Source: Pseudomonas putida (GTDB lineage Bacteria; Pseudomonadota; Gammaproteobacteria; Pseudomonadales; Pseudomonadaceae). Taken from it: 64,000 bases of DNA. The stretch spans positions 4,450,001 through 4,514,000 of the forward strand of contig NZ_CP113097.1 in the NCBI RefSeq assembly GCF_026625125.1. The letters run 5' to 3'. The notes beneath the pieces were generated by a model. That model ran no database searches and was not told the DNA's origin. It saw only the letters and a list, made by a program, of their open reading frames with translations. Below, in pieces: positions 1 to 64,000 of the stretch. The translations under genes were made by a program, and so were the position numbers. Position 1 is the stretch's first letter. Each line of letters begins with the position of its first letter.

Positions 1-699
1 GTCGGCATCGACCACCGCCACACCACGCCCGGCATTGATGAACAGCGCGCTAGGCTGGAAACACTTGAACAGTGCGGCATCATAAAGATCATGGGTTGCC
101 GGCGTATCCGGCAACAGGTTGAGCACGTAATCGGCCTGCCCGACCATCCGCGGCAAATCAGCCAACCCGGCGACCTCGACGAACGGCGCCTGCTCGCGGG
201 GCGTGCTGGCGATGCCATACAGGGTCATGCCAAACGGCAAGAGGCATTCGGCTACACGCTGGCCGATATCGCCGGTGCCCACGATCAGCACCTTGCGCCC
301 TTCGAGCGTCCCCCCCGGGCGGTCGTCCCACCGGCGCTCTACCTGGCTCACCAGCCGAGACAGCACTTCGCGCTCGTGCCCCAGCATGTAGGTGAGCATG
401 TACTCGGCCATCACTTGGCCAAAGATGCCGACCGCACGGGTCAGGCGGTAATCACGCGGCAGGCCATCGGCCAGCAAGGGCGTGATGCCGGCCCAGGTCG
501 ATTGCATCCAGGCCGGCTTGTGGCCCTGGCGCAGCAGGCTTGCCAGCAAGTCTGGCTGGCCCAGCCAGACCGAACACTGGGGTGCCTGCAAGGCCAGCTC
601 GGCGGAATCGCCGCTGGTCAGGATTTCCAGGTCCGGGGCCGCGCCAGCCAGCAGCCCGGCATAGTTGGCATGATCCTGCTCAGCGATCAGAACGCGCAT
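1..699 (-). CDS. D-2-hydroxyacid dehydrogenase, glyoxylate/hydroxypyruvate reductase type (3' end outside window)
   Basis: NAD(P)H-dependent 2-hydroxyacid dehydrogenase that would reduce 2-oxoacids such as glyoxylate or hydroxypyruvate in the cytoplasm. About 233 N-terminal residues are present. A Rossmann dinucleotide-binding motif (VGTGDIGQ) lies near residue 140, and the window edge follows the INAGRG motif carrying the catalytic arginine, so the catalytic Glu and His lie outside. The family is usually about 310 residues long. The ATG at 699 starts MRVLIAEQD. The reading frame runs open off the edge of the window. Substrate cannot be told from sequence. A second, only distantly similar member is at 57145. 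Confidence 0.85.
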   Translation of the reverse strand, partial: MRVLIAEQDHANYAGLLAGAAPDLEILTSGDSAELALQAPQCSVWLGQPDLLASLLRQGHKPAWMQSTWAGITPLLADGLPRDYRLTRAVGIFGQVMAEYMLTYMLGHEREVLSRLVSQVERRWDDRPGGTLEGRKVLIVGTGDIGQRVAECLLPFGMTLYGIASTPREQAPFVEVAGLADLPRMVGQADYVLNLLPDTPATHDLYDAALFKCFQPSALFINAGRGVAVVDAD

Positions 700-777
700 C
701 AAAGTGACAACCTTGGCAGACAACGAAGGCGGCCCGGCATGCAGGCCACCTGAGGGTGTGGAGGGATCGTGGCCGGA

Positions 778-1071
778 TCAGACCGGGTCGTTACGGCGCA
801 GAAGCTCTTCCGGCAAATGTTCGATGTACTCGTCCTCGGCCGGTGGCATCTGCAGGTGGTAACCCTGGTTATCAAGATTGTCCAGCACCTTGGCAATGTC
901 CTCGCGGGCGAGCTTGCGCTCGGGGCTCAGCACCAGGTCGAAGGCATGTACGGGCGTGCCGAAGAACGGCAGCAGCGCCTCGGGCACGCGCTCCAGGCCC
1001 TCGGCCTTGAGTACGTAGAGGTACATCTCGTTCTTGCGCGGGCTCTTGTAGATCGAGCAGATACGTTTCAT
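778..1071 (-). CDS. YcgL domain-containing protein
   Basis: A 97-residue protein that matches the YcgL family ([10 protein letters not shown] at the start, then MYLYV, and a conserved PPAEDEYIE near the end). The family is small, cytoplasmic, without a firmly established biochemical role, and in pseudomonads is encoded directly after RNase D. The start codon overlaps the stop of rnd by 4 bases (ATGA), so the two are very probably translationally coupled. No signal peptide or membrane segment is visible. Confidence 0.85.
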
Positions 1072-2201
1072 CGGGTTTCTCCGGCGCCCGCCAGTTCGTC
1101 CAGCAGGGCCTGGCCCATCCGCTCACGGCGCCAGCCGCGCAACGAATCGGGCAGTTGATAGGGGCCATTGGGGTAGCCGCTCTTGAGCAAGGCTTCCAGG
1201 GCCTTTTTGCGCAGCATCAGCTCCGGGGCAATGCCCAGACGCTCGCCTTCGGCCTGGCCGATGGCGCGCAGGCGCTTGAGGATGCCGGCCGCTTCGATCG
1301 GAAGCGGCTCGGGCAGCGTCGCCGGCCATTGCTCAGGCGGCAGGCTGGCGGCCCGTTTGATCACCTCGACCAGGCAGGCGCCATCCTGGCGGATGGTGCG
1401 CGGATGCATGTCGTCGATCTTGGCCAGGGCCGACAGGTTGTCCGGCTGGTTCTTGGCCATCGGCCACAGCGAGTGCTCCTTGAGAATGCGGTTGCGCGGC
1501 ACATCGCGGCTGCGTGCTTCACGCTCGCGCCAGGCGCACAGTTCCCGCAGCACCGCCAGTTGCTGGCGGCTCAGCTTCCAGGCCAGCTTCACATCGCGGT
1601 ACAGGGTTTCGGGCTCGACCTCGCGGCGCAAGGCCGCGACCAGTTCGGCACCGTCTTCCAGCACCCACGCGTACTTGTCGTCCGACAGACGTGGGCGCAG
1701 GGCGGCAAACAGTTCGGCCAGGTGCACGGCATCTTCGGCTGCGTAGCTGATCTGGGTGTCCGACAGCGGGCGCTGCAGCCAGTCCGAGCGGGTCTCACCC
1801 TTGGGCAATTCAAGGCCCAGCACTTCCTGGACCAGGCGCGAATAGCCCATGGAGAAGCCCAGGTTCAGGTAGCCCGCGGCCAACTGCGTGTCGAACAGCG
1901 GCTGCGGCAGCTTGCCGGTCAGGCGCAGCAGCACTTCGAGGTCTTCGCTGCAGGCGTGCAGCACCTTGACCACACCGCTGTCTTCCAGCAGGTCGGCCAA
2001 AGGCTGCCAGTTGCCGATCAGCAACGGGTCGATGAGAAAAGCGCGCTCGCCGTCACCGATCTGGATCAGCCCAGCTTTCGGATAAAAGGTGTCGACCCGC
2101 ATGAATTCGGTGTCGAGCGCCACGAAGGGCAGCGTGCGCCACCTCTGGCAGAGTTCGGCCAGGGTCTGGTCGTCACGGATCCAGTGTATTTCGATGGCCA
2201 C
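1068..2201 (-). CDS. rnd: Ribonuclease D
   Basis: 3'-5' exoribonuclease that trims tRNA precursors and other structured RNAs in the cytoplasm. It has the DEDD exonuclease motifs: DTEF near residue 30, the [10 protein letters not shown] motif, and [12 protein letters not shown]. An HRDC-type helical domain fills the C-terminal half. The frame stays open far upstream, but the family's usual 377-residue length and a GGGAGAG ribosome site 5-11 bases before it favour the GTG at 2201 ([11 protein letters not shown]). It overlaps the YcgL gene by 4 bases, forming a two-gene operon. Confidence 0.92.
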
Positions 2202-2304
2202 GAGGCTCTCCCACAAACGTTGGCGCGCAGTATATACGGCGCGGGCACTGCGGGTGAAACCTGACTGACATCCGCGCCGGCCGCCGGGTAGCTCGCGCTG
2301 CCGG

Positions 2305-2670
2305 TCAGCCTGGCAAGCGATGCTTGGCGTAAGGCTCGCGGTCGATATCCAGCACTTCCACACACAGTTGCAGGTCTAGGCCAGCCTGCGCCGGTATGGC
2401 CTCACGCAGTACCTCCAGCAAGCTGGCGGACAATTGTTTCTTTACCTCCGCCGGGCGCCCGCTGAGGATGGCCAGGCGCACATGGGCGAACGCCCGCTCG
2501 GCTGGCGCAGTGCCCACCCGGTAATGGGCGAACGCCTGGGCGCGGCTTTTGATGTCTGCCTCATCGGCGAACTGGCCGCTGCCGACCAGGGCGTGATTCA
2601 GGCGCAGCAGCAGTACCTCGACATTGAGCTCGCGCAGGTTGTCGCTGTATTCCAGGTTCAGGTGAGGCAT
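2305..2670 (-). CDS. 5-carboxymethyl-2-hydroxymuconate delta-isomerase-like protein (tautomerase superfamily)
   Basis: A 121-residue protein resembling HpaF-type isomerases, which ketonise 5-carboxymethyl-2-hydroxymuconate in homoprotocatechuate degradation. The ATG at 2670 gives MPHLNLEYS, so removal of Met would expose the catalytic N-terminal proline typical of the tautomerase superfamily; this decides the start over longer versions. No other homoprotocatechuate gene lies nearby, so the true substrate may differ. It stands alone between rnd (same strand) and the divergent DUF465 gene. Confidence 0.8.
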   Translation of the reverse strand: MPHLNLEYSDNLRELNVEVLLLRLNHALVGSGQFADEADIKSRAQAFAHYRVGTAPAERAFAHVRLAILSGRPAEVKKQLSASLLEVLREAIPAQAGLDLQLCVEVLDIDREPYAKHRLPG

Positions 2671-2785
2671 GGCACAGGTTCCAGGCGTTGGGGGAAGCGA
2701 CAGCCTACCCCAGTCCCCTAGCCGCGCAAAGGCGGCTATCCTCAAAGGTCAGGACCTTACTGACAACCCTGACAGAGGTGAAGAA

Positions 2786-3022
2786 ATGCCAGTTCCGCAT
2801 GATCTGCTCGCTGACTTGCACGTTACCGCCGATGCATTCCAGGCACGGATAGACAAGGACCCGACGCTGCATGCCCTGCATAAGGAATACAACGCCAAAG
2901 ACAAGGAGGTGGTGGCCGCCGAAGGCAATGGCACCAACGACGATGCCGTCAACCGCCTGCGCAAGGAGCGCCTGCTGATCAAGGACAAGATCGAGCGAAT
3001 CATTCATCCGCCGAAATCCTGA
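2786..3022 (+). CDS. YdcH family protein (DUF465)
   Basis: A 78-residue, highly charged, helical protein (MPVPHDLLADLH, then many Lys/Glu and a C-terminal KDKIERIIHPP). This is the pattern of the short YdcH/DUF465 family, which has no defined function. The start at 2786 follows an AGAGGTGAAGAA ribosome site. It is monocistronic and convergent with the trans-sulfuration gene, with an inverted repeat between them. Confidence 0.8.
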   Translation: MPVPHDLLADLHVTADAFQARIDKDPTLHALHKEYNAKDKEVVAAEGNGTNDDAVNRLRKERLLIKDKIERIIHPPKS

Positions 3023-3044
3023 TGGCTTTCTGCTGAATCAACCG

Positions 3045-3080
3045 CCCTGTCGCCGGCAAGCCGGCTCGCTGGCGACAGGG
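3045..3080. repeat. REP-like inverted repeat between convergent genes
   Basis: Perfect 10-bp arms CCCTGTCGCC (3045-3054) and GGCGACAGGG (3071-3080) enclose the GGCAAGCCGGCT core that recurs in intergenic regions of this window (18.5, 30.4 and 31.8 kb). It lies between convergent stops and could act as a bidirectional transcript end, although no T-run follows. Confidence 0.6.
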
Positions 3081-3090
3081 CCTGCAACCG

Positions 3091-4263
3091 TTACATGCCA
3101 GCCGATGCGTTCAAGGCCCCGTCCAGATCTTCGATCAAGTCCCGGTAATCCTCGATCCCGATCGACAGCCGCAACACGCTCTCACTGATGCCCATCAGCC
3201 CCTTCTGTTCCGGGCTCAGTGAATTGTGCGACATGCTCCAGGAGTGGTTGATCATGCTCTCCACACCCCCCAACGAGTCGGCCAGGACAAATATCTGCAA
3301 GGCCTCCACCAGGCGATTGAGCGCCGCCCGGTCACCGTTCCTGACCTTCATGGCCACCACCGCTCCGCCAGCGCGCATCTGGCGCTTGCACAGTGCGTGC
3401 TGCGGGTGGCTTTCCAGCCCCGGGTAATAGACCTGCTCGATCTGCGGATGGCTTTCCAGGAAGCGTGCCACCTGCAGGGCATTGGCACACTGACGCTCCA
3501 TGCGCACGTCGAGGGTTTTCAGGCCGCGCAAGGCCAGGTAACAGTCGAACGGGCCCTGGATCGCCCCCACGGCCATGCTGATCTTGCGCAGGCGCCCCAG
3601 CAATTCATCGTTGGCAGCCACCACCACGCCGCCGGTCAGGTCGGAGTGGCCGCCAATGTATTTGCTGGCCGAATGCATCACCAGGTCCACACCCAGGGTG
3701 ATCGGCCGCTGGTTCCACGGCGAGCAGAAGGTGTTGTCGATGCAGGTGAGAATACCCCGCGCCCGAGCAAGGTCGCAGACCGCCTTGATGTCGACCAGGT
3801 GCAGCAATGGGTTGGTCGGCGACTCGATCCAGATCAACTGGGTTTCGGGTTTGATCGCCGCCGCTACGGCCGCCACATCGTTGAGGTCGACATAGGTGGT
3901 GGTAATGCCCGAGGTGCGTGCTCGGTAGTCTTCAAGAATGCGGAAGGTGCCGCCGTATACACCGTTCATCACCACCACATGAGCGTCCTTGGGGAGCAGC
4001 TCCAGCACCGTGGCGGTGGCGTTTACACCGGAGGCACATGCCACCGCGCCCACACCCTCTTCAAGTGCCGCGACACAACTTTCATAGGCATGCCGGGTCG
4101 GGTTGCCCACCCGGCTGTAGGCGTATTCCGGGTTGTCATCGAGGCTGCGCTTGATATACGAGCTGGCGGTGTAGATAGGCGGGAAGATCGCGTTGTCGGC
4201 GACACTGAACTGTTCACCGGCGTGAATGGTACGGGTGGCGAAATTGCGCGGCTTGTCGGACAT
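3091..4263 (-). CDS. PLP-dependent trans-sulfuration enzyme (cystathionine gamma-synthase/lyase family)
   Basis: Cytoplasmic PLP enzyme of the Cys/Met metabolism family, 390 residues. The PLP lysine is Lys201 in SASKYIGGHSD, and YSRVGNPT near residue 49 supplies the phosphate-binding Tyr and Arg. From sequence I cannot separate cystathionine gamma-synthase, cystathionine gamma-lyase and methionine gamma-lyase activity. The ATG at 4263 gives MSDKPRNFATRTIHAG, the family's usual beginning; an in-frame ATG 33 bases upstream adds residues without family resemblance. It is divergent from an Lrp/AsnC regulator, an arrangement typical of amino-acid catabolic enzymes controlled by their neighbour. 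Confidence 0.88.
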   Translation of the reverse strand: MSDKPRNFATRTIHAGEQFSVADNAIFPPIYTASSYIKRSLDDNPEYAYSRVGNPTRHAYESCVAALEEGVGAVACASGVNATATVLELLPKDAHVVVMNGVYGGTFRILEDYRARTSGITTTYVDLNDVAAVAAAIKPETQLIWIESPTNPLLHLVDIKAVCDLARARGILTCIDNTFCSPWNQRPITLGVDLVMHSASKYIGGHSDLTGGVVVAANDELLGRLRKISMAVGAIQGPFDCYLALRGLKTLDVRMERQCANALQVARFLESHPQIEQVYYPGLESHPQHALCKRQMRAGGAVVAMKVRNGDRAALNRLVEALQIFVLADSLGGVESMINHSWSMSHNSLSPEQKGLMGISESVLRLSIGIEDYRDLIEDLDGALNASAGM

Positions 4264-4337
4264 GGTCAGGCCCATTTGGCAGATGTAAGTGCGCAACTAT
4301 CGCACAATCACCTGCCGCCACAACGCCCGTGGTGGCG

Positions 4338-4380
4338 GGAATTTTTTCTATCGTTGGGGTAATCTGGGGAATATTTTACT
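4338..4380. promoter_or_regulatory. Candidate Lrp-type binding repeats between divergent genes
   Basis: Two similar AT-rich stretches, GGAATTTTTTCTA (4338-4350) and GGAATATTTTACT (4368-4380), are spaced 30 bp apart, about three helical turns, in the gap between the trans-sulfuration gene and the Lrp gene. Lrp-family proteins bind such phased AT-rich sites. The role is inferred. Confidence 0.3.
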
Positions 4381-4398
4381 GACCGCCAGCGGGTTTCC

Positions 4399-4860
4399 AT
4401 GGACAGTTTCGACCAGCACATCCTCACCCTGCTCCAGCGCGACGCGTCGCTCTCGCTCAAGGATTTGGCCGAAGCCGTCAACCTGTCCACCACCCCCTGC
4501 TGGAAGCGGGTCAAGCGCCTGGAAGAGGACGGCTACATCCTCGGCCGCGTCGCCCTGCTCGACCCCGACCGCCTGGGCCTGGGCCTGACGGTGTTCGTCC
4601 AGCTCAAGACCCAGCGCCACGACAGTGCCTGGTTGGAGCAATTCGCCGAGACGGTGAAAGGCTTCGAGGAGGTGATGGAGTTCTATCGCATGTCCGGGGA
4701 CTGGGATTACATGCTGCGGGTGGTGGTGGGCGATATCGCTGCCTACGACCGGTTCTATAAAAAGCTGATCACCAGCACCGACGGGCTCTCCAACATCACG
4801 TCCAGCTTTGCCATGGAACAGATGAAATACACCACGGCTTACCCGGTCCACAGGCCCTGA
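4399..4860 (+). CDS. Lrp/AsnC family transcriptional regulator
   Basis: A 153-residue regulator. The N-terminal winged helix-turn-helix (residues about 1-55) contains LKDLAEAVNLSTTPCWKRV, and a RAM/AsnC ligand domain follows with the G-D-Y-D-Y-type segment MSGDWDYML. Such proteins form octamers and sense amino acids. The divergent PLP trans-sulfuration gene 135 bp away is the most likely target, so the effector may be a sulfur amino acid. A second, distinct Lrp regulator lies at 53644. Confidence 0.9.
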   Translation: MDSFDQHILTLLQRDASLSLKDLAEAVNLSTTPCWKRVKRLEEDGYILGRVALLDPDRLGLGLTVFVQLKTQRHDSAWLEQFAETVKGFEEVMEFYRMSGDWDYMLRVVVGDIAAYDRFYKKLITSTDGLSNITSSFAMEQMKYTTAYPVHRP

Positions 4861-4882
4861 TCGGTGCCAGCTCAGCACCCCT

Positions 4883-7210
4883 TCACTGCGCCGCCACCGC
4901 TTCGATCCGGTTCCCCGCCTTGGCCTTCTCGAGCCGAATCGCAATGAATTTGGAGGTCGGCGTATAGGTGCCTTCGCCGTAACTTTCCAGCGGCACCAGC
5001 GGGTTGGTCTCCGGGTAGTAGGCCGCCGCCTGCCCATCAGGGATGTCGTAGGGCACCAGGCGGAACCCCGACACCTGGCGTTCGACACCGTCCTCCCACA
5101 GCGACACCAGATCGACATGCTCACCCGGCTCGAAGCCCAGGCGGCGGATGTCGGCCTCGCTGACGAACACCACTTCCCGCAGGCCAAACACGCCCCGGTA
5201 ACGATCGTCCAGCCCATACAGCGTGGTGTTGTACTGGTCGTGCGAACGCATCGTCTGCAGGATGAGGTCCGGCTTGTCGCCACGGGCGAGCACCTGGGCG
5301 TTGACCAGATGCTCGGGCAACGGGCTGGCACTGAAGCGCGCCTTGCCGGTTGCCGTGCGCCAGTTGCGCTCGGCAGCACTGTTGCCCAGGTGGAAACCAC
5401 CTGGGTGCTGCAGCCGCTCGTTGAAGTTGGCGAAACCGGGGATGACATCGGCGATCATGCTGCGAATACGGCCATAGTCGGCCACCGCGTATTCCCAATC
5501 GATGGGCTTGTTGCCCAGCGTGGCCTTGGCCATGCCGGCGATGATCCAGGGTTCGGACCGCATGTGGGGTGAACGCGGGCGCAGCTGGCCATGGGAGATA
5601 TGCACCATGCTGAAGGTGTCTTCCACGGTCACGCCCTGCGGCCCGCCGGCCTGCATGTCGATCTCGGTGCGCCCCAGGCAGGGCAGGATCAGCGCATCGC
5701 GGCCAGTGACCAGGTGCGAACGGTTGAGTTTGGTGGATATCTGCACCGTCAGCGCACAGTTGCGCAGGGCCGCGTGGGTGCGGGGCGTATCCGGCGTCGC
5801 CTGGGCGAAGTTGCCACCCAGCGCGATGAACACCTTGGCGCGCTGTTGCTCCATGGCCTGGATCGCCAGCACCGCGTTATGCCCATGGGCGCGAGGTACG
5901 CGGAACTGGAAGCGTTTTTCCAAGGCATCGAGCAACGCCGCCTTGGGTTTCTCGTCGATCCCCATGGTGCGGTCGCCTTGCACGTTGCTGTGGCCACGCA
6001 CTGGCGAAAGGCCCGCGCCGGGCTTGCCGACGTTGCCGCGCAACAGCTGCAGGTTGACGATTTCCTGCACGGTAGGCACCGAGTGACGGTGCTGGGTGAC
6101 GCCCATCGCCCAGCACATGATCACCCGCTCGGCCTTGCGGTACATGCGCGCCGCCAGCTCGATCTCGGCCAGGGTCAGGCCGGACTGCTCGACGATATGG
6201 TCCCACGAGGTGGCATCCACGGCCGCCAGGTAGGCGTCCACACCGCTGGTATGCGCGGCGATGAAGCCATGGTCGAATACCGCTGGTTCCCCCTTGGCCT
6301 GGGCTTCGCGCTCCCATTGCAGCAGGTACTTGGCAATGCCGCGCATGGCCGCCATGTCGCCGCCCAGGGCTGGGCGGAAGTAGGCGGTATTGGTCGGTTC
6401 GGAGCCGTTGCTGAGCATTTCGAACGGGTGCTGCGGGTGCTGGAAGCGCTCCAGGCCCCGCTCTTTGAGCGGGTTGAAACACACCACCTGGGCGCCGCGC
6501 TTGACCGCTTCACGCAGCGGTTCGAGCATGCGCGGGTGGTTGGTACCGGGGTTCTGGCCAATGACGAAGATCGCATCGGCCAGCTCCAGGTCATGGAACA
6601 CGACCGTGCCCTTGCCTACGCCGAGGGTTTCCGACATGCCCACGCCACTGGCCTCGTGGCACATGTTCGAGCAGTCGGGGAAGTTGTTGGTGCCGTAGGC
6701 GCGGACGAACAACTGGTAGAGGAATGCCGCTTCGTTGCTGGCCCGGCCGGAGGTGTAGAACTCAGCCTCATCGGGCGATTCCAGCGCCTGCAAGTGCCGG
6801 GCGATCAAGGCAAAGGCCTCTTCCCAAGTGGTTTGCACATAGTGATCGGTGGCAGCGTCGTAACGCATCGGGTGCGTGAGGCGGCCTTGGTATTCGAGCC
6901 AGTAGTCGGTCTGGTCCTTCAGCGCGCTTACGCTGTATTTGGCGAAGAAGGCCGGGTCGACCGAGCGACCGGTCGCTTCCCAGTTGACCGCCTTGGCGCC
7001 GTTTTCGCAGAACTTGACCATGTCGCTTTCCGGCGACTCGCCCCAGGCGCAGCCGGGGCAGTCGAACCCGCCGTTCTGGTTGGTCTTGAGCATGGCCCGC
7101 AGGTTCTTGAAGGCGTTGTCACTGCCCAGCCAGCTCTTGGTCACGCTCTTGAGCGCGCCCCAGCCGGCGGCAGGCCCCTTGTAGTCCCTGATATGTTCGT
7201 CCTGGCTCAT
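4883..7210 (-). CDS. FdhF/YdeP family molybdopterin oxidoreductase
   Basis: Large (775-residue) cytoplasmic oxidoreductase related to the formate dehydrogenase alpha subunit and E. coli YdeP. Cys51, Cys54 (CPGCAW) and Cys68 sit where the N-terminal Fe-S cluster of this superfamily is bound; molybdopterin domains follow (YTSGRASNEAAFL, VIGQNPGTNHPRM) and a C-terminal dinucleotide domain holds MRSHDQYNTTLYG. No Tat signal is visible. The ATG at 7210 (MSQDEHIRDYKGP) has a TGAGGA site 8 bases upstream; a GTG 15 bases earlier is less likely. Formate dehydrogenase activity is not proven for this branch. It is divergent from moaA and shares a promoter element with moaB. Confidence 0.88.
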   Translation of the reverse strand: MSQDEHIRDYKGPAAGWGALKSVTKSWLGSDNAFKNLRAMLKTNQNGGFDCPGCAWGESPESDMVKFCENGAKAVNWEATGRSVDPAFFAKYSVSALKDQTDYWLEYQGRLTHPMRYDAATDHYVQTTWEEAFALIARHLQALESPDEAEFYTSGRASNEAAFLYQLFVRAYGTNNFPDCSNMCHEASGVGMSETLGVGKGTVVFHDLELADAIFVIGQNPGTNHPRMLEPLREAVKRGAQVVCFNPLKERGLERFQHPQHPFEMLSNGSEPTNTAYFRPALGGDMAAMRGIAKYLLQWEREAQAKGEPAVFDHGFIAAHTSGVDAYLAAVDATSWDHIVEQSGLTLAEIELAARMYRKAERVIMCWAMGVTQHRHSVPTVQEIVNLQLLRGNVGKPGAGLSPVRGHSNVQGDRTMGIDEKPKAALLDALEKRFQFRVPRAHGHNAVLAIQAMEQQRAKVFIALGGNFAQATPDTPRTHAALRNCALTVQISTKLNRSHLVTGRDALILPCLGRTEIDMQAGGPQGVTVEDTFSMVHISHGQLRPRSPHMRSEPWIIAGMAKATLGNKPIDWEYAVADYGRIRSMIADVIPGFANFNERLQHPGGFHLGNSAAERNWRTATGKARFSASPLPEHLVNAQVLARGDKPDLILQTMRSHDQYNTTLYGLDDRYRGVFGLREVVFVSEADIRRLGFEPGEHVDLVSLWEDGVERQVSGFRLVPYDIPDGQAAAYYPETNPLVPLESYGEGTYTPTSKFIAIRLEKAKAGNRIEAVAAQ

Positions 7211-7297
7211 GCGGTCAATCCTCACGCGGGCATCGAATAGTGCAACGGATCGTGTCGTCCGCTGCTTTTTTCCAGCCTATGGAGACAGTCGGGGTGC

Positions 7298-7319
7298 CGT
7301 CCAATCGAAATGTCTTACG
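7298..7319 (-). promoter_or_regulatory. Shared promoter/operator element upstream of the molybdo-oxidoreductase (copy A)
   Basis: This 22-bp segment matches 10017-10038 at 18 of 22 positions. Both begin (plus strand) CGTCCAATCGA, then ATG and TAC follow. On the minus strand it contains TTGGAC, a good -35, followed at about 17 bases by CATAGG and a conserved TGTCTC. It points at the oxidoreductase gene here and at moaB in the other copy. The adjacent LysR regulator is the obvious candidate to bind it. Confidence 0.5.
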
Positions 7320-7477
7320 GGGTGATAGGCCGTTTCGATGATGGGGTGCACTTGGCGCCATGCACCGCGGTGGGCCGTGATAGATGAGATTGATCAAACG
7401 GTCGGGCAAAGCAATTTGACGGCGAACACCGCAGGTTATAGCGTGGAACCAGTCCCCCTCCCTTGCCGAGCGCGAAC

Positions 7478-8482
7478 GTGGAACAGAACAGCCGGGCCCT
7501 GATCGACGGCTTCAACCGGAAAATCGACTACCTGCGGATGTCGGTCACGGACCGCTGCGACTTCCGTTGTGTCTATTGCATGGCCGAAGACATGCAGTTC
7601 CTGCCGCGCCAGCAGATCCTCAGCCTTGAGGAACTGTTCCAGGTAGCCGAACGCTTCGTCGCCTTAGGCACCCGCAAGATCCGCCTTACCGGTGGCGAGC
7701 CGCTGGTACGCCAGGGCATCGTCGACCTGTGCGGGCGCATTGCCGCCCTGCCCGGCCTGCGAGAGCTGTGCATGACCAGCAACGGCTCGCAGCTCCCGCG
7801 CCTGGCCCAGCCGCTGTTCGACGCAGGCCTGTCACGCCTGAACATCAGCCTCGACAGCCTCGATGCAGAACGTTTCAAGCAACTGACCCGCACCGGCGAC
7901 CTGGCCCAGGTGATTGCCGGTATCGACGCGGCCCGCCGCGCGGGGTTTCAGCGCATCAAACTCAATTGCGTGGTGCTCAAGGGGCGTAACGACGATGAGC
8001 TGGTCGACCTGGTGCGCTTTGCCATCGACCGCGAACTGGACATCACCTTCATCGAAGAAATGCCGCTGGGCGTGATCAGCGAGCACGAACGCGGCGAGTC
8101 GTTCTGCTCCAGTGACGAAGTACGCGCGCGGCTGGCCGAACATTTCACCCTGATCGAATCGACCGAGTCGTCCCAGGGCCCGGCGCGCTACTGGCGCCTG
8201 GCAGAAGCGCCGAGCACCCGTGTCGGCTTCATCTCGCCGCACAGCCACAACTTCTGCGCCACCTGCAACCGTGTGCGCCTGACCGTCGAAGGCCGGCTGT
8301 TGTTGTGCCTGGGCAATGAACATTCGATGGACCTCAAACAGGTGCTGCGTGCCCACCCGGGTGATGCCGAGCGGCTGGAAAAAGCCATCCGCGATTCGCT
8401 GCACCTCAAGCCCTATCGCCATCATTTCGAGGTCGGTGGCGATGTGCAGATCCTGCGCTTCATGAACATGACCGGCGGCTGA
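7478..8482 (+). CDS. moaA: GTP 3',8-cyclase MoaA
   Basis: Radical SAM enzyme for the first step of molybdenum cofactor synthesis, turning GTP into 3',8-cyclo-7,8-dihydro-GTP. The N-terminal CDFRCVYC is the CxxxCxxC cluster motif, the C-terminal [10 protein letters not shown]...LLC gives the second Fe-S cluster, and the protein ends in the diagnostic Gly-Gly. The GTG at 7478 yields 334 residues starting [11 protein letters not shown], as I remember for Pseudomonas MoaA, and has GAG 8 bases upstream; a TTG 15 bases earlier lacks a ribosome site. Its position opposite a molybdoenzyme gene suggests a dedicated cofactor supply. Confidence 0.92.
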
Positions 8483-8502
8483 CCCGCCGTCTCTGGATCG
8501 CC

Positions 8503-9402
8503 ATGATCGTCCACTCCCGCCCCGACGTGTTGCGCGTGCTGTTCACCCTCAAGGGTTCGATCGTCAAGCGCATTGCCTTGCGCTGCCTGACGGTCACCTT
8601 GCTCGCCGCCCTGATCGTGCTGGTCGAACGCCACTTCCCGGCGTTTTTCTACCCCGTCAGCGCTACCCCCTTCACGCTGCTTGGCCTGTCGCTGTCGATC
8701 TTCATGAGCTTTCGCAACAACGCCTGTTACGACCGTTGGTGGGAGGGGCGCAAGGCCTGGGGGAAGATGATCATCGAGGCCCGCTCGTTCATACGTGAAA
8801 GCGGGGTGATCACCGATGAAAAGCTGCGCGCCGAGTTGCTGCGCAGCCTGTGCGGCTTTGCCCATGCGCTCAATGCCCGGTTGCGCAATGAGGATGAAGT
8901 GGCCGCCGCCCGGCCGTGGCTGGCCAACCCTGCTGCGATCCGCGCGCACAATGTCTGCGACGGTATCTTGCAGGAGGTTGGCGCCCACTGCTCACGCCTG
9001 GCCGAACAGCAGCACATCAGTGAATGGCGCTACAGCCTGTTGGAGCAACGTCTGGTCGGGCTGTCGGAGGTGCAGGCCACCTGCGAGCGGATCAAGGGCA
9101 CACCGCTGCCCTTCCCCTATACCCTGCTGCTGCACCGCACCATCTACATCTTCTGCCTGCTACTGCCGTTCGCCCTGGCCGAGCCGCTGGGCTGGCTGGC
9201 GCCGCTGTTTACTACCATCGTGGGGTACACCTTCTTCGGGCTGGATGCCATCGGCAATGAACTTGAAGACCCGTTCGGGCGAGACGAGAACGACCTGCCG
9301 ACCGATGCCATGGTGCGCACGGTCGAGCGGGATGTGCTGGGGGCCTTGGGCGTGGAGCCGCTGCCACCGGCGTTGCAGCCAGTGGAGCATGTGCTGAGCT
9401 GA
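8503..9402 (+). CDS. Bestrophin-like channel (YneE/UPF0187 family)
   Basis: A 299-residue integral membrane protein of the bacterial bestrophin family, pentameric anion or cation channels. Visible family signs are hydrophobic segments near residues 23-40 and 50-70, the FRNNACYDRWWEGRK segment after the second helix, and a C-terminal GLDAIGNELEDPFG motif. It starts 20 bp after moaA on the same strand, so cotranscription is likely, but the functional link to molybdenum metabolism is unclear. Confidence 0.85.
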   Translation: MIVHSRPDVLRVLFTLKGSIVKRIALRCLTVTLLAALIVLVERHFPAFFYPVSATPFTLLGLSLSIFMSFRNNACYDRWWEGRKAWGKMIIEARSFIRESGVITDEKLRAELLRSLCGFAHALNARLRNEDEVAAARPWLANPAAIRAHNVCDGILQEVGAHCSRLAEQQHISEWRYSLLEQRLVGLSEVQATCERIKGTPLPFPYTLLLHRTIYIFCLLLPFALAEPLGWLAPLFTTIVGYTFFGLDAIGNELEDPFGRDENDLPTDAMVRTVERDVLGALGVEPLPPALQPVEHVLS

Positions 9403-9424
9403 CTGGCCCTAGCGCCGGGGCTGT

Positions 9425-9964
9425 TCAACCGCGCGTTGTGCAGGGCGCGGTGGGCTTGAGGTGCTTCACAAAATTACAAGGCTGGTGCCGCGCATCCAGC
9501 TGCTCTGCCAGGATGCCTTCCCACGCCGTGCGGCAGGCACCGGTAGAACCTGGCAGGCAACACACCAGGGTGCCATTGGCCATCCCGGCCGAGGCGCGGC
9601 TCTGCAAGGTCGAGCTACCGACATCGAGAATGGACAACGCCCGGAACAGCTCGCCGAAACCGTCGATACGCCGATCGAACAGGCACTCCACCGCTTCGGG
9701 TGTGCTGTCCCGGCCGGTGAAGCCGGTGCCGCCGGTGATCAGCACCACCTGCACCTGGTCATCGGCAATCCAGGTGGCCACCTGGGCGCGGACCTTGTAC
9801 AGGTCGTCCTTGAGCAGCGCGCGCGCCACCAGGCGATGGCCGACCTGCACCGGGCGGCTGGCGAGCAGCTCACCGGAGGTGTCGTTGTCGTAGGTGCGGG
9901 TGTCGCTGACCGTCAGAACGGCGATATTGAGCGGAACGAAGACCGCATCGGGTTGAACACGCAC
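9425..9964 (-). CDS. moaB: Molybdenum cofactor biosynthesis protein MoaB
   Basis: MoaB/Mog-fold protein, 179 residues, involved in molybdopterin adenylylation or a related late step of cofactor synthesis. The characteristic ITGGTGFTGRDSTPE motif is at about residues 75-90, and VLTVSDTRT lies near the N terminus. The GTG at 9964 has AAGGAG seven bases upstream, which decides the start. It is divergent from a LysR regulator, and its upstream region carries the same element as that of the molybdo-oxidoreductase. Confidence 0.9.
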   Translation of the reverse strand: MRVQPDAVFVPLNIAVLTVSDTRTYDNDTSGELLASRPVQVGHRLVARALLKDDLYKVRAQVATWIADDQVQVVLITGGTGFTGRDSTPEAVECLFDRRIDGFGELFRALSILDVGSSTLQSRASAGMANGTLVCCLPGSTGACRTAWEGILAEQLDARHQPCNFVKHLKPTAPCTTRG

Positions 9965-10016
9965 AGTGAAGCTCCTTGTATGGCAGGCTCGTTACGCTAG
10001 AGACATGACCAGAGCG

Positions 10017-10038
10017 CGTCCAATCGATATGCCGTACC
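10017..10038 (-). promoter_or_regulatory. Shared promoter/operator element upstream of moaB (copy B)
   Basis: Second copy of the 22-bp element at 7298-7319. A conserved GAGACA also lies 12 bases to its left (11 in copy A). On the minus strand TTGGAC could serve as the -35 of moaB. It lies between moaB and the LysR gene, where LysR-type proteins commonly bind. Confidence 0.5.
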
Positions 10039-10103
10039 GCCCGATCAATGACATCTATCGCTGACTTGGTTAAGGTCAGCACACCAAGGCCCCAGGCACT
10101 CCC

Positions 10104-10991
10104 ATGGACATCAAGCAGCTCAAGTTTCTAATCGCCCTCGACCAGACCCGCCACTTCGGCCAGGCCGCGGCGCTGTGCCATATCACCCAGCCGACCCTGT
10201 CCATGCGCCTGCGCAACCTGGAGGACGAACTGGACCTGGTGCTGGTCAAGCGCGGCCAACGCTTCGAGGGCTTCACCGAAGCCGGCGAGCGCATCCTGGC
10301 CTGGGCCCGCACCCTGCTCGCCGCCCATGACGGCCTGCAGGCCGAGGCGGCCAGTTGCCGTGGCCAAGTGGTTGGTAGCCTGCGCTTGGGCACCGTGCCG
10401 TTGGCCAGCTTCAACCCCATGCAGTTGCTGCTGCCGCTGCGCGAAAAATACCCGGAGCTGCAGTTTCAGCTCAGCTCCCACAGCACCGAACAGATCATGG
10501 ATGGCCTGAGCCGCAACCAGCTCGATTTGGGGATCTGCTATCTGGACCAGGTCAACGCCAACTTCTTCGAGGTGATCGAACTGGGCACCACCACCATGGG
10601 CCTGCTGCACGATACCCGGCATTTCCAGTTCGAGGCCGACACCTTGCGCTGGGAGGACCTGGGCGAAATCCCTCTGGGCCTGCTGAGCAAGGGGATGCAC
10701 TACCGTCAGTCGCTCGACCTGAGCTTTCGCAGCCGCAGCCTGGAACCCAATGCCGTGCTGGAAAGCGACTCGAGCTTCCAGTTGGTCCAAGCCATCAATA
10801 CCGGGGTGTGCTGCGCAATCATGCCGCTCGATTGCGGGTTGGAAGACCTGAGCGAGCACATGCGCATCGTCCCGATCACCGACGCCAGCATCCACAGCCC
10901 CGTCGGCCTGCTGCTGCGCCGTAGCGAGCCGCGCTCGGCCATTGCCGAACAGTGCTTTGACGAGGCCCGCACCCTGTTTCAACCCTCCTGA
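10104..10991 (+). CDS. LysR family transcriptional regulator
   Basis: A 295-residue LysR-type regulator: N-terminal helix-turn-helix (FGQAAALCHITQPTLSMRLR, residues about 18-37) and a periplasmic-binding-like effector domain from about residue 90. It is divergent from moaB, and an element shared between moaB and the molybdo-oxidoreductase promoters lies next to it, so it probably controls molybdoenzyme and cofactor genes. Its last 13 bases overlap the convergent AraC gene. The effector is unknown. Confidence 0.88.
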   Translation: MDIKQLKFLIALDQTRHFGQAAALCHITQPTLSMRLRNLEDELDLVLVKRGQRFEGFTEAGERILAWARTLLAAHDGLQAEAASCRGQVVGSLRLGTVPLASFNPMQLLLPLREKYPELQFQLSSHSTEQIMDGLSRNQLDLGICYLDQVNANFFEVIELGTTTMGLLHDTRHFQFEADTLRWEDLGEIPLGLLSKGMHYRQSLDLSFRSRSLEPNAVLESDSSFQLVQAINTGVCCAIMPLDCGLEDLSEHMRIVPITDASIHSPVGLLLRRSEPRSAIAEQCFDEARTLFQPS

Positions 10992-11764
10992 GCCGCAGTC
11001 GCCTGGCGGTACTGGCGCGGGGTGAAACCGGTGAGTTGCTTGAACTGCCGGCTGAAGGCGCTGTGGTCGGTGTAGCCGCACTGCAGCGCCACTTCGGTGA
11101 TCGGCAAGTCGCTGTGCAGCAGCCGATGGGCATGTTCCAGCCGCGCCTTGTGAATCATTTGCCGGGGTGTGAGATGGAACACACGCTTGCAGTAACGCTC
11201 CAGTTGCGCGACGGAAATGCCGGCAATGCGGGTCAGCTCGCCCATGCTGATCGGCTGGTGAAAGTGCTTACGAATGTGCTCGTCCACCGCGGCCAGGCGT
11301 TGATAGGCGGGGTGGCTGTCGGCGGCTGATTGCAGGTCGACCGAAATGCCGACCAAGCCGAGGATCTCGCCCGCCCGGTTGTACAGCGGTCGCTTGTGGG
11401 TCAGGCACCAGCCTGCTTCACGGCTGCCGTACAGGTGCAACTCAAGCTGGTCTTCCAGCACCAGCCCATCCTTGAGCACCCGGCGGTCCTGCTCGGTATA
11501 GCCGGGGCCCAGTTGCGCCGGGAAGACTTCGGCGCTGGTCTTGCCCAACAGTGGCTGCAGGCGCTTGAGGCCGCAGCGCTGGACCAGGGTGTTGTTGGCC
11601 AGCACATAGCGGGCATCCGGATCCTTGATGAAGATCGCGGCGTTGGGGATGGCATCGAGGATCGGCAGCAGCAGGGATACCCCCGCGAGCAGGTCCTGCA
11701 GGCTAGCGGGGCGATGCTGGTCGAGGTTCTGGTACAGGGCTGCCAGTGTGGCGTCGGCCATCAT
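10979..11764 (-). CDS. AraC family regulator with N-terminal PAS domain
   Basis: A 261-residue protein: a PAS sensor domain at about residues 28-145 (AIFIKDPDARYVLANNT, then a C-terminal GEILGLVGISVDL) and an AraC-type DNA-binding domain from about 160 (MGELTRIAGISVAQLERYCK and DHSAFSRQFKQLTGFTP). It is divergent from the hydroxyproline permease gene 282 bp away, and I infer that it activates that pathway, possibly after binding hydroxyproline or an intermediate in the PAS pocket. It overlaps the convergent LysR gene by 13 bp. Confidence 0.88.
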   Translation of the reverse strand: MMADATLAALYQNLDQHRPASLQDLLAGVSLLLPILDAIPNAAIFIKDPDARYVLANNTLVQRCGLKRLQPLLGKTSAEVFPAQLGPGYTEQDRRVLKDGLVLEDQLELHLYGSREAGWCLTHKRPLYNRAGEILGLVGISVDLQSAADSHPAYQRLAAVDEHIRKHFHQPISMGELTRIAGISVAQLERYCKRVFHLTPRQMIHKARLEHAHRLLHSDLPITEVALQCGYTDHSAFSRQFKQLTGFTPRQYRQATAAQEG

Positions 11765-12046
11765 TCAATTCTCTAGTAGGGGCACCGGCGCCATCGCCGG
11801 CAAAACTCTCAAACCCTTGAACAACAGGGCCTCCAGCCTATCGAGCCTGGTGAATGACGCGCCAGCCTTTTCTACGATTGTGCCGATTTCGTCATCCCCA
11901 CTGCGGAAAACCATCAAGAACCGTGGCCCCGTTCGGTCCACTCTATGCCCCACGCAAGCCGTCCAAGACCTACAAGAGCGCGGCCCCAGAAGCCGCACCT
12001 GGTGACATCAGACCTGCCTATCCAAAACCTACAAAAAGGCGACCCC

Positions 12047-13660
12047 ATGTCAGGCAAATTCAAGAAACAGCTGTCCTTGCTGGACCTCACGTTCATCGGC
12101 CTCGGCGCCATCTTCGGCTCCGGCTGGCTGTTCGCCGCCAGCCACGTGTCGGCCATTGCCGGGCCGGCCGGCATCCTCTCCTGGTTCCTCGGCGGCTTCG
12201 CCGTACTGCTACTGGGCATCGTGTACTGCGAGCTCGGCGCCGCGCTGCCACGCGCCGGGGGTGTGGTGCGCTACCCGGTGTACTCGCACGGCCCACTGCT
12301 CGGCTACCTGATGGGGTTCATCACCCTGATCGCCTTCTCTAGCCTGATCGCCATCGAAGTGGTCGCCTCTCGCCAGTACGCGGCGGCCTGGTTCCCCGGG
12401 CTGACCGAGGCCGGCTCCAGTGTCCCCACCGTGCTCGGCTGGTTGGTGCAGTTCGCCCTGCTGGGGCTGTTCTTCTTCCTGAACTACCGCAGCGTCAAGA
12501 CCTTCGCCAAGGCCAACAACCTGGTCAGCGTGTTCAAGTTCATCGTGCCGCTGCTGGTGATCGGCGTGCTGTTCAGCTTCTTCAAGCCAGAGAACTTCGA
12601 GGTCCAGGGCTTCGCCCCGTTCGGCATGTCCGGGGTAGAAATGGCTGTGTCGGCGGGCGGCATCATCTTCGCTTACCTGGGCCTGACACCGATCATCTCG
12701 GTGGCAAGCGAAGTCAAGAACCCACAGCGCACCATCCCCATCGCGCTGATCCTCTCCGTGCTGCTGTCCACCGCGATCTATGCGCTGCTGCAACTGGCCT
12801 TCCTCGGCAGCGTGCCAACCGAAATGCTGAGTGACGGCTGGGCCGCGGTGACCAAGGAACTGGCCTTGCCCTACCGCGACATCGCCCTGGCACTGGGCGT
12901 AGGCTGGCTGGCCTACCTGGTGGTGGCCGATGCGGTGATCTCCCCCAGCGGCTGCGGCAACATCTACATGAATGCCACGCCGCGTGTGGTCTACGGCTGG
13001 GCCCAGACCGGCACCTTCTTCAAGTACTTCACCCGTATCGATGCAGAATCCGGCATCCCGCGCCCGGCCCTGTGGTTGACCTTCGGCCTGTCGGTGTTCT
13101 GGACCCTGCCGTTCCCCTCGTGGGAAGCGCTGATCAACGTGGTATCCGCTGCCCTGGTCCTGAGCTACGCCGTGGCCCCGGTCACCGTTGCCGCCCTGCG
13201 CCGCAATGCGCCACAGATGCCGCGCCCGTTCCGGGTCAAGGGCATGGCCGTACTCGGCCCGCTGTCTTTCATCATCGCCGCGCTGATCGTGTACTGGTCG
13301 GGCTGGAACACCGTGTCGTGGCTGCTGGCCCTGCAGATCGTGATGTTCGTGCTGTACCTGCTGTGTGCTCGTTTCGTCCCCACCCAGCACCTGTCGCTGG
13401 CCCAGCAGGTGCGCTCCAGCGCCTGGCTGATCGGCTTTTACGCGGTGACCATCCTGCTGTCGTGGCTTGGCAGTTTCGGCGGCCTGGGCGTGATCGGCCA
13501 CCCGTTTGACACCGTAGTCGTCGCGGCCTGCGCGCTGGGCATCTACTACTGGGGCGCCGCGACTGGCGTGCCTGCCCACCTTGTGCGCCTGGAAGGTGAA
13601 GACGAAAGCGAAGCCAGCGCTGACACCGCTACCTGCCGCCCTGCTGCCGTTGCTTCCTGA
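12047..13660 (+). CDS. APC family amino acid permease, probably for hydroxyproline
   Basis: A 537-residue inner-membrane transporter with about 12-14 hydrophobic segments. The first helix has the APC signature [15 protein letters not shown]. The ATG at 12047 ([16 protein letters not shown]) is preceded by AAAAAGGCGA, and a longer in-frame extension upstream looks non-coding. It is the first gene of the hydroxyproline run (epimerase 22 bp downstream), so the substrate is inferred to be trans-4-hydroxy-L-proline or the D-epimer. The C terminus is a charged tail rich in Glu and Ala. Confidence 0.85.
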
Positions 13661-13682
13661 TCTTTTACGCAAGGAACAAGCC

Positions 13683-14609
13683 ATGAAACAGATTCACGTC
13701 ATCGACTCTCACACTGGTGGCGAACCGACCCGCCTGGTGATGAAGGGCTTCCCGCCACTGCACGGCCGCAGCATGGCCGAACAGCGCGACGAACTGCGCG
13801 AGCTGCACGACCCCTGGCGCCGCGCCTGCCTGCTGGAGCCACGTGGCAACGATGTACTGGTCGGCGCGCTGTACTGCCCACCGGTTTCGGCCGACGCGAC
13901 CTGCGGGGTGATCTTCTTCAACAACGCCGGCTACCTGAACATGTGCGGCCACGGCACCATCGGCCTGGTCGCCTCGTTGCAGCACCTGGGCCTGATCGAA
14001 CCGGGCGTGCACACGATCGACACCCCGGTCGGCCAGGTCAGCGCGACCCTGCATGAAGACGGCGCCATCACCATCGGTAATGTGCCCTCCTACCGCTATC
14101 GCCAGCAGGTTGCAGTGGACGTGCCCGGCCATGGCCTGGTGCGCGGCGACATCGCCTGGGGCGGCAACTGGTTCTTCCTCGTTTCCGAACACGGCCAACG
14201 TATCGAGCTGGACAACCGTGAGGCCCTGACCGAGTACACCTGGGCCATGCTCAAGGCACTCGAACAGCAGGGCATCACCGGTGAAAACGGCGCAGCCATC
14301 GACCACGTCGAGCTGTTCGCCGAGGACGCCAACGCCGACAGCCGCAACTTTGTGATGTGCCCCGGTAAAGCCTACGACCGCTCGCCCTGCGGCACCGGCA
14401 CCAGCGCCAAGCTGGCCTGCCTGGCCGCCGACGGCAAGCTTGGCGAAGGCCAGACCTGGGTCCAAGCCAGCATCACCGGTAGCCAGTTCCATGCCCGTTA
14501 CGAGCGCGACGGCGAGCGCATTCGCCCGTTCATCACCGGCCGCGCCTACATGACCGCCGACAGCACGCTGCTGATCGACGAACAAGACCCCTTCGCCTGG
14601 GGCATCTGA
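13683..14609 (+). CDS. lhpA: 4-hydroxyproline 2-epimerase
   Basis: Proline-racemase-fold enzyme that interconverts trans-4-hydroxy-L-proline and cis-4-hydroxy-D-proline, the first catabolic step. Both catalytic cysteines are present: Cys88 in NMCGHGTIG and Cys236 in [10 protein letters not shown], as in characterised 308-residue epimerases of P. putida. Two active-site cysteines exclude the dehydratase branch, which has Thr at the second position. An AAGGAAC site precedes the ATG. The following genes encode every later step. Confidence 0.93.
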
Positions 14610-14649
14610 GCCCCGACGTTTTCGCCCCCTTTCGCCAGGAGTAACAACA

Positions 14650-15597
14650 ATGACTGATAGCATTTTCACCGGCACCATGCCCGCCCTGATGACCCCGTGC
14701 ACCGCCGCGCGCAAACCGGACTTCGACGCCTTGGTGCGCAAAGGCCGCGAGCTGATCGAGGCCGGCATGAGCGCCGTGGTGTACTGCGGTTCGATGGGCG
14801 ACTGGCCACTGCTCACCGAAGCCGAGCGCCAGGAGGGTGTGGCCCGCCTGGTGGCCGCCGGCATCCCGACCATCGTCGGCACCGGCGCGGTGAACACCCG
14901 TGAAGCGGTCTCTCATGCCGCTCACGCGGCCAAGGTCGGTGCCGCCGGCCTGATGGTCATCCCCCGTGTGCTAAGCCGCGGTGCCTCGCTGATCGCCCAG
15001 AAGCACCACTTTTCGGCCATCCTCGCTGCCGCACCCAAGCTGCCAGCGGTGATCTACAACAGCCCCTACTATGGCTTTGCTACACGCGCCGACCTGTTCT
15101 TCGAGCTGCGCCGCGAATACCCGAACCTGATCGGCTTCAAAGAATTCGGCGGTGGTGCCGACCTGCGCTACGCCGCCGAGCACATCACCTCCAAGGATGA
15201 CGACGTGACCCTGATGGTGGGCGTGGACACCCAAGTAGTGCATGGCTTCGTCAACTGCAACGCCACCGGCGCCATTACTGGCATCGGTAACGCCCTGCCG
15301 CGTGAGGTGCTGCACCTGGTAAGCCTGAGCAAGCAGGCGGCCAAGGGCGATGCGCAGGCCCGTCGCCTGGCCCGCGAGCTGGAAGCGGCGCTGGCGGTGC
15401 TGTCGTCGTTCGATGAAGGCTGCGACCTGGTGCTGTATTACAAGCACCTGATGGTGCTGAACGGCGATAGCGAGTACAGCCTGCACTTCAACGAAACCGA
15501 TGTGCTGACCGACGCCCAGCGCAACTATGCCGAACAGCAGTACGCGCTGTTCCGCAACTGGTATGCGAGCTGGTCGGCCGAACAGAACATCGCCTGA
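14650..15597 (+). CDS. lhpC: 1-pyrroline-4-hydroxy-2-carboxylate deaminase (DapA family)
   Basis: A 315-residue TIM-barrel lyase of the DapA/N-acetylneuraminate lyase family. In this context it deaminates and dehydrates 1-pyrroline-4-hydroxy-2-carboxylate to 2-oxoglutarate semialdehyde. The Schiff-base lysine is in LIGFKEFGG and the catalytic tyrosine in VIYNSPYYG. It differs clearly from the real dapA at 25179, which keeps the [10 protein letters not shown] version of this motif. It starts 40 bp after the epimerase with a CAGGAGTAA ribosome site. Assignment rests on family plus operon context. Confidence 0.88.
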   Translation: MTDSIFTGTMPALMTPCTAARKPDFDALVRKGRELIEAGMSAVVYCGSMGDWPLLTEAERQEGVARLVAAGIPTIVGTGAVNTREAVSHAAHAAKVGAAGLMVIPRVLSRGASLIAQKHHFSAILAAAPKLPAVIYNSPYYGFATRADLFFELRREYPNLIGFKEFGGGADLRYAAEHITSKDDDVTLMVGVDTQVVHGFVNCNATGAITGIGNALPREVLHLVSLSKQAAKGDAQARRLARELEAALAVLSSFDEGCDLVLYYKHLMVLNGDSEYSLHFNETDVLTDAQRNYAEQQYALFRNWYASWSAEQNIA

Positions 15598-15681
15598 GCC
15601 GCCAGTGCTTTCTTTGTGGGAGCGGCCTTGCCCGCCCCCACGACGCCCTTGATACCCGAATCTGATTTCCAAGGAGGCTAC

Positions 15682-17259
15682 ATGCCCCTCACAGGCAACC
15701 TGCTGATCGGCCAAACGCCGGTAACCGGCAGCCGCGAAGCGATCCGCGCCATCGACCCGGCCACCGGCCAGGCGCTGGAGCCGGCCTACCTGGGCGCCAG
15801 CGATGAGCACGTGGCCCAGGCCTGCGCCCTGGCCTGGGCGGCGTTCGATGCGTACCGCGAAACCACGCTCGAACAACGGGCACAGTTTCTCGAAACCATC
15901 GCCACGCAGATCGAAGCGCTGGGCGAGCCCCTGATCGACCGCGCGGTGGCCGAGAGCGGCCTGCCGAAAGCGCGCATCCAGGGCGAGCGTGGCCGCACCT
16001 GTACCCAGTTGCGCACCTTCGCCCGTGTAGTGCGGGCCGGTGAGTGGCTGGATGTGCGAGTCGACAGCGCCCTGCCAGAACGCCAGCCCTTGCCGCGCGC
16101 CGACCTGCGCCAGCGCCAGGTTGCCCTTGGGCCGGTAGCCGTGTTTGGTGCCAGCAATTTCCCGCTGGCCTTCTCGGTGGCCGGTGGCGACACCGCCTCG
16201 GCGTTGGCTGCCGGCTGCCCAGTGGTGGTCAAGGCCCATAGCGCCCACCCTGGTACCAGCGAACTGGTTGGCCAGGCAGTGGCGCAAGCGGTGCAGCTGT
16301 GCGATTTGCCGGCCGGCGTATTTTCGCTGTTGTATGGCTGCGGCCATGAAGTCGGCGTTGCGCTGGTCAGCGACCCACGCATCAAAGCCGTTGGTTTTAC
16401 CGGCTCTCGCAGCGGTGGTATCGCGCTGTGCAAGGTGGCCCAGGCACGCCCGGAACCGATCCCGGTGTACGCCGAAATGAGCTCGATCAACCCGGTGTTC
16501 CTGTTCGAGGCCGCCCTGCAGGCCCGCGCCGAGGCGCTGGCACAAGGCTTCGTCGCCTCACTGACCCAAGGTGCCGGCCAGTTCTGCACCAACCCCGGCC
16601 TGGTGATCGCCCGCCAAGGGCCGGCGTTACAGCGGTTCATCGACGCGGCAAGCGAACACGTTGGCCAGGCCGCTGGGCAAACCATGCTCACACCGGGCAT
16701 CTTCAGTGCTTACCAAGCCGGTATCGGTGGCATGGCGGAAAACGCCAATGCCCAGGTTGCGGCCAGTGGTCAGGCTGGACAAGGCCCTAACCAATGCCAG
16801 GCGCAGTTGTTCGTGACCGAGGCCGAAGCCTTCCTGGCCGACCCAACCTTGCAGGCCGAGGTATTCGGCCCATCGTCACTGGTGGTGGCCTGCGCGAGCG
16901 ATGAACAGGTAGGCCGAGTGGCCGAGCATCTGGAAGGCCAATTGACCGCGTCTTTGCAACTGGACGATGCCGACATCGACCGCGCCCGCGTGCTGCTGCC
17001 AACCCTTGAACGCAAGGCCGGGCGCATTCTGGTCAATGGCTGGCCGACCGGTGTCGAGGTGTGCGATGCCATGGTCCACGGCGGGCCGTTCCCGGCCACC
17101 TCCGATGCCCGCACCACCTCGGTGGGCACGGCGGCGATCCTGCGCTTCCTGCGCCCGGTGTGCTACCAGGACTTCCCCGATGCGCTGCTGCCGCAGGCGT
17201 TGAAACACGGCAACCCGCTGCAGCTGCGGCGCCTGCTCGACGGCACCCGGGAAGGCTGA
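15682..17259 (+). CDS. lhpG: 2-oxoglutarate (alpha-ketoglutaric) semialdehyde dehydrogenase
   Basis: NAD(P)-dependent aldehyde dehydrogenase, 525 residues, that oxidises 2-oxoglutarate semialdehyde to 2-oxoglutarate, the last step of hydroxyproline catabolism. The nucleophilic cysteine is in [11 protein letters not shown], the general-base glutamate in YAEMSSINP, and GFTGSRSGG contacts the cofactor. The start at 15682 has a strong AAGGAGG site; the preceding gap of 84 bp holds part of a REP-like sequence. The next gene begins 2 bp after its stop. Confidence 0.9.
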
Positions 17260-17261
17260 AC

Positions 17262-18509
17262 ATGGTCGACACCTCTGAAGCCGACATCGCCGTGGTCGGC
17301 GCCGGCATTGTCGGCGTCGCCTGCGCCCTGCAACTGGCCCGCCAGGGGCGCCAGGTAGTGCTGTTCGACCGCCAACCGCCCGGCCACGGAGCCTCGTACG
17401 GCAACGCCGGGCACCTGGCCACCGAGCAGGTGTTCCCCATCGCCGACCTATCGATACTCAAGCGCCTGCCACGCATGCTGCTGGACCCGATGGGCCCACT
17501 GCGGTTGGACTGGAAATACCTGCCCAAGGCCCTGCCCTGGTTCGCCCGCCTGCTGCTCAACCTGCGCCCGGAGCCCTTCCAGCGCAGCGTGGCCGGCATC
17601 CGTACGTTGAACGAAGGCAGTCTGGGCGCCTGGCAGCGTTTGCTCGGCTCCATCGGCCGCAGCGAACTGTTCAAGGAAGACGGCTCGTTATTGGTGTTCG
17701 AGCGCGCCGATTCGCGCTCGGCACTGGAGGCGTTGTTGGCCCGGATGCAGCAACAGGCGGTGCCGGCCGAATTCTGGTCAGCCGACACGGTGCGCGCTGC
17801 TGCGCCGGAGTTGTCCCCGTCCATCCTCGGTGGCTTGTTTTTCCCCCGTACCGGGCATTTCATCGACCCTTACCGTGTGGTCATTGAGTTGTTCGAAGCC
17901 GCCAAGGCGGCTGGCGTACGCTTCGTCCAGGCGCAGGTCGATGGCGGGCAACTCAATGGCAATGGCGTGCAGCTCAACAGCGTTCAGGGTACGTTCCATG
18001 CGCGCCAGGTGCTGATCAGTTGCGGCGCGCACTCAGCGCAACTGACCACGGCTCTAACCGGCATAAGCGTCCCGCTGGATACCGAGCGTGGCTATCACTT
18101 GATGCTGCCTGGCGAGCACCAGCGCTTGCCATTCGCCGTCACCTCGCTGGAGCGCAAGTTCATCATGACGCCGATGGCCGAGGGCTTGCGCCTGGCTGGT
18201 ACGGTGGAGTTCGCCGGGCTCGATGCACCGCCCAGCATGCAGCGGGCGTGGCAGTTGCACCGCTTGAGCAAGGGTTTGTTCCAGCGCGAATTGAATGCCG
18301 AAGGCGCGACGCCGTGGATGGGGTTTCGGCCTTCGCTGCCGGATTCGCTGCCGGTGATCGACCGGGTGTGTGATGGGCGCGTACTGCTAGCGTTTGGGCA
18401 TCAGCACCTGGGCTTGACCCAAGCGGCGGTGACAGCGGAATGGGTGGGTGGGTTGGCTGAAGGGGAGCCTCGGGCCGAGTTGAAGCGTTACCGGCTGGAT
18501 CGGTTTTGA
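17262..18509 (+). CDS. FAD-dependent D-hydroxyproline dehydrogenase (DadA/DAO family)
   Basis: A 415-residue FAD enzyme that oxidises cis-4-hydroxy-D-proline to 1-pyrroline-4-hydroxy-2-carboxylate, the step after the epimerase. The dinucleotide motif [19 protein letters not shown] lies at residues 10-28, and a C-terminal motif GFRPSLPDSLPVI is typical of DadA-like proteins. It probably passes electrons to the membrane quinone pool, as DadA does; no membrane segment is obvious. It starts 2 bp after the preceding stop and ends the operon. Confidence 0.85.
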   Translation: MVDTSEADIAVVGAGIVGVACALQLARQGRQVVLFDRQPPGHGASYGNAGHLATEQVFPIADLSILKRLPRMLLDPMGPLRLDWKYLPKALPWFARLLLNLRPEPFQRSVAGIRTLNEGSLGAWQRLLGSIGRSELFKEDGSLLVFERADSRSALEALLARMQQQAVPAEFWSADTVRAAAPELSPSILGGLFFPRTGHFIDPYRVVIELFEAAKAAGVRFVQAQVDGGQLNGNGVQLNSVQGTFHARQVLISCGAHSAQLTTALTGISVPLDTERGYHLMLPGEHQRLPFAVTSLERKFIMTPMAEGLRLAGTVEFAGLDAPPSMQRAWQLHRLSKGLFQRELNAEGATPWMGFRPSLPDSLPVIDRVCDGRVLLAFGHQHLGLTQAAVTAEWVGGLAEGEPRAELKRYRLDRF

Positions 18510-18557
18510 GACGGGGCCGCTGTGCGGCCCAATCGCCGGCAAGCCGGCTCCCACAGA

Positions 18558-18588
18558 ATGGACTGCCCCCAAGAAGTTGGACACCAAT
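18558..18588. repeat. 31-bp element, left copy of a distant perfect inverted pair
   Basis: These 31 bases are the exact reverse complement of 30450-30480. The sequence (TGGACTGCCCCCAAGAAGTT and onward) looks like the end of an IS3-type insertion sequence. REP-like GCCGGCAAGCCGGCTCCCAC lies on its left, and a second shared block (TTCTAAAAGC followed by an inverse REP) runs at about 18671-18735. No transposase is present; this gap of 234 bp has no gene. Confidence 0.7.
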
Positions 18589-18743
18589 TGTGGGCCGGCA
18601 AGCCGGCCCACCGCGACCGCGCAGTTCTTCAAGTCAGCGCTTTACCTGTGTGAGCAACGGTCTTACCCATTTCTAAAAGCCGGCGCAATCCAAGTGGGAG
18701 CCGGCTTGCCGGCGATTGGGCTGCGCAGCAGCCCCTGCAGCAA

Positions 18744-19835
18744 TCAGCGATAACGCTCAAGCCAGTGCGCGTAAGGCGCAGGCAACGTCCACGAAGCTTT
18801 GTCGACGCCCAGTTCCTTGGCCGCGAAATACGCCCAGTGCGGGTCGGCCAGGTGCGCACGCCCCACCGACACCAGGTCGAGCTGATTGGCCTTCAACGCC
18901 CCTTCCGCCAACTGCGGCGTACCGAAGCCCCACGCCGAAGTCACTGGCAAACCCGCCTCACGACGCACACGTTCAGCGATCGGCCCCATAAAGGCCGGGC
19001 CCCATGGAATGTTGGTTTCCGGGATGGTGAAGCCAACGCTGACACTGAGCAGGTCCAGACCACCAGCCTTGAACAGCCGGGCCAACTCGATGGACTCCTC
19101 CAGCGTCTGCTCGTCACGGCCGTCGTATTCCAGCACGCCAAAGCGGGCGGTCAACGGCAGGCTTTCCGGCCACACCTCGCGCACGGCTGCCAGGGTTTCC
19201 AGCAGGAAGCGGCTGCGGTTCTCGAAGTTGCCGCCGTAGGCATCGGTGCGCTGGTTGGAGTGCTCGGAGAAGAAGCTCTGCCCCAGGTACCCGTGAGCGA
19301 AGTGCAGCTCGATCCATTCAAAGCCTGCATCACGCGCCCGGCGTGCCGCATCGACGAAGTCCTGCTTGACCCGGGCAATGTCGTCCAAGGTCATTTCACG
19401 TGGCACTTTCGGCAGGTTGGCGCCGAAAGCGATGGCCGACGGGGCGATGGTGGCCCAGCCTCGCGCGTCATCCGCAGCGATATGGTCGTCACCTTCCCAC
19501 GGGCGGTTGGCACTGGCCTTGCGCCCCGCGTGGGCAATCTGGATGCCCGGCACCGAGCCTGCCGCCTTGATCGCCTGCACCACCGGCACGAAGGCCTGGG
19601 CATGGGCGTCGCTCCAGATACCGGCACAACCAGGGGTGATGCGCCCTTCTGGCGCCACCGCAGTGGCTTCGACCACCAGCAGGCCGGCGCCACCACGGGC
19701 CAGGCCAGCATAATGCACCTGATGCCAATCGTTGATGACACCGTCCTCGGCCATGTACTGGCACATCGGCGGAATGGCGATGCGGTTACGCAAGGTCACG
19801 TCTTTGAGGGAATAGGGTTCGAACAGTGCAGACAT
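18744..19835 (-). CDS. xenA: Xenobiotic reductase A (old yellow enzyme family)
   Basis: FMN-containing, NADPH-dependent ene reductase, 363 residues, that reduces activated alkenes, 2-cyclohexenone and nitrate esters. The sequence matches P. putida XenA closely as remembered: Cys25 and Tyr27 in PPMCQYMAEDG, the His pair in LHFAHGYLG, and ending in YAHWLERYR. The ATG at 19835 has GGAGTTTTCC before it. It is divergent from an ArsR-type gene, and a perfect inverted repeat fills the space between its -35 (TTGCCA, 19886-19891) and -10 (AACTAT, 19863-19868). Confidence 0.95.
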   Translation of the reverse strand: MSALFEPYSLKDVTLRNRIAIPPMCQYMAEDGVINDWHQVHYAGLARGGAGLLVVEATAVAPEGRITPGCAGIWSDAHAQAFVPVVQAIKAAGSVPGIQIAHAGRKASANRPWEGDDHIAADDARGWATIAPSAIAFGANLPKVPREMTLDDIARVKQDFVDAARRARDAGFEWIELHFAHGYLGQSFFSEHSNQRTDAYGGNFENRSRFLLETLAAVREVWPESLPLTARFGVLEYDGRDEQTLEESIELARLFKAGGLDLLSVSVGFTIPETNIPWGPAFMGPIAERVRREAGLPVTSAWGFGTPQLAEGALKANQLDLVSVGRAHLADPHWAYFAAKELGVDKASWTLPAPYAHWLERYR

Positions 19836-19862
19836 GGAAAACTCCGGGGTCATCTGAATACG

Positions 19863-19886
19863 ATAGTTCGATCATAATCGAACTAT
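19863..19886. promoter_or_regulatory. Operator palindrome in the xenA promoter
   Basis: Perfect 10-bp arms ATAGTTCGAT and ATCGAACTAT are separated by 4 bases. On the minus strand the palindrome covers the 17-bp spacer and -10 between TTGCCA and AACTAT upstream of xenA. Binding of the divergent ArsR-type regulator here would block polymerase. Confidence 0.7.
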
Positions 19887-19920
19887 GGCAATTAATGAAA
19901 CCCCCGTTATCATGACGCCC

Positions 19921-20220
19921 ATGCGAGCCTACAAACATCCCACCGCTGAAGACCTGATCCTCGAGCGCCTGCTGTATGCGCTGAGCGACCCTGTACGTAT
20001 GGAAATCGTGCGCCACCTGGCGGGCGTGGCGGAAGCCAGCTGCGGCGAGCTGGACGGTGGCCGGCCGAAGTCCAGCATGTCCCATCATTTTCGTGTGCTG
20101 CGCGATGCGGGGCTGGTGCAGACACGCAATGTCGGCACCACGCATATGAACTCACTGCGCAGCGAAATGCTCGAGGCACGCTTCCCCGGTTTGCTGGAGT
20201 GCATTTTGCGTCAGCGCTGA
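19921..20220 (+). CDS. ArsR-type winged-helix regulator divergent from xenA
   Basis: About 99 residues of an ArsR/SmtB-like repressor: RLLYALSDPVRMEIVRHLA, then a recognition helix KSSMSHHFRVLRDAGLVQ and a wing. There is no CxC metal motif, so it likely senses an organic or redox signal. In-frame ATGs exist at 19885, 19912 and 19921, none with a clear ribosome site. The first lies inside the operator palindrome and is less likely; I chose MRAYKHP at 19921. Likely autoregulated and a repressor of xenA. Confidence 0.8.
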   Translation: MRAYKHPTAEDLILERLLYALSDPVRMEIVRHLAGVAEASCGELDGGRPKSSMSHHFRVLRDAGLVQTRNVGTTHMNSLRSEMLEARFPGLLECILRQR

Positions 20221-20250
20221 GCCAAGGCTGACAGCGCGGCCGGAACAGGC

Positions 20251-20281
20251 AAAAAAAAAACCACGAGGTCTCCCCGTGGCT
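20251..20281 (-). terminator. Rho-independent terminator of mqo
   Basis: Read on the minus strand, a hairpin with CCACG/CGTGG-type arms (GCCACGGGGAGACCTCGTGG) is followed by ten T residues, 22 bp after the mqo stop codon. Confidence 0.85.
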
Positions 20282-20302
20282 TTTCGTTCACAACACTAAC
20301 GC

Positions 20303-21940
20303 TTACAGCGCCATGTCGTTCTCTGGCTTGCTTTCAACCGGCTGGCTCGCGCCTGTGCTGGTTTCGACGCTCTGGTCGATGACCGGCGGCTTCTGCAGTT
20401 GCAGGACTTCAGCGGTGTAGTTCCACTCTTTCTGCGTGGCCGCTGCCGAATCGTTGAGCTTGGTGCCGTAGCTCGGCACGATCTCTTTGATCTTGGCTTG
20501 CCATTGCGGGGTGGCGACTTTGTCTTTGAACACGGTTTCCAGCACGTGCAGCATGATCGGCGCGGCGGTCGAGGCACCTGGCGATGCGCCCAGCAAGCCG
20601 GCGATGGTGCGGTCTTGCGAGGCCACCACTTCGGTACCCAGCTTGAGCACGCCGCCCTTGTCGGCGTCACGCTTGATGATCTGCACGCGCTGACCGGCCT
20701 GCCACAGCTTCCAGTCTTCCTTCTTGGCGTTCGGGAAGTAGGTGCGCAGCGCTTCGAAGCGGTCGTCGTCCGACAGCATCAGCTGGCCAGCGAGGTACTC
20801 GACCAGCGGGTACTGATCGATGCCGACCTTGGTCATCGGCCACACGTTGTGCATCGTGGTGCTGCTGAGCAGGTCCAGGTACGAACCGTTCTTCAGGAAC
20901 TTGGTCGAGAAGGTGGCGAATGGCCCGAACAGGATCACACGCTTGCCGTCCAGCACACGGGTGTCCAGGTGCGGTACCGACATGGGTGGCGCGCCCGTCG
21001 AGGCGATGCCATAGGCCTTGGCCATGTGCTGCATGGCGATGGTCGGGTTCTCGGTCACCAGGAACGAACCGCCGACCGGGAAGCCTGCGTATTCCTTGGC
21101 TTCAGGAATGCCCGATTTCTGCAGCAGCTTCAGCGCGCCGCCGCCGGCACCGATGAACAGGAACTTGGCGTCGGTGGCCGACTCGGTTCCGTCCTTCAGG
21201 TTCTTGTACTCGACGTGCCAGGAGCCGTCTTCGTTGCGGGTGATGTCCTGGACTTCGCTGGACAGCTTCAAGGTGAAGTTGTCCTGGGTCTTCAGGTGGC
21301 CGACGAACTGGCGGGTGATCTCGCCGAAGTTGACGTCGGTGCCCAATGGCGTCCAGGTCACGGCCAGCTTCTGGTTCGGGTCGCGGCCTTCCATCATCAG
21401 CGGGACCCACTTGGCGATCTGCGCGTGGTCCTCCGAATACTCCATCGAGCGGAACAGCGGGCTCGCCTGCAGCGCGTCATAACGCTTCTTGAGGAACTTG
21501 ATGTTGTCATCGCCCCACACGAAGCTCATGTGCGGAGTGGTGTTGATGAACGAATGCGGGTTCTTCAGCACGCCCTGACGGACCTGCCACGACCAGAACT
21601 GGCGGGAGATCTGGAAGGCTTCGTTGATTTCGATGGCCTTGGAGATGTTGACGTTGCCGTCTTTGTCTTCCGGGGTGTAGTTCAGCTCAGCCAGCGCGGA
21701 GTGGCCGGTGCCGGCGTTGTTCCAGCCGTTGGAGCTTTCTTCGGCGACGCCATCCAGGCGCTCGACCATTTCCATCGACCAGCTTGGCTCCAGCTCGTGC
21801 AGCCACACGGCCAGGGTGGAGCTCATGATGCCGCCGCCGACCAGCAGCACATCGACTTTTTTGGTTTCTGCGGCGTGCGCTTGCATGAAGCTCGCAGCGA
21901 CAGCCAAACCCAGCAAGGTTTTGCCAGCTTTCTTGAACAT
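20303..21940 (-). CDS. mqo: Malate:quinone oxidoreductase
   Basis: FAD-dependent enzyme, 545 residues, that oxidises malate to oxaloacetate and passes electrons to quinone at the inner membrane, bypassing NAD-malate dehydrogenase. FAD-binding [14 protein letters not shown] lies near residue 32, and [11 protein letters not shown] and [12 protein letters not shown] are family motifs. Oddly, the N terminus ([20 protein letters not shown], then AHA) has the form of a cleavable signal peptide with an AHA cleavage site. A strong terminator follows. It is monocistronic. Confidence 0.93.
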
Positions 21941-22308
21941 TGATCAATTCCAGTCTGTAGAACGGAGGACGGGCCTGTGGCTGGCCCAGGTGCTTCGTGT
22001 TCTTGTGCGCAGGCTTTTTGTGATCATTGTTCAGCGGCTTAAAGAACCAGAAAACGACCCAGGCTTTTGTCGTATTGACCGACAGGGCTGAATCGTTTCG
22101 CTGATTGTATCTGAAATGCCAGCACAAACAAATTGCGAGCGCGTAAGCAAGGCGGCAGGTTGTCCCAGCGGCAGGTTGTCACGCCAAGCTTGCTGCGGCT
22201 GAGGCGGTTTTTCGATCGGGCCGCAGCCTGGCGCTCTGTTCCGGTCCGCCGGGCCCCGCCGCTAGCGGCACATGGCAAGGTCGTGCGATGGGGATTAGTC
22301 AGGCATAA
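21941..22308. other. Intergenic region upstream of mqo
   Basis: About 370 bp between the mqo start and the tRNA-Ser terminator. It should hold the mqo promoter and leader; I see no gene, no convincing promoter boxes and no repeat. Reading frames crossing it overlap the tRNA and look non-coding. Confidence 0.5.
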
Positions 22309-22314
22309 CGAAAA

Positions 22315-22345
22315 AGCCCCTGAAAACGCATCGTTTTCAGGGGCT
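22315..22345 (-). terminator. Terminator downstream of tRNA-Ser
   Basis: Perfect 13-bp arms (AGCCCCTGAAAAC and its complement) around a 5-base loop; on the minus strand it is followed by a T-run. It lies 16 bp past the tRNA CCA end. Confidence 0.85.
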
Positions 22346-22360
22346 TTTCTACTACATGTA

Positions 22361-22450
22361 TGGCGGAGAGATAGGGATTTGAACCCTAGGTACTGTTGCC
22401 AGTACAACGGATTTCGAATCCGTCCCGTTCGACCACTCCGGCATCTCTCC
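22361..22450 (-). tRNA. tRNA-Ser (anticodon CGA)
   Basis: A 90-nt class II tRNA with GGAGAGA/TCTCTCC acceptor arms, discriminator G and an encoded CCA. The anticodon loop TTCGAAA gives CGA, reading UCG. The long variable arm and GGTTCAAATCC T-loop are visible. It lies on the same strand as the purC run, about 90 bp downstream of purC. Confidence 0.93.
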
Positions 22451-22542
22451 AATGCCGCGCATCATACCAGCGAATTCTGAAAACGCAAACCTTTATTTTC
22501 AAAAAAATCGCGTGGTATCAGGCGCTTGCGTGAATGCGCCGC

Positions 22543-23253
22543 TTACAGCGGCACGCCCAGGCGCTTGGCAACTTCTTCGTAGGCTTCGATCACATCGCCC
22601 AGGCCCTGGCGGAAGCGGTCCTTGTCCATCTTCTTGCGGGTTTCTTTGTCCCACAGGCGGCAGCCGTCCGGGCTGAACTCGTCGCCCAGGACGATCTGGC
22701 CGTGGAATACACCGAACTCCAGCTTGAAGTCGACCAGCAGCAGGCCGGCGTCATCGAACAGTTTGTTCAGTACTTCGTTGACCTTCAGCGAAAGCTTCTT
22801 CATCTCTGCCAACTGCTCGGCAGTGCCCCAGCCGAACGCCACAACGTGGGATTCGTTGATGAACGGGTCGCCCTTCTCGTCGTTCTTCAGGAACAGTTCG
22901 AAGGTGGACGGCTCGAGCTTGATGCCCTCCTCCACGCCCAGACGCTTGACCAGGCTGCCGGCGGCATAGTTACGCACCACACACTCGACCGGGATCATGT
23001 CCAGCTTCTTGACCAGGCACTCGTTGTCGCCCAGCAGCTTGTCGAACTGGGTCGGCACGCCGGCTTCTTCGAGCTTCTGCATGATGAAGGCATTGAACTT
23101 GTTGTTCACCATGCCTTTACGGTCCAGTTGTTCGATGCGCTTGCCGTCGAACGCCGAGGTGTCGTTACGGAACAGCAGGATCAAGCGGTCGGCGTCGTCG
23201 GTCTTGTAAACCGATTTGGCCTTGCCGCGGTAGAGTTCTTCGCGTTTTTCCAT
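22543..23253 (-). CDS. purC: Phosphoribosylaminoimidazole-succinocarboxamide synthase
   Basis: SAICAR synthetase of purine synthesis: ATP-dependent ligation of CAIR with aspartate. At 236 residues it has the normal bacterial length. The N terminus [20 protein letters not shown] and the motifs [17 protein letters not shown] and VDFKLEFG are characteristic. It is the last gene of the dapA-bamC-MBL-purC run, starting 30 bp after the metallo-hydrolase stop. Confidence 0.95.
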
Positions 23254-23283
23254 GATTGGGCTCCGCTTGCTTGAGTGGGTGGG

Positions 23284-24042
23284 CTAGGCGATTTCGCGCC
23301 AGTCGAGCCCGTGTTCCTGATTCGCCACCTGGAGCCAGTCCGGGTCGCACCCAAGGGTGTCGACGAAGCACTGGCGGGCCAGATGTGGCAGGTTGTTCTT
23401 GCTGCTGAGGTGGGCCAGCACCAGGTGCTGCAGGTTGCTCCACCCCAACTCGTCCACCAGGCGCGCGGCCTGGTGGTTGTTCAAATGTCCTTGCATGCCG
23501 CCGACCCGCTGCTTGAGGAAGTACGGGTAGTGCCCGCGCGCCAGCATGTCGCGGCAATGATTGGCCTCGATCAGCAGTGCATCCAGGCCCTGATAGCGCT
23601 CAAGCAACAACGCGTCGTACGACCCCAGGTCGGTGAGCATGCCAAAGCGACGGCGACCGTCACTGATGACGTACTGCAGCGGCTCATAGGCATCATGCTC
23701 GACCCGCGCCGCACTCACCTGCAGGCTGCCGATATGCAGGCTGTCGCCACAAGCAAGAAAACCGGCCGCCTCCACCGGCTTGCGCATGCCGCGCAATGTG
23801 CCCTGGCTGAGGTAGACCGGTACATTGTAGCGCCGTGACAGCAACCCCACCCCATGCACATGGTCGGCATGTTCGTGGGTGACCAGCACGGCGCTCAGTT
23901 GAGACGCCTGCACCCCGAGCAGCGCCAGGCGCCGCTCGGTTTCACGCAGTGAAAACCCGCAATCGACCAGGATGAACGTGTCACCACTGGCGATCAGCGT
24001 GCCATTTCCCTGGCTGCCGCTTCCCAGTACCGCGAAGCGCAC
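23284..24042 (-). CDS. MBL fold metallo-hydrolase
   Basis: A 252-residue metallo-beta-lactamase-fold hydrolase with the dizinc motif THEHADH near residue 55 and further ligands in ARVEHDA and TDLGSYD. It resembles the YycJ/PhnP-like group of phosphodiesterases, whose substrate in pseudomonads is not settled. It begins with GTG immediately after the bamC stop, with no good ribosome site of its own, so translation is probably coupled to bamC. Confidence 0.88.
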   Translation of the reverse strand: MRFAVLGSGSQGNGTLIASGDTFILVDCGFSLRETERRLALLGVQASQLSAVLVTHEHADHVHGVGLLSRRYNVPVYLSQGTLRGMRKPVEAAGFLACGDSLHIGSLQVSAARVEHDAYEPLQYVISDGRRRFGMLTDLGSYDALLLERYQGLDALLIEANHCRDMLARGHYPYFLKQRVGGMQGHLNNHQAARLVDELGWSNLQHLVLAHLSSKNNLPHLARQCFVDTLGCDPDWLQVANQEHGLDWREIA

Positions 24043-25161
24043 TTAACCCAGGTGGTCCTGAATGGCGCTCAGCACGCGGCGAGCGACATCGGGCGGGGCC
24101 ACGGTGTTGATGTTCTTCTCGACGGTAACCTGCACGCTTTCGCCAACCTTGCTCAGGCGCACCTGGTAACGCTCGGCGCGGGCTTCAAGCTCTTCCTTGG
24201 TTGGCTCGCTGCCAAACATCCGGCTGAAGAAGCCAGGCTGGTTCTGCTTGTCGTCGGGCTTCTCGGACAGGTTGATGTAGTACAGGCCCAGGCTGCGGTT
24301 GATGTCTTCCACACGCCATTGACCGCCCTGCTCCAGGGCACGCCCCACACCGGACCAGGCGCGGTCCAGGTCGGCGCCGAGGAACAGCACCGGGTTGCCG
24401 CTACCGTCTTCACTCAGGCTGACGCGGCTCGGCGCATCGAAGTCGCGCGCAGCCAGCAAGGACACCGAACCGCCCTTCTCGGCGCTGCGGTTCATGCTGG
24501 CGAGCATTTCGTCGACCAGCAGCGCATCGGCGGCCGTGTTGCTGGACGTGGACGGGAACTCAGGCTCGGCAGTGCTGCCCGCCGGGCGCTCGATACTGAC
24601 GACATACACCTCGGAGGTGTTGCGTTGTACGCCAGGCTCCATGCGCACACGCACGCGCACCTCGCTGTCGCCACTGCTGGTGGTGCTCGCCAGACGCTGG
24701 CCGAGCGATGCCGACAGTTCGTCGAAACGCTGCCAGGTGGTTGTGAATTCGCCGGTCTGCGGGCGCTCTTCGGCAATGCGGAAGCCATTGTCTTCGAAGA
24801 ACTGATGCGCTACCGGCCAGACTTCGGCCGGGGAACGCTGGGCCAGCACCCAACGGCTGCTGCCGCTGCGCTGCAGGCTGAAATCGGTGACGTCGGCGCC
24901 AGCCGACAGCGGTTGCGGACGCGGCACTTCGAACTCGCCCTTGGCGGTATCGTCGGCGACGTTGCGCGGGATCGGCAGCAGCGGGTCAAGGCGCTTGACG
25001 TTGCTGACGTCCTGGGGGAGCTGCATCGGTGCAGTCGGGTGCGCCTGCAGGTAATCGCTGCCGCGGTCGCGGAAATAGCCATCCTCGCCCCACAGCCAGC
25101 CACACCCACTGGTGCTGGAAATGATCAGGGCGAGCGCGGAAAGACCAGCCAGTCGCTTCAT
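24043..25161 (-). CDS. bamC: Outer membrane protein assembly factor BamC (NlpB)
   Basis: Lipoprotein subunit of the BAM complex that inserts beta-barrel proteins into the outer membrane, 372 residues. The signal peptide ends in SSTSGC, giving the lipidated cysteine near residue 20; the extended N-terminal segment (YFRDRGSDYL and QLPQDVSNV) binds BamD, and two helix-grip domains follow. The ATG at 25161 lies 17 bp after the dapA stop; linkage of dapA and bamC (nlpB) is conserved in gammaproteobacteria. Confidence 0.93.
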   Translation of the reverse strand: MKRLAGLSALALIISSTSGCGWLWGEDGYFRDRGSDYLQAHPTAPMQLPQDVSNVKRLDPLLPIPRNVADDTAKGEFEVPRPQPLSAGADVTDFSLQRSGSSRWVLAQRSPAEVWPVAHQFFEDNGFRIAEERPQTGEFTTTWQRFDELSASLGQRLASTTSSGDSEVRVRVRMEPGVQRNTSEVYVVSIERPAGSTAEPEFPSTSSNTAADALLVDEMLASMNRSAEKGGSVSLLAARDFDAPSRVSLSEDGSGNPVLFLGADLDRAWSGVGRALEQGGQWRVEDINRSLGLYYINLSEKPDDKQNQPGFFSRMFGSEPTKEELEARAERYQVRLSKVGESVQVTVEKNINTVAPPDVARRVLSAIQDHLG

Positions 25162-25178
25162 GCGGTGTACTTCCTCGA

Positions 25179-26057
25179 TTAAACCAGTACGCCGGACTGG
25201 CGCAAGGCAGTACGGACTTTTTCGTGACAACCTTCGCTCAGCCAGGTCAGTGGCAGGCGAATGCCTTTTTGCATCAGGCCCATTTCGACGAGCGCGTATT
25301 TCACCGGAATCGGGTTGGCTTCGCAGAACAGGTCTTTGTGCAGCGGCATGAGTTTTTCGTTGATCGCGCGGGCCTTCTCGGCATCGCCCGCAAGGGCAGC
25401 CTCGCACAGGTCGGCCATTTCGCGCGGGGCGACGTTGGCAGTGACCGAAATATTGCCTTTGCCACCCAGCAGGATCAGCTCGACGGCAGTCGGGTCGTCG
25501 CCGGACATGACGATGAAGTCCTTGCTGACGCCATCGAGGATGGCCTTGGCACGGGCCAGGTCGCCCGTGGCTTCCTTGATGCCGATGATGTTGGGCACGG
25601 TCGACAGACGGATCACGGTCTCGGCCTGCATGTCGCAGGAGGTGCGGCCGGGTACGTTGTAGAGGATCTGCGGAATGTCGACGGCTTCGGCGATGTGCTT
25701 GAAGTGCAGGTACAGGCCTTCCTGGGTCGGCTTGTTGTAGTACGGCACCACCAGCAGGCAGGCGTCGGCGCCGGCATCCTTGGCGTTCTGGGTCAGGTGC
25801 ACGGCTTCGGACGTGGAGTTTGCACCGGTGCCGGCGATGACCGGAATGCGGCCAGCGACCCGCTTGACCACGAATTCGATGACCTCGATGTGTTCTTCGA
25901 CGCTCAGGGTGGCCGACTCGCCGGTGGTGCCGACGGCGACGATCGCGTGAGTGCCGTTTTCCAGGTGGAAGTCTACAAGTTTGCCGAGGCTGCCCCAATC
26001 AAGACGCCCTTGTGCATCCATGGGTGTGACCAATGCCACCATACTGCCCGCAATCAT
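25179..26057 (-). CDS. dapA: 4-hydroxy-tetrahydrodipicolinate synthase
   Basis: First committed enzyme of the diaminopimelate/lysine pathway, condensing pyruvate with aspartate semialdehyde. It is 292 residues, the usual length. The catalytic triad motifs are visible: [19 protein letters not shown] with Tyr133 and IGIKEATGD with the Schiff-base lysine. The ATG at 26057 has CAGGAGCG before it. First gene of the dapA-bamC-MBL-purC run and divergent from gcvR. Confidence 0.95.
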
Positions 26058-26317
26058 GTAAACGCTCCTGCCGGAAAAAGAGAGCGGTAATGGTACTGGG
26101 GGCATCGGCCTTGCACAAGCGAAGCAGGCGGGTGGAGCATTCCCCTCGGCGCCTTATTTCGCTACCCTTGACCCTTTGATCGGTGCAGCGCGGCCCGCCG
26201 GGCCGTCGACCTTGCTCCCCGGCCAGCGTCCACGTCCTCGCATGCGAGCCCCGGGCCCTGCCGACAGGAGGCTTTCGTCCGTCCTGTGCCGACCGCTCAT
26301 CGCTTTAGGAATGCTGC

Positions 26318-26878
26318 ATGTCCACCCCCACCGTCCGCGAACAATTCCTTGTCATCAGTGCCCTGGGCCCCAACCCCATGGAGCTGGCCAACGTCCTCAG
26401 CCGCGCTGCCTTCGAGAACCGCTGCGCGGTCGTCACCTCGCGCCTGAGCCGCCATGGCGAGACCAGCGCCCTGGTATTGCAGGTCGGTGGCAGCTGGGAC
26501 GCCCTGGCACGCCTTGAGTCCACCCTCCCCGGCCTGGGCAAGAAACACGGCCTGACCCTCGACGTGGTGCGCAGCGCCGACCAGGAAGTGCGCCCGCAGG
26601 CCCTGCCGTATGTGGCCTATGTCAGTGCGGCCTACCGCCCGGACATCATCAACGAGCTGTGCCAGTTCTTCCTCGACCACCGTGTCGAGCTCGAAGCCAT
26701 GACCTGCGACACCTACCTGGCACCGCAGACCGGCAGCAGCATGCTCAACGCCCAGTTCACCGTGATCCTGCCGGCCGGCACCCAGATCAGCTGGCTGCGC
26801 GACCAGTTCCTCGACTTTGCCGACGCCCTCAACCTGGACGCGCTGATCGAGCCTTGGCGCCCACAGAACCCCGTTTAA
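26318..26878 (+). CDS. gcvR: Glycine cleavage system transcriptional repressor
   Basis: A 186-residue protein with two ACT domains (QFLVISALGPNPMELANVLS at the start, second domain from about residue 90), the layout of GcvR, which binds GcvA in the absence of glycine rather than DNA. Conserved placement upstream of bcp and divergent from dapA is usual in pseudomonads and enterics. The ATG at 26318 follows TTTAGGAATGC. Confidence 0.9.
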   Translation: MSTPTVREQFLVISALGPNPMELANVLSRAAFENRCAVVTSRLSRHGETSALVLQVGGSWDALARLESTLPGLGKKHGLTLDVVRSADQEVRPQALPYVAYVSAAYRPDIINELCQFFLDHRVELEAMTCDTYLAPQTGSSMLNAQFTVILPAGTQISWLRDQFLDFADALNLDALIEPWRPQNPV

Positions 26879-26889
26879 GGAATGCATCC

Positions 26890-27363
26890 ATGGCAGTAGC
26901 ACTCGACCAACCCGTCGCCGACTTCCAGGCCCAGGCCACCGGCGGCCAGTCCGTCAGCCTGGCCGAGCTCAAGGGCCGTCAGGTAGTCGTGTATTTCTAC
27001 CCAAAGGACAGCACCCCAGGCTGCACCACCGAAGGCCAGGGCTTTCGCGACCAGCACGCAGCGTTCGAAGCGGCCAACACCGTGGTGTTCGGTGTGTCGC
27101 GCGACGGCATCAAGTCGCATGAGAACTTCAAGGCCAAGCAGGGCTTCCCGTTCGAGCTGATCAGCGACAAGGACGAGGCCCTGTGCCAGCTGTTCGACGT
27201 GATCAAGCTGAAGAAGCTGTATGGCAAGGAATACATGGGCGTGGACCGCAGCACCTTCCTGATCGACAAGGATGGCGTGCTGCGCCAGGAGTGGCGTGGC
27301 GTGAAGGTACCAGGCCATGTGGATGCCGTCCTGGCAGCGGCCCAGGCGCTGAACCAGCGCTGA
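26890..27363 (+). CDS. bcp: Thioredoxin-dependent thiol peroxidase (Bcp/PrxQ)
   Basis: Peroxiredoxin reducing hydroperoxides in the cytoplasm, 157 residues. The peroxidatic Cys45 is in STPGCTTEG. The position five residues later, which is the resolving cysteine in E. coli Bcp, is Gln50 here; the only other cysteine is Cys99. So this enzyme either uses Cys99 for resolution or works as a 1-Cys type. It starts 11 bp after gcvR and should be cotranscribed with it. Confidence 0.93.
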   Translation: MAVALDQPVADFQAQATGGQSVSLAELKGRQVVVYFYPKDSTPGCTTEGQGFRDQHAAFEAANTVVFGVSRDGIKSHENFKAKQGFPFELISDKDEALCQLFDVIKLKKLYGKEYMGVDRSTFLIDKDGVLRQEWRGVKVPGHVDAVLAAAQALNQR

Positions 27364-27444
27364 GCTGCAAGCTGCAAGCTGCAAGCTGCAAGCAAAAGCG
27401 GATCGCATGGACACCGCTATCTGCTTTTACTTGCAGCTTGCAGC
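27364..27444. repeat. Heptamer tandem repeats in inverted arrangement
   Basis: Four exact GCTGCAA units (27364-27391) face two exact TTGCAGC units (27431-27444). The inner segments AAAAGCGGAT and ATCTGCTTTT are also roughly complementary, so the whole 101-bp gap between convergent bcp and perM can fold into one long hairpin. Probably a bidirectional terminator or a mobile repeat. Confidence 0.75.
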
Positions 27445-27464
27445 TCGAAGCTTGCCGCTTAACC

Positions 27465-28535
27465 TCACAGCATGGGCGCCACGGCAGGTTCGTGCCGCGG
27501 CCAGGCATCGAGCACGGCCTTGATCAGCGTCGCCAGCGGGATGGCGAAGAAGATCCCCCAGAAGCCCCATAGCCCGCCAAACAGCAATACCGCGCAGATG
27601 ATCGCCACCGGGTGCAGGCTCACTGCCTCTGAGAACAACAGCGGTACCAGCACGTTGCCATCGAGCGCCTGGATGATGGCGTACACCGTCATCAGATAGA
27701 TGAACTGATCCCCCCAACCCCACTGGAACAATGCGATCAGCGTCACCGGCACGGTCACCACCACCGCCCCTACATAAGGCACCACCACCGATAGGCCTAC
27801 CAGCAACGCCAGCAACGCCGCGTAGTTGAGGCCCAGGCTGATGAACGCGATGTAGGTGGCAATACCGCAGATCAGAATCTCGATGCCCTTACCGCGGATG
27901 TAGTTGGCGATCTGCCGGTTCATCTCATTGCCAACCCGGTTCAGCAAGGTCCGCTGGCGCGGCAGGTAGCCACTGACCCAACGGCCGATCTGCTCCCGGT
28001 CCTTGAGAAAGAAGAACACCAGAATCGGCACCAGCACCAGATAGATCATGGCACTGACCAGCAGCGGCAGGCTCGACAGCGAAAAAGACAGTGCCCATTG
28101 GCCGAACTTGCCGATCTCGCCACGCACCGATTCGATGGCATGCAGCACCTGCTCGTCAGACACCAGGTGCGGGTAGCGCTCAGGCAGGAGCAGAAGCAGC
28201 GACTGCCACTTGCCGAGCATGCCCGGTAACTCGTTGAACAACGTGATCAACTGATGCCACAGCAACGGCACCAGCACCAGCAGGAACACCGCCAGCGCGC
28301 TCATGAACAGAGCGAACACCACCATTACCGCCAGCCGCGTCGGCACCCGAAGGCGCTCCAGGGCATTGACCAGGCCCTGCATCAGAAAAGCCAGCACCAT
28401 GCCCGCCAGCACCGGCGCAAGCATGCCGCCCAGGGTCAGAACCGCGGTAAAGGCCAGAAACAGCAGGACCGCCAGCACCACAGCCTCCTCATCGGAGAAG
28501 TAGCGCTCTATCCAGTCGCGAAGCACTTTGAACAT
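27465..28535 (-). CDS. AI-2E family transporter (PerM-like)
   Basis: A 356-residue inner-membrane protein with about seven to eight hydrophobic helices, matching the AI-2E/PerM transporter family (LIFFFLKDREQIG-like region and a C-terminal FGGLWGFWGIFFAIPLA). Members export autoinducer-2 or act as sodium/proton antiporters; the substrate here is unknown. Convergent with bcp, 18 bp downstream of the TusA-like gene and probably cotranscribed with it. Confidence 0.85.
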   Translation of the reverse strand: MFKVLRDWIERYFSDEEAVVLAVLLFLAFTAVLTLGGMLAPVLAGMVLAFLMQGLVNALERLRVPTRLAVMVVFALFMSALAVFLLVLVPLLWHQLITLFNELPGMLGKWQSLLLLLPERYPHLVSDEQVLHAIESVRGEIGKFGQWALSFSLSSLPLLVSAMIYLVLVPILVFFFLKDREQIGRWVSGYLPRQRTLLNRVGNEMNRQIANYIRGKGIEILICGIATYIAFISLGLNYAALLALLVGLSVVVPYVGAVVVTVPVTLIALFQWGWGDQFIYLMTVYAIIQALDGNVLVPLLFSEAVSLHPVAIICAVLLFGGLWGFWGIFFAIPLATLIKAVLDAWPRHEPAVAPML

Positions 28536-28553
28536 TGACGATCCTTGGTTGGG

Positions 28554-28793
28554 TCAGGCCTTGCGCAGCCAGTAGGTATAGGTGCCGGCCTCGGCCACTT
28601 CATGCAGCAGCGTATGACCGGCCAGCTGGGCAAAAGTGCGGAAGTCGCGCTGGGAGCCTGCGTCGGTCGCAATGACCTTCAGCACCGCGCCACTGGCCAG
28701 TCGGTTGAGCTCCATCTTCGCCTTGAGCAGAGGCAGGGGGCAGTTCAGCCCGCTGGCGTCGAGTTCGGCGTCGCAGGTCAGGGTGCTGGTCAT
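28554..28793 (-). CDS. TusA/SirA-like sulfurtransferase
   Basis: A 79-residue protein with the family CPxP motif (GLNCPLPLLKAK) near residue 17, the persulfide-carrying site of TusA, and the usual beta-alpha-beta fold pattern. It could relay sulfur in tRNA thiolation or other trafficking; which partner it serves cannot be told. It starts 120 bp upstream of the divergent bepA gene and 18 bp before perM. Confidence 0.88.
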   Translation of the reverse strand: MTSTLTCDAELDASGLNCPLPLLKAKMELNRLASGAVLKVIATDAGSQRDFRTFAQLAGHTLLHEVAEAGTYTYWLRKA

Positions 28794-28913
28794 CAGGGGG
28801 TCTCCAAACGTGGAACAGACGTCTTTGGTAACAGGCTGGCTAGCATACCGCCACTGGTCGCCAACGTGTGAGCCGGCTACAGTAGGGGCTTTGACCCGAC
28901 GCGAGCTTCGTGC

Positions 28914-30350
28914 ATGAATCTACTGCGCCCTACCCTGTTGACGCTGGCCTGCCTGATGGCCGTTCCCGGCCATGCTAGCGACCTGCCTTCACTGGGCGAC
29001 GCCAGTTCCGCGATCGTCTCGCCGCAGCAGGAGCACCAGCTCGGGCGTGCCTGGCTCAGCCTGCTGCGTGGCCAGGTCAACCAGCTGAACGACCCCCAGC
29101 TCAAGGACTACGTCGAAACCACCGTGTACCGCCTGGCCGAAACCAGCCAGCTGCAGGACCGGCGCCTGGAATTCATCCTCATCGACAGCCGCGAGCTGAA
29201 CGCCTTCGCCGCCCCGGGTGGTATCGTCGGGGTCAACGGCGGCCTGTTCCTCAACGCCCAGACCGAGGGCGAATACGCCTCGGTACTGGCTCACGAACTG
29301 GCGCACTTGTCGCAGCGCCACTTCGCCCGTGGCGTGGAGGCCCAACAACGCATGCAGCTGCCGATGATGGCGGCGCTGCTGGCCGGTATCGTCCTGGCGG
29401 CTGGGGGCGCCGGTGATGCCGGCATCGGCATGATTGCCGGCACTCAGGCAGCGGCGATCCAGGAGCAGCGGCGCTTTTCGCGGCAGAATGAGCAGGAAGC
29501 CGACCGGGTCGGTATCCAGAACCTGGAAAAGGCCGGTTACGACCCGCGCAACATGCCAACCATGTTCGAGCGCCTGGCGCGCCAGTACCGCTACGACGCC
29601 AAACCACCGGAATTCCTCCTGACTCACCCAGTCACCGAATCGCGTATCGCCGACACCCGCAACCGTGCCGAACAGGCCCCCAAGGGCGGCGTCGAGGACA
29701 GCCAGCGTTATCAGCTGATCCGCGCCCGCGTGGCCCTCATCTATGAAGGCACACCGGGCCTGGCCGCCAAACGCTTCCGCGCGCAGCTGGATGAAGATCC
29801 GAAGCTGGACGCTGCCCGCTATGGCCTGGCCCTGGCGCAGATCAAAGGCGGCCAGCTCAACGAAGCGCGTGAGAACCTGAAGCCACTGCTGGCCAAGGCG
29901 CCCAATGACATCACCTACAACCTGGCGCAGATCGACCTGGACATCACCAACAACCGCCTGGCCGATGCGCAGCAGCGGGCGGAGCGCATGCAAGGCCTGT
30001 ATCCGGGCAACTATCCGCTCAAGCAGGTGCGTGCCGACCTGCTGATCAAGCAGAACAAGCCCGCCGAGGCCGAAAAGGTGCTGAACGACCTGCTCAAGAA
30101 CCGCCCGGATGACCCGGATGTCTGGTACGAAATGGCCGAAGTGCGTGGCTTGGCGGGCAATACCATCGGCTTGCACCGGGCGCGGGCTGAGTACTTTACC
30201 CTGGTGGGGGACTTTGACCAGGCGATCCAGCAGCTGGATTACGCCAAGCGTCGTGCCGGCAGCAACTTCCCACTGGCATCACAGATCGACCAGCGCCAGC
30301 GCGAGATCATGGAGCAGCAACGCATGGTGCAGGAGATGATGGGGCGGTAA
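28914..30350 (+). CDS. bepA: Periplasmic M48 metalloprotease, BepA-like
   Basis: Beta-barrel assembly-enhancing protease: degrades misassembled LptD and BamA substrates or chaperones them in the periplasm. It has a signal peptide (MNLLRPTLLTLACLMAVPGH), the zinc motif HELAHLSQRH near residue 129, the third ligand in NEQEADRVG, and a TPR-rich C-terminal half from about residue 290. At 478 residues it is normal for the family. Convergent with nadA. Confidence 0.9.
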   Translation: MNLLRPTLLTLACLMAVPGHASDLPSLGDASSAIVSPQQEHQLGRAWLSLLRGQVNQLNDPQLKDYVETTVYRLAETSQLQDRRLEFILIDSRELNAFAAPGGIVGVNGGLFLNAQTEGEYASVLAHELAHLSQRHFARGVEAQQRMQLPMMAALLAGIVLAAGGAGDAGIGMIAGTQAAAIQEQRRFSRQNEQEADRVGIQNLEKAGYDPRNMPTMFERLARQYRYDAKPPEFLLTHPVTESRIADTRNRAEQAPKGGVEDSQRYQLIRARVALIYEGTPGLAAKRFRAQLDEDPKLDAARYGLALAQIKGGQLNEARENLKPLLAKAPNDITYNLAQIDLDITNNRLADAQQRAERMQGLYPGNYPLKQVRADLLIKQNKPAEAEKVLNDLLKNRPDDPDVWYEMAEVRGLAGNTIGLHRARAEYFTLVGDFDQAIQQLDYAKRRAGSNFPLASQIDQRQREIMEQQRMVQEMMGR

Positions 30351-30449
30351 GGGGCTGCTTTCGCAGCCCAATCGCCGGCAAGCCGGCTCCCACAGGGATC
30401 GCGCCAGCTTTTAGAAGTTGAGCAAGACAGTGGCTCCCCCAAGGGTCGG

Positions 30450-30480
30450 ATTGGTGTCCAACTTCTTGGGGGCAGTCCAT
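30450..30480. repeat. 31-bp element, right copy of a distant perfect inverted pair
   Basis: Exact reverse complement of 18558-18588. The neighbouring blocks match too: GCTTTTAGAA at 30408-30417 and a REP (AATCGCCGGCAAGCCGGCTC) at 30370-30389 correspond, in opposite order, to 18671-18720. The gap between bepA and nadA holds nothing else. Confidence 0.7.
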
Positions 30481-30504
30481 AGCAAGGGCGCCGGCGATTG
30501 AAGC

Positions 30505-31563
30505 TCAGGCGTTACCCGACAGCTTCAGCCGAGCCGCCTGGGTAAAGTCCAGCATGCGGTTCAAGGGTTTGATCGCTTTCGGCACCAGCGCCGGGTCGAC
30601 GAAGATTTCATTAGTCCCCTTGCGCAAGCACTCCAGCACCCGCTCCAGGGTATTCATGGCCATCCACGGGCAGTGCGCGCAGCTGCGGCAGGCCGCGCCG
30701 TTACCGGCGGTGGGGGCTTCGACGAATTCCTTGTCCGGGCACAGCTGCTGCATCTTGTAGAAGATGCCGCGGTCGGTGGCGACGATGAAGGTTTTGTTGG
30801 GCAGTGTCTGCGCCGCCTTGATCAGCTGGCTGGTGGAACCTACCGCATCGGCCAGCTCGATCACCGCCTCTGGCGACTCCGGGTGCACCAGGATCGCCGC
30901 ATCGGGGTACAGCGCTTTCATGTCTGCCAGCTGGCGCGACTTGAACTCTTCGTGGACGATGCAGGCACCGTCCCACAGCAGCATGTCGGCACCGGTCTGC
31001 TTCTGGATGTAACGGCCCAGGTGCTGGTCCGGGCCCCAGATGATGGTCTCGCCGTTGTCCATCAGGCTTTCGACGATTTCCAGCGCGCAGCTCGAGGTCA
31101 CGACCCAGTCGGCCCGCGCTTTGACGGCGGCAGAGGTGTTGGCATACACCACCACGGTGCGCTCGGGGTGCTGGTCGCAGAAGGCCGAGAACTCTTCGAC
31201 AGGGCAACCCAGGTCGAGCGAGCAAGTGGCTTCCAGGGTCGGCATCAGCACGCGCTTTTCCGGGGTGAGGATCTTCGCGGTCTCGCCCATGAAGCGCACA
31301 CCGGCGACGACCACCGTCTGGGCGGGGTGGTTCTTGCCGAAACGGGCCATTTCCAGCGAGTCGGACACGCAACCGCCAGTCTCTTCGGCGAGCGCCTGGA
31401 TAACCGGGTCACAGTAGTAATGGGCAACCAGCACGGCATTTTGCGCCTTGAGCTCGGCAGCAATGGCCGCACGGTATTCGGCCTCCTGCTCGGCTGTCAG
31501 CGGATTGGGCTGCTTGGCGTCGAGGTGGGCCTGAACCAACAGGCGTTCGGATATCTGGGTCAT
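30505..31563 (-). CDS. nadA: Quinolinate synthase
   Basis: [4Fe-4S] enzyme that condenses iminoaspartate and dihydroxyacetone phosphate to quinolinate in NAD synthesis, 352 residues. Cysteines likely to hold the cluster are in [22 protein letters not shown] and the C-terminal [22 protein letters not shown] and VHPESPE are family motifs. Monocistronic, convergent with bepA. Confidence 0.94.
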
Positions 31564-31749
31564 GATCGCTGGACCTGCAGGCGCGCATGCGCGTCAAATC
31601 GAGTGTATCACCCGGCCCTGACAGATCGGCTAAGGGCGCCGGACGGCAGGCAAGCCGCCACGGCCCTCTGCGGGCGCGGATTATTATCGGACGCCGAAGG
31701 CTACAGACAATCTGGGGATTTCTAAAGCGGTTTTTGTGTGGCCTGCACG

Positions 31750-31885
31750 GGCCTCATCGCCGGCAAGCCGGCTCCCACCGGCTAGTGCACGCCCCGGGCA
31801 TGCGCACACCAGTGGGGCCCGCTGAGCGACTACAGGCTCAAGGCCCGTGCGCACCAGTACAAGCCGGCTTGCCGGCGATGAGGCC
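31750..31885. repeat. Paired inverted REP elements (BIME-like)
   Basis: Two 24-bp REP sequences, GGCCTCATCGCCGGCAAGCC and onward (31750-31773) and its exact reverse complement (31862-31885), face each other in the 339-bp gap between nadA and the DUF945 gene. REP pairs of this sort are scattered through P. putida genomes. The rest of the gap shows nothing else I recognise. Confidence 0.75.
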
Positions 31886-31902
31886 GGTACAGGCTCAATC
31901 GA

Positions 31903-33411
31903 TCAGCCCTGCGGCTGCATCGCCGCAAAGTGCGCCGCGAGGATCATGGCGAATTCTTCAACGGTCATCTTCTTGCCATTGAAGTCGACCATGCCATCGA
32001 CGTAATGCAGGCTAGCCACCACGTCATTGCCCTGCACGGTGGCCATGCCGCTCTGCAGCGCCATCAGGCCGACCATCTCACCCGCCTGGCTGGATTGCAT
32101 GGCAATCGCCTGGGCATCGGTCTGCCCTTGCAGCAACGCCTGCAAGGTCGCCAGGTCACCTATCATCGGTTTGGACAGCGACAGCTTGCTCTTCACCTGA
32201 GTGATCAACTGCTTGCTCAACTGGTCAGGCGGCAGGTCGAAAGAGGTGGGGCTGGCGAAATCCATCGCCAGGTTGAACCGGCTCTCACCGTTGGCTGTCT
32301 TGAACGAGAGATTCTCCACCGCCACCTGCGGCTTGGATGCCAACAGCTGCTTCAAGTCGCCCTGAAAAGCCGCCTTCTCCTGTTCATCCATCTGGATCTG
32401 CGGGATAGGCTGCCCTGCAGCGGCAGCCTGCTCGAACTCCGGCAGGTGGGCCTGATACCACTGCGACAGCGACTGGAAGGCCGGAGCGTTGAGCGACTTG
32501 ATGCTGACCGCCATCTGCCCGCTGCCGACTGCTCGGCCATCCCAATTGATGTCCGCGACCTTGTAATCCACACGACCACCGACGGTGTCGGGGCCATCGA
32601 GGTTCTGCACGGCGTGCTGCTCCAGGCCTTTGAGCAGCAGGACCTGCTGCTTGGGCCCCAGCGTCACCTTGGCTTCGGCCAGCAACACATCGACGTTACC
32701 GACATAGATCGCATCATGCTGGGTGGCGGCCAGTTCACCGCCGATTTTCAGCCCCTTGAGCTCGAACGTGGCCGGTGGGTGATCCTCCCCAACCATCTTC
32801 ATTTCGAAACGATCGGCAGCGCCATGGAATTTCGAGGCTTTACCTTCACTGTCGCCACTGACCTGCAACTGCATACCTGAAAAATCGAGGCTAGTGCCGT
32901 TGTCTTCGGCCAGCTTGACCGGCGCCAGGAGGATGCTGCCATCGACACTGCCGTCAAAGCCCAGGCTGGTTCGCGAGCTGACCGGGGCCTTGTCGCCGGC
33001 GGCGGCGAACCAAGGCGCGGTGAAGTCGTCCTTGTCCAGCGAACTGTTGCTGGCTGCCAGCACCGGTATCAGTTTGAAGGCTTTAACCCGCGACCAAGGG
33101 AAAGGGCCGTGCTCGATATGGTCGGTGACACCCACCTCGAAACTGACCGGCTCACCGTCAGACAGGCGAATGTCGCGGACCTTGAGGCGGTAGTGCGCGG
33201 TACTGGTGAAAAGGTGCTGCTCAAGCGAGGCCACTTCGATGGTCATGCTGCCGCCAACCCCGACAAGGGCCTTCTTCAGCTGAGCATTACTCTGGTTGAC
33301 GGTGCGCTCCAGCTGCGCAGGCAGCTGCTTGCCGGTGTACCAGGCGCCGGCTGTGGTGACGACGGCAATGGCGATGGCCAGGCCGGAAAGGATGCCTACT
33401 GATTTCTTCAT
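31903..33411 (-). CDS. YdgA family protein (DUF945)
   Basis: A 502-residue envelope protein with an N-terminal hydrophobic segment (SVGILSGLAIAIAVVTTAGA, residues 4-23) that acts as a signal anchor. The rest is periplasmic and matches DUF945/YdgA by the QLERTVNQSNAQL start and repeats of beta-strand-rich sequence. The function is unknown. It is alone on the minus strand with a 547-bp gap to the divergent puuP gene. Confidence 0.85.
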   Translation of the reverse strand: MKKSVGILSGLAIAIAVVTTAGAWYTGKQLPAQLERTVNQSNAQLKKALVGVGGSMTIEVASLEQHLFTSTAHYRLKVRDIRLSDGEPVSFEVGVTDHIEHGPFPWSRVKAFKLIPVLAASNSSLDKDDFTAPWFAAAGDKAPVSSRTSLGFDGSVDGSILLAPVKLAEDNGTSLDFSGMQLQVSGDSEGKASKFHGAADRFEMKMVGEDHPPATFELKGLKIGGELAATQHDAIYVGNVDVLLAEAKVTLGPKQQVLLLKGLEQHAVQNLDGPDTVGGRVDYKVADINWDGRAVGSGQMAVSIKSLNAPAFQSLSQWYQAHLPEFEQAAAAGQPIPQIQMDEQEKAAFQGDLKQLLASKPQVAVENLSFKTANGESRFNLAMDFASPTSFDLPPDQLSKQLITQVKSKLSLSKPMIGDLATLQALLQGQTDAQAIAMQSSQAGEMVGLMALQSGMATVQGNDVVASLHYVDGMVDFNGKKMTVEEFAMILAAHFAAMQPQG

Positions 33412-33958
33412 GAATAGAACCGATTGATGTCCATATGGGCGTGTTCACAGCCAGGAGCTGCGCGGGAGCAGAATAGTATCACTCCTACTCCTGGCCCGAG
33501 GGTCCCACGCGGACGCAATGGGCAATCGCGACCTGCCTGACGCACGCTTGGGAATCTTCCTATTCGTTAAATTTTACGAACATCCGCATCGATCATAACC
33601 GCAAAAAAGCGCGCAAAAACCGAACATTTAGGCCAATAAATCGATAATTATTTCAATCTAGCAACATCTTGTCATGTTTAACTTGACACCAACCTACCCA
33701 TCGTTTTTTATTTTCACCACCTTGCCCAGCGCCACTCCACGAAGAAGAACAGACGCGCCGTCATGATGCCTCACCGCCCCTGCCCGCACGCTCCACCTTC
33801 CTAGACCAGGCACTGCCAGCTCGACCCCGGCGCATCGCCTGCGTCTACCTCTGCTCCAACAATAAAGGTGAACAACATGGAGCCCACCCGCTCGCCATTG
33901 CCGCATGCGCACTACAACTCGCCCGCCGTTCACGCCCAGCCGAAGGAGCCATGCCAGT
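33412..33958 (+). promoter_or_regulatory. Long divergent intergenic region with candidate puuP promoter
   Basis: A 547-bp gap with an AT-rich centre (33556-33715). A near-consensus -35 TTGACA (33683-33688) stands 17 bp before TTTTAT (33706-33711), pointing to puuP with a leader of about 240 nt. A near-palindrome TTCGTTAAATTTTACGAA (33563-33580) lies upstream. No coding region or structured RNA was recognised. Confidence 0.4.
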
Positions 33959-35311
33959 ATGCAGCCTGACCACAGCGCCGCCGGCAACGGCCAACTGCGT
34001 AAAACCTTGCGCCTCTGGCACGTGATCATCATCGGCCTGGCTTACCTGACACCGATGACCGTGTTCGACACTTTCGGCATCGTCTCAGGGATTACCGCAG
34101 GGCACGTGCCCAGTGCCTACATCCTGGCGCTGGCCGGCATCCTGTTCACCGCCGTGAGCTATGGCACCCTGGTGCGCCGCTTCCCGCAATCGGGGTCGGC
34201 CTACACCTACACACAGCGCGCCATCAACCCGCATGTGGGCTTTCTGGTCGGCTGGTCGTCGCTGCTCGACTACCTGCTGCTGCCGATGGTCAATGCCTTG
34301 CTGGCCAAGCTCTACCTGTCGGCCATGTTCCCCGAAGTGCCGGAGTGGATCTGGGTAGCGGGCTTCGTCACCCTGATCAGCCTGATCAACATGCGCAGCG
34401 TCAACCTGGTGGCACACTTCAACCTGCTGTTCGTGGCCGTGCAGGTCGCGATCATCGCCGTATTCATCTACCTGTGCGTGCGTGGCCTGGACCAGGGTGA
34501 AGGCCTGGGGACCGCGTGGAGCCTGCTGCCGTTCGCCGACAGCCAGACCCAGTTCAGCGCCCTGGCGGCCGGTGCGACCATCCTGTGCTTCTCGTTCCTG
34601 GGCTTCGACGCCGTGACATGCCTGTCCGAGGAAACCCGCGACCCGGCCAAGACCATCCCACGGGCGATCTTCCTGACTGCACTGATCGGCGGCCTGGTGT
34701 TCATCACCGTGTCGTACTTCATCCAGGCCTACTTCCCGACCATGGCACGCTTCCATGACCAGGAAGCTGCGCTGCCAGAAATCGCCCTCTACGTGGGTGG
34801 CAAGCTGTTCCAGTCGATCTTCATCGCCTGCACGGTGATCAACACCATCGCCTCGGGCCTGGCTTCGCAGACCAGCGTCTCGCGCCTGTTGTACGTGATG
34901 GGGCGTGACAAGGTGATCCCGGCCGGCATCTTCGCTCGCCTGCACCCGCGCTACAAAACACCGGTGCTGAACATAGCCGTGGTCGGCCTGATATCGCTGT
35001 CGGCGATCTTCTTCGACCTGGTTACCGCCACCTCGATCATCAACTTCGGGGCGCTGGTGGCGTTCAGCTTCGTCAACCTATCGGTGATCAACCACTGCTA
35101 TCTGCGTGAAGGCAATCGCCGGGGGCTGGCGAACAAGCTCAGGTACCTGGTACTGCCGACCATCGGTTTCTGCATCATCGTGTCGCTGTGGCTGGACCTC
35201 AACGAACACTCGTTGATGTTCGGCGGGGTATGGGCGCTTCTTGGCCTGGTGTATCTGGCCTGGCTGACCAAGGCCTTCACTGCCGCCCCGCCGAACTACG
35301 TTGCCGAATGA
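33959..35311 (+). CDS. puuP: Putrescine importer of the APC family (PuuP-like)
   Basis: Inner-membrane proton symporter, 450 residues and 12 hydrophobic helices, closely similar to E. coli PuuP as remembered: [16 protein letters not shown] in the first helix, [17 protein letters not shown], and RLLYVMGRD. Putrescine is the expected substrate. The ATG at 33959 has GAAGGAG ten bases upstream. The next gene, 66 bp downstream, is a polyamine-type chemoreceptor, so uptake and taxis for the same compound are encoded side by side. Confidence 0.85.
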
Positions 35312-35377
35312 CACTTGCCATCTCCACCGCCCGCGCCTGAACGCGGGCGTTGTCCTTGCTCGAAAAGGAACGTTCTC

Positions 35378-37444
35378 ATGCCGCTGCGTCGCCTTTCCAT
35401 CCAGTGGAAGATCACCTTGCTTGCCGGCCTGTGCCTGCTGGCCATCGTCGCACTGCTGGTGGCCACCTCGCTGACCCAGGCGCAGCGCAGTGCAGCCCTG
35501 GTCAGCCAAGCCAACAGTGAAATGCTCGACCACAGCGCACGCCTGCGCCTGCAGGCCCAAGGCGAGACCCAGACCCTGCGCATTCAGCGCTACTTCATGG
35601 ACGCCTACCAGTACGCCAACGGCTTTGCCCGCCTGGTGCAGGTGCTCAAAGCCCACGGCGCTAGCGACCTGCGCGCCGAATTGACGCGCCAGGCGCGCAC
35701 CGCGCTGGCTGGCAACCCGGACGTGATCGGGCTTTATGTGGTGTTCCAGCCCAACGGGCTGGACCACCAGGACAGCCAGTTCGTCGCCCAAGACGCGGTG
35801 GGCAGCAACGACAGCGGGCGATTTTCGCTGTACTGGTCGCAACCGAGCCCCGGCACCCTTGAGCAGGAGGCGATGCCTGAAGCGATGCTGGCCGACAGCA
35901 CGATCGGCGCCAACGGCGTAGCACAGAACCGCTGGCTGACCTGCCCGCAGGATACGGCCAAAGCCTGTGTCGTCGAGCCCTACCTCGATGAGGTCAATGG
36001 CCGCCAGGTATTGATGACGAGTATCGCCCTGCCCCTGCTGGAAGGCGGCAAGGTAGTGGGCGTGGTGGGCCTGGACATCGGCCTGGACAACCTGCAGCAG
36101 CTGAGCCTGGCGGGCCGCCAAGAGTTGTTCGATGGCCAGGGCCAGGTGAGCATCGTCAGCGATACCGGCTTGCTGGCTGGCCACAGCCGCGACGCCGGCA
36201 AGCTGGGCAAACCGCTGGACAACGACGTGGCGCAGGGAGTACTTCGCGTCGGTCGCCCGTTCGCGCCAATCCCGGGCGCCGCCCCCTGGCAGGTGCTGCT
36301 GGAACTGCCCGAAGCCGTGTTGCAAGCCCCTGCCGTCGCTCTCAACCACAGGCTGAGCGAACACAACCAAAGCGCCAATCTGACCAGCCTGTTGATCGGC
36401 CTGGGTGCCGCGATCGTCGGCTTGTTGCTGGTCTGGCTGACGGCACGCGGTGTGACCCGGCCGATTCTGGCCGTAGCGGCACGCCTGGAGGATATCGCCA
36501 GCGGTGAGGGCGACCTGACTCGGCGCCTGGACTACGCGCGCCAGGACGAACTGGGCCTGTTGAGCGGCTGGTTCAACCGTTTCCTCGACAAACTGCAACC
36601 TGTGATTGCCCAAGTCAAAGGCTCGCTGCTCGAAGCCCGCGGCACCGCCGACCAGTCTGCGGCCATCGCCAGCCAGACCAGCAGTGGCATGCAGCAGCAG
36701 CAACGCGAGATCGAGCAAGTGGCAACCGCCGCCAACGAGATGAGCGCAACGGCCCAGGATGTCGCCCACAATGCAGCGCAAGCAGCCCAGGCCGCACGTG
36801 GCGCCGACCAGGCGAGCCGCGAAGGCTTGGAACTGATCGCCAGCACCCGCCAGACGATTGACAACCTGGCAAGCGGGATGGATGCCGCCATGGGCGAGGC
36901 GCGCGCACTGGAGCAGCGCAGCGAGCAGATCGGTTCGGTACTGGAGGTGATCCGCGCCATTGCAGAGCAGACCAACCTATTGGCCCTCAACGCCGCCATC
37001 GAAGCGGCCCGCGCTGGCGAGGCCGGGCGGGGTTTTGCCGTGGTGGCCGACGAGGTGCGTAGCCTGGCGCAGCGCACCCAGGTATCGGTAGAGGAAATCC
37101 GCCAGGTCATCGAGGGCCTGCAGCAAGGCACTCAGGATGTGGTCGGCGCCATGCACGATGGCCAGAAACAGGCGCAGGCCAGCGCCTTGCAAATGGAACA
37201 GGCACTGCCGACGCTGCAGCGCATAGGTGAAGCCGTGGCGGTGATCAGCGACATGAACCTGCAGATCGCTTCAGCCGCCGAAGAACAAAGCGCGGTGGCC
37301 GAGGAAGTGAACCGTAACGTGGCCGGCATCCGCGACGTGACTGAATCGCTCTCGGGCCAGGCTGACGAATCGGCGCGCATCAGCCAAGCGCTGAACCGCC
37401 TGGCCAATCAGCAGCAGGCGTTGATGGAGCAGTTTCGCGTCTAG
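35378..37444 (+). CDS. mcpU: Methyl-accepting chemotaxis protein, McpU-like polyamine chemoreceptor
   Basis: A 688-residue chemoreceptor: first membrane helix at about residues 10-33, periplasmic double-Cache sensor to about residue 335, second helix near 350-370, HAMP, then the signalling domain with the conserved hairpin tip [19 protein letters not shown]. Its sequence and its position beside puuP match McpU of P. putida KT2440, which senses putrescine and other polyamines. The start has AAAAGGAA before it. The last 280 bases are the left end of a 538-bp tandem duplication; the gene itself is intact. Confidence 0.9.
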
Positions 37445-38240
37445 TCTGTACGGGCTCCATCACCGGCTCGCCGGCAATGGAGCCCGCCCAGGCAACCCAC
37501 CTTTTGAATGAGTTTCACCCATGGAAACACCCAACAGATCCGCCTTCTTCGACATCACCAGCGAACAGGGCCTGCTACGCACCTCGATCGCCGTCACCCT
37601 GTTCATCGCCACAATCGGCATCGCTTTCGGCCTGGCTTCCGGTTCGTTCTCGATCATTTTCGACGGTGTCTACTCGCTGGCCGACGCTGGCATGAGCGGC
37701 CTGAAACAGGCGCAGGCCAGCGCCTTGCAAATGGAACAGGCACTGCCGACGCTGCAGCGCATAGGTGAAGCCGTGGCGGTGATCAGCGACATGAACCTGC
37801 AGATCGCTTCAGCCGCCGAAGAACAAAGCGCGGTGGCCGAGGAAGTGAACCGTAACGTGGCCGGCATCCGCGACGTGACTGAATCGCTCTCGGGCCAGGC
37901 TGACGAATCGGCGCGCATCAGCCAAGCGCTGAACCGCCTGGCCAATCAGCAGCAGGCGTTGATGGAGCAGTTTCGCGTCTAGTCTGTACGGGCTCCATCA
38001 CCGGCTCGCCGGCAATGGAGCCCGCCCAGGCAACCCACCTTTTGAATGAGTTTCACCCATGGAAACACCCAACAGATCCGCCTTCTTCGACATCACCAGC
38101 GAACAGGGCCTGCTACGCACCTCGATCGCCGTCACCCTGTTCATCGCCACAATCGGCATCGCTTTCGGCCTGGCTTCCGGTTCGTTCTCGATCATTTTCG
38201 ACGGTGTCTACTCGCTGGCCGACGCTGGCATGAGCGGCCT
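37165..38240 (+). repeat. Perfect 538-bp tandem duplication
   Basis: Unit 1 is 37165-37702, unit 2 is 37703-38240, and I find no difference between them. Each contains the 3' end of mcpU, the 75-bp gap with a hairpin (GGGCTCCAT/ATGGAGCCC arms), and the first 182 bases of the cation-efflux gene. The junction shows only one base of shared sequence (G). Confidence 0.95.
37521..37982 (+). CDS. Chimeric ORF: cation-efflux N terminus fused to McpU C terminus
   Basis: A 153-residue open frame made by the tandem duplication. Residues 1-61 are identical to the start of the CDF exporter at 38059 (first membrane helix and part of the second); the fusion at 37702/37703 is in frame with the last 92 residues of McpU, the signalling-domain return helix ([20 protein letters not shown]). 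It keeps the exporter's start and upstream region and the mcpU stop. Whether it is expressed or stable is unknown; it lacks both a full transporter and the hairpin tip. Confidence 0.6.
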
Positions 38241-39018
38241 GTCGCTGGTGGTGGTGAAGCTGATCACTTCCCATGCCACCAGCCGGCACGTGTCACGCAA
38301 GCTGCGCGAACGCTTCACCATGGGTTTCTGGCACCTGGAACCGATGGTGCTGGCGCTCAATGGCGTCCTGCTCAGCGGTGTGGCGCTGTACGCCCTGATC
38401 AATGCCGTCAGCAGCCTGCTCGAAGGCGGCCGCCACCTGGAGTTCGGCATCGCCATGGTTTATGCGGCGCTGACCGTGATCGCCTGCGCGACCATCGCTG
38501 CGGTCGAAGCCCGGGCCAACCGCCAGTTGGACTCGGATTTCGTGCGTATGGACGTCAAGGGTTGGGTAATGTCGGCCAGCATCACCGCAGCGTTGCTCGT
38601 CGCCTTCTGCTTCGGCTTTGCCGTGCAGGGCACGCAGTGGGCGTGGGTATCGCCGTACATCGACCCGGCGGTGCTCGCGCTGGTGTGCCTGGTCATCATT
38701 CCCTTGCCGTTGTCGGTGGTGCGCCAGGCCATGGCGGACATCTTCCTGGTCACGCCTGGCGACCTGATGCTGCACGTGGATGAGGTGGCCCGTGCGTTTG
38801 TCGCACGCCACGGCCTGGAATCCTATCGGGCGTATGTGGCCAAGGTTGGCCGCTCTCGGGAGATCGAACTGTATTTCATCGTGCCCAAGCACCTTCCAGC
38901 CAAAAGCATCGAAGCGTGGGATGCGCTGCGCTGTGAAGTCGGCGATGCGCTGGGTGGTGAGGGGCCGGACCGCTGGTTGACGGTCGTATTTACCGCAGAC
39001 CCTGAGTGGGCTGAATAA
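38059..39018 (+). CDS. Cation diffusion facilitator family transporter
   Basis: A 319-residue inner-membrane metal-proton antiporter of the CDF family with six predicted helices and a C-terminal cytoplasmic domain. The [13 protein letters not shown] segment in helix 2 corresponds to the metal-site motif, and a matching VRMDVKGWVMSA lies in helix 5. The first 182 bases fall in the second unit of the tandem duplication and supply an intact start. The metal cannot be predicted. The gene sits after mcpU and is the last core gene before the accessory block. Confidence 0.85.
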   Translation: METPNRSAFFDITSEQGLLRTSIAVTLFIATIGIAFGLASGSFSIIFDGVYSLADAGMSGLSLVVVKLITSHATSRHVSRKLRERFTMGFWHLEPMVLALNGVLLSGVALYALINAVSSLLEGGRHLEFGIAMVYAALTVIACATIAAVEARANRQLDSDFVRMDVKGWVMSASITAALLVAFCFGFAVQGTQWAWVSPYIDPAVLALVCLVIIPLPLSVVRQAMADIFLVTPGDLMLHVDEVARAFVARHGLESYRAYVAKVGRSREIELYFIVPKHLPAKSIEAWDALRCEVGDALGGEGPDRWLTVVFTADPEWAE

Positions 39019-39224
39019 GGCGGGCCAACAGCACGGGGGTGCCGCTTGGCGCTGATCTGCAGGTGCCCTGCTTGGTGATACCCCTACCGCTAGTCGGATA
39101 TTTCTGAGCGTTCTGAAGCAACGGCTAGCCTCCAGCCTAGCGTCAGGGATAACGCTGAACATTCGGTCCATGAAGGGCCAGTACGCCTCGTCGTCCCGAC
39201 GCTTTATCTGCTGAGGAGACGATA

Positions 39225-40565
39225 ATGAAAATAACCCTGAAACGGTTGGCGTGCCTGGGAGCGAGCTTCACCAGTGCGCTGGCCATGGCCGATGCGGCCA
39301 GCCCGCCGGTGCTTTCACCTGCAATTCCCTTCGACGTCAACGCTACATCCCCCTTCACCCTGGACAACCTGCAACACGCTTTCGATGTGCTGTCGTGGCA
39401 GACATTCGTTGCCCTGAACTGGCCCGCCGGCGCCGACGGCAGCGCCAACACCTCGGCGAAGATCGGCGCGCCGGGGCAAACGGTGTGGGAGTCGTGGAAG
39501 GAGAGCTACGAGATATTCCTGCCCCAAGGCCAGAAGCCGGTCGCCTGGAACCAGAAGGCACCACTGCCCGCCGCCTGCCAAGGCAAGGGTGACCTGCCCG
39601 TGCTGCAACAGATGGGAAAGGTCGCCGGTGTGCTCGACGAATTCATCCAGCCATTCAAGACCGGCCCACTGGTGGACCAGAACGGCACCTACACGCGCAA
39701 CGCGATCATGGTCAACCAGCCGATGTTCGACGACATCGTCAACAATGGCCTGTACAGCAAGGAGGGCCAGCAAGCGTTCCTGAGCAAGCCCGATAACCGC
39801 ATCGCCTTTGCCTGCGGCTCGCAAGAGGCCCAACAGGTCGGCGCGATCATGGTCAAGTCGTCCTGGAAGGTACTCGGCGGCAACGACAACGCCCAGGACT
39901 TCCACGCCGTCGACGCCTTGGTCTACACGCCCGGCAACGCCGACCCGAACAAGGGCGCGGTGATACCCGAGTCGTGCAGCGCGCAGAAGGTCGGGCTGGT
40001 CGGCCTGCACATCGTGCACAAGACCAAAAGCGCGCCGCAGTGGATATGGTCGAGCTTCGAACACGTGCGCAACGTGCCGGAAAAGACCACGCCGATGAAC
40101 GAGCGCAAAGGCCCCTACCTGTTCTACGACGCCCAGGCCAGCGACCGCCCAGTGAACGAGCCACCAGCGCAGCCGTGGGACCCCTCGAAGAAAGCCACGC
40201 CTTCGCAGATTGTGCGCGAGATCCCGCTCACCGCTGCGACCCAGCAGCTCAACGCGCAGTGGCAAGGCGCGCTCAAGGGCACTGTGTGGGCCAACTACCA
40301 GTTGATCAGCACCCAGTGGCCGACCGATGCCGCCGAGGACTGCCAAGTACCGTCGCCAACCAATCCGCTGGGCACGCCTGCGCCGAACTTCCTGGCCAAC
40401 GCCACGCTGGAAACCTACAACCAGGGCACTACGCCGCAAGCTTCATCCAGTTGCATGGAGTGCCACAACAACGCGACCACCCGCGTGACCCAGTCACCGC
40501 GCACCAGCTTCGCCGATTTCACCTTCCTGCTTGAACGTGCCCAATCCACTGGCGCCAAGGAGTGA
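39225..40565 (+). CDS. Secreted monohaem cytochrome c family protein of a three-gene dehydrogenase
   Basis: A 446-residue protein with a signal peptide (MKITLKRLACLGASFTSALA) and one C-terminal haem-binding motif CMECH near residue 414. The large N-terminal region, starting SPFTLDNLQHAFDVLSWQTF, has no motif I recognise beyond similarity to cytochrome-like partners of GMC dehydrogenases. It is followed at 4 bp by a small subunit and then a GMC flavoenzyme, so it likely accepts electrons from the flavin in the periplasm. GAGGAG precedes the start. No other haem motif is visible. Confidence 0.75.
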   Translation: MKITLKRLACLGASFTSALAMADAASPPVLSPAIPFDVNATSPFTLDNLQHAFDVLSWQTFVALNWPAGADGSANTSAKIGAPGQTVWESWKESYEIFLPQGQKPVAWNQKAPLPAACQGKGDLPVLQQMGKVAGVLDEFIQPFKTGPLVDQNGTYTRNAIMVNQPMFDDIVNNGLYSKEGQQAFLSKPDNRIAFACGSQEAQQVGAIMVKSSWKVLGGNDNAQDFHAVDALVYTPGNADPNKGAVIPESCSAQKVGLVGLHIVHKTKSAPQWIWSSFEHVRNVPEKTTPMNERKGPYLFYDAQASDRPVNEPPAQPWDPSKKATPSQIVREIPLTAATQQLNAQWQGALKGTVWANYQLISTQWPTDAAEDCQVPSPTNPLGTPAPNFLANATLETYNQGTTPQASSSCMECHNNATTRVTQSPRTSFADFTFLLERAQSTGAKE

Positions 40566-40569
40566 TGCC

Positions 40570-41061
40570 ATGAGCGACACTAACCTGCAGAACTTCATCG
40601 ACCTGTCCGCCATCCTCACCGGCCTGTCAGCAGAGCTGCTGGCGCCTTCGGTGGACCCGATCAACCTGCCGCCGGTGTTCTTCGCCACCGCCCAGCAAGG
40701 GATGGGGACCGCAGCGTTCAGCAACCTGCTGGAGCTGTACGTCAGTATCAAGGGCCAAACCCCGGCGCAAATCGCCAGCGCCGTACTCGGCAATGCGGAC
40801 CCGCAGATCGCCCAAGGCGCCCGTTCGATCATGAAGCTGTGGCTGCTCGGCAGTTGGTACCAGCCATATGACCAAGGCAGCAAGCGCAAGGGTGACACCC
40901 GCGTGGTGTCTGACCAAGCCTACAAGCAAAGCTGGGCGTGGAAGATCGCCCAGTCTCACCCCATGGGCTATAGCCAGTACCACTTCGGCTACTGGGCCGA
41001 GCAGCCACCGACCCTCAAACAATTCACCGGTGTCGACGCCAAGGAAGGGCAGCAGCCATGA
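40570..41061 (+). CDS. Small (gamma) subunit of FAD-linked dehydrogenase, sorbitol dehydrogenase family
   Basis: A 163-residue helical protein resembling the small subunit of three-component FAD dehydrogenases (sorbitol or gluconate dehydrogenase type): FIDLSAILTGLS at the start and MKLWLLGSWY in the middle. These subunits usually carry a Tat signal that takes the folded flavoprotein to the periplasm; none is present here. It starts 4 bp after the cytochrome gene, with an AAGGAG site, and overlaps the GMC gene by 4 bp. Confidence 0.75.
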   Translation: MSDTNLQNFIDLSAILTGLSAELLAPSVDPINLPPVFFATAQQGMGTAAFSNLLELYVSIKGQTPAQIASAVLGNADPQIAQGARSIMKLWLLGSWYQPYDQGSKRKGDTRVVSDQAYKQSWAWKIAQSHPMGYSQYHFGYWAEQPPTLKQFTGVDAKEGQQP

Positions 41062-43316
41062 GCAACGTACACACCCAGAATATCGAAACCGCCGATGTGA
41101 TCGTGGTGGGCGCCGGCATGGCCGGCAGCGTCATGGCCTACCAGTTGGGCCTGGCCGGCTTGAAAGTGCTGGTGCTCGAGTCGGGCCCGGCAATCCCGCC
41201 CAACCGCAGCGAGTATCTGGAGCGTTTCTACACTGCCGTGCTCAAGTCGCCGGAGTCGCCCTACCCGCCGGAGCAGACCGAGCAGACCCCGGCCACCCAG
41301 TTCGCCCCGCGCGCGACGATCCAGGACTTGATCACCGCCGGCAGCACCGACCCTGACAAGGTGCAGAAAAGCTACCTGGTTCAGAAGGGGCCGCAACTGT
41401 TCGCCAGCACCTACGAACGGGTAGGCGGCGGCACCATGTGGCACTGGATGGGCACCGCCCTGCGCCTGTTGCCCAACGACTTTCGCATGCGCACTGCGTA
41501 CAACGTCGGGGTCGACTGGCCGATCAGCTACGACGACCTGCAGACCGCCTACTGCCGCGCCGAGGAGGAAATGGGCGTTTCCGCCGATGTCGCCTCGCAG
41601 GCCTACCTGGGCGTGACCTTCCCGCAGGGGTATGAATACAGCATGCACGGCATCCCGCCGTCGCTGGTCGACCAGGGCCTGGGCAAGAACGTCACGGGCG
41701 CGGTGTACCAGAGCCCGGAGAAAGCACCGGACGGCAAGCCGTACCCCGGTGTCACGCTCAACGTCCGGCAGACCCCGGCCGGGCGCAACTCACAGAGCGA
41801 CAACGGCCGCCGGGTGTGTGCCGGTAACACCAGCTGCACGCCGATCTGCCCGATCCAGGCCAAGTACGACGCCACCGTAACCATGGCCAAGGCACTGGAT
41901 ACCGGCAATGTGCGCATCCTTTACCAGACCGTGGCGAGCCAGGTGCAGGTCGATGCCAATGGGGTCACGGGGATTGATTTCATCCAGTACCAGAACAATG
42001 GCACGCGTCAGAACGGCACGGCCCAGGGTAAGCGCTACGTGATCGCCGCCCACGCGATCGAAACGCCGAAGCTGTTACTCAACTCCATCGGCCCCAACAG
42101 CCCTAAAGGGGTCGCCAACAGCAGCGGCCAGGTTGGCCAGGCGTTGGCGGACCACCCGGTGTACCTGGCCTGGGGCCTGATGCCCGAAGGCGAGCCGCTG
42201 TTCCCGTTCCGCGGGCCGTTGTCCACCTCGGGGATCGAGGATATGCGCGATGGCCCGTTCCGCAGCCAGCGTGCCGCTTGGCGTATCGAGATCGGCAACG
42301 AAGGTTGGAACTGGTCGGTGAACGACCCCTACGCCTCGGTCTGCGATTTCATCGACGGCACCAACGACGGCGGCGCTAACCCCAACAACCTGGCGTTGTC
42401 TGGCGAGGCGCTGGTGCAGCAGCTCAACAGCGTGCTGACCCGCCAGTTCCGTCTGGGCTTCTTGATCGAGCAGGTGGAGGAAGACCCTGACCATGCGCTG
42501 TGCCGGGTGGAGCGCAGCACGGAGTTCACCGACGGCCTGGGCCTGCCCCGCCCGCAGATCACCTACGCGCTGTCCGACTACACCAAGGAGGGCTTCAAAC
42601 AAGCGCGCCTGGCCGCCACCCATATCATCACCAAACTGATGGGTGCCACCGAGCTGACCAACCTGAACCCTGAACTCAAGCCCGGTTCGCAAACGGTGTT
42701 CAACTACGACGGCCAGAACTACGCGTTCTTCGGCGCTGGCCACCTGATGGGCACCTACCGCATGGGCGCGGACCGCACCAAATCGGTGGTGGACAAGGAC
42801 CAGCGCAGCTGGGACCACCCCAACCTGTTTCTGGTCGGCGACGGCGTATTCCCCACCACCGGCACGGCCAACCCAACCTTGACCATCACCGCGCTGACGT
42901 TCCAGGCGGCCGACGTGGTGGCCAGCGACCTGCTCAAACGCACGCTGCAGGTGCAGGCCAACCAGGCATGGCAGGCCACGGGCATGCAGGTCAATGGGCA
43001 AAGCTGGCAGCTGGCGGTGTGTACGGGCGGGCAGTGGACGGCCAACCCGGCCACCGGCATGGTAGGCGCGAAGGGCAACCCGGCGTTGATCGCCAAGCCG
43101 GGCTACACCCTGCCGGGGCAGAACGAAGGGGCATTGATCGGGCGCATCGGCAGCAACGGCGTGCCGTTCCTGGTGGGTGATCAGGTGCAATTGCCGCGCG
43201 GCCAGCAGGGTGAATTGCAGCTGTGCATCAACGACGACCTGGCTGGGCGTTATGGGGCTGGCCTGAGCGATAACCTGGGCAGCCTGTCGGTGGAGGTGCG
43301 TTTCGGGGCGCTCTAG
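41058..43316 (+). CDS. GMC family FAD oxidoreductase with C-terminal PA-IL-like lectin domain
   Basis: A 752-residue protein. Residues about 12-625 are a GMC dehydrogenase: FAD motif VVVGAGMAGSVMAYQLG, substrate-side GGGTMWHWMG, and the C-terminal GMC block with GHLMGTYRMG, DGVFPTTGTANPTLT. Residues about 630-752 resemble the calcium-dependent galactose lectin LecA/PA-IL: a GALIGRIGSNG strand pair and a calcium-loop segment NDDLAGRYGAGLSDNLGS, matching the LecA pattern of Asn-Asp, Gly-x-Tyr-Gly, Asn and Gly-Ser. No signal peptide is visible. It forms an operon with the cytochrome and small subunit. The substrate is likely a sugar, polyol or glycoconjugate (inference). Confidence 0.82.
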   Translation: MSNVHTQNIETADVIVVGAGMAGSVMAYQLGLAGLKVLVLESGPAIPPNRSEYLERFYTAVLKSPESPYPPEQTEQTPATQFAPRATIQDLITAGSTDPDKVQKSYLVQKGPQLFASTYERVGGGTMWHWMGTALRLLPNDFRMRTAYNVGVDWPISYDDLQTAYCRAEEEMGVSADVASQAYLGVTFPQGYEYSMHGIPPSLVDQGLGKNVTGAVYQSPEKAPDGKPYPGVTLNVRQTPAGRNSQSDNGRRVCAGNTSCTPICPIQAKYDATVTMAKALDTGNVRILYQTVASQVQVDANGVTGIDFIQYQNNGTRQNGTAQGKRYVIAAHAIETPKLLLNSIGPNSPKGVANSSGQVGQALADHPVYLAWGLMPEGEPLFPFRGPLSTSGIEDMRDGPFRSQRAAWRIEIGNEGWNWSVNDPYASVCDFIDGTNDGGANPNNLALSGEALVQQLNSVLTRQFRLGFLIEQVEEDPDHALCRVERSTEFTDGLGLPRPQITYALSDYTKEGFKQARLAATHIITKLMGATELTNLNPELKPGSQTVFNYDGQNYAFFGAGHLMGTYRMGADRTKSVVDKDQRSWDHPNLFLVGDGVFPTTGTANPTLTITALTFQAADVVASDLLKRTLQVQANQAWQATGMQVNGQSWQLAVCTGGQWTANPATGMVGAKGNPALIAKPGYTLPGQNEGALIGRIGSNGVPFLVGDQVQLPRGQQGELQLCINDDLAGRYGAGLSDNLGSLSVEVRFGAL

Positions 43317-43331
43317 GCAATGTCGTACCAA

Positions 43332-43368
43332 CCCCACACTGCTCGGGCAATGGCGCAGCAGTGTGGGG
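43332..43368 (+). terminator. Hairpin after the GMC operon
   Basis: Perfect 12-bp arms CCCCACACTGCT (43332-43343) and AGCAGTGTGGGG (43357-43368) lie 16 bp past the GMC stop. No clean T-run follows, so termination strength is uncertain. Confidence 0.6.
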
Positions 43369-43469
43369 GTGGTCTCTCAGCCCAGGTGGGCCAGCGGTTC
43401 GCGGCAACGTGCGCGCAATTCACGCGCACTTTCGTCCGCTGGGGGTCACTTGACGTTGTCTGCAGCCTC

Positions 43470-44372
43470 TTAACTACAACGGCCCCTGAAGTACTCACTG
43501 AGAAACTCCACCGTTACTTTCACCTTCGCCGAATTGAGCAACGGTGATGTGTATACGGCCCAGATATCCGCAGCCTGCCGATACTCACCGAGCACCTGCA
43601 CCAACCGTTCTGATAGCAAGTCATCTTTGATGTCCCACCTCGAACGCAGCAATATCCCACGGCCATCCAGGCACCACTGCCGAGCGATTTCACCGTTGTT
43701 GGTCGACAAGCTGCCGGTCACCTTCACCGTCTCCGGGCCTCGGGGGCCCGTCAGGTTCCATACGCCAAAGGGGTGGTCGCGCTCCTTGATCACCAGGCAA
43801 TCGTGGTGCCCGAGATCCGCCAGCGAAGCAGGTGTGCCATGGGCACGCAGGTACTGCGGGCTGGCGCACAACACGCGATGATTCTGCGCCAGCGGCTTGG
43901 CGATGACATGGGGGGCAAGGTCGTTACCCACCCGGATGTCCAGGTCCACGCCCTCCTCCACCAAGTCGACCAAGCGGTCGTGAACATCGAGGCGAATATC
44001 CAGGCCCGGGTAGCGCGCGCTCAACTCCGCCAATGCCGGCGCCACCATCCGCCGCCCGAGGCCGGCGCTACTCACTACCTTCAGCAAGCCCTTGGGCTCG
44101 CCGTGAAGGGCATCGATCTCATCACCCAGTTGGCTGACCTGATACAGCAGTTGCTGCGCCCAGCGGCTGACCCGCTCCCCCTCGTCGGTCAGCGTCACAC
44201 TGCGGGTGGAGCGGTGCAACAGGCGCAGGTTCAGGTCTTGCTCTAGTGCCCGAATACGCTTGCTGACGAACGCGGGTGACATCCCCAGTTCGTCTGCGAC
44301 GCCGGTGAAGCTGGACCGACGCGCGACCAGCAGGAATACCTCAAGGTCGTGCAAGTTAGGTAGATTGTTCAC
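43470..44372 (-). CDS. LysR family regulator divergent from tartrate dehydrogenase
   Basis: A 300-residue LysR-type activator resembling TtuA/DmlR: helix-turn-helix in SSFTGVADELGMSPAFVSKR (residues about 20-39) and an effector domain from about residue 90. It is divergent from the tartrate/D-malate dehydrogenase gene with 93 bp between the starts, the classic arrangement for a LysR activator and its target. It probably senses tartrate or D-malate. Confidence 0.88.
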   Translation of the reverse strand: MNNLPNLHDLEVFLLVARRSSFTGVADELGMSPAFVSKRIRALEQDLNLRLLHRSTRSVTLTDEGERVSRWAQQLLYQVSQLGDEIDALHGEPKGLLKVVSSAGLGRRMVAPALAELSARYPGLDIRLDVHDRLVDLVEEGVDLDIRVGNDLAPHVIAKPLAQNHRVLCASPQYLRAHGTPASLADLGHHDCLVIKERDHPFGVWNLTGPRGPETVKVTGSLSTNNGEIARQWCLDGRGILLRSRWDIKDDLLSERLVQVLGEYRQAADIWAVYTSPLLNSAKVKVTVEFLSEYFRGRCS

Positions 44373-44465
44373 GATTCAGAAACCAAGTTTCAACGTAGGA
44401 GCTGATTTTGTCCGAAATGAATAAGATTAGCCTAGGGCTTCCTTCATCGAACAGAGCCCCTGCCC

Positions 44466-45560
44466 ATGATCACGCACCCTTTTCGCATTGCCGCCATCCC
44501 TGGTGACGGTATTGGCCTCGAAGTCCTGCCTGAGGGCATTCGTGTGCTGGAAACCGCGGCGCACAAGCACGGTCTGGCGTTGCAGTTCGACACGTTCGAA
44601 TGGGCCAGCTGCGACTACTACCTGCAACATGGCAAGATGATGCCCGACGACTGGGCCGAGCAACTCAAGCACTACGACGCCATCTACTTCGGCGCAGTAG
44701 GCTGGCCTGACAAGGTGCCTGACCATGTCTCCCTGTGGGGGTCGCTGCTCAAGTTCCGTCGCGAGTTCGACCAGTACGTGAACATCCGCCCGGTGCGGCT
44801 CTTCCCGGGCGTGCCGTGCGCCCTGGCCAACCGCAAGGTCGGCGACATCGACTTCGTGGTGGTGCGGGAAAATACCGAAGGCGAGTATTCGTCCATCGGC
44901 GGCATCATGTTCGAGAACACTGAAAACGAATTCGTCATCCAAGAGTCGATCTTCACCCGCCGTGGCGTCGACCGCATCCTCAAGTACGCCTTCGACCTCG
45001 CCGAAAAGCGCGAGCGCAAACATGTCACCTCGGCCACCAAGTCCAACGGCATGGCCATCAGCATGCCCTACTGGGACAAGCGCACCGAAGCGATGGCGGC
45101 TCACTACCCGCAGGTCACCTGGGACAAGCAGCATATCGACATTCTCTGCGCCCGGTTCGTCCTGCAGCCCGAGCGCTTCGATGTAGTGGTGGCGTCCAAC
45201 CTGTTCGGCGACATCCTGTCGGACCTGGGGCCGGCCTGTGCGGGCACCATTGGCATCGCACCGTCGGCCAACCTGAACCCCGAGCGCACCTTCCCATCCC
45301 TGTTCGAGCCGGTGCATGGTTCTGCGCCAGACATCTTTGGCAAGAACATCGCCAACCCGATCGCAATGATCTGGTCCGGGGCCATGATGCTGGAGTTTCT
45401 GGGCCAAGGCGATGAGCGTTACCAGCGCGCCCACGACGACATGCTCCAGGCCATCGAACGCGTGATCGCCGAGGGTTCGGTCACACCTGACATGGGGGGT
45501 TCACTCTCCACCCAGCAGGTGGGCGCCGCCATCAGTGACACCCTGGCCCGGCTGGATTGA
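44466..45560 (+). CDS. ttuC: Tartrate dehydrogenase / D-malate decarboxylating dehydrogenase
   Basis: NAD-dependent beta-decarboxylating dehydrogenase of the isocitrate/isopropylmalate family, 364 residues, that handles tartrate, meso-tartrate and D-malate. Visible motifs are AIPGDGIGLEVLPEG at the start, RENTEGEYSSIGG, and the metal-binding SNLFGDILSDLGP. The length agrees with P. putida tartrate dehydrogenase. It is divergent from a LysR regulator, and a GGCATATC/GATATGCC inverted repeat lies just downstream (45581-45612). Confidence 0.9.
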   Translation: MITHPFRIAAIPGDGIGLEVLPEGIRVLETAAHKHGLALQFDTFEWASCDYYLQHGKMMPDDWAEQLKHYDAIYFGAVGWPDKVPDHVSLWGSLLKFRREFDQYVNIRPVRLFPGVPCALANRKVGDIDFVVVRENTEGEYSSIGGIMFENTENEFVIQESIFTRRGVDRILKYAFDLAEKRERKHVTSATKSNGMAISMPYWDKRTEAMAAHYPQVTWDKQHIDILCARFVLQPERFDVVVASNLFGDILSDLGPACAGTIGIAPSANLNPERTFPSLFEPVHGSAPDIFGKNIANPIAMIWSGAMMLEFLGQGDERYQRAHDDMLQAIERVIAEGSVTPDMGGSLSTQQVGAAISDTLARLD

Positions 45561-45781
45561 GCACTGTTCGCGTTGAAACCGGCATATCTGGGGCCTCTGC
45601 GCAGGATATGCCGTCAACCCCTCGGTTTTTGCAATAAAGCACTTTTGCAGCGCCCATTTGTGCGCCCTTGCGCCTGGGACCTGCCGGTACATTAGACCGA
45701 GGGGTCATCCACTCAGCGGCCCAACAAGACCGCCCCTGCTCGCCTCCTGCACCTGCCCACATCCGAATGGGAGTTATGCAC

Positions 45782-46837
45782 ATGACAATATCCACACTAC
45801 GCACCCTGCAAGTTTCCACCCTCGCCTTGCTGATCGGCAGCGCATCGCTTGCCCAGGCTGAAGATTCGATCACCTTCGTCTCACAGGGCGGCGCCTATCA
45901 GGAAGCACAAAGCAAGGCGATCCTGGAGCCTGCGGCCAAGAAGTTGGGCCTGACCCTGAAGCAGGACAGCTCGCCCAAGGCCTACCCGATCATCAAGACC
46001 CAAGTGCAAAGTGGCAATGTGAGCTGGGACGTGGTCGACCTCCCCACCGGCGACTGTATCCGCGGTGAAGAGGAAGGCCTGTTCGAAAAGCTCGACCTCG
46101 CCATGATCCCAAATGCCGCGCAACTGCCCGCAGCCCTCAAGGATGACTACAGCGTCGGCTACATCAGCTATTCCACCGTGCTGGCCTACCGCACCGATGC
46201 CTTCGACAAGGACAACGCGCCGAAAACCTGGGCCGACTTCTGGAACACCGACAAGTACCCGGGCGAACGCTCGCTGCGCAACCTGCCACGCCCTACCCTG
46301 GAGATCGCCCTGCTGGCTGACGGCGTGGCACCCGACAAGCTTTACCCGCTGGACGTCGACCGCGCATTCAAGAAGCTCGAACAGATCAAACCCCACATCG
46401 CCACCTGGTGGACCTCCGGCGGGCAATCGGCGCAGCTGATCAGCGACGGCGAAGTCGACATGATCCAGGCCTGGAACGGCCGTATCAGCGCCGTGCAAGC
46501 AGACGGTGCACCGGTGAAGTTCACCTACGACCAGGGCATCCTCGAAACCAATTCCTTGTGCGTGCTCAAAGGCACCAAGCACCGTGATGCCGCGATGAAG
46601 TTCGTCAACGAATTGATCGATGCCCGCCTGCAGGCCGCTTTGCCGATGATCATCGACTACGGCCCGCTGAACCCCAAGGCCTTCGAAACCGGCGTCATCC
46701 CGGCCAAGCGTGCTGAAGAACTGCCCTCCTCACCCGGCAACATGCAACGCCAGGCCCTGCTGTCGGCCCAGTGGTGGGCATCGGACGCTGGAATCAAGGC
46801 TGAAGAACGCTGGTTGTCGTTCGTGCAGAAGCAGTAA
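45782..46837 (+). CDS. ABC transporter substrate-binding protein, polyamine (PotD) type
   Basis: Periplasmic binding protein, 351 residues, of the spermidine/putrescine family. A signal peptide (MTISTLRTLQVSTLALLIGS, ending AQA) precedes the mature SITFVSQGGAYQEAQ. The ATG at 45782 has GGGAG 8 bases upstream; an in-frame ATG at 45776 is too close to it. It is followed by two permeases. Ligand specificity (polyamine, GABA-like amine or other) is not clear from sequence. Confidence 0.88.
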   Translation: MTISTLRTLQVSTLALLIGSASLAQAEDSITFVSQGGAYQEAQSKAILEPAAKKLGLTLKQDSSPKAYPIIKTQVQSGNVSWDVVDLPTGDCIRGEEEGLFEKLDLAMIPNAAQLPAALKDDYSVGYISYSTVLAYRTDAFDKDNAPKTWADFWNTDKYPGERSLRNLPRPTLEIALLADGVAPDKLYPLDVDRAFKKLEQIKPHIATWWTSGGQSAQLISDGEVDMIQAWNGRISAVQADGAPVKFTYDQGILETNSLCVLKGTKHRDAAMKFVNELIDARLQAALPMIIDYGPLNPKAFETGVIPAKRAEELPSSPGNMQRQALLSAQWWASDAGIKAEERWLSFVQKQ

Positions 46838-46848
46838 TCGGAGGCGAC

Positions 46849-47766
46849 ATGACACAGGCTTATCTCACACACTCGATACCCGACTCAGGGGCAGCCCCCA
46901 TGACCACGCCCGAGGCACTGCAGCGTGAAGAGCGCAAAGAGCACGCCAGCATGTTGCTTTTGCTGCTGCCGGCGTTGCTGATGGTTGCGGTGTTGCTGAT
47001 CCTGCCCCTGGGCTGGCTGGCCATGCAGTCGGTGCAGGGTGATGATGGCTTCACCCTGGCCAATTATCTGCGCATCTTCGAGGAGCGCATCTACTGGGAC
47101 ACTTTCGCCCTGACCTTCAAGATCAGCCTGATCGTCACCGTGCTGTCGATCCTGCTGGGCTTCCCCATCGCCTACGCCGCGGCGCGCCTGCAGGGGCTGT
47201 GGGGCAACTTGATTCTGGTCTGCGTCATCATCCCCTTCTGGACCAGCGTACTGGTGCGTTCCTACGCCTGGTTGGTGCTGCTGCAGCGGCGCGGCCTGGT
47301 CAACCAGACCCTGCTCGACCTGGGCCTGATCGACAGGCCACTGAACCTGATGCACAACACCACCGGCACGGTGATCGGTACCTTGCATGTGATGCTGCCG
47401 TTCATGGTACTGCCGCTGTACGCAGTCATGCGCAAGATCCCCCAGGACCTGTTGCAAGCTTCCAGCAGCCTCGGTGCTTCGCCGTTCTATTCGTTCCGCC
47501 GGGTGTTCCTGCCCATGGCTGCCCCCGGCGTCATGGCAGGCTCGATCCTGGTGTTCGTGATCTGCCTGGGCTTCTTCATCACACCCGAGTTGCTGGGTGG
47601 CGGGCGCACCATCCTGGTGTCGATGCTGGTGCAACGCAACGTCGAGCTGTACCACGCGTGGGGCGCTGCCAGTGCTGTAGGCCTGGTCCTTCTGTTGGTG
47701 GTGTTCCTGATCTTCTGGGGCATCAACCGCTTCATCCCGATCGAACGTGTTCTGGGAGCGCGCTGA
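46849..47766 (+). CDS. ABC transporter permease (PotB type)
   Basis: A 305-residue inner-membrane permease with six hydrophobic helices and the EAA coupling loop QASSSLGASPFYSFRRVFLP, which docks to the ATPase. The ATG at 46849 has a CGGAGG site. An unusually long polar N-terminal tail (about 35 residues) precedes the first helix. Spacing to the binding-protein gene is 11 bp. Confidence 0.88.
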   Translation: MTQAYLTHSIPDSGAAPMTTPEALQREERKEHASMLLLLLPALLMVAVLLILPLGWLAMQSVQGDDGFTLANYLRIFEERIYWDTFALTFKISLIVTVLSILLGFPIAYAAARLQGLWGNLILVCVIIPFWTSVLVRSYAWLVLLQRRGLVNQTLLDLGLIDRPLNLMHNTTGTVIGTLHVMLPFMVLPLYAVMRKIPQDLLQASSSLGASPFYSFRRVFLPMAAPGVMAGSILVFVICLGFFITPELLGGGRTILVSMLVQRNVELYHAWGAASAVGLVLLLVVFLIFWGINRFIPIERVLGAR

Positions 47767-47767
47767 C

Positions 47768-48559
47768 ATGAAAGCCTTGTTTTCCAACCTGCGCATCTCG
47801 AACGTTGTGTTCGGGCTGCTGGTGGCGATGATCCTCGCCTACCTGATCGTGCCAGTGCTTATCGTGGTGCCGATGTCGTTCTCCGAAGCACGCTTTCTGC
47901 AGTTTCCGCCCAAGGAGTGGTCGCTGAACTGGTATGCGGCGTTCTTCCAGAGCATCGAGTGGATGAGCGCCGCCAAGGTCAGCCTGATCACTGCCCTGGC
48001 CACGACCTTGATCTCGCTGCCCATGGGCATGGCCGCCGCCTATGCGATCAACAATTCGTCGCTCAAGATCATCCGCACCCTGCAGATCATTCTGCTGTTG
48101 CCGATGATGGTGCCGATCATCCTGATCGCAGCTGGGGTGTTTTTCGTTTACGCCCGGGTCGGCCTGGTCAGCTCGCTGACCGGCCTGGTGCTGGCGCATA
48201 TCATGCTGGCGCTGCCCTACGTGATCATTGCCTTGCTGGCAGGCCTGCGCAATTTCGACATGTCCCAGGAAATGGTGGCGCGTAGCCTGGGCATGAACCG
48301 CTTTCGCGCATTCATGGCGGTGACCCTGCCACAGATCAAACCCAGCGTGGTATCGGCCACCTTGTTCGCCTTCATCACCTCGCTGGATGAAACCGTGGTG
48401 GCGCTGTTCATCTCGGGCGGCGACAACCAGACCATCACCAAGCGCATGTTCACGGCACTGCGTGACGAAATCGACCCGACCATCGCGGCCATCAGCTCCA
48501 TGCTGATCCTCGCCTCCCTGCTGCTGGTGGTCATCGCCGGGCGCAACAAACAGGCCTGA
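47768..48559 (+). CDS. ABC transporter permease (PotC type)
   Basis: Second permease, 263 residues, with six helices and the EAA loop ARSLGMNRFRAFMAVTLPQI. The ATG at 47768 follows TGGGAGCGCTGAC and lies 1 bp beyond the stop of the first permease, so translation is coupled. Together with the gene before it and the ATPase at 50294 it forms an importer, interrupted by the gabD-like gene. Confidence 0.88.
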   Translation: MKALFSNLRISNVVFGLLVAMILAYLIVPVLIVVPMSFSEARFLQFPPKEWSLNWYAAFFQSIEWMSAAKVSLITALATTLISLPMGMAAAYAINNSSLKIIRTLQIILLLPMMVPIILIAAGVFFVYARVGLVSSLTGLVLAHIMLALPYVIIALLAGLRNFDMSQEMVARSLGMNRFRAFMAVTLPQIKPSVVSATLFAFITSLDETVVALFISGGDNQTITKRMFTALRDEIDPTIAAISSMLILASLLLVVIAGRNKQA

Positions 48560-48562
48560 CCC

Positions 48563-48593
48563 CCTGCCGCTTCGCCTCGAGCGTAGCGGCAGG
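48563..48593 (+). terminator. Hairpin after the permease genes
   Basis: CCTGCCGCT (48563-48571) and AGCGGCAGG (48585-48593) form a 9-bp stem 3 bp after the permease stop. There is no T-run; it may attenuate or protect the transcript rather than end it. Confidence 0.4.
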
Positions 48594-48715
48594 TCCTGCT
48601 GTCACCTCACTCAATTCGGCATCTCTGGCTGCCCGCCCGGGCCAACTTGGCATCGGGCGCTGGCGCCGGCTTCTTACACTTTGCCTATCACGGCAACCGA
48701 GCTACAGGTAACCCT

Positions 48716-50176
48716 ATGTTGAAAGCCCAATTACGTGACCCGTCTCTACTGATGGAGAAATCCTACGCCAATGGTGCGTGGATCGACGCCGACGATGGCG
48801 CCACCCTGGCTGTCGTCAACCCGGCCAATGGTCAGACGCTGGCCCATGTTCCGGCGCTTGGGGCCAGCGAAACCCGCCGCGTCATCGCCGCCGCCGAAGC
48901 CAGCTTCCAGGCCTGGCGCGACGTGCCGCCGGCGGAGCGGGCCCGTTTGCTGGAAGCCTGGCACCAGGCAATTCTGGCCAACCAGGACGACCTGGCGGTG
49001 ATCATGAGTGCCGAGCAAGGCAAGCCACTGGCCGAAGCCAAAGGCGAAATCGGCTACGGCGCCAGCTTCGTCAAATGGTTTGCCGAGGAAGCCCGGCGTA
49101 TCTACGGCGACACCATCCCCGCGCCCAGCAGCGACCGGCGCATCTTGGTGCTCAAGCAACCGGTCGGGGTGGTGGCCGCCATCACCCCGTGGAACTTCCC
49201 CAATGCCATGATTACGCGCAAGTGCGCCCCGGCCCTGGCGGCGGGCTGCACCATCGTGGTCAAGCCCTCCGAGCTGACGCCACTGTCGGCGCTGGCGCTG
49301 GCAGCGCTGGCAGAGCGTGTGGGCATTCCCGCCGGGGTATTCAATGTGCTGACCGGGCTGCCCGCTGGCGTCGGCAGCGAGCTGACCGCCAACCCCAGTG
49401 TGCGCAAGCTGTCGTTCACCGGCTCGACCAAGGTCGGCCAACTGCTGATGAGCCAGTGCGCGGCCACCATCAAGCGGCTGAGCCTTGAACTGGGTGGCAA
49501 CGCGCCCTTCATCGTGTTCGACGATGCTGACATTGAACTGGCGATCCAGGGCGTGATGCAGAGCAAGTTCCGCAATGCCGGGCAAACGTGTGTGTGCGCC
49601 AACCGCATTCTGGTGCAGGACGGCATTTATGACCGGTTCGCCGAACGCCTCAGCGCCGAGGTGGCCAAGCTCAAGGTCGGCGATGCCTTCACCCCCGGGG
49701 TCACCCTCGGCCCGTTGATCAACACTGCCGCCGTTGACAAGGTACGCCGGCACATCGACGACGCCGTGGCCAAGGGCGCCTCGGTGATCGCCGGTGGCCT
49801 GCCTCAAGGCGATGGCCTGTTCGTGCAGCCGACCGTGTTGCGCGACGCCAGCCCCGACATGCTCCTGGCCAGCGAAGAGACCTTTGGCCCGGTGGCGCCG
49901 CTGTTCCGCTTCACTGAAGAGTCCGAGGCGCTGGAAATCGCCAACGCCACGCCTTATGGCCTGGGCGCCTACTACTTTACCCAAGACATGCGCCGTGCCT
50001 GGCGCGTCGGCGAGCGCCTGGAGTTCGGCATGGTCGGCCTGAACACCGGGGTCATCTCCATGGAAGTGGCGCCATTCGGCGGGATGAAACAGTCGGGTAC
50101 CGGCCGCGAGGGCTCCAAGTACGGGCTGGACGAATTCCTGGAGATCAAAGCCTGGCACATGGGTGGCCTGGGCTGA
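48716..50176 (+). CDS. gabD: Succinate-semialdehyde dehydrogenase (GabD-like)
   Basis: NAD(P)-dependent aldehyde dehydrogenase, 486 residues, close to GabD, which oxidises succinate semialdehyde to succinate in GABA catabolism. The catalytic Cys is in FRNAGQTCVCANR, the general base in SLELGGNAPF, and NADP contacts are in PWNFPNAMITRK. The adjacent second Cys (CVC) occurs in redox-switched SSADHs. It is paired with a GabT-like gene at 51552 and lies within the ABC transporter genes. Confidence 0.87.
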   Translation: MLKAQLRDPSLLMEKSYANGAWIDADDGATLAVVNPANGQTLAHVPALGASETRRVIAAAEASFQAWRDVPPAERARLLEAWHQAILANQDDLAVIMSAEQGKPLAEAKGEIGYGASFVKWFAEEARRIYGDTIPAPSSDRRILVLKQPVGVVAAITPWNFPNAMITRKCAPALAAGCTIVVKPSELTPLSALALAALAERVGIPAGVFNVLTGLPAGVGSELTANPSVRKLSFTGSTKVGQLLMSQCAATIKRLSLELGGNAPFIVFDDADIELAIQGVMQSKFRNAGQTCVCANRILVQDGIYDRFAERLSAEVAKLKVGDAFTPGVTLGPLINTAAVDKVRRHIDDAVAKGASVIAGGLPQGDGLFVQPTVLRDASPDMLLASEETFGPVAPLFRFTEESEALEIANATPYGLGAYYFTQDMRRAWRVGERLEFGMVGLNTGVISMEVAPFGGMKQSGTGREGSKYGLDEFLEIKAWHMGGLG

Positions 50177-50293
50177 GCCCGACTCAGCAGATCTGACTTT
50201 TGAACCGGAGCAAAACAGCACGAACCGGGTGGCCGGCTGTGCTCAGATGAACACAGCCCGCTAGCCCAGTTGCCCAGTGCAGGAGAATTCGCG

Positions 50294-51376
50294 ATGCATT
50301 TCACTGATGGTTTCGAATCGGTCACCGTTCACCAGGTAAGCAAGCACTACGGCAACCTCAAGGCGCTGGATCAGGTCGACCTGAAGGTCGAGGCCGGGGA
50401 ATTCATGTCGTTGCTGGGGCCTTCCGGCTCGGGCAAGACCACGCTGCTGAGTATCCTTGGCGGCTTTTTGCGGGTGAGTTCGGGCAGCATCTCGTTTGGC
50501 GAGCGTGACGTCACATTGATGCCCCCCAATAAGCGTGACATCGGTGTGGTATTCCAGAACTACGCCTTGTTCCCGCACATGACCGTGGGGCAGAACGTTG
50601 CGTTTCCCTTGCGCGCCCGCGGCATCAGTGCCAGCAACAGCCGCGAGCAGGTAGCCAAGGCCCTGGCCACGGTGGAACTGGCCGGCTATGAAGACCGCGC
50701 GATCAGCGCCCTGTCGGGCGGCCAGCGCCAGCGCGTGGCCCTGGCCCGGGCAATCGTCTTCGAACCCAAGTTGATCCTGATGGACGAGCCATTGTCTGCG
50801 CTGGACAAGCAACTGCGCGAAACCATGCAGATCGAGCTGCGTGCCCTGCATAAACGCTTGGGGGCAACCATGATCTACGTGACCCACGACCAGCGCGAAG
50901 CCCTGACCATGAGCGACCGCATCGCAATCATGCGTGGCGGCAAACTGGTGCAGGTGGACACCCCGCGCAGGCTTCACGACCACCCGTCCAATGACTTCGT
51001 CGCCAGCTTCATCGGTGAAAGCACGCTGGTGCCCCTGCAACGCAGCGCTACAGGCCTTAGCCTGGGCGCGACCCCGCTGCGCACCAGCCGTGAGGTCCCG
51101 GCCAGTGGTGCGCTGTTCCTGGCCCTGCAATCGGAAAAACTGCTGCTGGACAACGGCAGCGCAGGGCCGGAATGGAACCGCTTGCACGGCCGGGTTTCGG
51201 ACATCGTCTTTCAGGGTGAGAGCCTGAAGGTGTTCGTCGACCTCGATGATGGGCCGACCATCAGCCTGCGTCAGCCCAGCCATCATGAAGGCAACCTGAG
51301 CCTGCCGCAGGTCGGCGCGCCCCTGTGGATGCGTCTGCACCCGCAAGACACCATCGTGGTGCCCCAGGCGAGTTGA
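50294..51376 (+). CDS. ABC transporter ATP-binding protein (PotA type)
   Basis: A 360-residue ATPase: Walker A GPSGSGKTTLLS, Q-loop in VVFQNYALFPHM, signature LSGGQRQRVALARA, Walker B LILMDEPLSALDK, and a C-terminal TOBE-like regulatory domain from about residue 240. AGGAG precedes the ATG at 50294. It powers the permeases at 46849 and 47768, although a gabD-like gene separates it from them. Confidence 0.9.
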   Translation: MHFTDGFESVTVHQVSKHYGNLKALDQVDLKVEAGEFMSLLGPSGSGKTTLLSILGGFLRVSSGSISFGERDVTLMPPNKRDIGVVFQNYALFPHMTVGQNVAFPLRARGISASNSREQVAKALATVELAGYEDRAISALSGGQRQRVALARAIVFEPKLILMDEPLSALDKQLRETMQIELRALHKRLGATMIYVTHDQREALTMSDRIAIMRGGKLVQVDTPRRLHDHPSNDFVASFIGESTLVPLQRSATGLSLGATPLRTSREVPASGALFLALQSEKLLLDNGSAGPEWNRLHGRVSDIVFQGESLKVFVDLDDGPTISLRQPSHHEGNLSLPQVGAPLWMRLHPQDTIVVPQAS

Positions 51377-51387
51377 GTGAGCCTGGC

Positions 51388-51415
51388 GTGGTCCTCGCCA
51401 TCCAGCCAGGACCAC
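51388..51415 (+). terminator. Hairpin after the ATPase gene
   Basis: GTGGTCCT (51388-51395) and AGGACCAC (51408-51415) form a perfect 8-bp stem 12 bp after the stop; a T-rich stretch is lacking. The 175-bp gap to gabT shows nothing else. Confidence 0.5.
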
Positions 51416-51551
51416 CGACCAGCTTAATATTTCGTAACCCCCCTGCAAAACAACCGATCTCACCACCGCCTCCCCCAACTTCAGCGCTTGTCACCCCGGC
51501 CAGTCTTTATCCTGAAATCTCCCCACTCCCTGACTTGCCCCGGAGATCACC

Positions 51552-52844
51552 ATGAATCCACCTTTGAGCGAAAACCAACGCCTGCTTGCCTGGCGCGAAG
51601 AGAACGTGCCACGCGGCATCGCCACCGCCCATCCGCTGGTGGCAGCGCGTGCCAGCGGTGCCGAACTGTGGGATGTCGACGGGCGTCGCTACCTGGACTT
51701 CGTTGGCGGCATCGGCGTACTCAACACCGGGCACAACCACCCCAGGGTGGTGGAGGCGGTGCAACGCCAGGTTCAGCAGCTTTCACACGCCAGCTTCCAG
51801 GTGGTTGCATACGAGCCCTATATCGCCGTCGCCGCACGCCTGAACGCGTTGGTGGGCAACGGTGAGCGTTACAAGACGGCACTGTTCACTTCCGGTGCCG
51901 AAGCCGTAGAAAACGCCATCAAGATCGCCCGTGGCCACACTAACCGCCCTGCAGTCATTTCCTTCACCGGCGGCTTCCACGGCCGCACCCTGCTGGGCGT
52001 GACGCTGACCGGCATGAGCCAACCCTACAAGCAGAACTTCGGCCCCTTCCCGGCCGAGATCTACCATGCCACCTACCCCAACCCCTATCGCGGCATCGAC
52101 AGTGATGAAGCCCTGGCGCGCCTCGATGAACTGTTCGCCACCGATGTTGCGCCAGACCGGGTCGCGGCCATTCTGATCGAACCCGTTCAAGGTGACGGCG
52201 GTTTTATCGCCGCACCCAAAGCATTCCTGCAAGGGCTGCGCGAGCGCTGCGATCACCACGGCATCGTATTGATCCTTGACGAGATCCAGGCCGGTTTCGG
52301 CCGCACGGGCAAGATGTTCGGTTTCCAGCACGCCGGCATCCAGCCTGACCTGGTCACTGTTGCCAAGAGCCTGGCCGGTGGTCTGCCGCTGTCGGGTGTG
52401 GTGGGCCGTGCAGCGATCATGGACGCCCCTGCACCTGGTGGGCTGGGCGGCACCTACGGCGGCAACGGTGTGGCCTGCGCGGCCGCACTCGCGGTGCTGG
52501 ACCTGTTTGAAAGCCAGGACCTGCTGGCACAGGGCGAAGCCTTGGCGCAGCAACTGCACCGAGGGTTGCTGGCCTTGCAACAGGCACACCCGCGTATTGG
52601 CGAGGTGCGCGGCCTGGGCTTCATGCAAGCGATCGAGATGGTTGCCGGGGATGCTGCCAACAGCCCGGACGCGGCCTTGGCGCAACGCGTGATCGATGAG
52701 GCCCGGCATGCCGGCCTGCTGGTAATAAAGTGTGGCGTGCACCGCAACGTAGTGCGCTTCCTGGCGCCACTGGTCACTACCCCGGCGCAGCTGGCCGAGG
52801 CCTTGCAGATGCTTGGCCAGGCACTGGATGCCGCGGGTGCCTGA
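51552..52844 (+). CDS. gabT: 4-aminobutyrate aminotransferase (class III, GabT-like)
   Basis: PLP-dependent omega-aminotransferase, 430 residues, that would move the amino group of GABA (or 5-aminovalerate or a related omega-amino acid) to 2-oxoglutarate. Motifs: FVGGIGVLNTGHNHP, TSGAEAVENAIKIAR, ILDEIQAGFGRTG, and the PLP lysine in TVAKSLAGG. With the GabD-like enzyme it would convert GABA to succinate. CGGAG precedes the start. Confidence 0.88.
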   Translation: MNPPLSENQRLLAWREENVPRGIATAHPLVAARASGAELWDVDGRRYLDFVGGIGVLNTGHNHPRVVEAVQRQVQQLSHASFQVVAYEPYIAVAARLNALVGNGERYKTALFTSGAEAVENAIKIARGHTNRPAVISFTGGFHGRTLLGVTLTGMSQPYKQNFGPFPAEIYHATYPNPYRGIDSDEALARLDELFATDVAPDRVAAILIEPVQGDGGFIAAPKAFLQGLRERCDHHGIVLILDEIQAGFGRTGKMFGFQHAGIQPDLVTVAKSLAGGLPLSGVVGRAAIMDAPAPGGLGGTYGGNGVACAAALAVLDLFESQDLLAQGEALAQQLHRGLLALQQAHPRIGEVRGLGFMQAIEMVAGDAANSPDAALAQRVIDEARHAGLLVIKCGVHRNVVRFLAPLVTTPAQLAEALQMLGQALDAAGA

Positions 52845-52851
52845 TGAATCG

Positions 52852-52877
52852 CCCAGGGCCGCTGACGCGGCCCTGGG
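52852..52877 (+). terminator. Hairpin after gabT
   Basis: Perfect 11-bp arms CCCAGGGCCGC and GCGGCCCTGGG around the loop TGAC, 7 bp after the stop. No T-run follows. Confidence 0.6.
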
Positions 52878-52923
52878 TATAGCCCCGGACGGACCCGCTG
52901 AACCACCACAGGAGTCAATACCC

Positions 52924-53604
52924 ATGAAAATCACGCATTACCAGGCACTGGGCTTGTCGTATGCCACCCTGGTCGACCGCGAACGGGGCATTCTCGAAGG
53001 CCTGCGCCCCCTTGCGGCGCAATCTGCCCAGCGGCTCAACGACCAACAGTTACTCGCCGCTTATCGTCAGCTGACACTGCAACTGGCGCGCCAGGCCAAC
53101 AGCCCGGCCGCCTTGCACGGGCAATTGTACCAACGCCTGGCGCAGCAATTGCTTGTTGTTCCGGACTGGGATGCAAGTGTGGCGTTTGGTAGCGCTGCAG
53201 CGCAGTGGCCGATCTACGAGGACGCTCCTGGCGCCTTGCAGTACCTGAGCAAGTTCTATCGCCTGGTGCTCATCGCCCCCCGGCACGGCATCGATATCGA
53301 AAGCCTGACCCGGCGCTTGCCGGTGGCCTTCGATGCTGTCGTTGAACCGGCTGACGACGACTGGCGGCCGGCCTTGGCACAGGCTCTGCAGGAGATTGAA
53401 GTACAACGGATGGGCATGCTGCCCGTTCGCAGCAGTGAACCGGACGACCCTTGGAACAGCTTGGTCGACTTCCCGATCTGTACCCTGCGGCGCGCACAGT
53501 CCACCCCCTGGAACCTCACGCATTCGGCACTCGACGCCAAACGTTGTGAATACGCAAGCCTGGCCGACATGGCCCATGCCCACCAATGGGCACTGAGGGC
53601 CTGA
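52924..53604 (+). CDS. HAD-fold protein without the catalytic aspartate (haloacid dehalogenase type II paralogue)
   Basis: A 226-residue protein that aligns along its length with type II haloacid-dehalogenase-like proteins such as the one at 56257. The N-terminal motif FDVVGTLID is replaced by LSYATLVD, so the nucleophile Asp12 becomes Ser with one residue missing. The motif II TTN is AP-R and the motif III lysine region reads DDDWRPAL. It therefore cannot work as a normal HAD hydrolase. AGGAG precedes the ATG at 52924. It is downstream of gabT and upstream of an Lrp gene; a regulatory or binding role is possible. Confidence 0.7.
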   Translation: MKITHYQALGLSYATLVDRERGILEGLRPLAAQSAQRLNDQQLLAAYRQLTLQLARQANSPAALHGQLYQRLAQQLLVVPDWDASVAFGSAAAQWPIYEDAPGALQYLSKFYRLVLIAPRHGIDIESLTRRLPVAFDAVVEPADDDWRPALAQALQEIEVQRMGMLPVRSSEPDDPWNSLVDFPICTLRRAQSTPWNLTHSALDAKRCEYASLADMAHAHQWALRA

Positions 53605-53643
53605 AGCAGGCAGACCGGCGCGCAATCAACTGAGGACTCAACG

Positions 53644-54135
53644 ATGGACGCGGCAACCAAACTTGATCGCATCGACATCAACATTCTTGTCCAGTTGCAA
53701 AAGGACGGGCGGATGACGAACGTCAGCCTCGCCGAAGCCGTGGGGCTCTCCCCCAGCCCCTGCCTGCAGCGCGTCAAACGCCTGGAGGCAGCGGGTTATA
53801 TCAGTGGCTACGAAGCCCACGTGAACCTGGCCAAGTTCGCCAACTCGGTAACCGTGTTCACAGAAGTTACCCTGCAGGACCACAAGCGTGCGGATTTCGT
53901 GAAGTTCGAATCGAGTATCCGCAACATCGATGAGGTGCTGGAGTGTCATCTGATCAGTGGGGGCTACGACTACCTGGTGCGCTTCCTGTGCAGCAGCATC
54001 CAGCATTACCAGGAACTGATGGAATCGATTTTGGAGAAGGACATCGGCATCGAGAAATACTTCAGCTACATCGTGATCAAGTCGCCCGTGGTCAAGAGCA
54101 CCGTGCCAGTGCGTAGCCTGGTCAAAGCCGTATGA
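53644..54135 (+). CDS. Lrp/AsnC family transcriptional regulator
   Basis: A 163-residue Lrp-type regulator: helix-turn-helix with VSLAEAVGLSPSPCLQRVKR (residues about 24-43) and a C-terminal RAM domain with LISGGYDYLVR. It lies 39 bp after the HAD-like gene and is the last gene on the plus strand here, convergent with the cupin gene. A role controlling the amine/GABA genes around it is likely. It is not especially similar to the Lrp protein at 4399. Confidence 0.88.
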   Translation: MDAATKLDRIDINILVQLQKDGRMTNVSLAEAVGLSPSPCLQRVKRLEAAGYISGYEAHVNLAKFANSVTVFTEVTLQDHKRADFVKFESSIRNIDEVLECHLISGGYDYLVRFLCSSIQHYQELMESILEKDIGIEKYFSYIVIKSPVVKSTVPVRSLVKAV

Positions 54136-54265
54136 TCATCGAAGCGCAGTAGAAATGCTCGCTGGGGGCTGGTGGGCTCGGTAACTATCTGCGTGAGCCC
54201 AACCGGGTTTTTAAATCTGACCGTTTTCCGACGTGTCTGGATAAGGCGATGAGGCAGCCTTCGGC

Positions 54266-54904
54266 CTAGCCGTAAATGCAATAGACCTTGCGCACCAGCA
54301 CTTCACTGGCCCAGGCGTTGGTGGCTCCGGCCGGCACGACTACCGTTTCACCCGCTGCAATGGTGTGTTGGGTGCCATTACTCTCCGTCAGCGTGATCTG
54401 GCCATCGATGATGTGCATCAGCTCGCTGTAACCCGGCTCCACCTGCCGCCGTTGGTACGGCTCGCACGCCCAAACACCAATGCGTAACGCGCCCTGCTCG
54501 AACACCGCCTGGCTCCAGGCGCGTGGCGTGGGGCTGAGCAGTACGTCGGCGGACGGCGGATTGCAGGATTGCAAGCGACCATCGAGTGCCAACTTGAGCG
54601 GCTGGCCATGGCTGGCCGCCCCCTTCACACCCGGAATGCGAATGAACCAATAACGCAGCGCGCCTTGCGCCTGCCAGTCGAGCGCCACGCCCTGGGGCAC
54701 CACAAAGCAGTCACCTGCGTTTAGCTGCAACACGAAACCCTCCCCGCTCAGCTTCAGTTCGCCCTCTTCGAGCATCCCCAGCAGCACAGCATCCAATGCT
54801 GCGCAACGAAGCGCCTGCGCGCCTTCGCCACGGCCCACCTCGTAACCTGGCCCATACTGATGGCTGATCGGATCGGTTGGACGGTAATGCAGAACCTGCG
54901 CCAT
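54266..54904 (-). CDS. Two-domain cupin protein
   Basis: A 212-residue protein with two cupin barrels: the first at about residues 45-95 (LQLNAGDCFVVPQGVALDW), the second near 150-212 (GYSELMHIIDGQITL and IAAGETVVVPAGATNAW). Such bicupins (DUF861-like) often accompany amine- or ureide-degrading enzymes, and this one lies 12 bp downstream of an FAD amine-oxidase-like gene on the same strand. It could be an enzyme or a ligand-binding partner. Confidence 0.78.
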   Translation of the reverse strand: MAQVLHYRPTDPISHQYGPGYEVGRGEGAQALRCAALDAVLLGMLEEGELKLSGEGFVLQLNAGDCFVVPQGVALDWQAQGALRYWFIRIPGVKGAASHGQPLKLALDGRLQSCNPPSADVLLSPTPRAWSQAVFEQGALRIGVWACEPYQRRQVEPGYSELMHIIDGQITLTESNGTQHTIAAGETVVVPAGATNAWASEVLVRKVYCIYG

Positions 54905-54916
54905 GAAAGCTCCTGG

Positions 54917-56200
54917 TCAATGGCCAATGGCATCGAGAAACTGCTGCCAGCCGGCGGCCAGGCGCACACCCGGCGCTCGGAAGGCATGCAAGGGGATCGG
55001 GTTGAGACGCTCGCCAGCCAGAAGACGCAAGTCAAGCGGACGACCTGCGGTAAGCTCGGCCAGGCGGGCGCCCATATAGGTCGACATGGCGACACCACCC
55101 CCGTTGTAACCGATGGCATAGAAACGCCGCTCATCCAACTTACCGGCATGGGGCAAGCCGTCCAGGGTCATGTCTACCAAACCCGACCAGCGATAAGCGA
55201 TCGGCTGGCCAGACAACTGCGGGAAGATCTCCGCCATGTTCTCCTCCAGCGCCTTGTAGGCAGCATTGCTGCCATCCTTGCCGAATGCCCCGCGCCCGCC
55301 GAAGATCAGGCGGTCACCAATCACTCGGAACCAGCGCAGCATGCGCTTGGTATCCCCGCACACTTGGCCGCCGGGCAGGAGGCTGGCCAGCACTGCGCTC
55401 GGCAGTGGCTCGGTGGCGATGATCGCACTGCAAAACGGCACGATACGCCGGTGCAAACTGGCGGTGACGGGGGTCAGGTCGGAGTAGGCATTGGTGGCGT
55501 ACACCAGTTGCTGGGCGTGCACGCGCCCTTGGGCAGTCTCAACCACTACGCCATCGGCGCGGCACTCCACACGCTGGGCCGGGCTGTCGATGAACACCTG
55601 AACCCCGCGCCCGTGCAAGTGGCGTGCGATACCACGGGCAAAATTGAGCGGGTGCAGCCCCCCGGCCTTGGGGGTCAACATGCCTCCCCTGAAGCGCTGG
55701 GAACCCGTCATCTGCGCGACTTCCTCGGCATCCAGCATTACCGAGCTGCGAGTGCCGGTTTCCTGCCGTATCCATTGCGACGTCGCCTGCAGGCCAGCGA
55801 GCGCCTTATCGTTGTGCGCCGCCGCAATGTGACCATTGAGTGTCAGCTTGGCCTCGCTCAAGCCCAGGGTATCGACGGTCTCTATCACACTGTCTACCGC
55901 CTCATAGCCGGTGCGATACAGGTGCAGTGCGGTGTCACGATCGAAACGTTGCATCACGCTCTGGAAGCTGACGCGAAACTTCGGCGACACCACGCCGCCA
56001 TTACGTCCGCTGGCACCGGAGGCCAGGCTGTTGGCCTCCAGCACCACCGGTTCACGGCCACTGTCGGCGATGTGGCGGGCGGCGCTGAGGCCGGTATAGC
56101 CGCCACCGATAATGACCACGTCGCACCTGCGATCGCCTTGCAGCGACGAGAGCGGCACGTCGGGCTCGGCAGTGGCGGCCCATAGAGACTGGATATTCAT
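54917..56200 (-). CDS. FAD-dependent oxidoreductase (PuuB/OrdL-like)
   Basis: A 427-residue DAO-family flavoprotein similar to gamma-glutamylputrescine oxidase (PuuB) and OrdL: FAD motif IIGGGYTGLSAARHIADSG near residue 30, GASGRNGG, and a C-terminal YNGGGVAMSTYMG. It probably oxidises an amine or N-substituted amino acid to an aldehyde feeding the GabT/GabD pair. The ATG at 56200 was chosen for the family's N terminus; the longer frame upstream is not conserved-looking, though the ribosome site is weak. Confidence 0.83.
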   Translation of the reverse strand: MNIQSLWAATAEPDVPLSSLQGDRRCDVVIIGGGYTGLSAARHIADSGREPVVLEANSLASGASGRNGGVVSPKFRVSFQSVMQRFDRDTALHLYRTGYEAVDSVIETVDTLGLSEAKLTLNGHIAAAHNDKALAGLQATSQWIRQETGTRSSVMLDAEEVAQMTGSQRFRGGMLTPKAGGLHPLNFARGIARHLHGRGVQVFIDSPAQRVECRADGVVVETAQGRVHAQQLVYATNAYSDLTPVTASLHRRIVPFCSAIIATEPLPSAVLASLLPGGQVCGDTKRMLRWFRVIGDRLIFGGRGAFGKDGSNAAYKALEENMAEIFPQLSGQPIAYRWSGLVDMTLDGLPHAGKLDERRFYAIGYNGGGVAMSTYMGARLAELTAGRPLDLRLLAGERLNPIPLHAFRAPGVRLAAGWQQFLDAIGH

Positions 56201-56229
56201 GAGGCACTCGTCCGCAATGTCATGACACC

Positions 56230-56248
56230 GGGGCCGCAATGCGGCCCC
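56230..56248 (-). terminator. Short GC hairpin between HAD and oxidoreductase genes
   Basis: GGGGCCGC and GCGGCCCC arms around a 3-base loop. It lies 9 bp after the HAD stop on the minus strand and may reduce read-through to the oxidoreductase gene. No T-run is present. Confidence 0.4.
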
Positions 56249-56256
56249 ATTCCAAT

Positions 56257-56961
56257 TCAGCCCAGTTCCTTCTCCACCGCATCGGCCAATTGCGCCAGTG
56301 AGGTGAAGTGGTAGTGGGGCTCGGTGCGCTCGGACTCCAGCGTTCCGCCGGTACCCTTCTGCGCATGGCGGCGCTCGATCCAGCACACCTGGTAACCCAA
56401 ACGCTTGGCCACACCGATATCGTGGTACTGGCTTTGCGCAACATGCAGGATTTGCTCGAAGACGATGCCCTGGGTAGCCAGAACGCCCCGGGTGTAAGCG
56501 AAGAACTGCGGGTCGGGCTTTTCGAAGCGCACATCGTCCACGGTGACCCGCACATCGAAAGGCTCACCCAGGGTACGGGCCATGTGGTTGAGCGCCCAGA
56601 TGCGTGAGTTGGTGGTGGCGACCAGCTTGAAGTGCTTACGCAGGCGTTGCAGGGCCTCTACCGAATCGGGGAATGCCGGGAAATTCTCTACCGACAGCGC
56701 AAGGCCCCGCGCATATTCGGCGCTGTCGGGGAGGTTGAGCTTGGCAGCGATGCGGTGGTAGCAACGCTCCAGGTCGTCAGGCCACCAGCCCGCATCCGAC
56801 TCCGCGCGGGCTTCACGGTAGGCCTTGAGGATTTCGTCGTCGGTGTAGGGCTTCGCGGCCTCGGCGACCACGCCACGGATATGATTGAGGATGCCAGCCT
56901 CGAAATCGATCAGGGTACCGACAACATCGAAGGTCAAGGCTTTGAATGACGTGAAGGACAT
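56257..56961 (-). CDS. HAD superfamily hydrolase, haloacid dehalogenase type II-like
   Basis: A 234-residue cytoplasmic hydrolase. The nucleophile is Asp12 in TFDVVGTLID; motif II is VATTNSRIW, motif III lysine lies in RFEKPDPQFF, and the acidic region around DIGVAKRLG. The family includes 2-haloacid dehalogenases, but many relatives act on phosphoglycolate-like substrates, and its location next to an amine oxidase gene argues against a halogen role. It is intact, unlike its relative at 52924. Confidence 0.83.
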   Translation of the reverse strand: MSFTSFKALTFDVVGTLIDFEAGILNHIRGVVAEAAKPYTDDEILKAYREARAESDAGWWPDDLERCYHRIAAKLNLPDSAEYARGLALSVENFPAFPDSVEALQRLRKHFKLVATTNSRIWALNHMARTLGEPFDVRVTVDDVRFEKPDPQFFAYTRGVLATQGIVFEQILHVAQSQYHDIGVAKRLGYQVCWIERRHAQKGTGGTLESERTEPHYHFTSLAQLADAVEKELG

Positions 56962-57144
56962 GGGGCGCTCCGCTGGGGTGAGTGACGGTGTGCAAACAGT
57001 ATCGGCGCCATCACCTGCGCCAATGTTCCGTTTTCACCGTTCGAGGCAGGCATAACCTGCTGAATTTCCCCTGGCGCCCAGACGAATGTTGCGTGCACCT
57101 CTGACATGCTTGAGGCCCCTCCAGCTACCCAGGAAGCGAGCACC

Positions 57145-58071
57145 ATGACACTGCTCTTCAAAGTCGACCCAGACCGAGGCCGGGCCTGGAAAGCCCTGTT
57201 CGCCGAACACGCGCCGGATATCGAAGTGCGGCTCTGGCCGGAGGTCGGCGAACCCACGGATATCCGCTACCTTGCCACGTGGCAACCCCCGGAAGGTATC
57301 GCCGAGCGTTTTCCCAACCTTGAGGTGCTGTTCGCGACGTCGGCAGGCGTCGATCAATTCGACACCACTGCACTGCCATCGAGCGTACAGATCGTGCGGA
57401 TGCTTGATCCCGGTATCGTCGAGGGCATCGTCGAGTACGCGACGATGGCGGTACTGGCACTGCACCGAGACTTGCCGCGTTATCTTCAACAGCAGCGCGA
57501 GGGGCGATGGCATGTGCAGCAAAATGTGCCAGCCCGGCAGCGCAGCGTTGGCGTGATGGGGCTGGGTAATCTGGGCCAGGCGGTACTGCGCCGGTTACAA
57601 GGTTTTGGCTTTGCCTTGCGGGGATGGTCGCGCACATTGAAACAGTTGGAGGGGGTAGCTTGCCATGCAGGTGACGCTGGCTTAGCGGACTTTCTCGACG
57701 GTTGTGAAATTCTGATCTGCCTGCTTCCGCTTACCCCACACACCACCGCGATCCTCGATGCCGACCTGTTCGCCGCCCTGCCGCGGGGCGCCAGCATTAT
57801 CAACCTCGGACGCGGTGCTCACCTGGTAGAGCAAGACTTGATCCAGGCACTGGACAGCGGTCACCTGCGCCAAGCGATCGTGGATGTGCTGGTCCATGAG
57901 CCACCGCAGGCGGAACATAAACTCATGCAACATCCCAATGTGTGGGTGACTCCGCACATTGGTGCAGTGACCCACCCAGAATCAGCATTCTGGGTATTGC
58001 TGGACAACCTGCGCAACTACCAGCATGGGCAACCGATGCTTGGGGAAGTAGCCCCGGGAAGGGGGTACTGA
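57145..58071 (+). CDS. 2-hydroxyacid dehydrogenase, glyoxylate/hydroxypyruvate reductase A-like
   Basis: A 308-residue NAD(P)-dependent reductase of the GhrA type. Rossmann motif GVMGLGNLGQAVL near residue 138, catalytic Arg in INLGRGAHLV, Glu in VLVHEPPQ and His in TPHIGAVTHP are all present. AGGAAG precedes the ATG at 57145. It is divergent from the HAD gene and ends the catabolic part of the accessory block. It is full length, unlike its relative cut by the left edge. Confidence 0.88.
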   Translation: MTLLFKVDPDRGRAWKALFAEHAPDIEVRLWPEVGEPTDIRYLATWQPPEGIAERFPNLEVLFATSAGVDQFDTTALPSSVQIVRMLDPGIVEGIVEYATMAVLALHRDLPRYLQQQREGRWHVQQNVPARQRSVGVMGLGNLGQAVLRRLQGFGFALRGWSRTLKQLEGVACHAGDAGLADFLDGCEILICLLPLTPHTTAILDADLFAALPRGASIINLGRGAHLVEQDLIQALDSGHLRQAIVDVLVHEPPQAEHKLMQHPNVWVTPHIGAVTHPESAFWVLLDNLRNYQHGQPMLGEVAPGRGY

Positions 58072-58077
58072 CGGTGC

Positions 58078-58285
58078 TTACTGTGGAGCAATCTGCAACT
58101 TCAGTGCATCGGTGGTACGCCGTGATGCCTCTGCACTGACTTGCTCGGCCAACAGCCGACTCACATGGCGCAGTTGTTGCGGCGTGACTCCAGTATTGAT
58201 CGCAATGCCAATAGGGGCCTGGAGCTGAGGCGCCCCCCTCCAGCGCCGAAAGATAATGCACCGCTTTATCCAGCTGTGTCTTGCT
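58078..58285 (-). pseudogene. Remnant of a frameshifted gene, possibly carboxymuconolactone-decarboxylase-like
   Basis: On the minus strand a frame ends GIAINTGVTPQQLRHVSRLL and stops at 58078-58080. Continuing it upstream requires removing one G from a six-G run (about 58231-58236), after which HYLSALEG joins APQLQAPIG. The tail resembles the C terminus of two-domain CMD/AhpD-like proteins. Nothing earlier in the gene survives, so this is a 3' fragment. The identification is tentative. Confidence 0.35.
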
Positions 58286-58392
58286 AATGCGGCTTGCTAC
58301 GTAGCAAGCATTTGAAATTTATCCGGTGTTGCCGCATAAATGGACGCACCTATGTCATTACTCTTGAGAGTCCTTGTAGGACGGTGGCGCGG

Positions 58393-58827
58393 ATGACCTC
58401 ATATTCATGTTTACTGGAACTGCCGTCAGTGCAGACTTACCAAGCACTACGGAGGGGCTCCGGCCTTAGCGGCAAGACGGATGAAGCCTCTGAACGAGGC
58501 CTGCCCAATACGCTCTTCGCCGTTCAGATCCTTTATGGGACGGTACCCGTGGGAATGGGGCGCGTAATCGGTGACGGAGGATGCTTCTTCCAAGTTGTGG
58601 ATATAGCCGTCCTTCCCGCGCATCAAGGCAAAGGCTTAGGAAAACGAATCATGGCTGAAGTTATTAAATACATTCAAGCCAACGTCCCTGAAAGTGGGTA
58701 CGTCAGCCTTATTGCGGATGGCCAAGCACAAGACCTTTACGCACAGTTTGGTTTCATTCACACGGCACCACGTTCTGTAGGTATGGCTTACAGTTTCCCA
58801 CCTAAGCCTACCGGTCTCACAGCTTGA
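58393..58827 (+). CDS. GNAT family N-acetyltransferase
   Basis: A 144-residue acetyl-CoA-dependent acetyltransferase with the GNAT core: VVDIAVLPAHQGKGLGKRIM, in which QGKGLG is the acetyl-CoA pyrophosphate loop, and a C-terminal LYAQFGFIHT. The substrate is unknown. The ATG at 58393 (MTSYSCLLELPS) lacks a strong ribosome site. Base composition falls from here rightwards, suggesting a different origin from the genes before it. Confidence 0.82.
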   Translation: MTSYSCLLELPSVQTYQALRRGSGLSGKTDEASERGLPNTLFAVQILYGTVPVGMGRVIGDGGCFFQVVDIAVLPAHQGKGLGKRIMAEVIKYIQANVPESGYVSLIADGQAQDLYAQFGFIHTAPRSVGMAYSFPPKPTGLTA

Positions 58828-58835
58828 TGCGATGA

Positions 58836-59745
58836 ACACAGGCTGGCGGTGACAAAGCATTGCGCCAGTTACAGGTATTCCTGGACGATACAGGCCCGGA
58901 ATGCGTTGGTGAAAGGGCTTCCGCGACGTATGAAATGCTGAAGCCAAGAGCAATCCCGTCCGCTCTCATGGCCAAGGCTGCTCAGGTGCACGCTGGCTTG
59001 CTTACAAGTGGGGTGGACGCGGATGATTTTTTCCTGGAGCACTTCGACTTGCTGCAAAGCGTTCTTGCCAACGCTTCAATGGGAGTTGGTGCAGTCGGTG
59101 ACGGCTGGAGCAGGCATCTGCAAAATATCAAGGACACACTTGAGGAGATCGAGAAATTACATCGCGATTACCTCGGCTCTGGCACCTTGAGTGCCCGCGA
59201 CGCGTTTTATACCAAGCGCACCGCTTTGTTCATGAAGCTCGAAAAGCAGTTGGGAAACTTCGCCGCGTACGGTTCAGGGTTACGTAACCAAGGAAAGGTC
59301 AAGCAGGCATTTGGCATCTCGACCCGCAGCTACCTCCATACAGGCGAGATCGCCGGCTATGCCGATAAGGTATCTGGTGTTGCCAAAGCGTCGAATCTGG
59401 TCAAGAAAGGCACGTATATCGGTACTGCGCTGGATGTGGCTGCCACAGGCTTGTCGATTCATAAAGCCTGCACAATGGGCCGGGAGGAGCAGTGCCGCCG
59501 CGCCAAATATGTTGAAAGCTCGGCGTTGATAGGTGGCCTGGGAGGCGGCAGCCTCGGGGGGGGCTGCGGGAGGTATGGCAGGGACTGGTGTTTGTGTAGT
59601 CGTCCTGGGGATTAGTACAGGCGGCCCAGGAGCGCTGGCTTGTGCTGTAATAGGCGGTGCAGTAGGCGGTAAAATCGCCGGTGACTTCGGGAGCGAGAGA
59701 GGCGAAAAGGTGGGTGAATTTTTATATCGTGAGGTATCGGAGTGA
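58836..59745 (+). pseudogene. 5'-truncated, frameshifted C-terminal toxin domain with glycine zipper
   Basis: The frame opens after a stop at 58833-58835 without a proper start (only a TTG at 58860), as if the N terminus of a larger effector was lost. About 230 helical residues follow, then at 59554-59561 a run of eight G shifts the frame. With seven G it continues as GSLGGAAGGMAGTGVCVVVL, a Gly/Ala-rich hydrophobic stretch of glycine-zipper type, and ends FLYREVSE. A pore-forming toxin is inferred from this and from the membrane protein encoded next. I recognise no delivery domain. Confidence 0.55.
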
Positions 59746-60107
59746 GTGGAGTTGACCCTGGATTGATTGCGCTGTTGATCCTTGCGCCCATAATTCTGTT
59801 GATGATCGTGCTGTGTTACATCGCACATAAGCACACTGAGTACTTTGAGTCGTTTCTTCCGAACTGTACGTACGTGACCGGCAATAAAAAAATATTCCAG
59901 CATGCAGGCTTACTGGGCAAAGTCATGCGCACGGGGTCGATCTCTCTGGTGCTGGCGATACCGACAATCTTTTTGCGCAGAGGCTTAATTGACTTAAATG
60001 AAGTCAAACGTTTCCCGCCCAACATGAAACGATTACTGGTAAGCATGTTAGCCATCCAAATCGTACTGCTCATTGCGCTTACCATTTCCCATAATGCAGA
60101 TCGCTGA
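59742..60107 (+). CDS. Small three-helix membrane protein, probable immunity protein
   Basis: A 121-residue protein with three hydrophobic segments (residues about 8-28, LVLAIPTIFL near 68-77, and SMLAIQIVLLIALTIS near 101-116). The GTG start overlaps the stop of the toxin frame by 4 bases (GTGA), with GAGG eight bases upstream, the usual arrangement for toxin and immunity genes. I know no named family for it. An inner-membrane immunity protein against a pore-former is the inference. Confidence 0.6.
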   Translation: MSGVDPGLIALLILAPIILLMIVLCYIAHKHTEYFESFLPNCTYVTGNKKIFQHAGLLGKVMRTGSISLVLAIPTIFLRRGLIDLNEVKRFPPNMKRLLVSMLAIQIVLLIALTISHNADR

Positions 60108-60861
60108 AAATAATTGACTGGCATTATCGGGACGATGGCCAGATAGATGGCCTCGTCCCAGCTGGCCAACTCCAATCATTTTAAGTCCTAGTTAGAAGTG
60201 TACAAAATTGCTTGTAGATGAGCTGACTATACTTTTAAGGCGTCGTTCGTGATACCTCTGGTGGTAAGGACTGATCTTCGCCCCCATCTCCCCTGCCCCT
60301 CCCAGCTGTCTAATGTCCACACAAACAACCAGCAAAAATTGCCGCGCGCTTCGGGGAGCCCCTTGCTCAAGAACGCTGCGTCGAGCAGTAAGGGGCGCTG
60401 CAAGCACCGCATGCCCAGATCAAACCTCATAGCGAAAACACTGCATATCCAAATAACTATTTCCTGGCGCGATCTTCGGGCTGCGGTTGCTATCGTTTAT
60501 TGAAGCGAAGCCACACGGCGAAAAAACGCCTCGACGTGATCTCGCTGAACGCAAGACCATGTGAGTCGTGACATGACTGGTCTCTCCCCTGTGCAAGCTC
60601 CCAGAAGATTGTTTCGACCCTACCGCGTTGATGGACATGGTACCATCTGCCAACGTTGTCTGGTCGCATAGGTGGAGTTGAAACCTCAGCTATAACTGCT
60701 GCATTTTTGAATGCATGCCGGAGTCGGTAGAACCGATAGTCGCCGAAAAACGATGACCCGCATCAGCTATGAAGCTGTTTTGCATAGGATTAATGCTTGA
60801 CCCATGCGGGCAGGCAGGATGTGAGCAAAACAATGTGCCTAGTCAGGCTGGACCAACGAAA
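60108..60861. other. Lower-GC region without an assignable gene
   Basis: About 750 bp, less GC-rich than the rest. A 91-codon stop-free stretch on the minus strand (60490-60762), with its first ATG only at 60669, reads YRFYRLRHAF and later RWYHVHQRGRVETIFWELAQ. It may be a gene remnant, but I do not recognise it. Nothing else is supported. Confidence 0.4.
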
Positions 60862-60892
60862 AAGCCCGCAAACCAATGAAGGTTGCGGGCTT
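60862..60892 (-). terminator. Terminator downstream of tRNA-Lys
   Basis: On the minus strand AAGCCCGCAACC pairs with GGTTTGCGGGCTT (one bulged base) and is followed by TTTC. It lies about 110 bp past the tRNA 3' end. Confidence 0.75.
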
Positions 60893-61004
60893 TATCATAT
60901 TTACGTCACGGTGAAGCGCGCCTGTTGCTCGCTCCATTCGGTTGAAAGACTAGAAAGCTGGCTGATACAAGCCCCTCTCCAGCACTCACGAACCGCTTTG
61001 CATA

Positions 61005-61080
61005 TGGTGGGTCGTGTAGGATTCGAACCTACGACCAATTGGTTAAAAGCCAACTGCTCTACCAACTGAGCTAACGACCC
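61005..61080 (-). tRNA. tRNA-Lys (anticodon UUU)
   Basis: A 76-nt tRNA starting GGGTCGTTAGCTCAGTTGGT, with anticodon loop CTTTTAA giving UUU, T-loop GGTTCGAATCC and an encoded CCA. It sits between queC and the accessory block, with its 3' end facing the block. Confidence 0.95.
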
Positions 61081-61141
61081 GTTGGATGGCGCGTATAATA
61101 CTGATTTCTAACGAGAAATCAACACCCCATCAAAACTTTTT

Positions 61142-61816
61142 TCAAAAATAACGGGTTGGGTCGTCTACACCGGCAGCCTTGAAGCCATCGGCGCGCAGGC
61201 GACAGCTGTCGCACTTGCCACAGGCACGCCCGTCATCGTCGGCCTGGTAGCAGGACACTGTCAGGCTGTAGTCCACACCACGGGCCATACCGGCCTGTAC
61301 GATCTGCGCCTTGCTCATGTTCTGCAGAGGCGCCTGAATACGGAAGCCCTGCCCCTCGACACCGGCCTTGGTAGCGAGGTTGGCCATGCGCTCGAACGCT
61401 TCGACGAACTCAGGTCGGCAATCGGGGTAGCCCGAGTAGTCCACGGCATTGACACCGATGAAGATGTCGCGCGCCTGCAGCACTTCTGCCCAGCCCAGGG
61501 CCAAGGACAGGAACACGGTATTGCGCGCCGGCACGTAGGTCACCGGAATGCCCTCACCCGGGGTTTCCGGTACATCGATGCTGCTGTCGGTCAGCGCCGA
61601 ACCACCTATGCCATCGAGGTTCAAGCCGATGACTTTGTGCTCGACCACGCCAAGGTCACTGGCGACCCGCGCAGCAGCGTTCAATTCAGCCCGATGGCGC
61701 TGGCCATAATCGAAACTCATGGTGTAGCAGCTGTAGCCTTCGGCTTTGGCCATGGCGACGACAGTGGCCGAGTCCAGGCCGCCGGACAGCAGGATTACTG
61801 CGCGTTTCTCAGTCAT
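61142..61816 (-). CDS. queC: 7-cyano-7-deazaguanine synthase
   Basis: ATP-dependent enzyme making preQ0 from 7-carboxy-7-deazaguanine in queuosine synthesis, 224 residues. The pyrophosphatase loop [11 protein letters not shown] is at the N terminus and the zinc cysteines are in VSCYQADD and [10 protein letters not shown] at the C terminus. It starts 16 bp after queE, the preceding enzyme of the pathway. Confidence 0.95.
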
Positions 61817-61832
61817 GTGCTTTTGCTCCTAA

Positions 61833-62480
61833 TCAACGTCCGGGTTCGTCGTTCCACAGCAGCTTGTGCAGCTGCAGCTGGAAACGCACGGGCAGGTTGT
61901 CGGCAACAATCCAGTCGGCCAGATCACTGGCCTTCACCTGGTGATGGCTTGGCGAAAACAGCACCTCGCCGGCTCGCTCGGCGAGGTTGTACTGAATCAG
62001 CTTGGACACCGCCCAGTCATAGTCTTCGCGCGAGCAGATGACGAACTTGACCTGGTCATTGCGGGTCAGGTGCTCGATGTTTTCGTAGAGGTTGCGGTGG
62101 GACTCTTCGGAGCCCGGGGTCTTGAGGTCCACCACGCGGCTGACGCGCACATCGGTAGCCGAGATGTCCAGGGCACCACTGGTTTCCAGCGAAACCTCAT
62201 AGCCCGCATCGCACAGACGCTGCAGCAGCGGCAGGGCATTTGGCTGAGCCAGGGGTTCGCCGCCCGTTACGCAGACGTAACGTGGCTTGAAGCCGGCCAC
62301 CTGCTCCATGATCGAATCGAGGCTACGCACAGTACCGCCACTGAACGCGTAGGCACTGTCGCAATATTGACAGCGCAGGGGGCAACCGGTCAGGCGCACG
62401 AATACCGTGGGCAGCCCAGCCGTGCGTGTTTCACCCTGCAAAGAGTAAAAGATTTCGGTGATGCGTAATGTGTCTTGCAT
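61833..62480 (-). CDS. queE: 7-carboxy-7-deazaguanine synthase
   Basis: Radical SAM enzyme converting 6-carboxy-tetrahydropterin to 7-carboxy-7-deazaguanine, 215 residues. The cluster motif CPLRCQYC (CxxxCxxC) is at about residues 31-38, preceded by IFYSLQGE, and VTGGEPLAQ is present. The ATG at 62480 gives MQDTLRITEIF; a GTG three codons earlier is possible. Cotranscribed with queC; a terminator separates it from cpoB. Confidence 0.94.
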   Translation of the reverse strand: MQDTLRITEIFYSLQGETRTAGLPTVFVRLTGCPLRCQYCDSAYAFSGGTVRSLDSIMEQVAGFKPRYVCVTGGEPLAQPNALPLLQRLCDAGYEVSLETSGALDISATDVRVSRVVDLKTPGSEESHRNLYENIEHLTRNDQVKFVICSREDYDWAVSKLIQYNLAERAGEVLFSPSHHQVKASDLADWIVADNLPVRFQLQLHKLLWNDEPGR

Positions 62481-62599
62481 GATCGCCACGGGCGTGACAG
62501 CTAAACAGGCTGTCCGCCTCCGTCAGGCACTGTCGCGGACTCGACATGGCGTTATCCGCAGCAGCGTGTTTAAGAAAAAGGGCGCTGATTCTAACGAAA

Positions 62600-62622
62600 A
62601 AACCCGCGACTGGCGCGGGTTT
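62600..62622 (-). terminator. Terminator downstream of cpoB
   Basis: AAACCCGCG and CGCGGGTTT arms around a 5-base loop; on the minus strand a run of six T follows. It ends the tol-pal-cpoB transcript before queE. Confidence 0.85.
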
Positions 62623-62639
62623 CTTTTGAACGGTGTTAC

Positions 62640-63455
62640 TTAGAGCTTCTGCAGGTCACGCTGCGCCAGCTGTGCGGCGGAGGTGCCGGGGTACTGGGTA
62701 ATGACTTGCTGCAGGATGCCCTTGACCTTGTCGGTATGGCCCATGCGGCGCTCGACGTCGGCCAGCTTGTACAGGGAGTCCGGTACCTTGCTGTGCTTGG
62801 GATACTTCTGGCTGACCTGGGCAAAAGCCTGGCTGGCACTTTGCAGGTCACCCTTGGCCAGGTTCACCTCACCCAACCAGTACTGGGCGTTGCCTGCGTA
62901 CTGGCTGTTCGGGTACTTGCGCAGGAAGGCGGCGAACGCCTGGCTGGCCTTGTCGAAGTCCTTCTGCTTGATCAGGTCGAAAGCCGCATCGTAATAGAGC
63001 TTTTCTTTCGCCGGATCACCCGGCTCGCTGTTGGCGGCCGGCTGCTGTGCAGCAGCGCCAGCGGCGCCTGCTGCTGCACCGGCGGCGGCATCGGGTGCAC
63101 CACCGGTGGAGGAATTATCGGGGGTCGCGGCAGGCGCGCCACCACTGTTGATGCGGCGGTCCAGATCCTGGTAACGCTCCAGGCTTTCCTGCTTCATGCG
63201 GGCGACATCGTTTTGCAGCTCTTCGATGATGCCTTGCTGGCGGGATATCTGGTCCTGCATCTGTTGCAGCTGCATGAACAGCTGGCCCTGTGCTGAGGCA
63301 GGGGTCGAAGCCCCTGCCCCGGCATAGGCGCCGCTCGTGCCATAACCCGAAGGTGGGTAAGCACCTGCGTTGTCATCTACTACAGGAACCGCAGCCCACG
63401 CCGAAAGCGGAAGGCTGAGTGCGAGGACGGTCACAGCACGACGGCACATACGCAT
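62640..63455 (-). CDS. cpoB: Cell division coordinator CpoB (YbgF)
   Basis: Periplasmic protein, 271 residues, that links peptidoglycan synthesis by PBP1b with Tol-Pal outer-membrane constriction. It has a signal peptide (MRMCRRAVTVLALSLPLSAW, AAV), a trimerising coiled coil near residues 55-105 (QQMQDQISRQQGIIEELQND), a Gly/Ala-rich linker, and three TPRs in the last 120 residues (YYDAAFDLIKQKDFDKASQA). It lies 6 bp downstream of pal. Confidence 0.94.
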   Translation of the reverse strand: MRMCRRAVTVLALSLPLSAWAAVPVVDDNAGAYPPSGYGTSGAYAGAGASTPASAQGQLFMQLQQMQDQISRQQGIIEELQNDVARMKQESLERYQDLDRRINSGGAPAATPDNSSTGGAPDAAAGAAAGAAGAAAQQPAANSEPGDPAKEKLYYDAAFDLIKQKDFDKASQAFAAFLRKYPNSQYAGNAQYWLGEVNLAKGDLQSASQAFAQVSQKYPKHSKVPDSLYKLADVERRMGHTDKVKGILQQVITQYPGTSAAQLAQRDLQKL

Positions 63456-63461
63456 AAGAAC

Positions 63462-63959
63462 TTACTTACGCAGTTCTACGCGGCGGTTCTGAGCCCAGGA
63501 CTGCTCGTCGTTGCCGGTGGCAACTGGACGCTCTTCGCCGTAGGAAACCAGTTCCAGCTGAGCAGGGGAAACGCCCTGCAGAACCAGGTAGCGCTGAACG
63601 GCCTTGGCACGACGCTCGCCCAGAGCCATGTTGTACTCGCGAGTACCGCGCTCGTCGGTGTTGCCTTCCAGAACAACGCGGTTGCCGTTGGCCTTCAGGT
63701 CCTTGGCGTGAACGTCCAGAGCGCGCATGGCTTCTGGCTTCAGGTCCGAGCTGTCGTATTCGAAGTAGAAGGTGGTGATTGCGCGCAGGGCGGCTTCTTC
63801 GCTCAGGGAACCGTCAACAGCGCCAGTGTTGGCACCGTAGCCAGCGTTAGGATCGACAGCGCCTTCGCCAGCGTTGTCACCGCCCTTCGAGGAGCAACCT
63901 ACAGCTACAGCCATGGCCAGAGCCAGCGCAGCAAATTTACCAAACTTCAGCATTTCCAT
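63462..63959 (-). CDS. pal: Peptidoglycan-associated lipoprotein Pal (OprL)
   Basis: Outer-membrane lipoprotein, 165 residues, that anchors the outer membrane to peptidoglycan and works with TolB. The lipobox AVAVGC puts the lipidated cysteine at residue 22, and an OmpA-type C-terminal domain contains [20 protein letters not shown] for diaminopimelate binding. It matches Pseudomonas OprL in its [20 protein letters not shown] start. tolB should lie just beyond the right edge. Confidence 0.96.
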
Positions 63960-64000
63960 CGTGAAACTCCTAATGAAACCCCAGTGTGTTAAGCAAAACG

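Follow-up and report, generated by a model that had tools for sequence, protein, structure and literature searches.

A perfect 538-bp tandem repeat across a chemoreceptor gene and a cation-efflux gene in a Pseudomonas putida genome: recent duplication or assembly artefact

The locus and its genes

The window, which is the whole stretch of DNA analysed here, comprises 64,000 nucleotides of a Pseudomonas putida genome. It contains a gene for a McpU-like chemoreceptor, followed on the same strand by a gene for a cation-efflux protein of the CDF (cation diffusion facilitator) type. The end of the first gene and the beginning of the second are both contained in a unit of 538 bp, which is present twice. 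The features discussed below are as follows.

35315..37444, + strand: chemoreceptor gene, McpU-like (mcpU), intact, 709 codons, listed from a TTG; best PDB sequence match 6f9g
37165..37702, + strand: copy 1 of the 538-bp unit, made up of the 3' end of mcpU, the 76-bp intergenic region and the 5' end of the cation-efflux gene
37446..37491, + strand: copy 1 of the intergenic hairpin, which resembles a degenerate REP-like palindrome
37521..37982, + strand: hybrid open reading frame of 153 codons, exporter residues 1-61 followed by McpU residues 618-709
37702..37703, + strand: duplication junction, with 1 bp of exact homology and an imperfect GGCC[A/T]G
37703..38240, + strand: copy 2 of the 538-bp unit, identical to copy 1 at 538/538 positions
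37984..38029, + strand: copy 2 of the intergenic hairpin, between the hybrid and the intact exporter gene
38059..39018, + strand: cation-efflux (CDF-type) gene, intact, 319 codons

A profile search identified HAMP, PDC/Cache sensor and MCP signalling domains in the chemoreceptor, and a PDB sequence search gave McpU (6f9g, E 1.3e-153) as the best match of solved structure. Because the domain set and the best structural match agree, the name McpU is sound. The true start of mcpU may lie some codons downstream of the TTG. The exporter matches the Pfam Cation_efflux profile (E 3e-27), and it matches the NCBIfam CDF superfamily model below the cut-off; used as a query in a PDB sequence search, it gave no matches. 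Neither gene is interrupted between its start and its stop codon; the original prediction was right to call them intact.

No sigma-70-type promoter was predicted in 35200-39300. Three terminator-like sites were predicted, none of them in the region between mcpU and the exporter gene, and an Rfam search of the window returned two tRNAs and nothing else. Downstream of the exporter is an open reading frame of 446 codons (39225-40565) that matches nothing in Pfam or NCBIfam; after it come a weakly matching FAD-SLDH-like subunit and then a GMC oxidoreductase.

The gene order is found in other bacteria. Using the exporter as query, 135 loci were found in relatives, of which the best 80 were analysed. 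In 43 of these 80 an mcpU-like gene lies directly upstream of the exporter on the same strand; by their titles 41 are from Pseudomonas, one from Pantoea (L045) and one from Paucimonas (L078). At another locus (L079) the only MCP match is partial and lies on the opposite strand, and the remaining 36 have no MCP match at E 1e-10.

The duplicated unit and its junction

The two copies are adjacent and arranged head-to-tail. An exact self-comparison of the window at a period of 538 gives a single uninterrupted identical run of 539 bp (37165-37703), which confirms the perfect tandem duplication that the original prediction had described. Identity over 538 bp cannot be due to chance. A repeat search of the window recovered 300 nt of the pair, with the spacing unchanged.

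The exact homology at the junction is 1 bp, a G, in agreement with the earlier statement that junction homology is nearly absent. This is what would be seen at many arbitrary positions: random site pairs have 0 bp of homology in 55% of cases and 1 bp in 27%. The imperfect sequence GGCC[A/T]G, which matches at 5/6 positions across the junction, amounts to slightly more resemblance than the single base. Among 20,000 random pairs of sites, 4% or 11% do as well, according to the span considered; the match hints, weakly, at a join of biological origin. The ends of the unit are clean, with no filler or unmatched bases.

The hybrid reading frame

The list of open reading frames bears out the in-frame hybrid of 153 residues, of which 61 are from the exporter and 92 from McpU. 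The exporter part had been described as the first membrane helix. A helix is indeed present, and the hybrid has a single hydrophobic stretch (17-50). The exporter part is nevertheless longer than the first helix, because it reaches the second helix of a single-sequence AlphaFold model, which consists of one helix (15-40) and a long helix (43-152). The model has a mean pLDDT of 78.9 and a pTM of 0.37. A Foldseek search with it against solved folds gave 20 matches, none at E <= 0.001.

The parent proteins belong to the McpU chemoreceptor and CDF exporter families, whereas the hybrid is a fragment of each. It covers positions 2-42 of the exporter profile (41/198 positions) and 114-172 of the MCP profile (59/172 positions), in both cases below the Pfam cut-off. 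The complete set of CDF membrane helices is absent, and the hybrid does not qualify as a functional exporter. The tip of the MCP hairpin is where CheA and CheW bind. Its motif lies at residues 553-569 of McpU; the McpU part of the hybrid begins later, at residue 618, so the hybrid is missing this binding region and does not qualify as a functional MCP either. For this reason the suggestion that the fragment might disturb receptor arrays is weak, and we find no support for it.

A hybrid of this kind arises whenever the breakpoints of a tandem duplication fall inside two adjacent genes on the same strand, and one time in three it is in frame. Removal of one or two bases at the junction would give products of 80 or 81 codons. 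At odds of one in three, the in-frame join is no sign of selection. The hybrid keeps the start of the exporter gene together with its upstream DNA, and could therefore be translated.

Comparison with relatives

Only one other genome of the same species was found, that of P. putida HAI-2. A second candidate (G215) showed 0/2000 differences from HAI-2 over the bases compared; the two were treated as one strain and counted once. In HAI-2 the locus is collinear and has a single copy of the unit. HAI-2 matches the window over 32521-37703 and 37698-43414 at about 99%, and the unit is the only part of HAI-2 that the two alignments share. The HAI-2 assembly is a draft and may have collapsed a tandem copy, yet its contig is unbroken across the locus. 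One copy is thus, on this alignment, the ancestral state.

The HAI-2 unit differs from the unit here at 7/538 positions, and its flanks differ at 53/4644 and 44/5174. About 7 differences would be expected between the two copies, barring gene conversion, if the duplication were as old as the split from HAI-2. None is seen, so the duplication is probably much younger than that split. The original prediction, that the lack of divergence reflects either a very recent event or an artefact, is supported.

The same junction was sought more widely. A 30-base pattern spanning the junction, with three mismatches allowed, was searched for in 398 Pseudomonas genomes sampled evenly from a larger set; it was found in one, which is the genome itself. 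The idea that the locus is a case of gene birth lacks support: such hybrids are a by-product of any duplication of this layout, and the junction was seen in a single genome of the 398. When 221 bp of junction DNA were compared with 57 relatives, 36 matched; the genome itself matched over the full length and the other 35 in part, mostly over the MCP half. One relative (G013) gave a weak match of 45 bases across the junction point in this search (82%, E 1.5e-4). A plasmid search returned one partial MCP match and no record covering 80% of the query. When the hybrid was compared by tblastn with the best 80 of the 135 loci, many alignments continued past residue 61. They were read as overruns and not as hybrids, because their positions correspond to the 3' part of mcpU or the 5' part of the exporter gene.

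Other tandem copies

A scan for tandem copies, defined as a perfect run of at least 90% of the period for periods of 30-6000, was carried out on 1.264 Mb of the genome (21.6%). Apart from the 538-bp unit, it found no near-perfect tandem copies of at least 200 bp in this 21.6%, although a single artefact of circle closure would escape such a scan. It did find three short tandem runs, with periods of 35, 45 and 45. A BLAST self-comparison of the same 1.264 Mb added a 157-bp pair and a 5390-bp pair at 99.3%, the latter being two neighbouring rRNA operons.

In the relatives, 845,580 bp around the 80 loci (periods to 5000) contained no near-perfect tandem copies, and 800,000 bp from 14 single-contig relatives contained two tandem copies, whose perfect runs measure 104 and 84 bp. 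As a control in these 14 relatives, a planted 538-bp copy was recovered. Over the total of about 2.9 Mb scanned in the genome and its relatives, there were no further near-perfect tandem copies of at least 200 bp.

Origin of the repeat

The explanation that we prefer, and to which we would give an even chance, is one very recent tandem duplication of 538 bp with a short junction. Ends or strands at 37165 and 37703 would have been joined at one exactly matching base, either through template switching or through end joining between two sister chromosomes. The outcome would be two intact genes with the hybrid reading frame at the junction. The hybrid might be translated, giving a membrane-anchored lone helix without a signalling tip. 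It would most likely be neutral, and the copies would be prone to loss by recombination between them. Genes for Ku and for a LigD-type ligase are present in the genome, so non-homologous end joining is possible. This mechanism had been proposed at the outset, but the junction does not favour it over template switching or over a mis-joined contig overlap.

Duplications of this kind have been described. Spontaneous duplications are common in growing cultures; in one study their frequency was deduced to be about 20% (PMC3411829). The closest parallel is in Staphylococcus aureus, where tandem duplications are reported to create nusG'-'sigH and rplK'-'sigH hybrids (PMC3486894). There too the duplication covers neighbouring genes and leaves the parents intact, and the in-frame hybrid consists of the 5' end of the downstream gene joined to the end of the upstream gene (PMC3486894). 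In the account given there, units of 1210 and 1888 bp are flanked by repeats of 8 and 7 bp, compared with 1 bp for the 538-bp unit here; there the fusion was obtained by selection and blotting revealed its protein (PMC3486894), whereas the present hybrid is known from its sequence.

Almost as likely, in our judgement, is an artefact of assembly, in which contig ends overlapping by 538 bp, whether of two contigs or of a single circular one, were joined without being merged, the chromosome itself having a single copy. This also is a known kind of event. The genome of Vibrio fischeri ES114, in its version 1.0, is reported to have contained 14 false tandem expansions of 318-1264 bp in 4.3 Mb, disproved by PCR; as here, a tandem repeat in a finished genome gave rise to extra or truncated reading frames, and comparison with a strain of the same species exposed the suspect loci (PMC2330054). 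Some long-read assemblers are described as leaving duplicated sequence where a circle is closed (PMC6966772). The record begins with the first codon of dnaA, which suggests that the circle was probably closed and then rotated, and its original ends could lie at the duplication. The single copy in HAI-2 is in keeping with an artefact, and the chance-level homology of 1 bp counts against a real duplication in that it fits a mis-joined overlap equally well. On the other hand, at the density found in V. fischeri about 4 cases would be expected in the 1.264 Mb scanned and no second one of at least 200 bp was found, which makes a systematically mis-joined assembly unlikely, although a one-off artefact escapes this argument. 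The V. fischeri cases are described as typically having a few unique bases at their ends, whereas there is one case here in the 21.6% scanned, and its junction is clean (PMC2330054). In the comparison of assemblers, the overlaps left by Canu and NextDenovo are given as thousands of bases and not hundreds, and several other assemblers closed circles cleanly or lost bases (PMC6966772). In our judgement a one-off artefact and a real duplication are nearly evenly matched, with the artefact slightly behind.

A selected, functional fusion gene, in which the hybrid is beneficial through, for example, altered receptor signalling or exporter dosage, is very unlikely. The 153 codons are open, with the native start and upstream DNA, and the model shows one helix followed by one long helix. 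Against this, the copies are undiverged, the junction occurs in one genome of 398, the receptor tip is absent, both family profiles are covered only in part and below their cut-offs, no solved fold matches at the threshold used, and an in-frame join needs no selection. We give equally little credence to a just-born hybrid that is expressed while its copies are still unmutated, with the exporter helix in the membrane and a long McpU tail that alters McpU dimers or adaptation.

If reads confirm the recent duplication, the locus would be a clean natural example of a short tandem duplication that creates a hybrid reading frame while sparing the parents, without any laboratory selection that is known. 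If reads disagree, it would be a reminder that false tandem copies in finished genomes can mimic new genes.

Palindromes and other repeats

Folding of 82 nt at the 76-bp intergenic region gives a strong hairpin of -36.3 kcal/mol (z -4.7, equalled by 0/200 shuffles). On visual comparison it looks like a degenerate version of the REP-like palindrome common in this genome, although none of its 14-mers recurs elsewhere in the stretches scanned. Palindromes of the REP-like type are found at the equivalent position in some of 15 aligned relatives (for example L039, L044 and L069). The second hairpin, lying before the intact exporter gene, might reduce read-through into the exporter gene if both genes share a transcript.

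The commonest 16-mers counted in the 1.264 Mb belong to the core of the REP-like palindrome (GCCGGCTTGCCGGCGA / TCGCCGGCAAGCCGGC). In the window this core, in one form or the other, is found at 3050, 18533, 18700, 30372, 31757 and 31863. Another REP pattern gave no matches in the window; it was the 16-mer counts that revealed the present palindrome family. The sequence CGCGGGNNNNCCCGC, with up to one mismatch, occurs nowhere in the whole window, against about 8 occurrences expected from shuffles.

Other repeats were also seen. The heptamer AGCTGCA is found in tandem in the window at 27363-27393 and 27432, and the 1.264 Mb scanned hold 13 tracts of at least two exact copies, with both strands counted. 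The two neighbouring rRNA operons (L141, 9004-20000; about 5.709-5.720 Mb in the genome), 99.3% alike over 5390 bp, each consist of 16S, two tRNAs, 23S and 5S, with an extra 5S behind one of them. At L159, 19628-19788, there are 45-bp tandem repeats, which perhaps encode 15-residue protein repeats.
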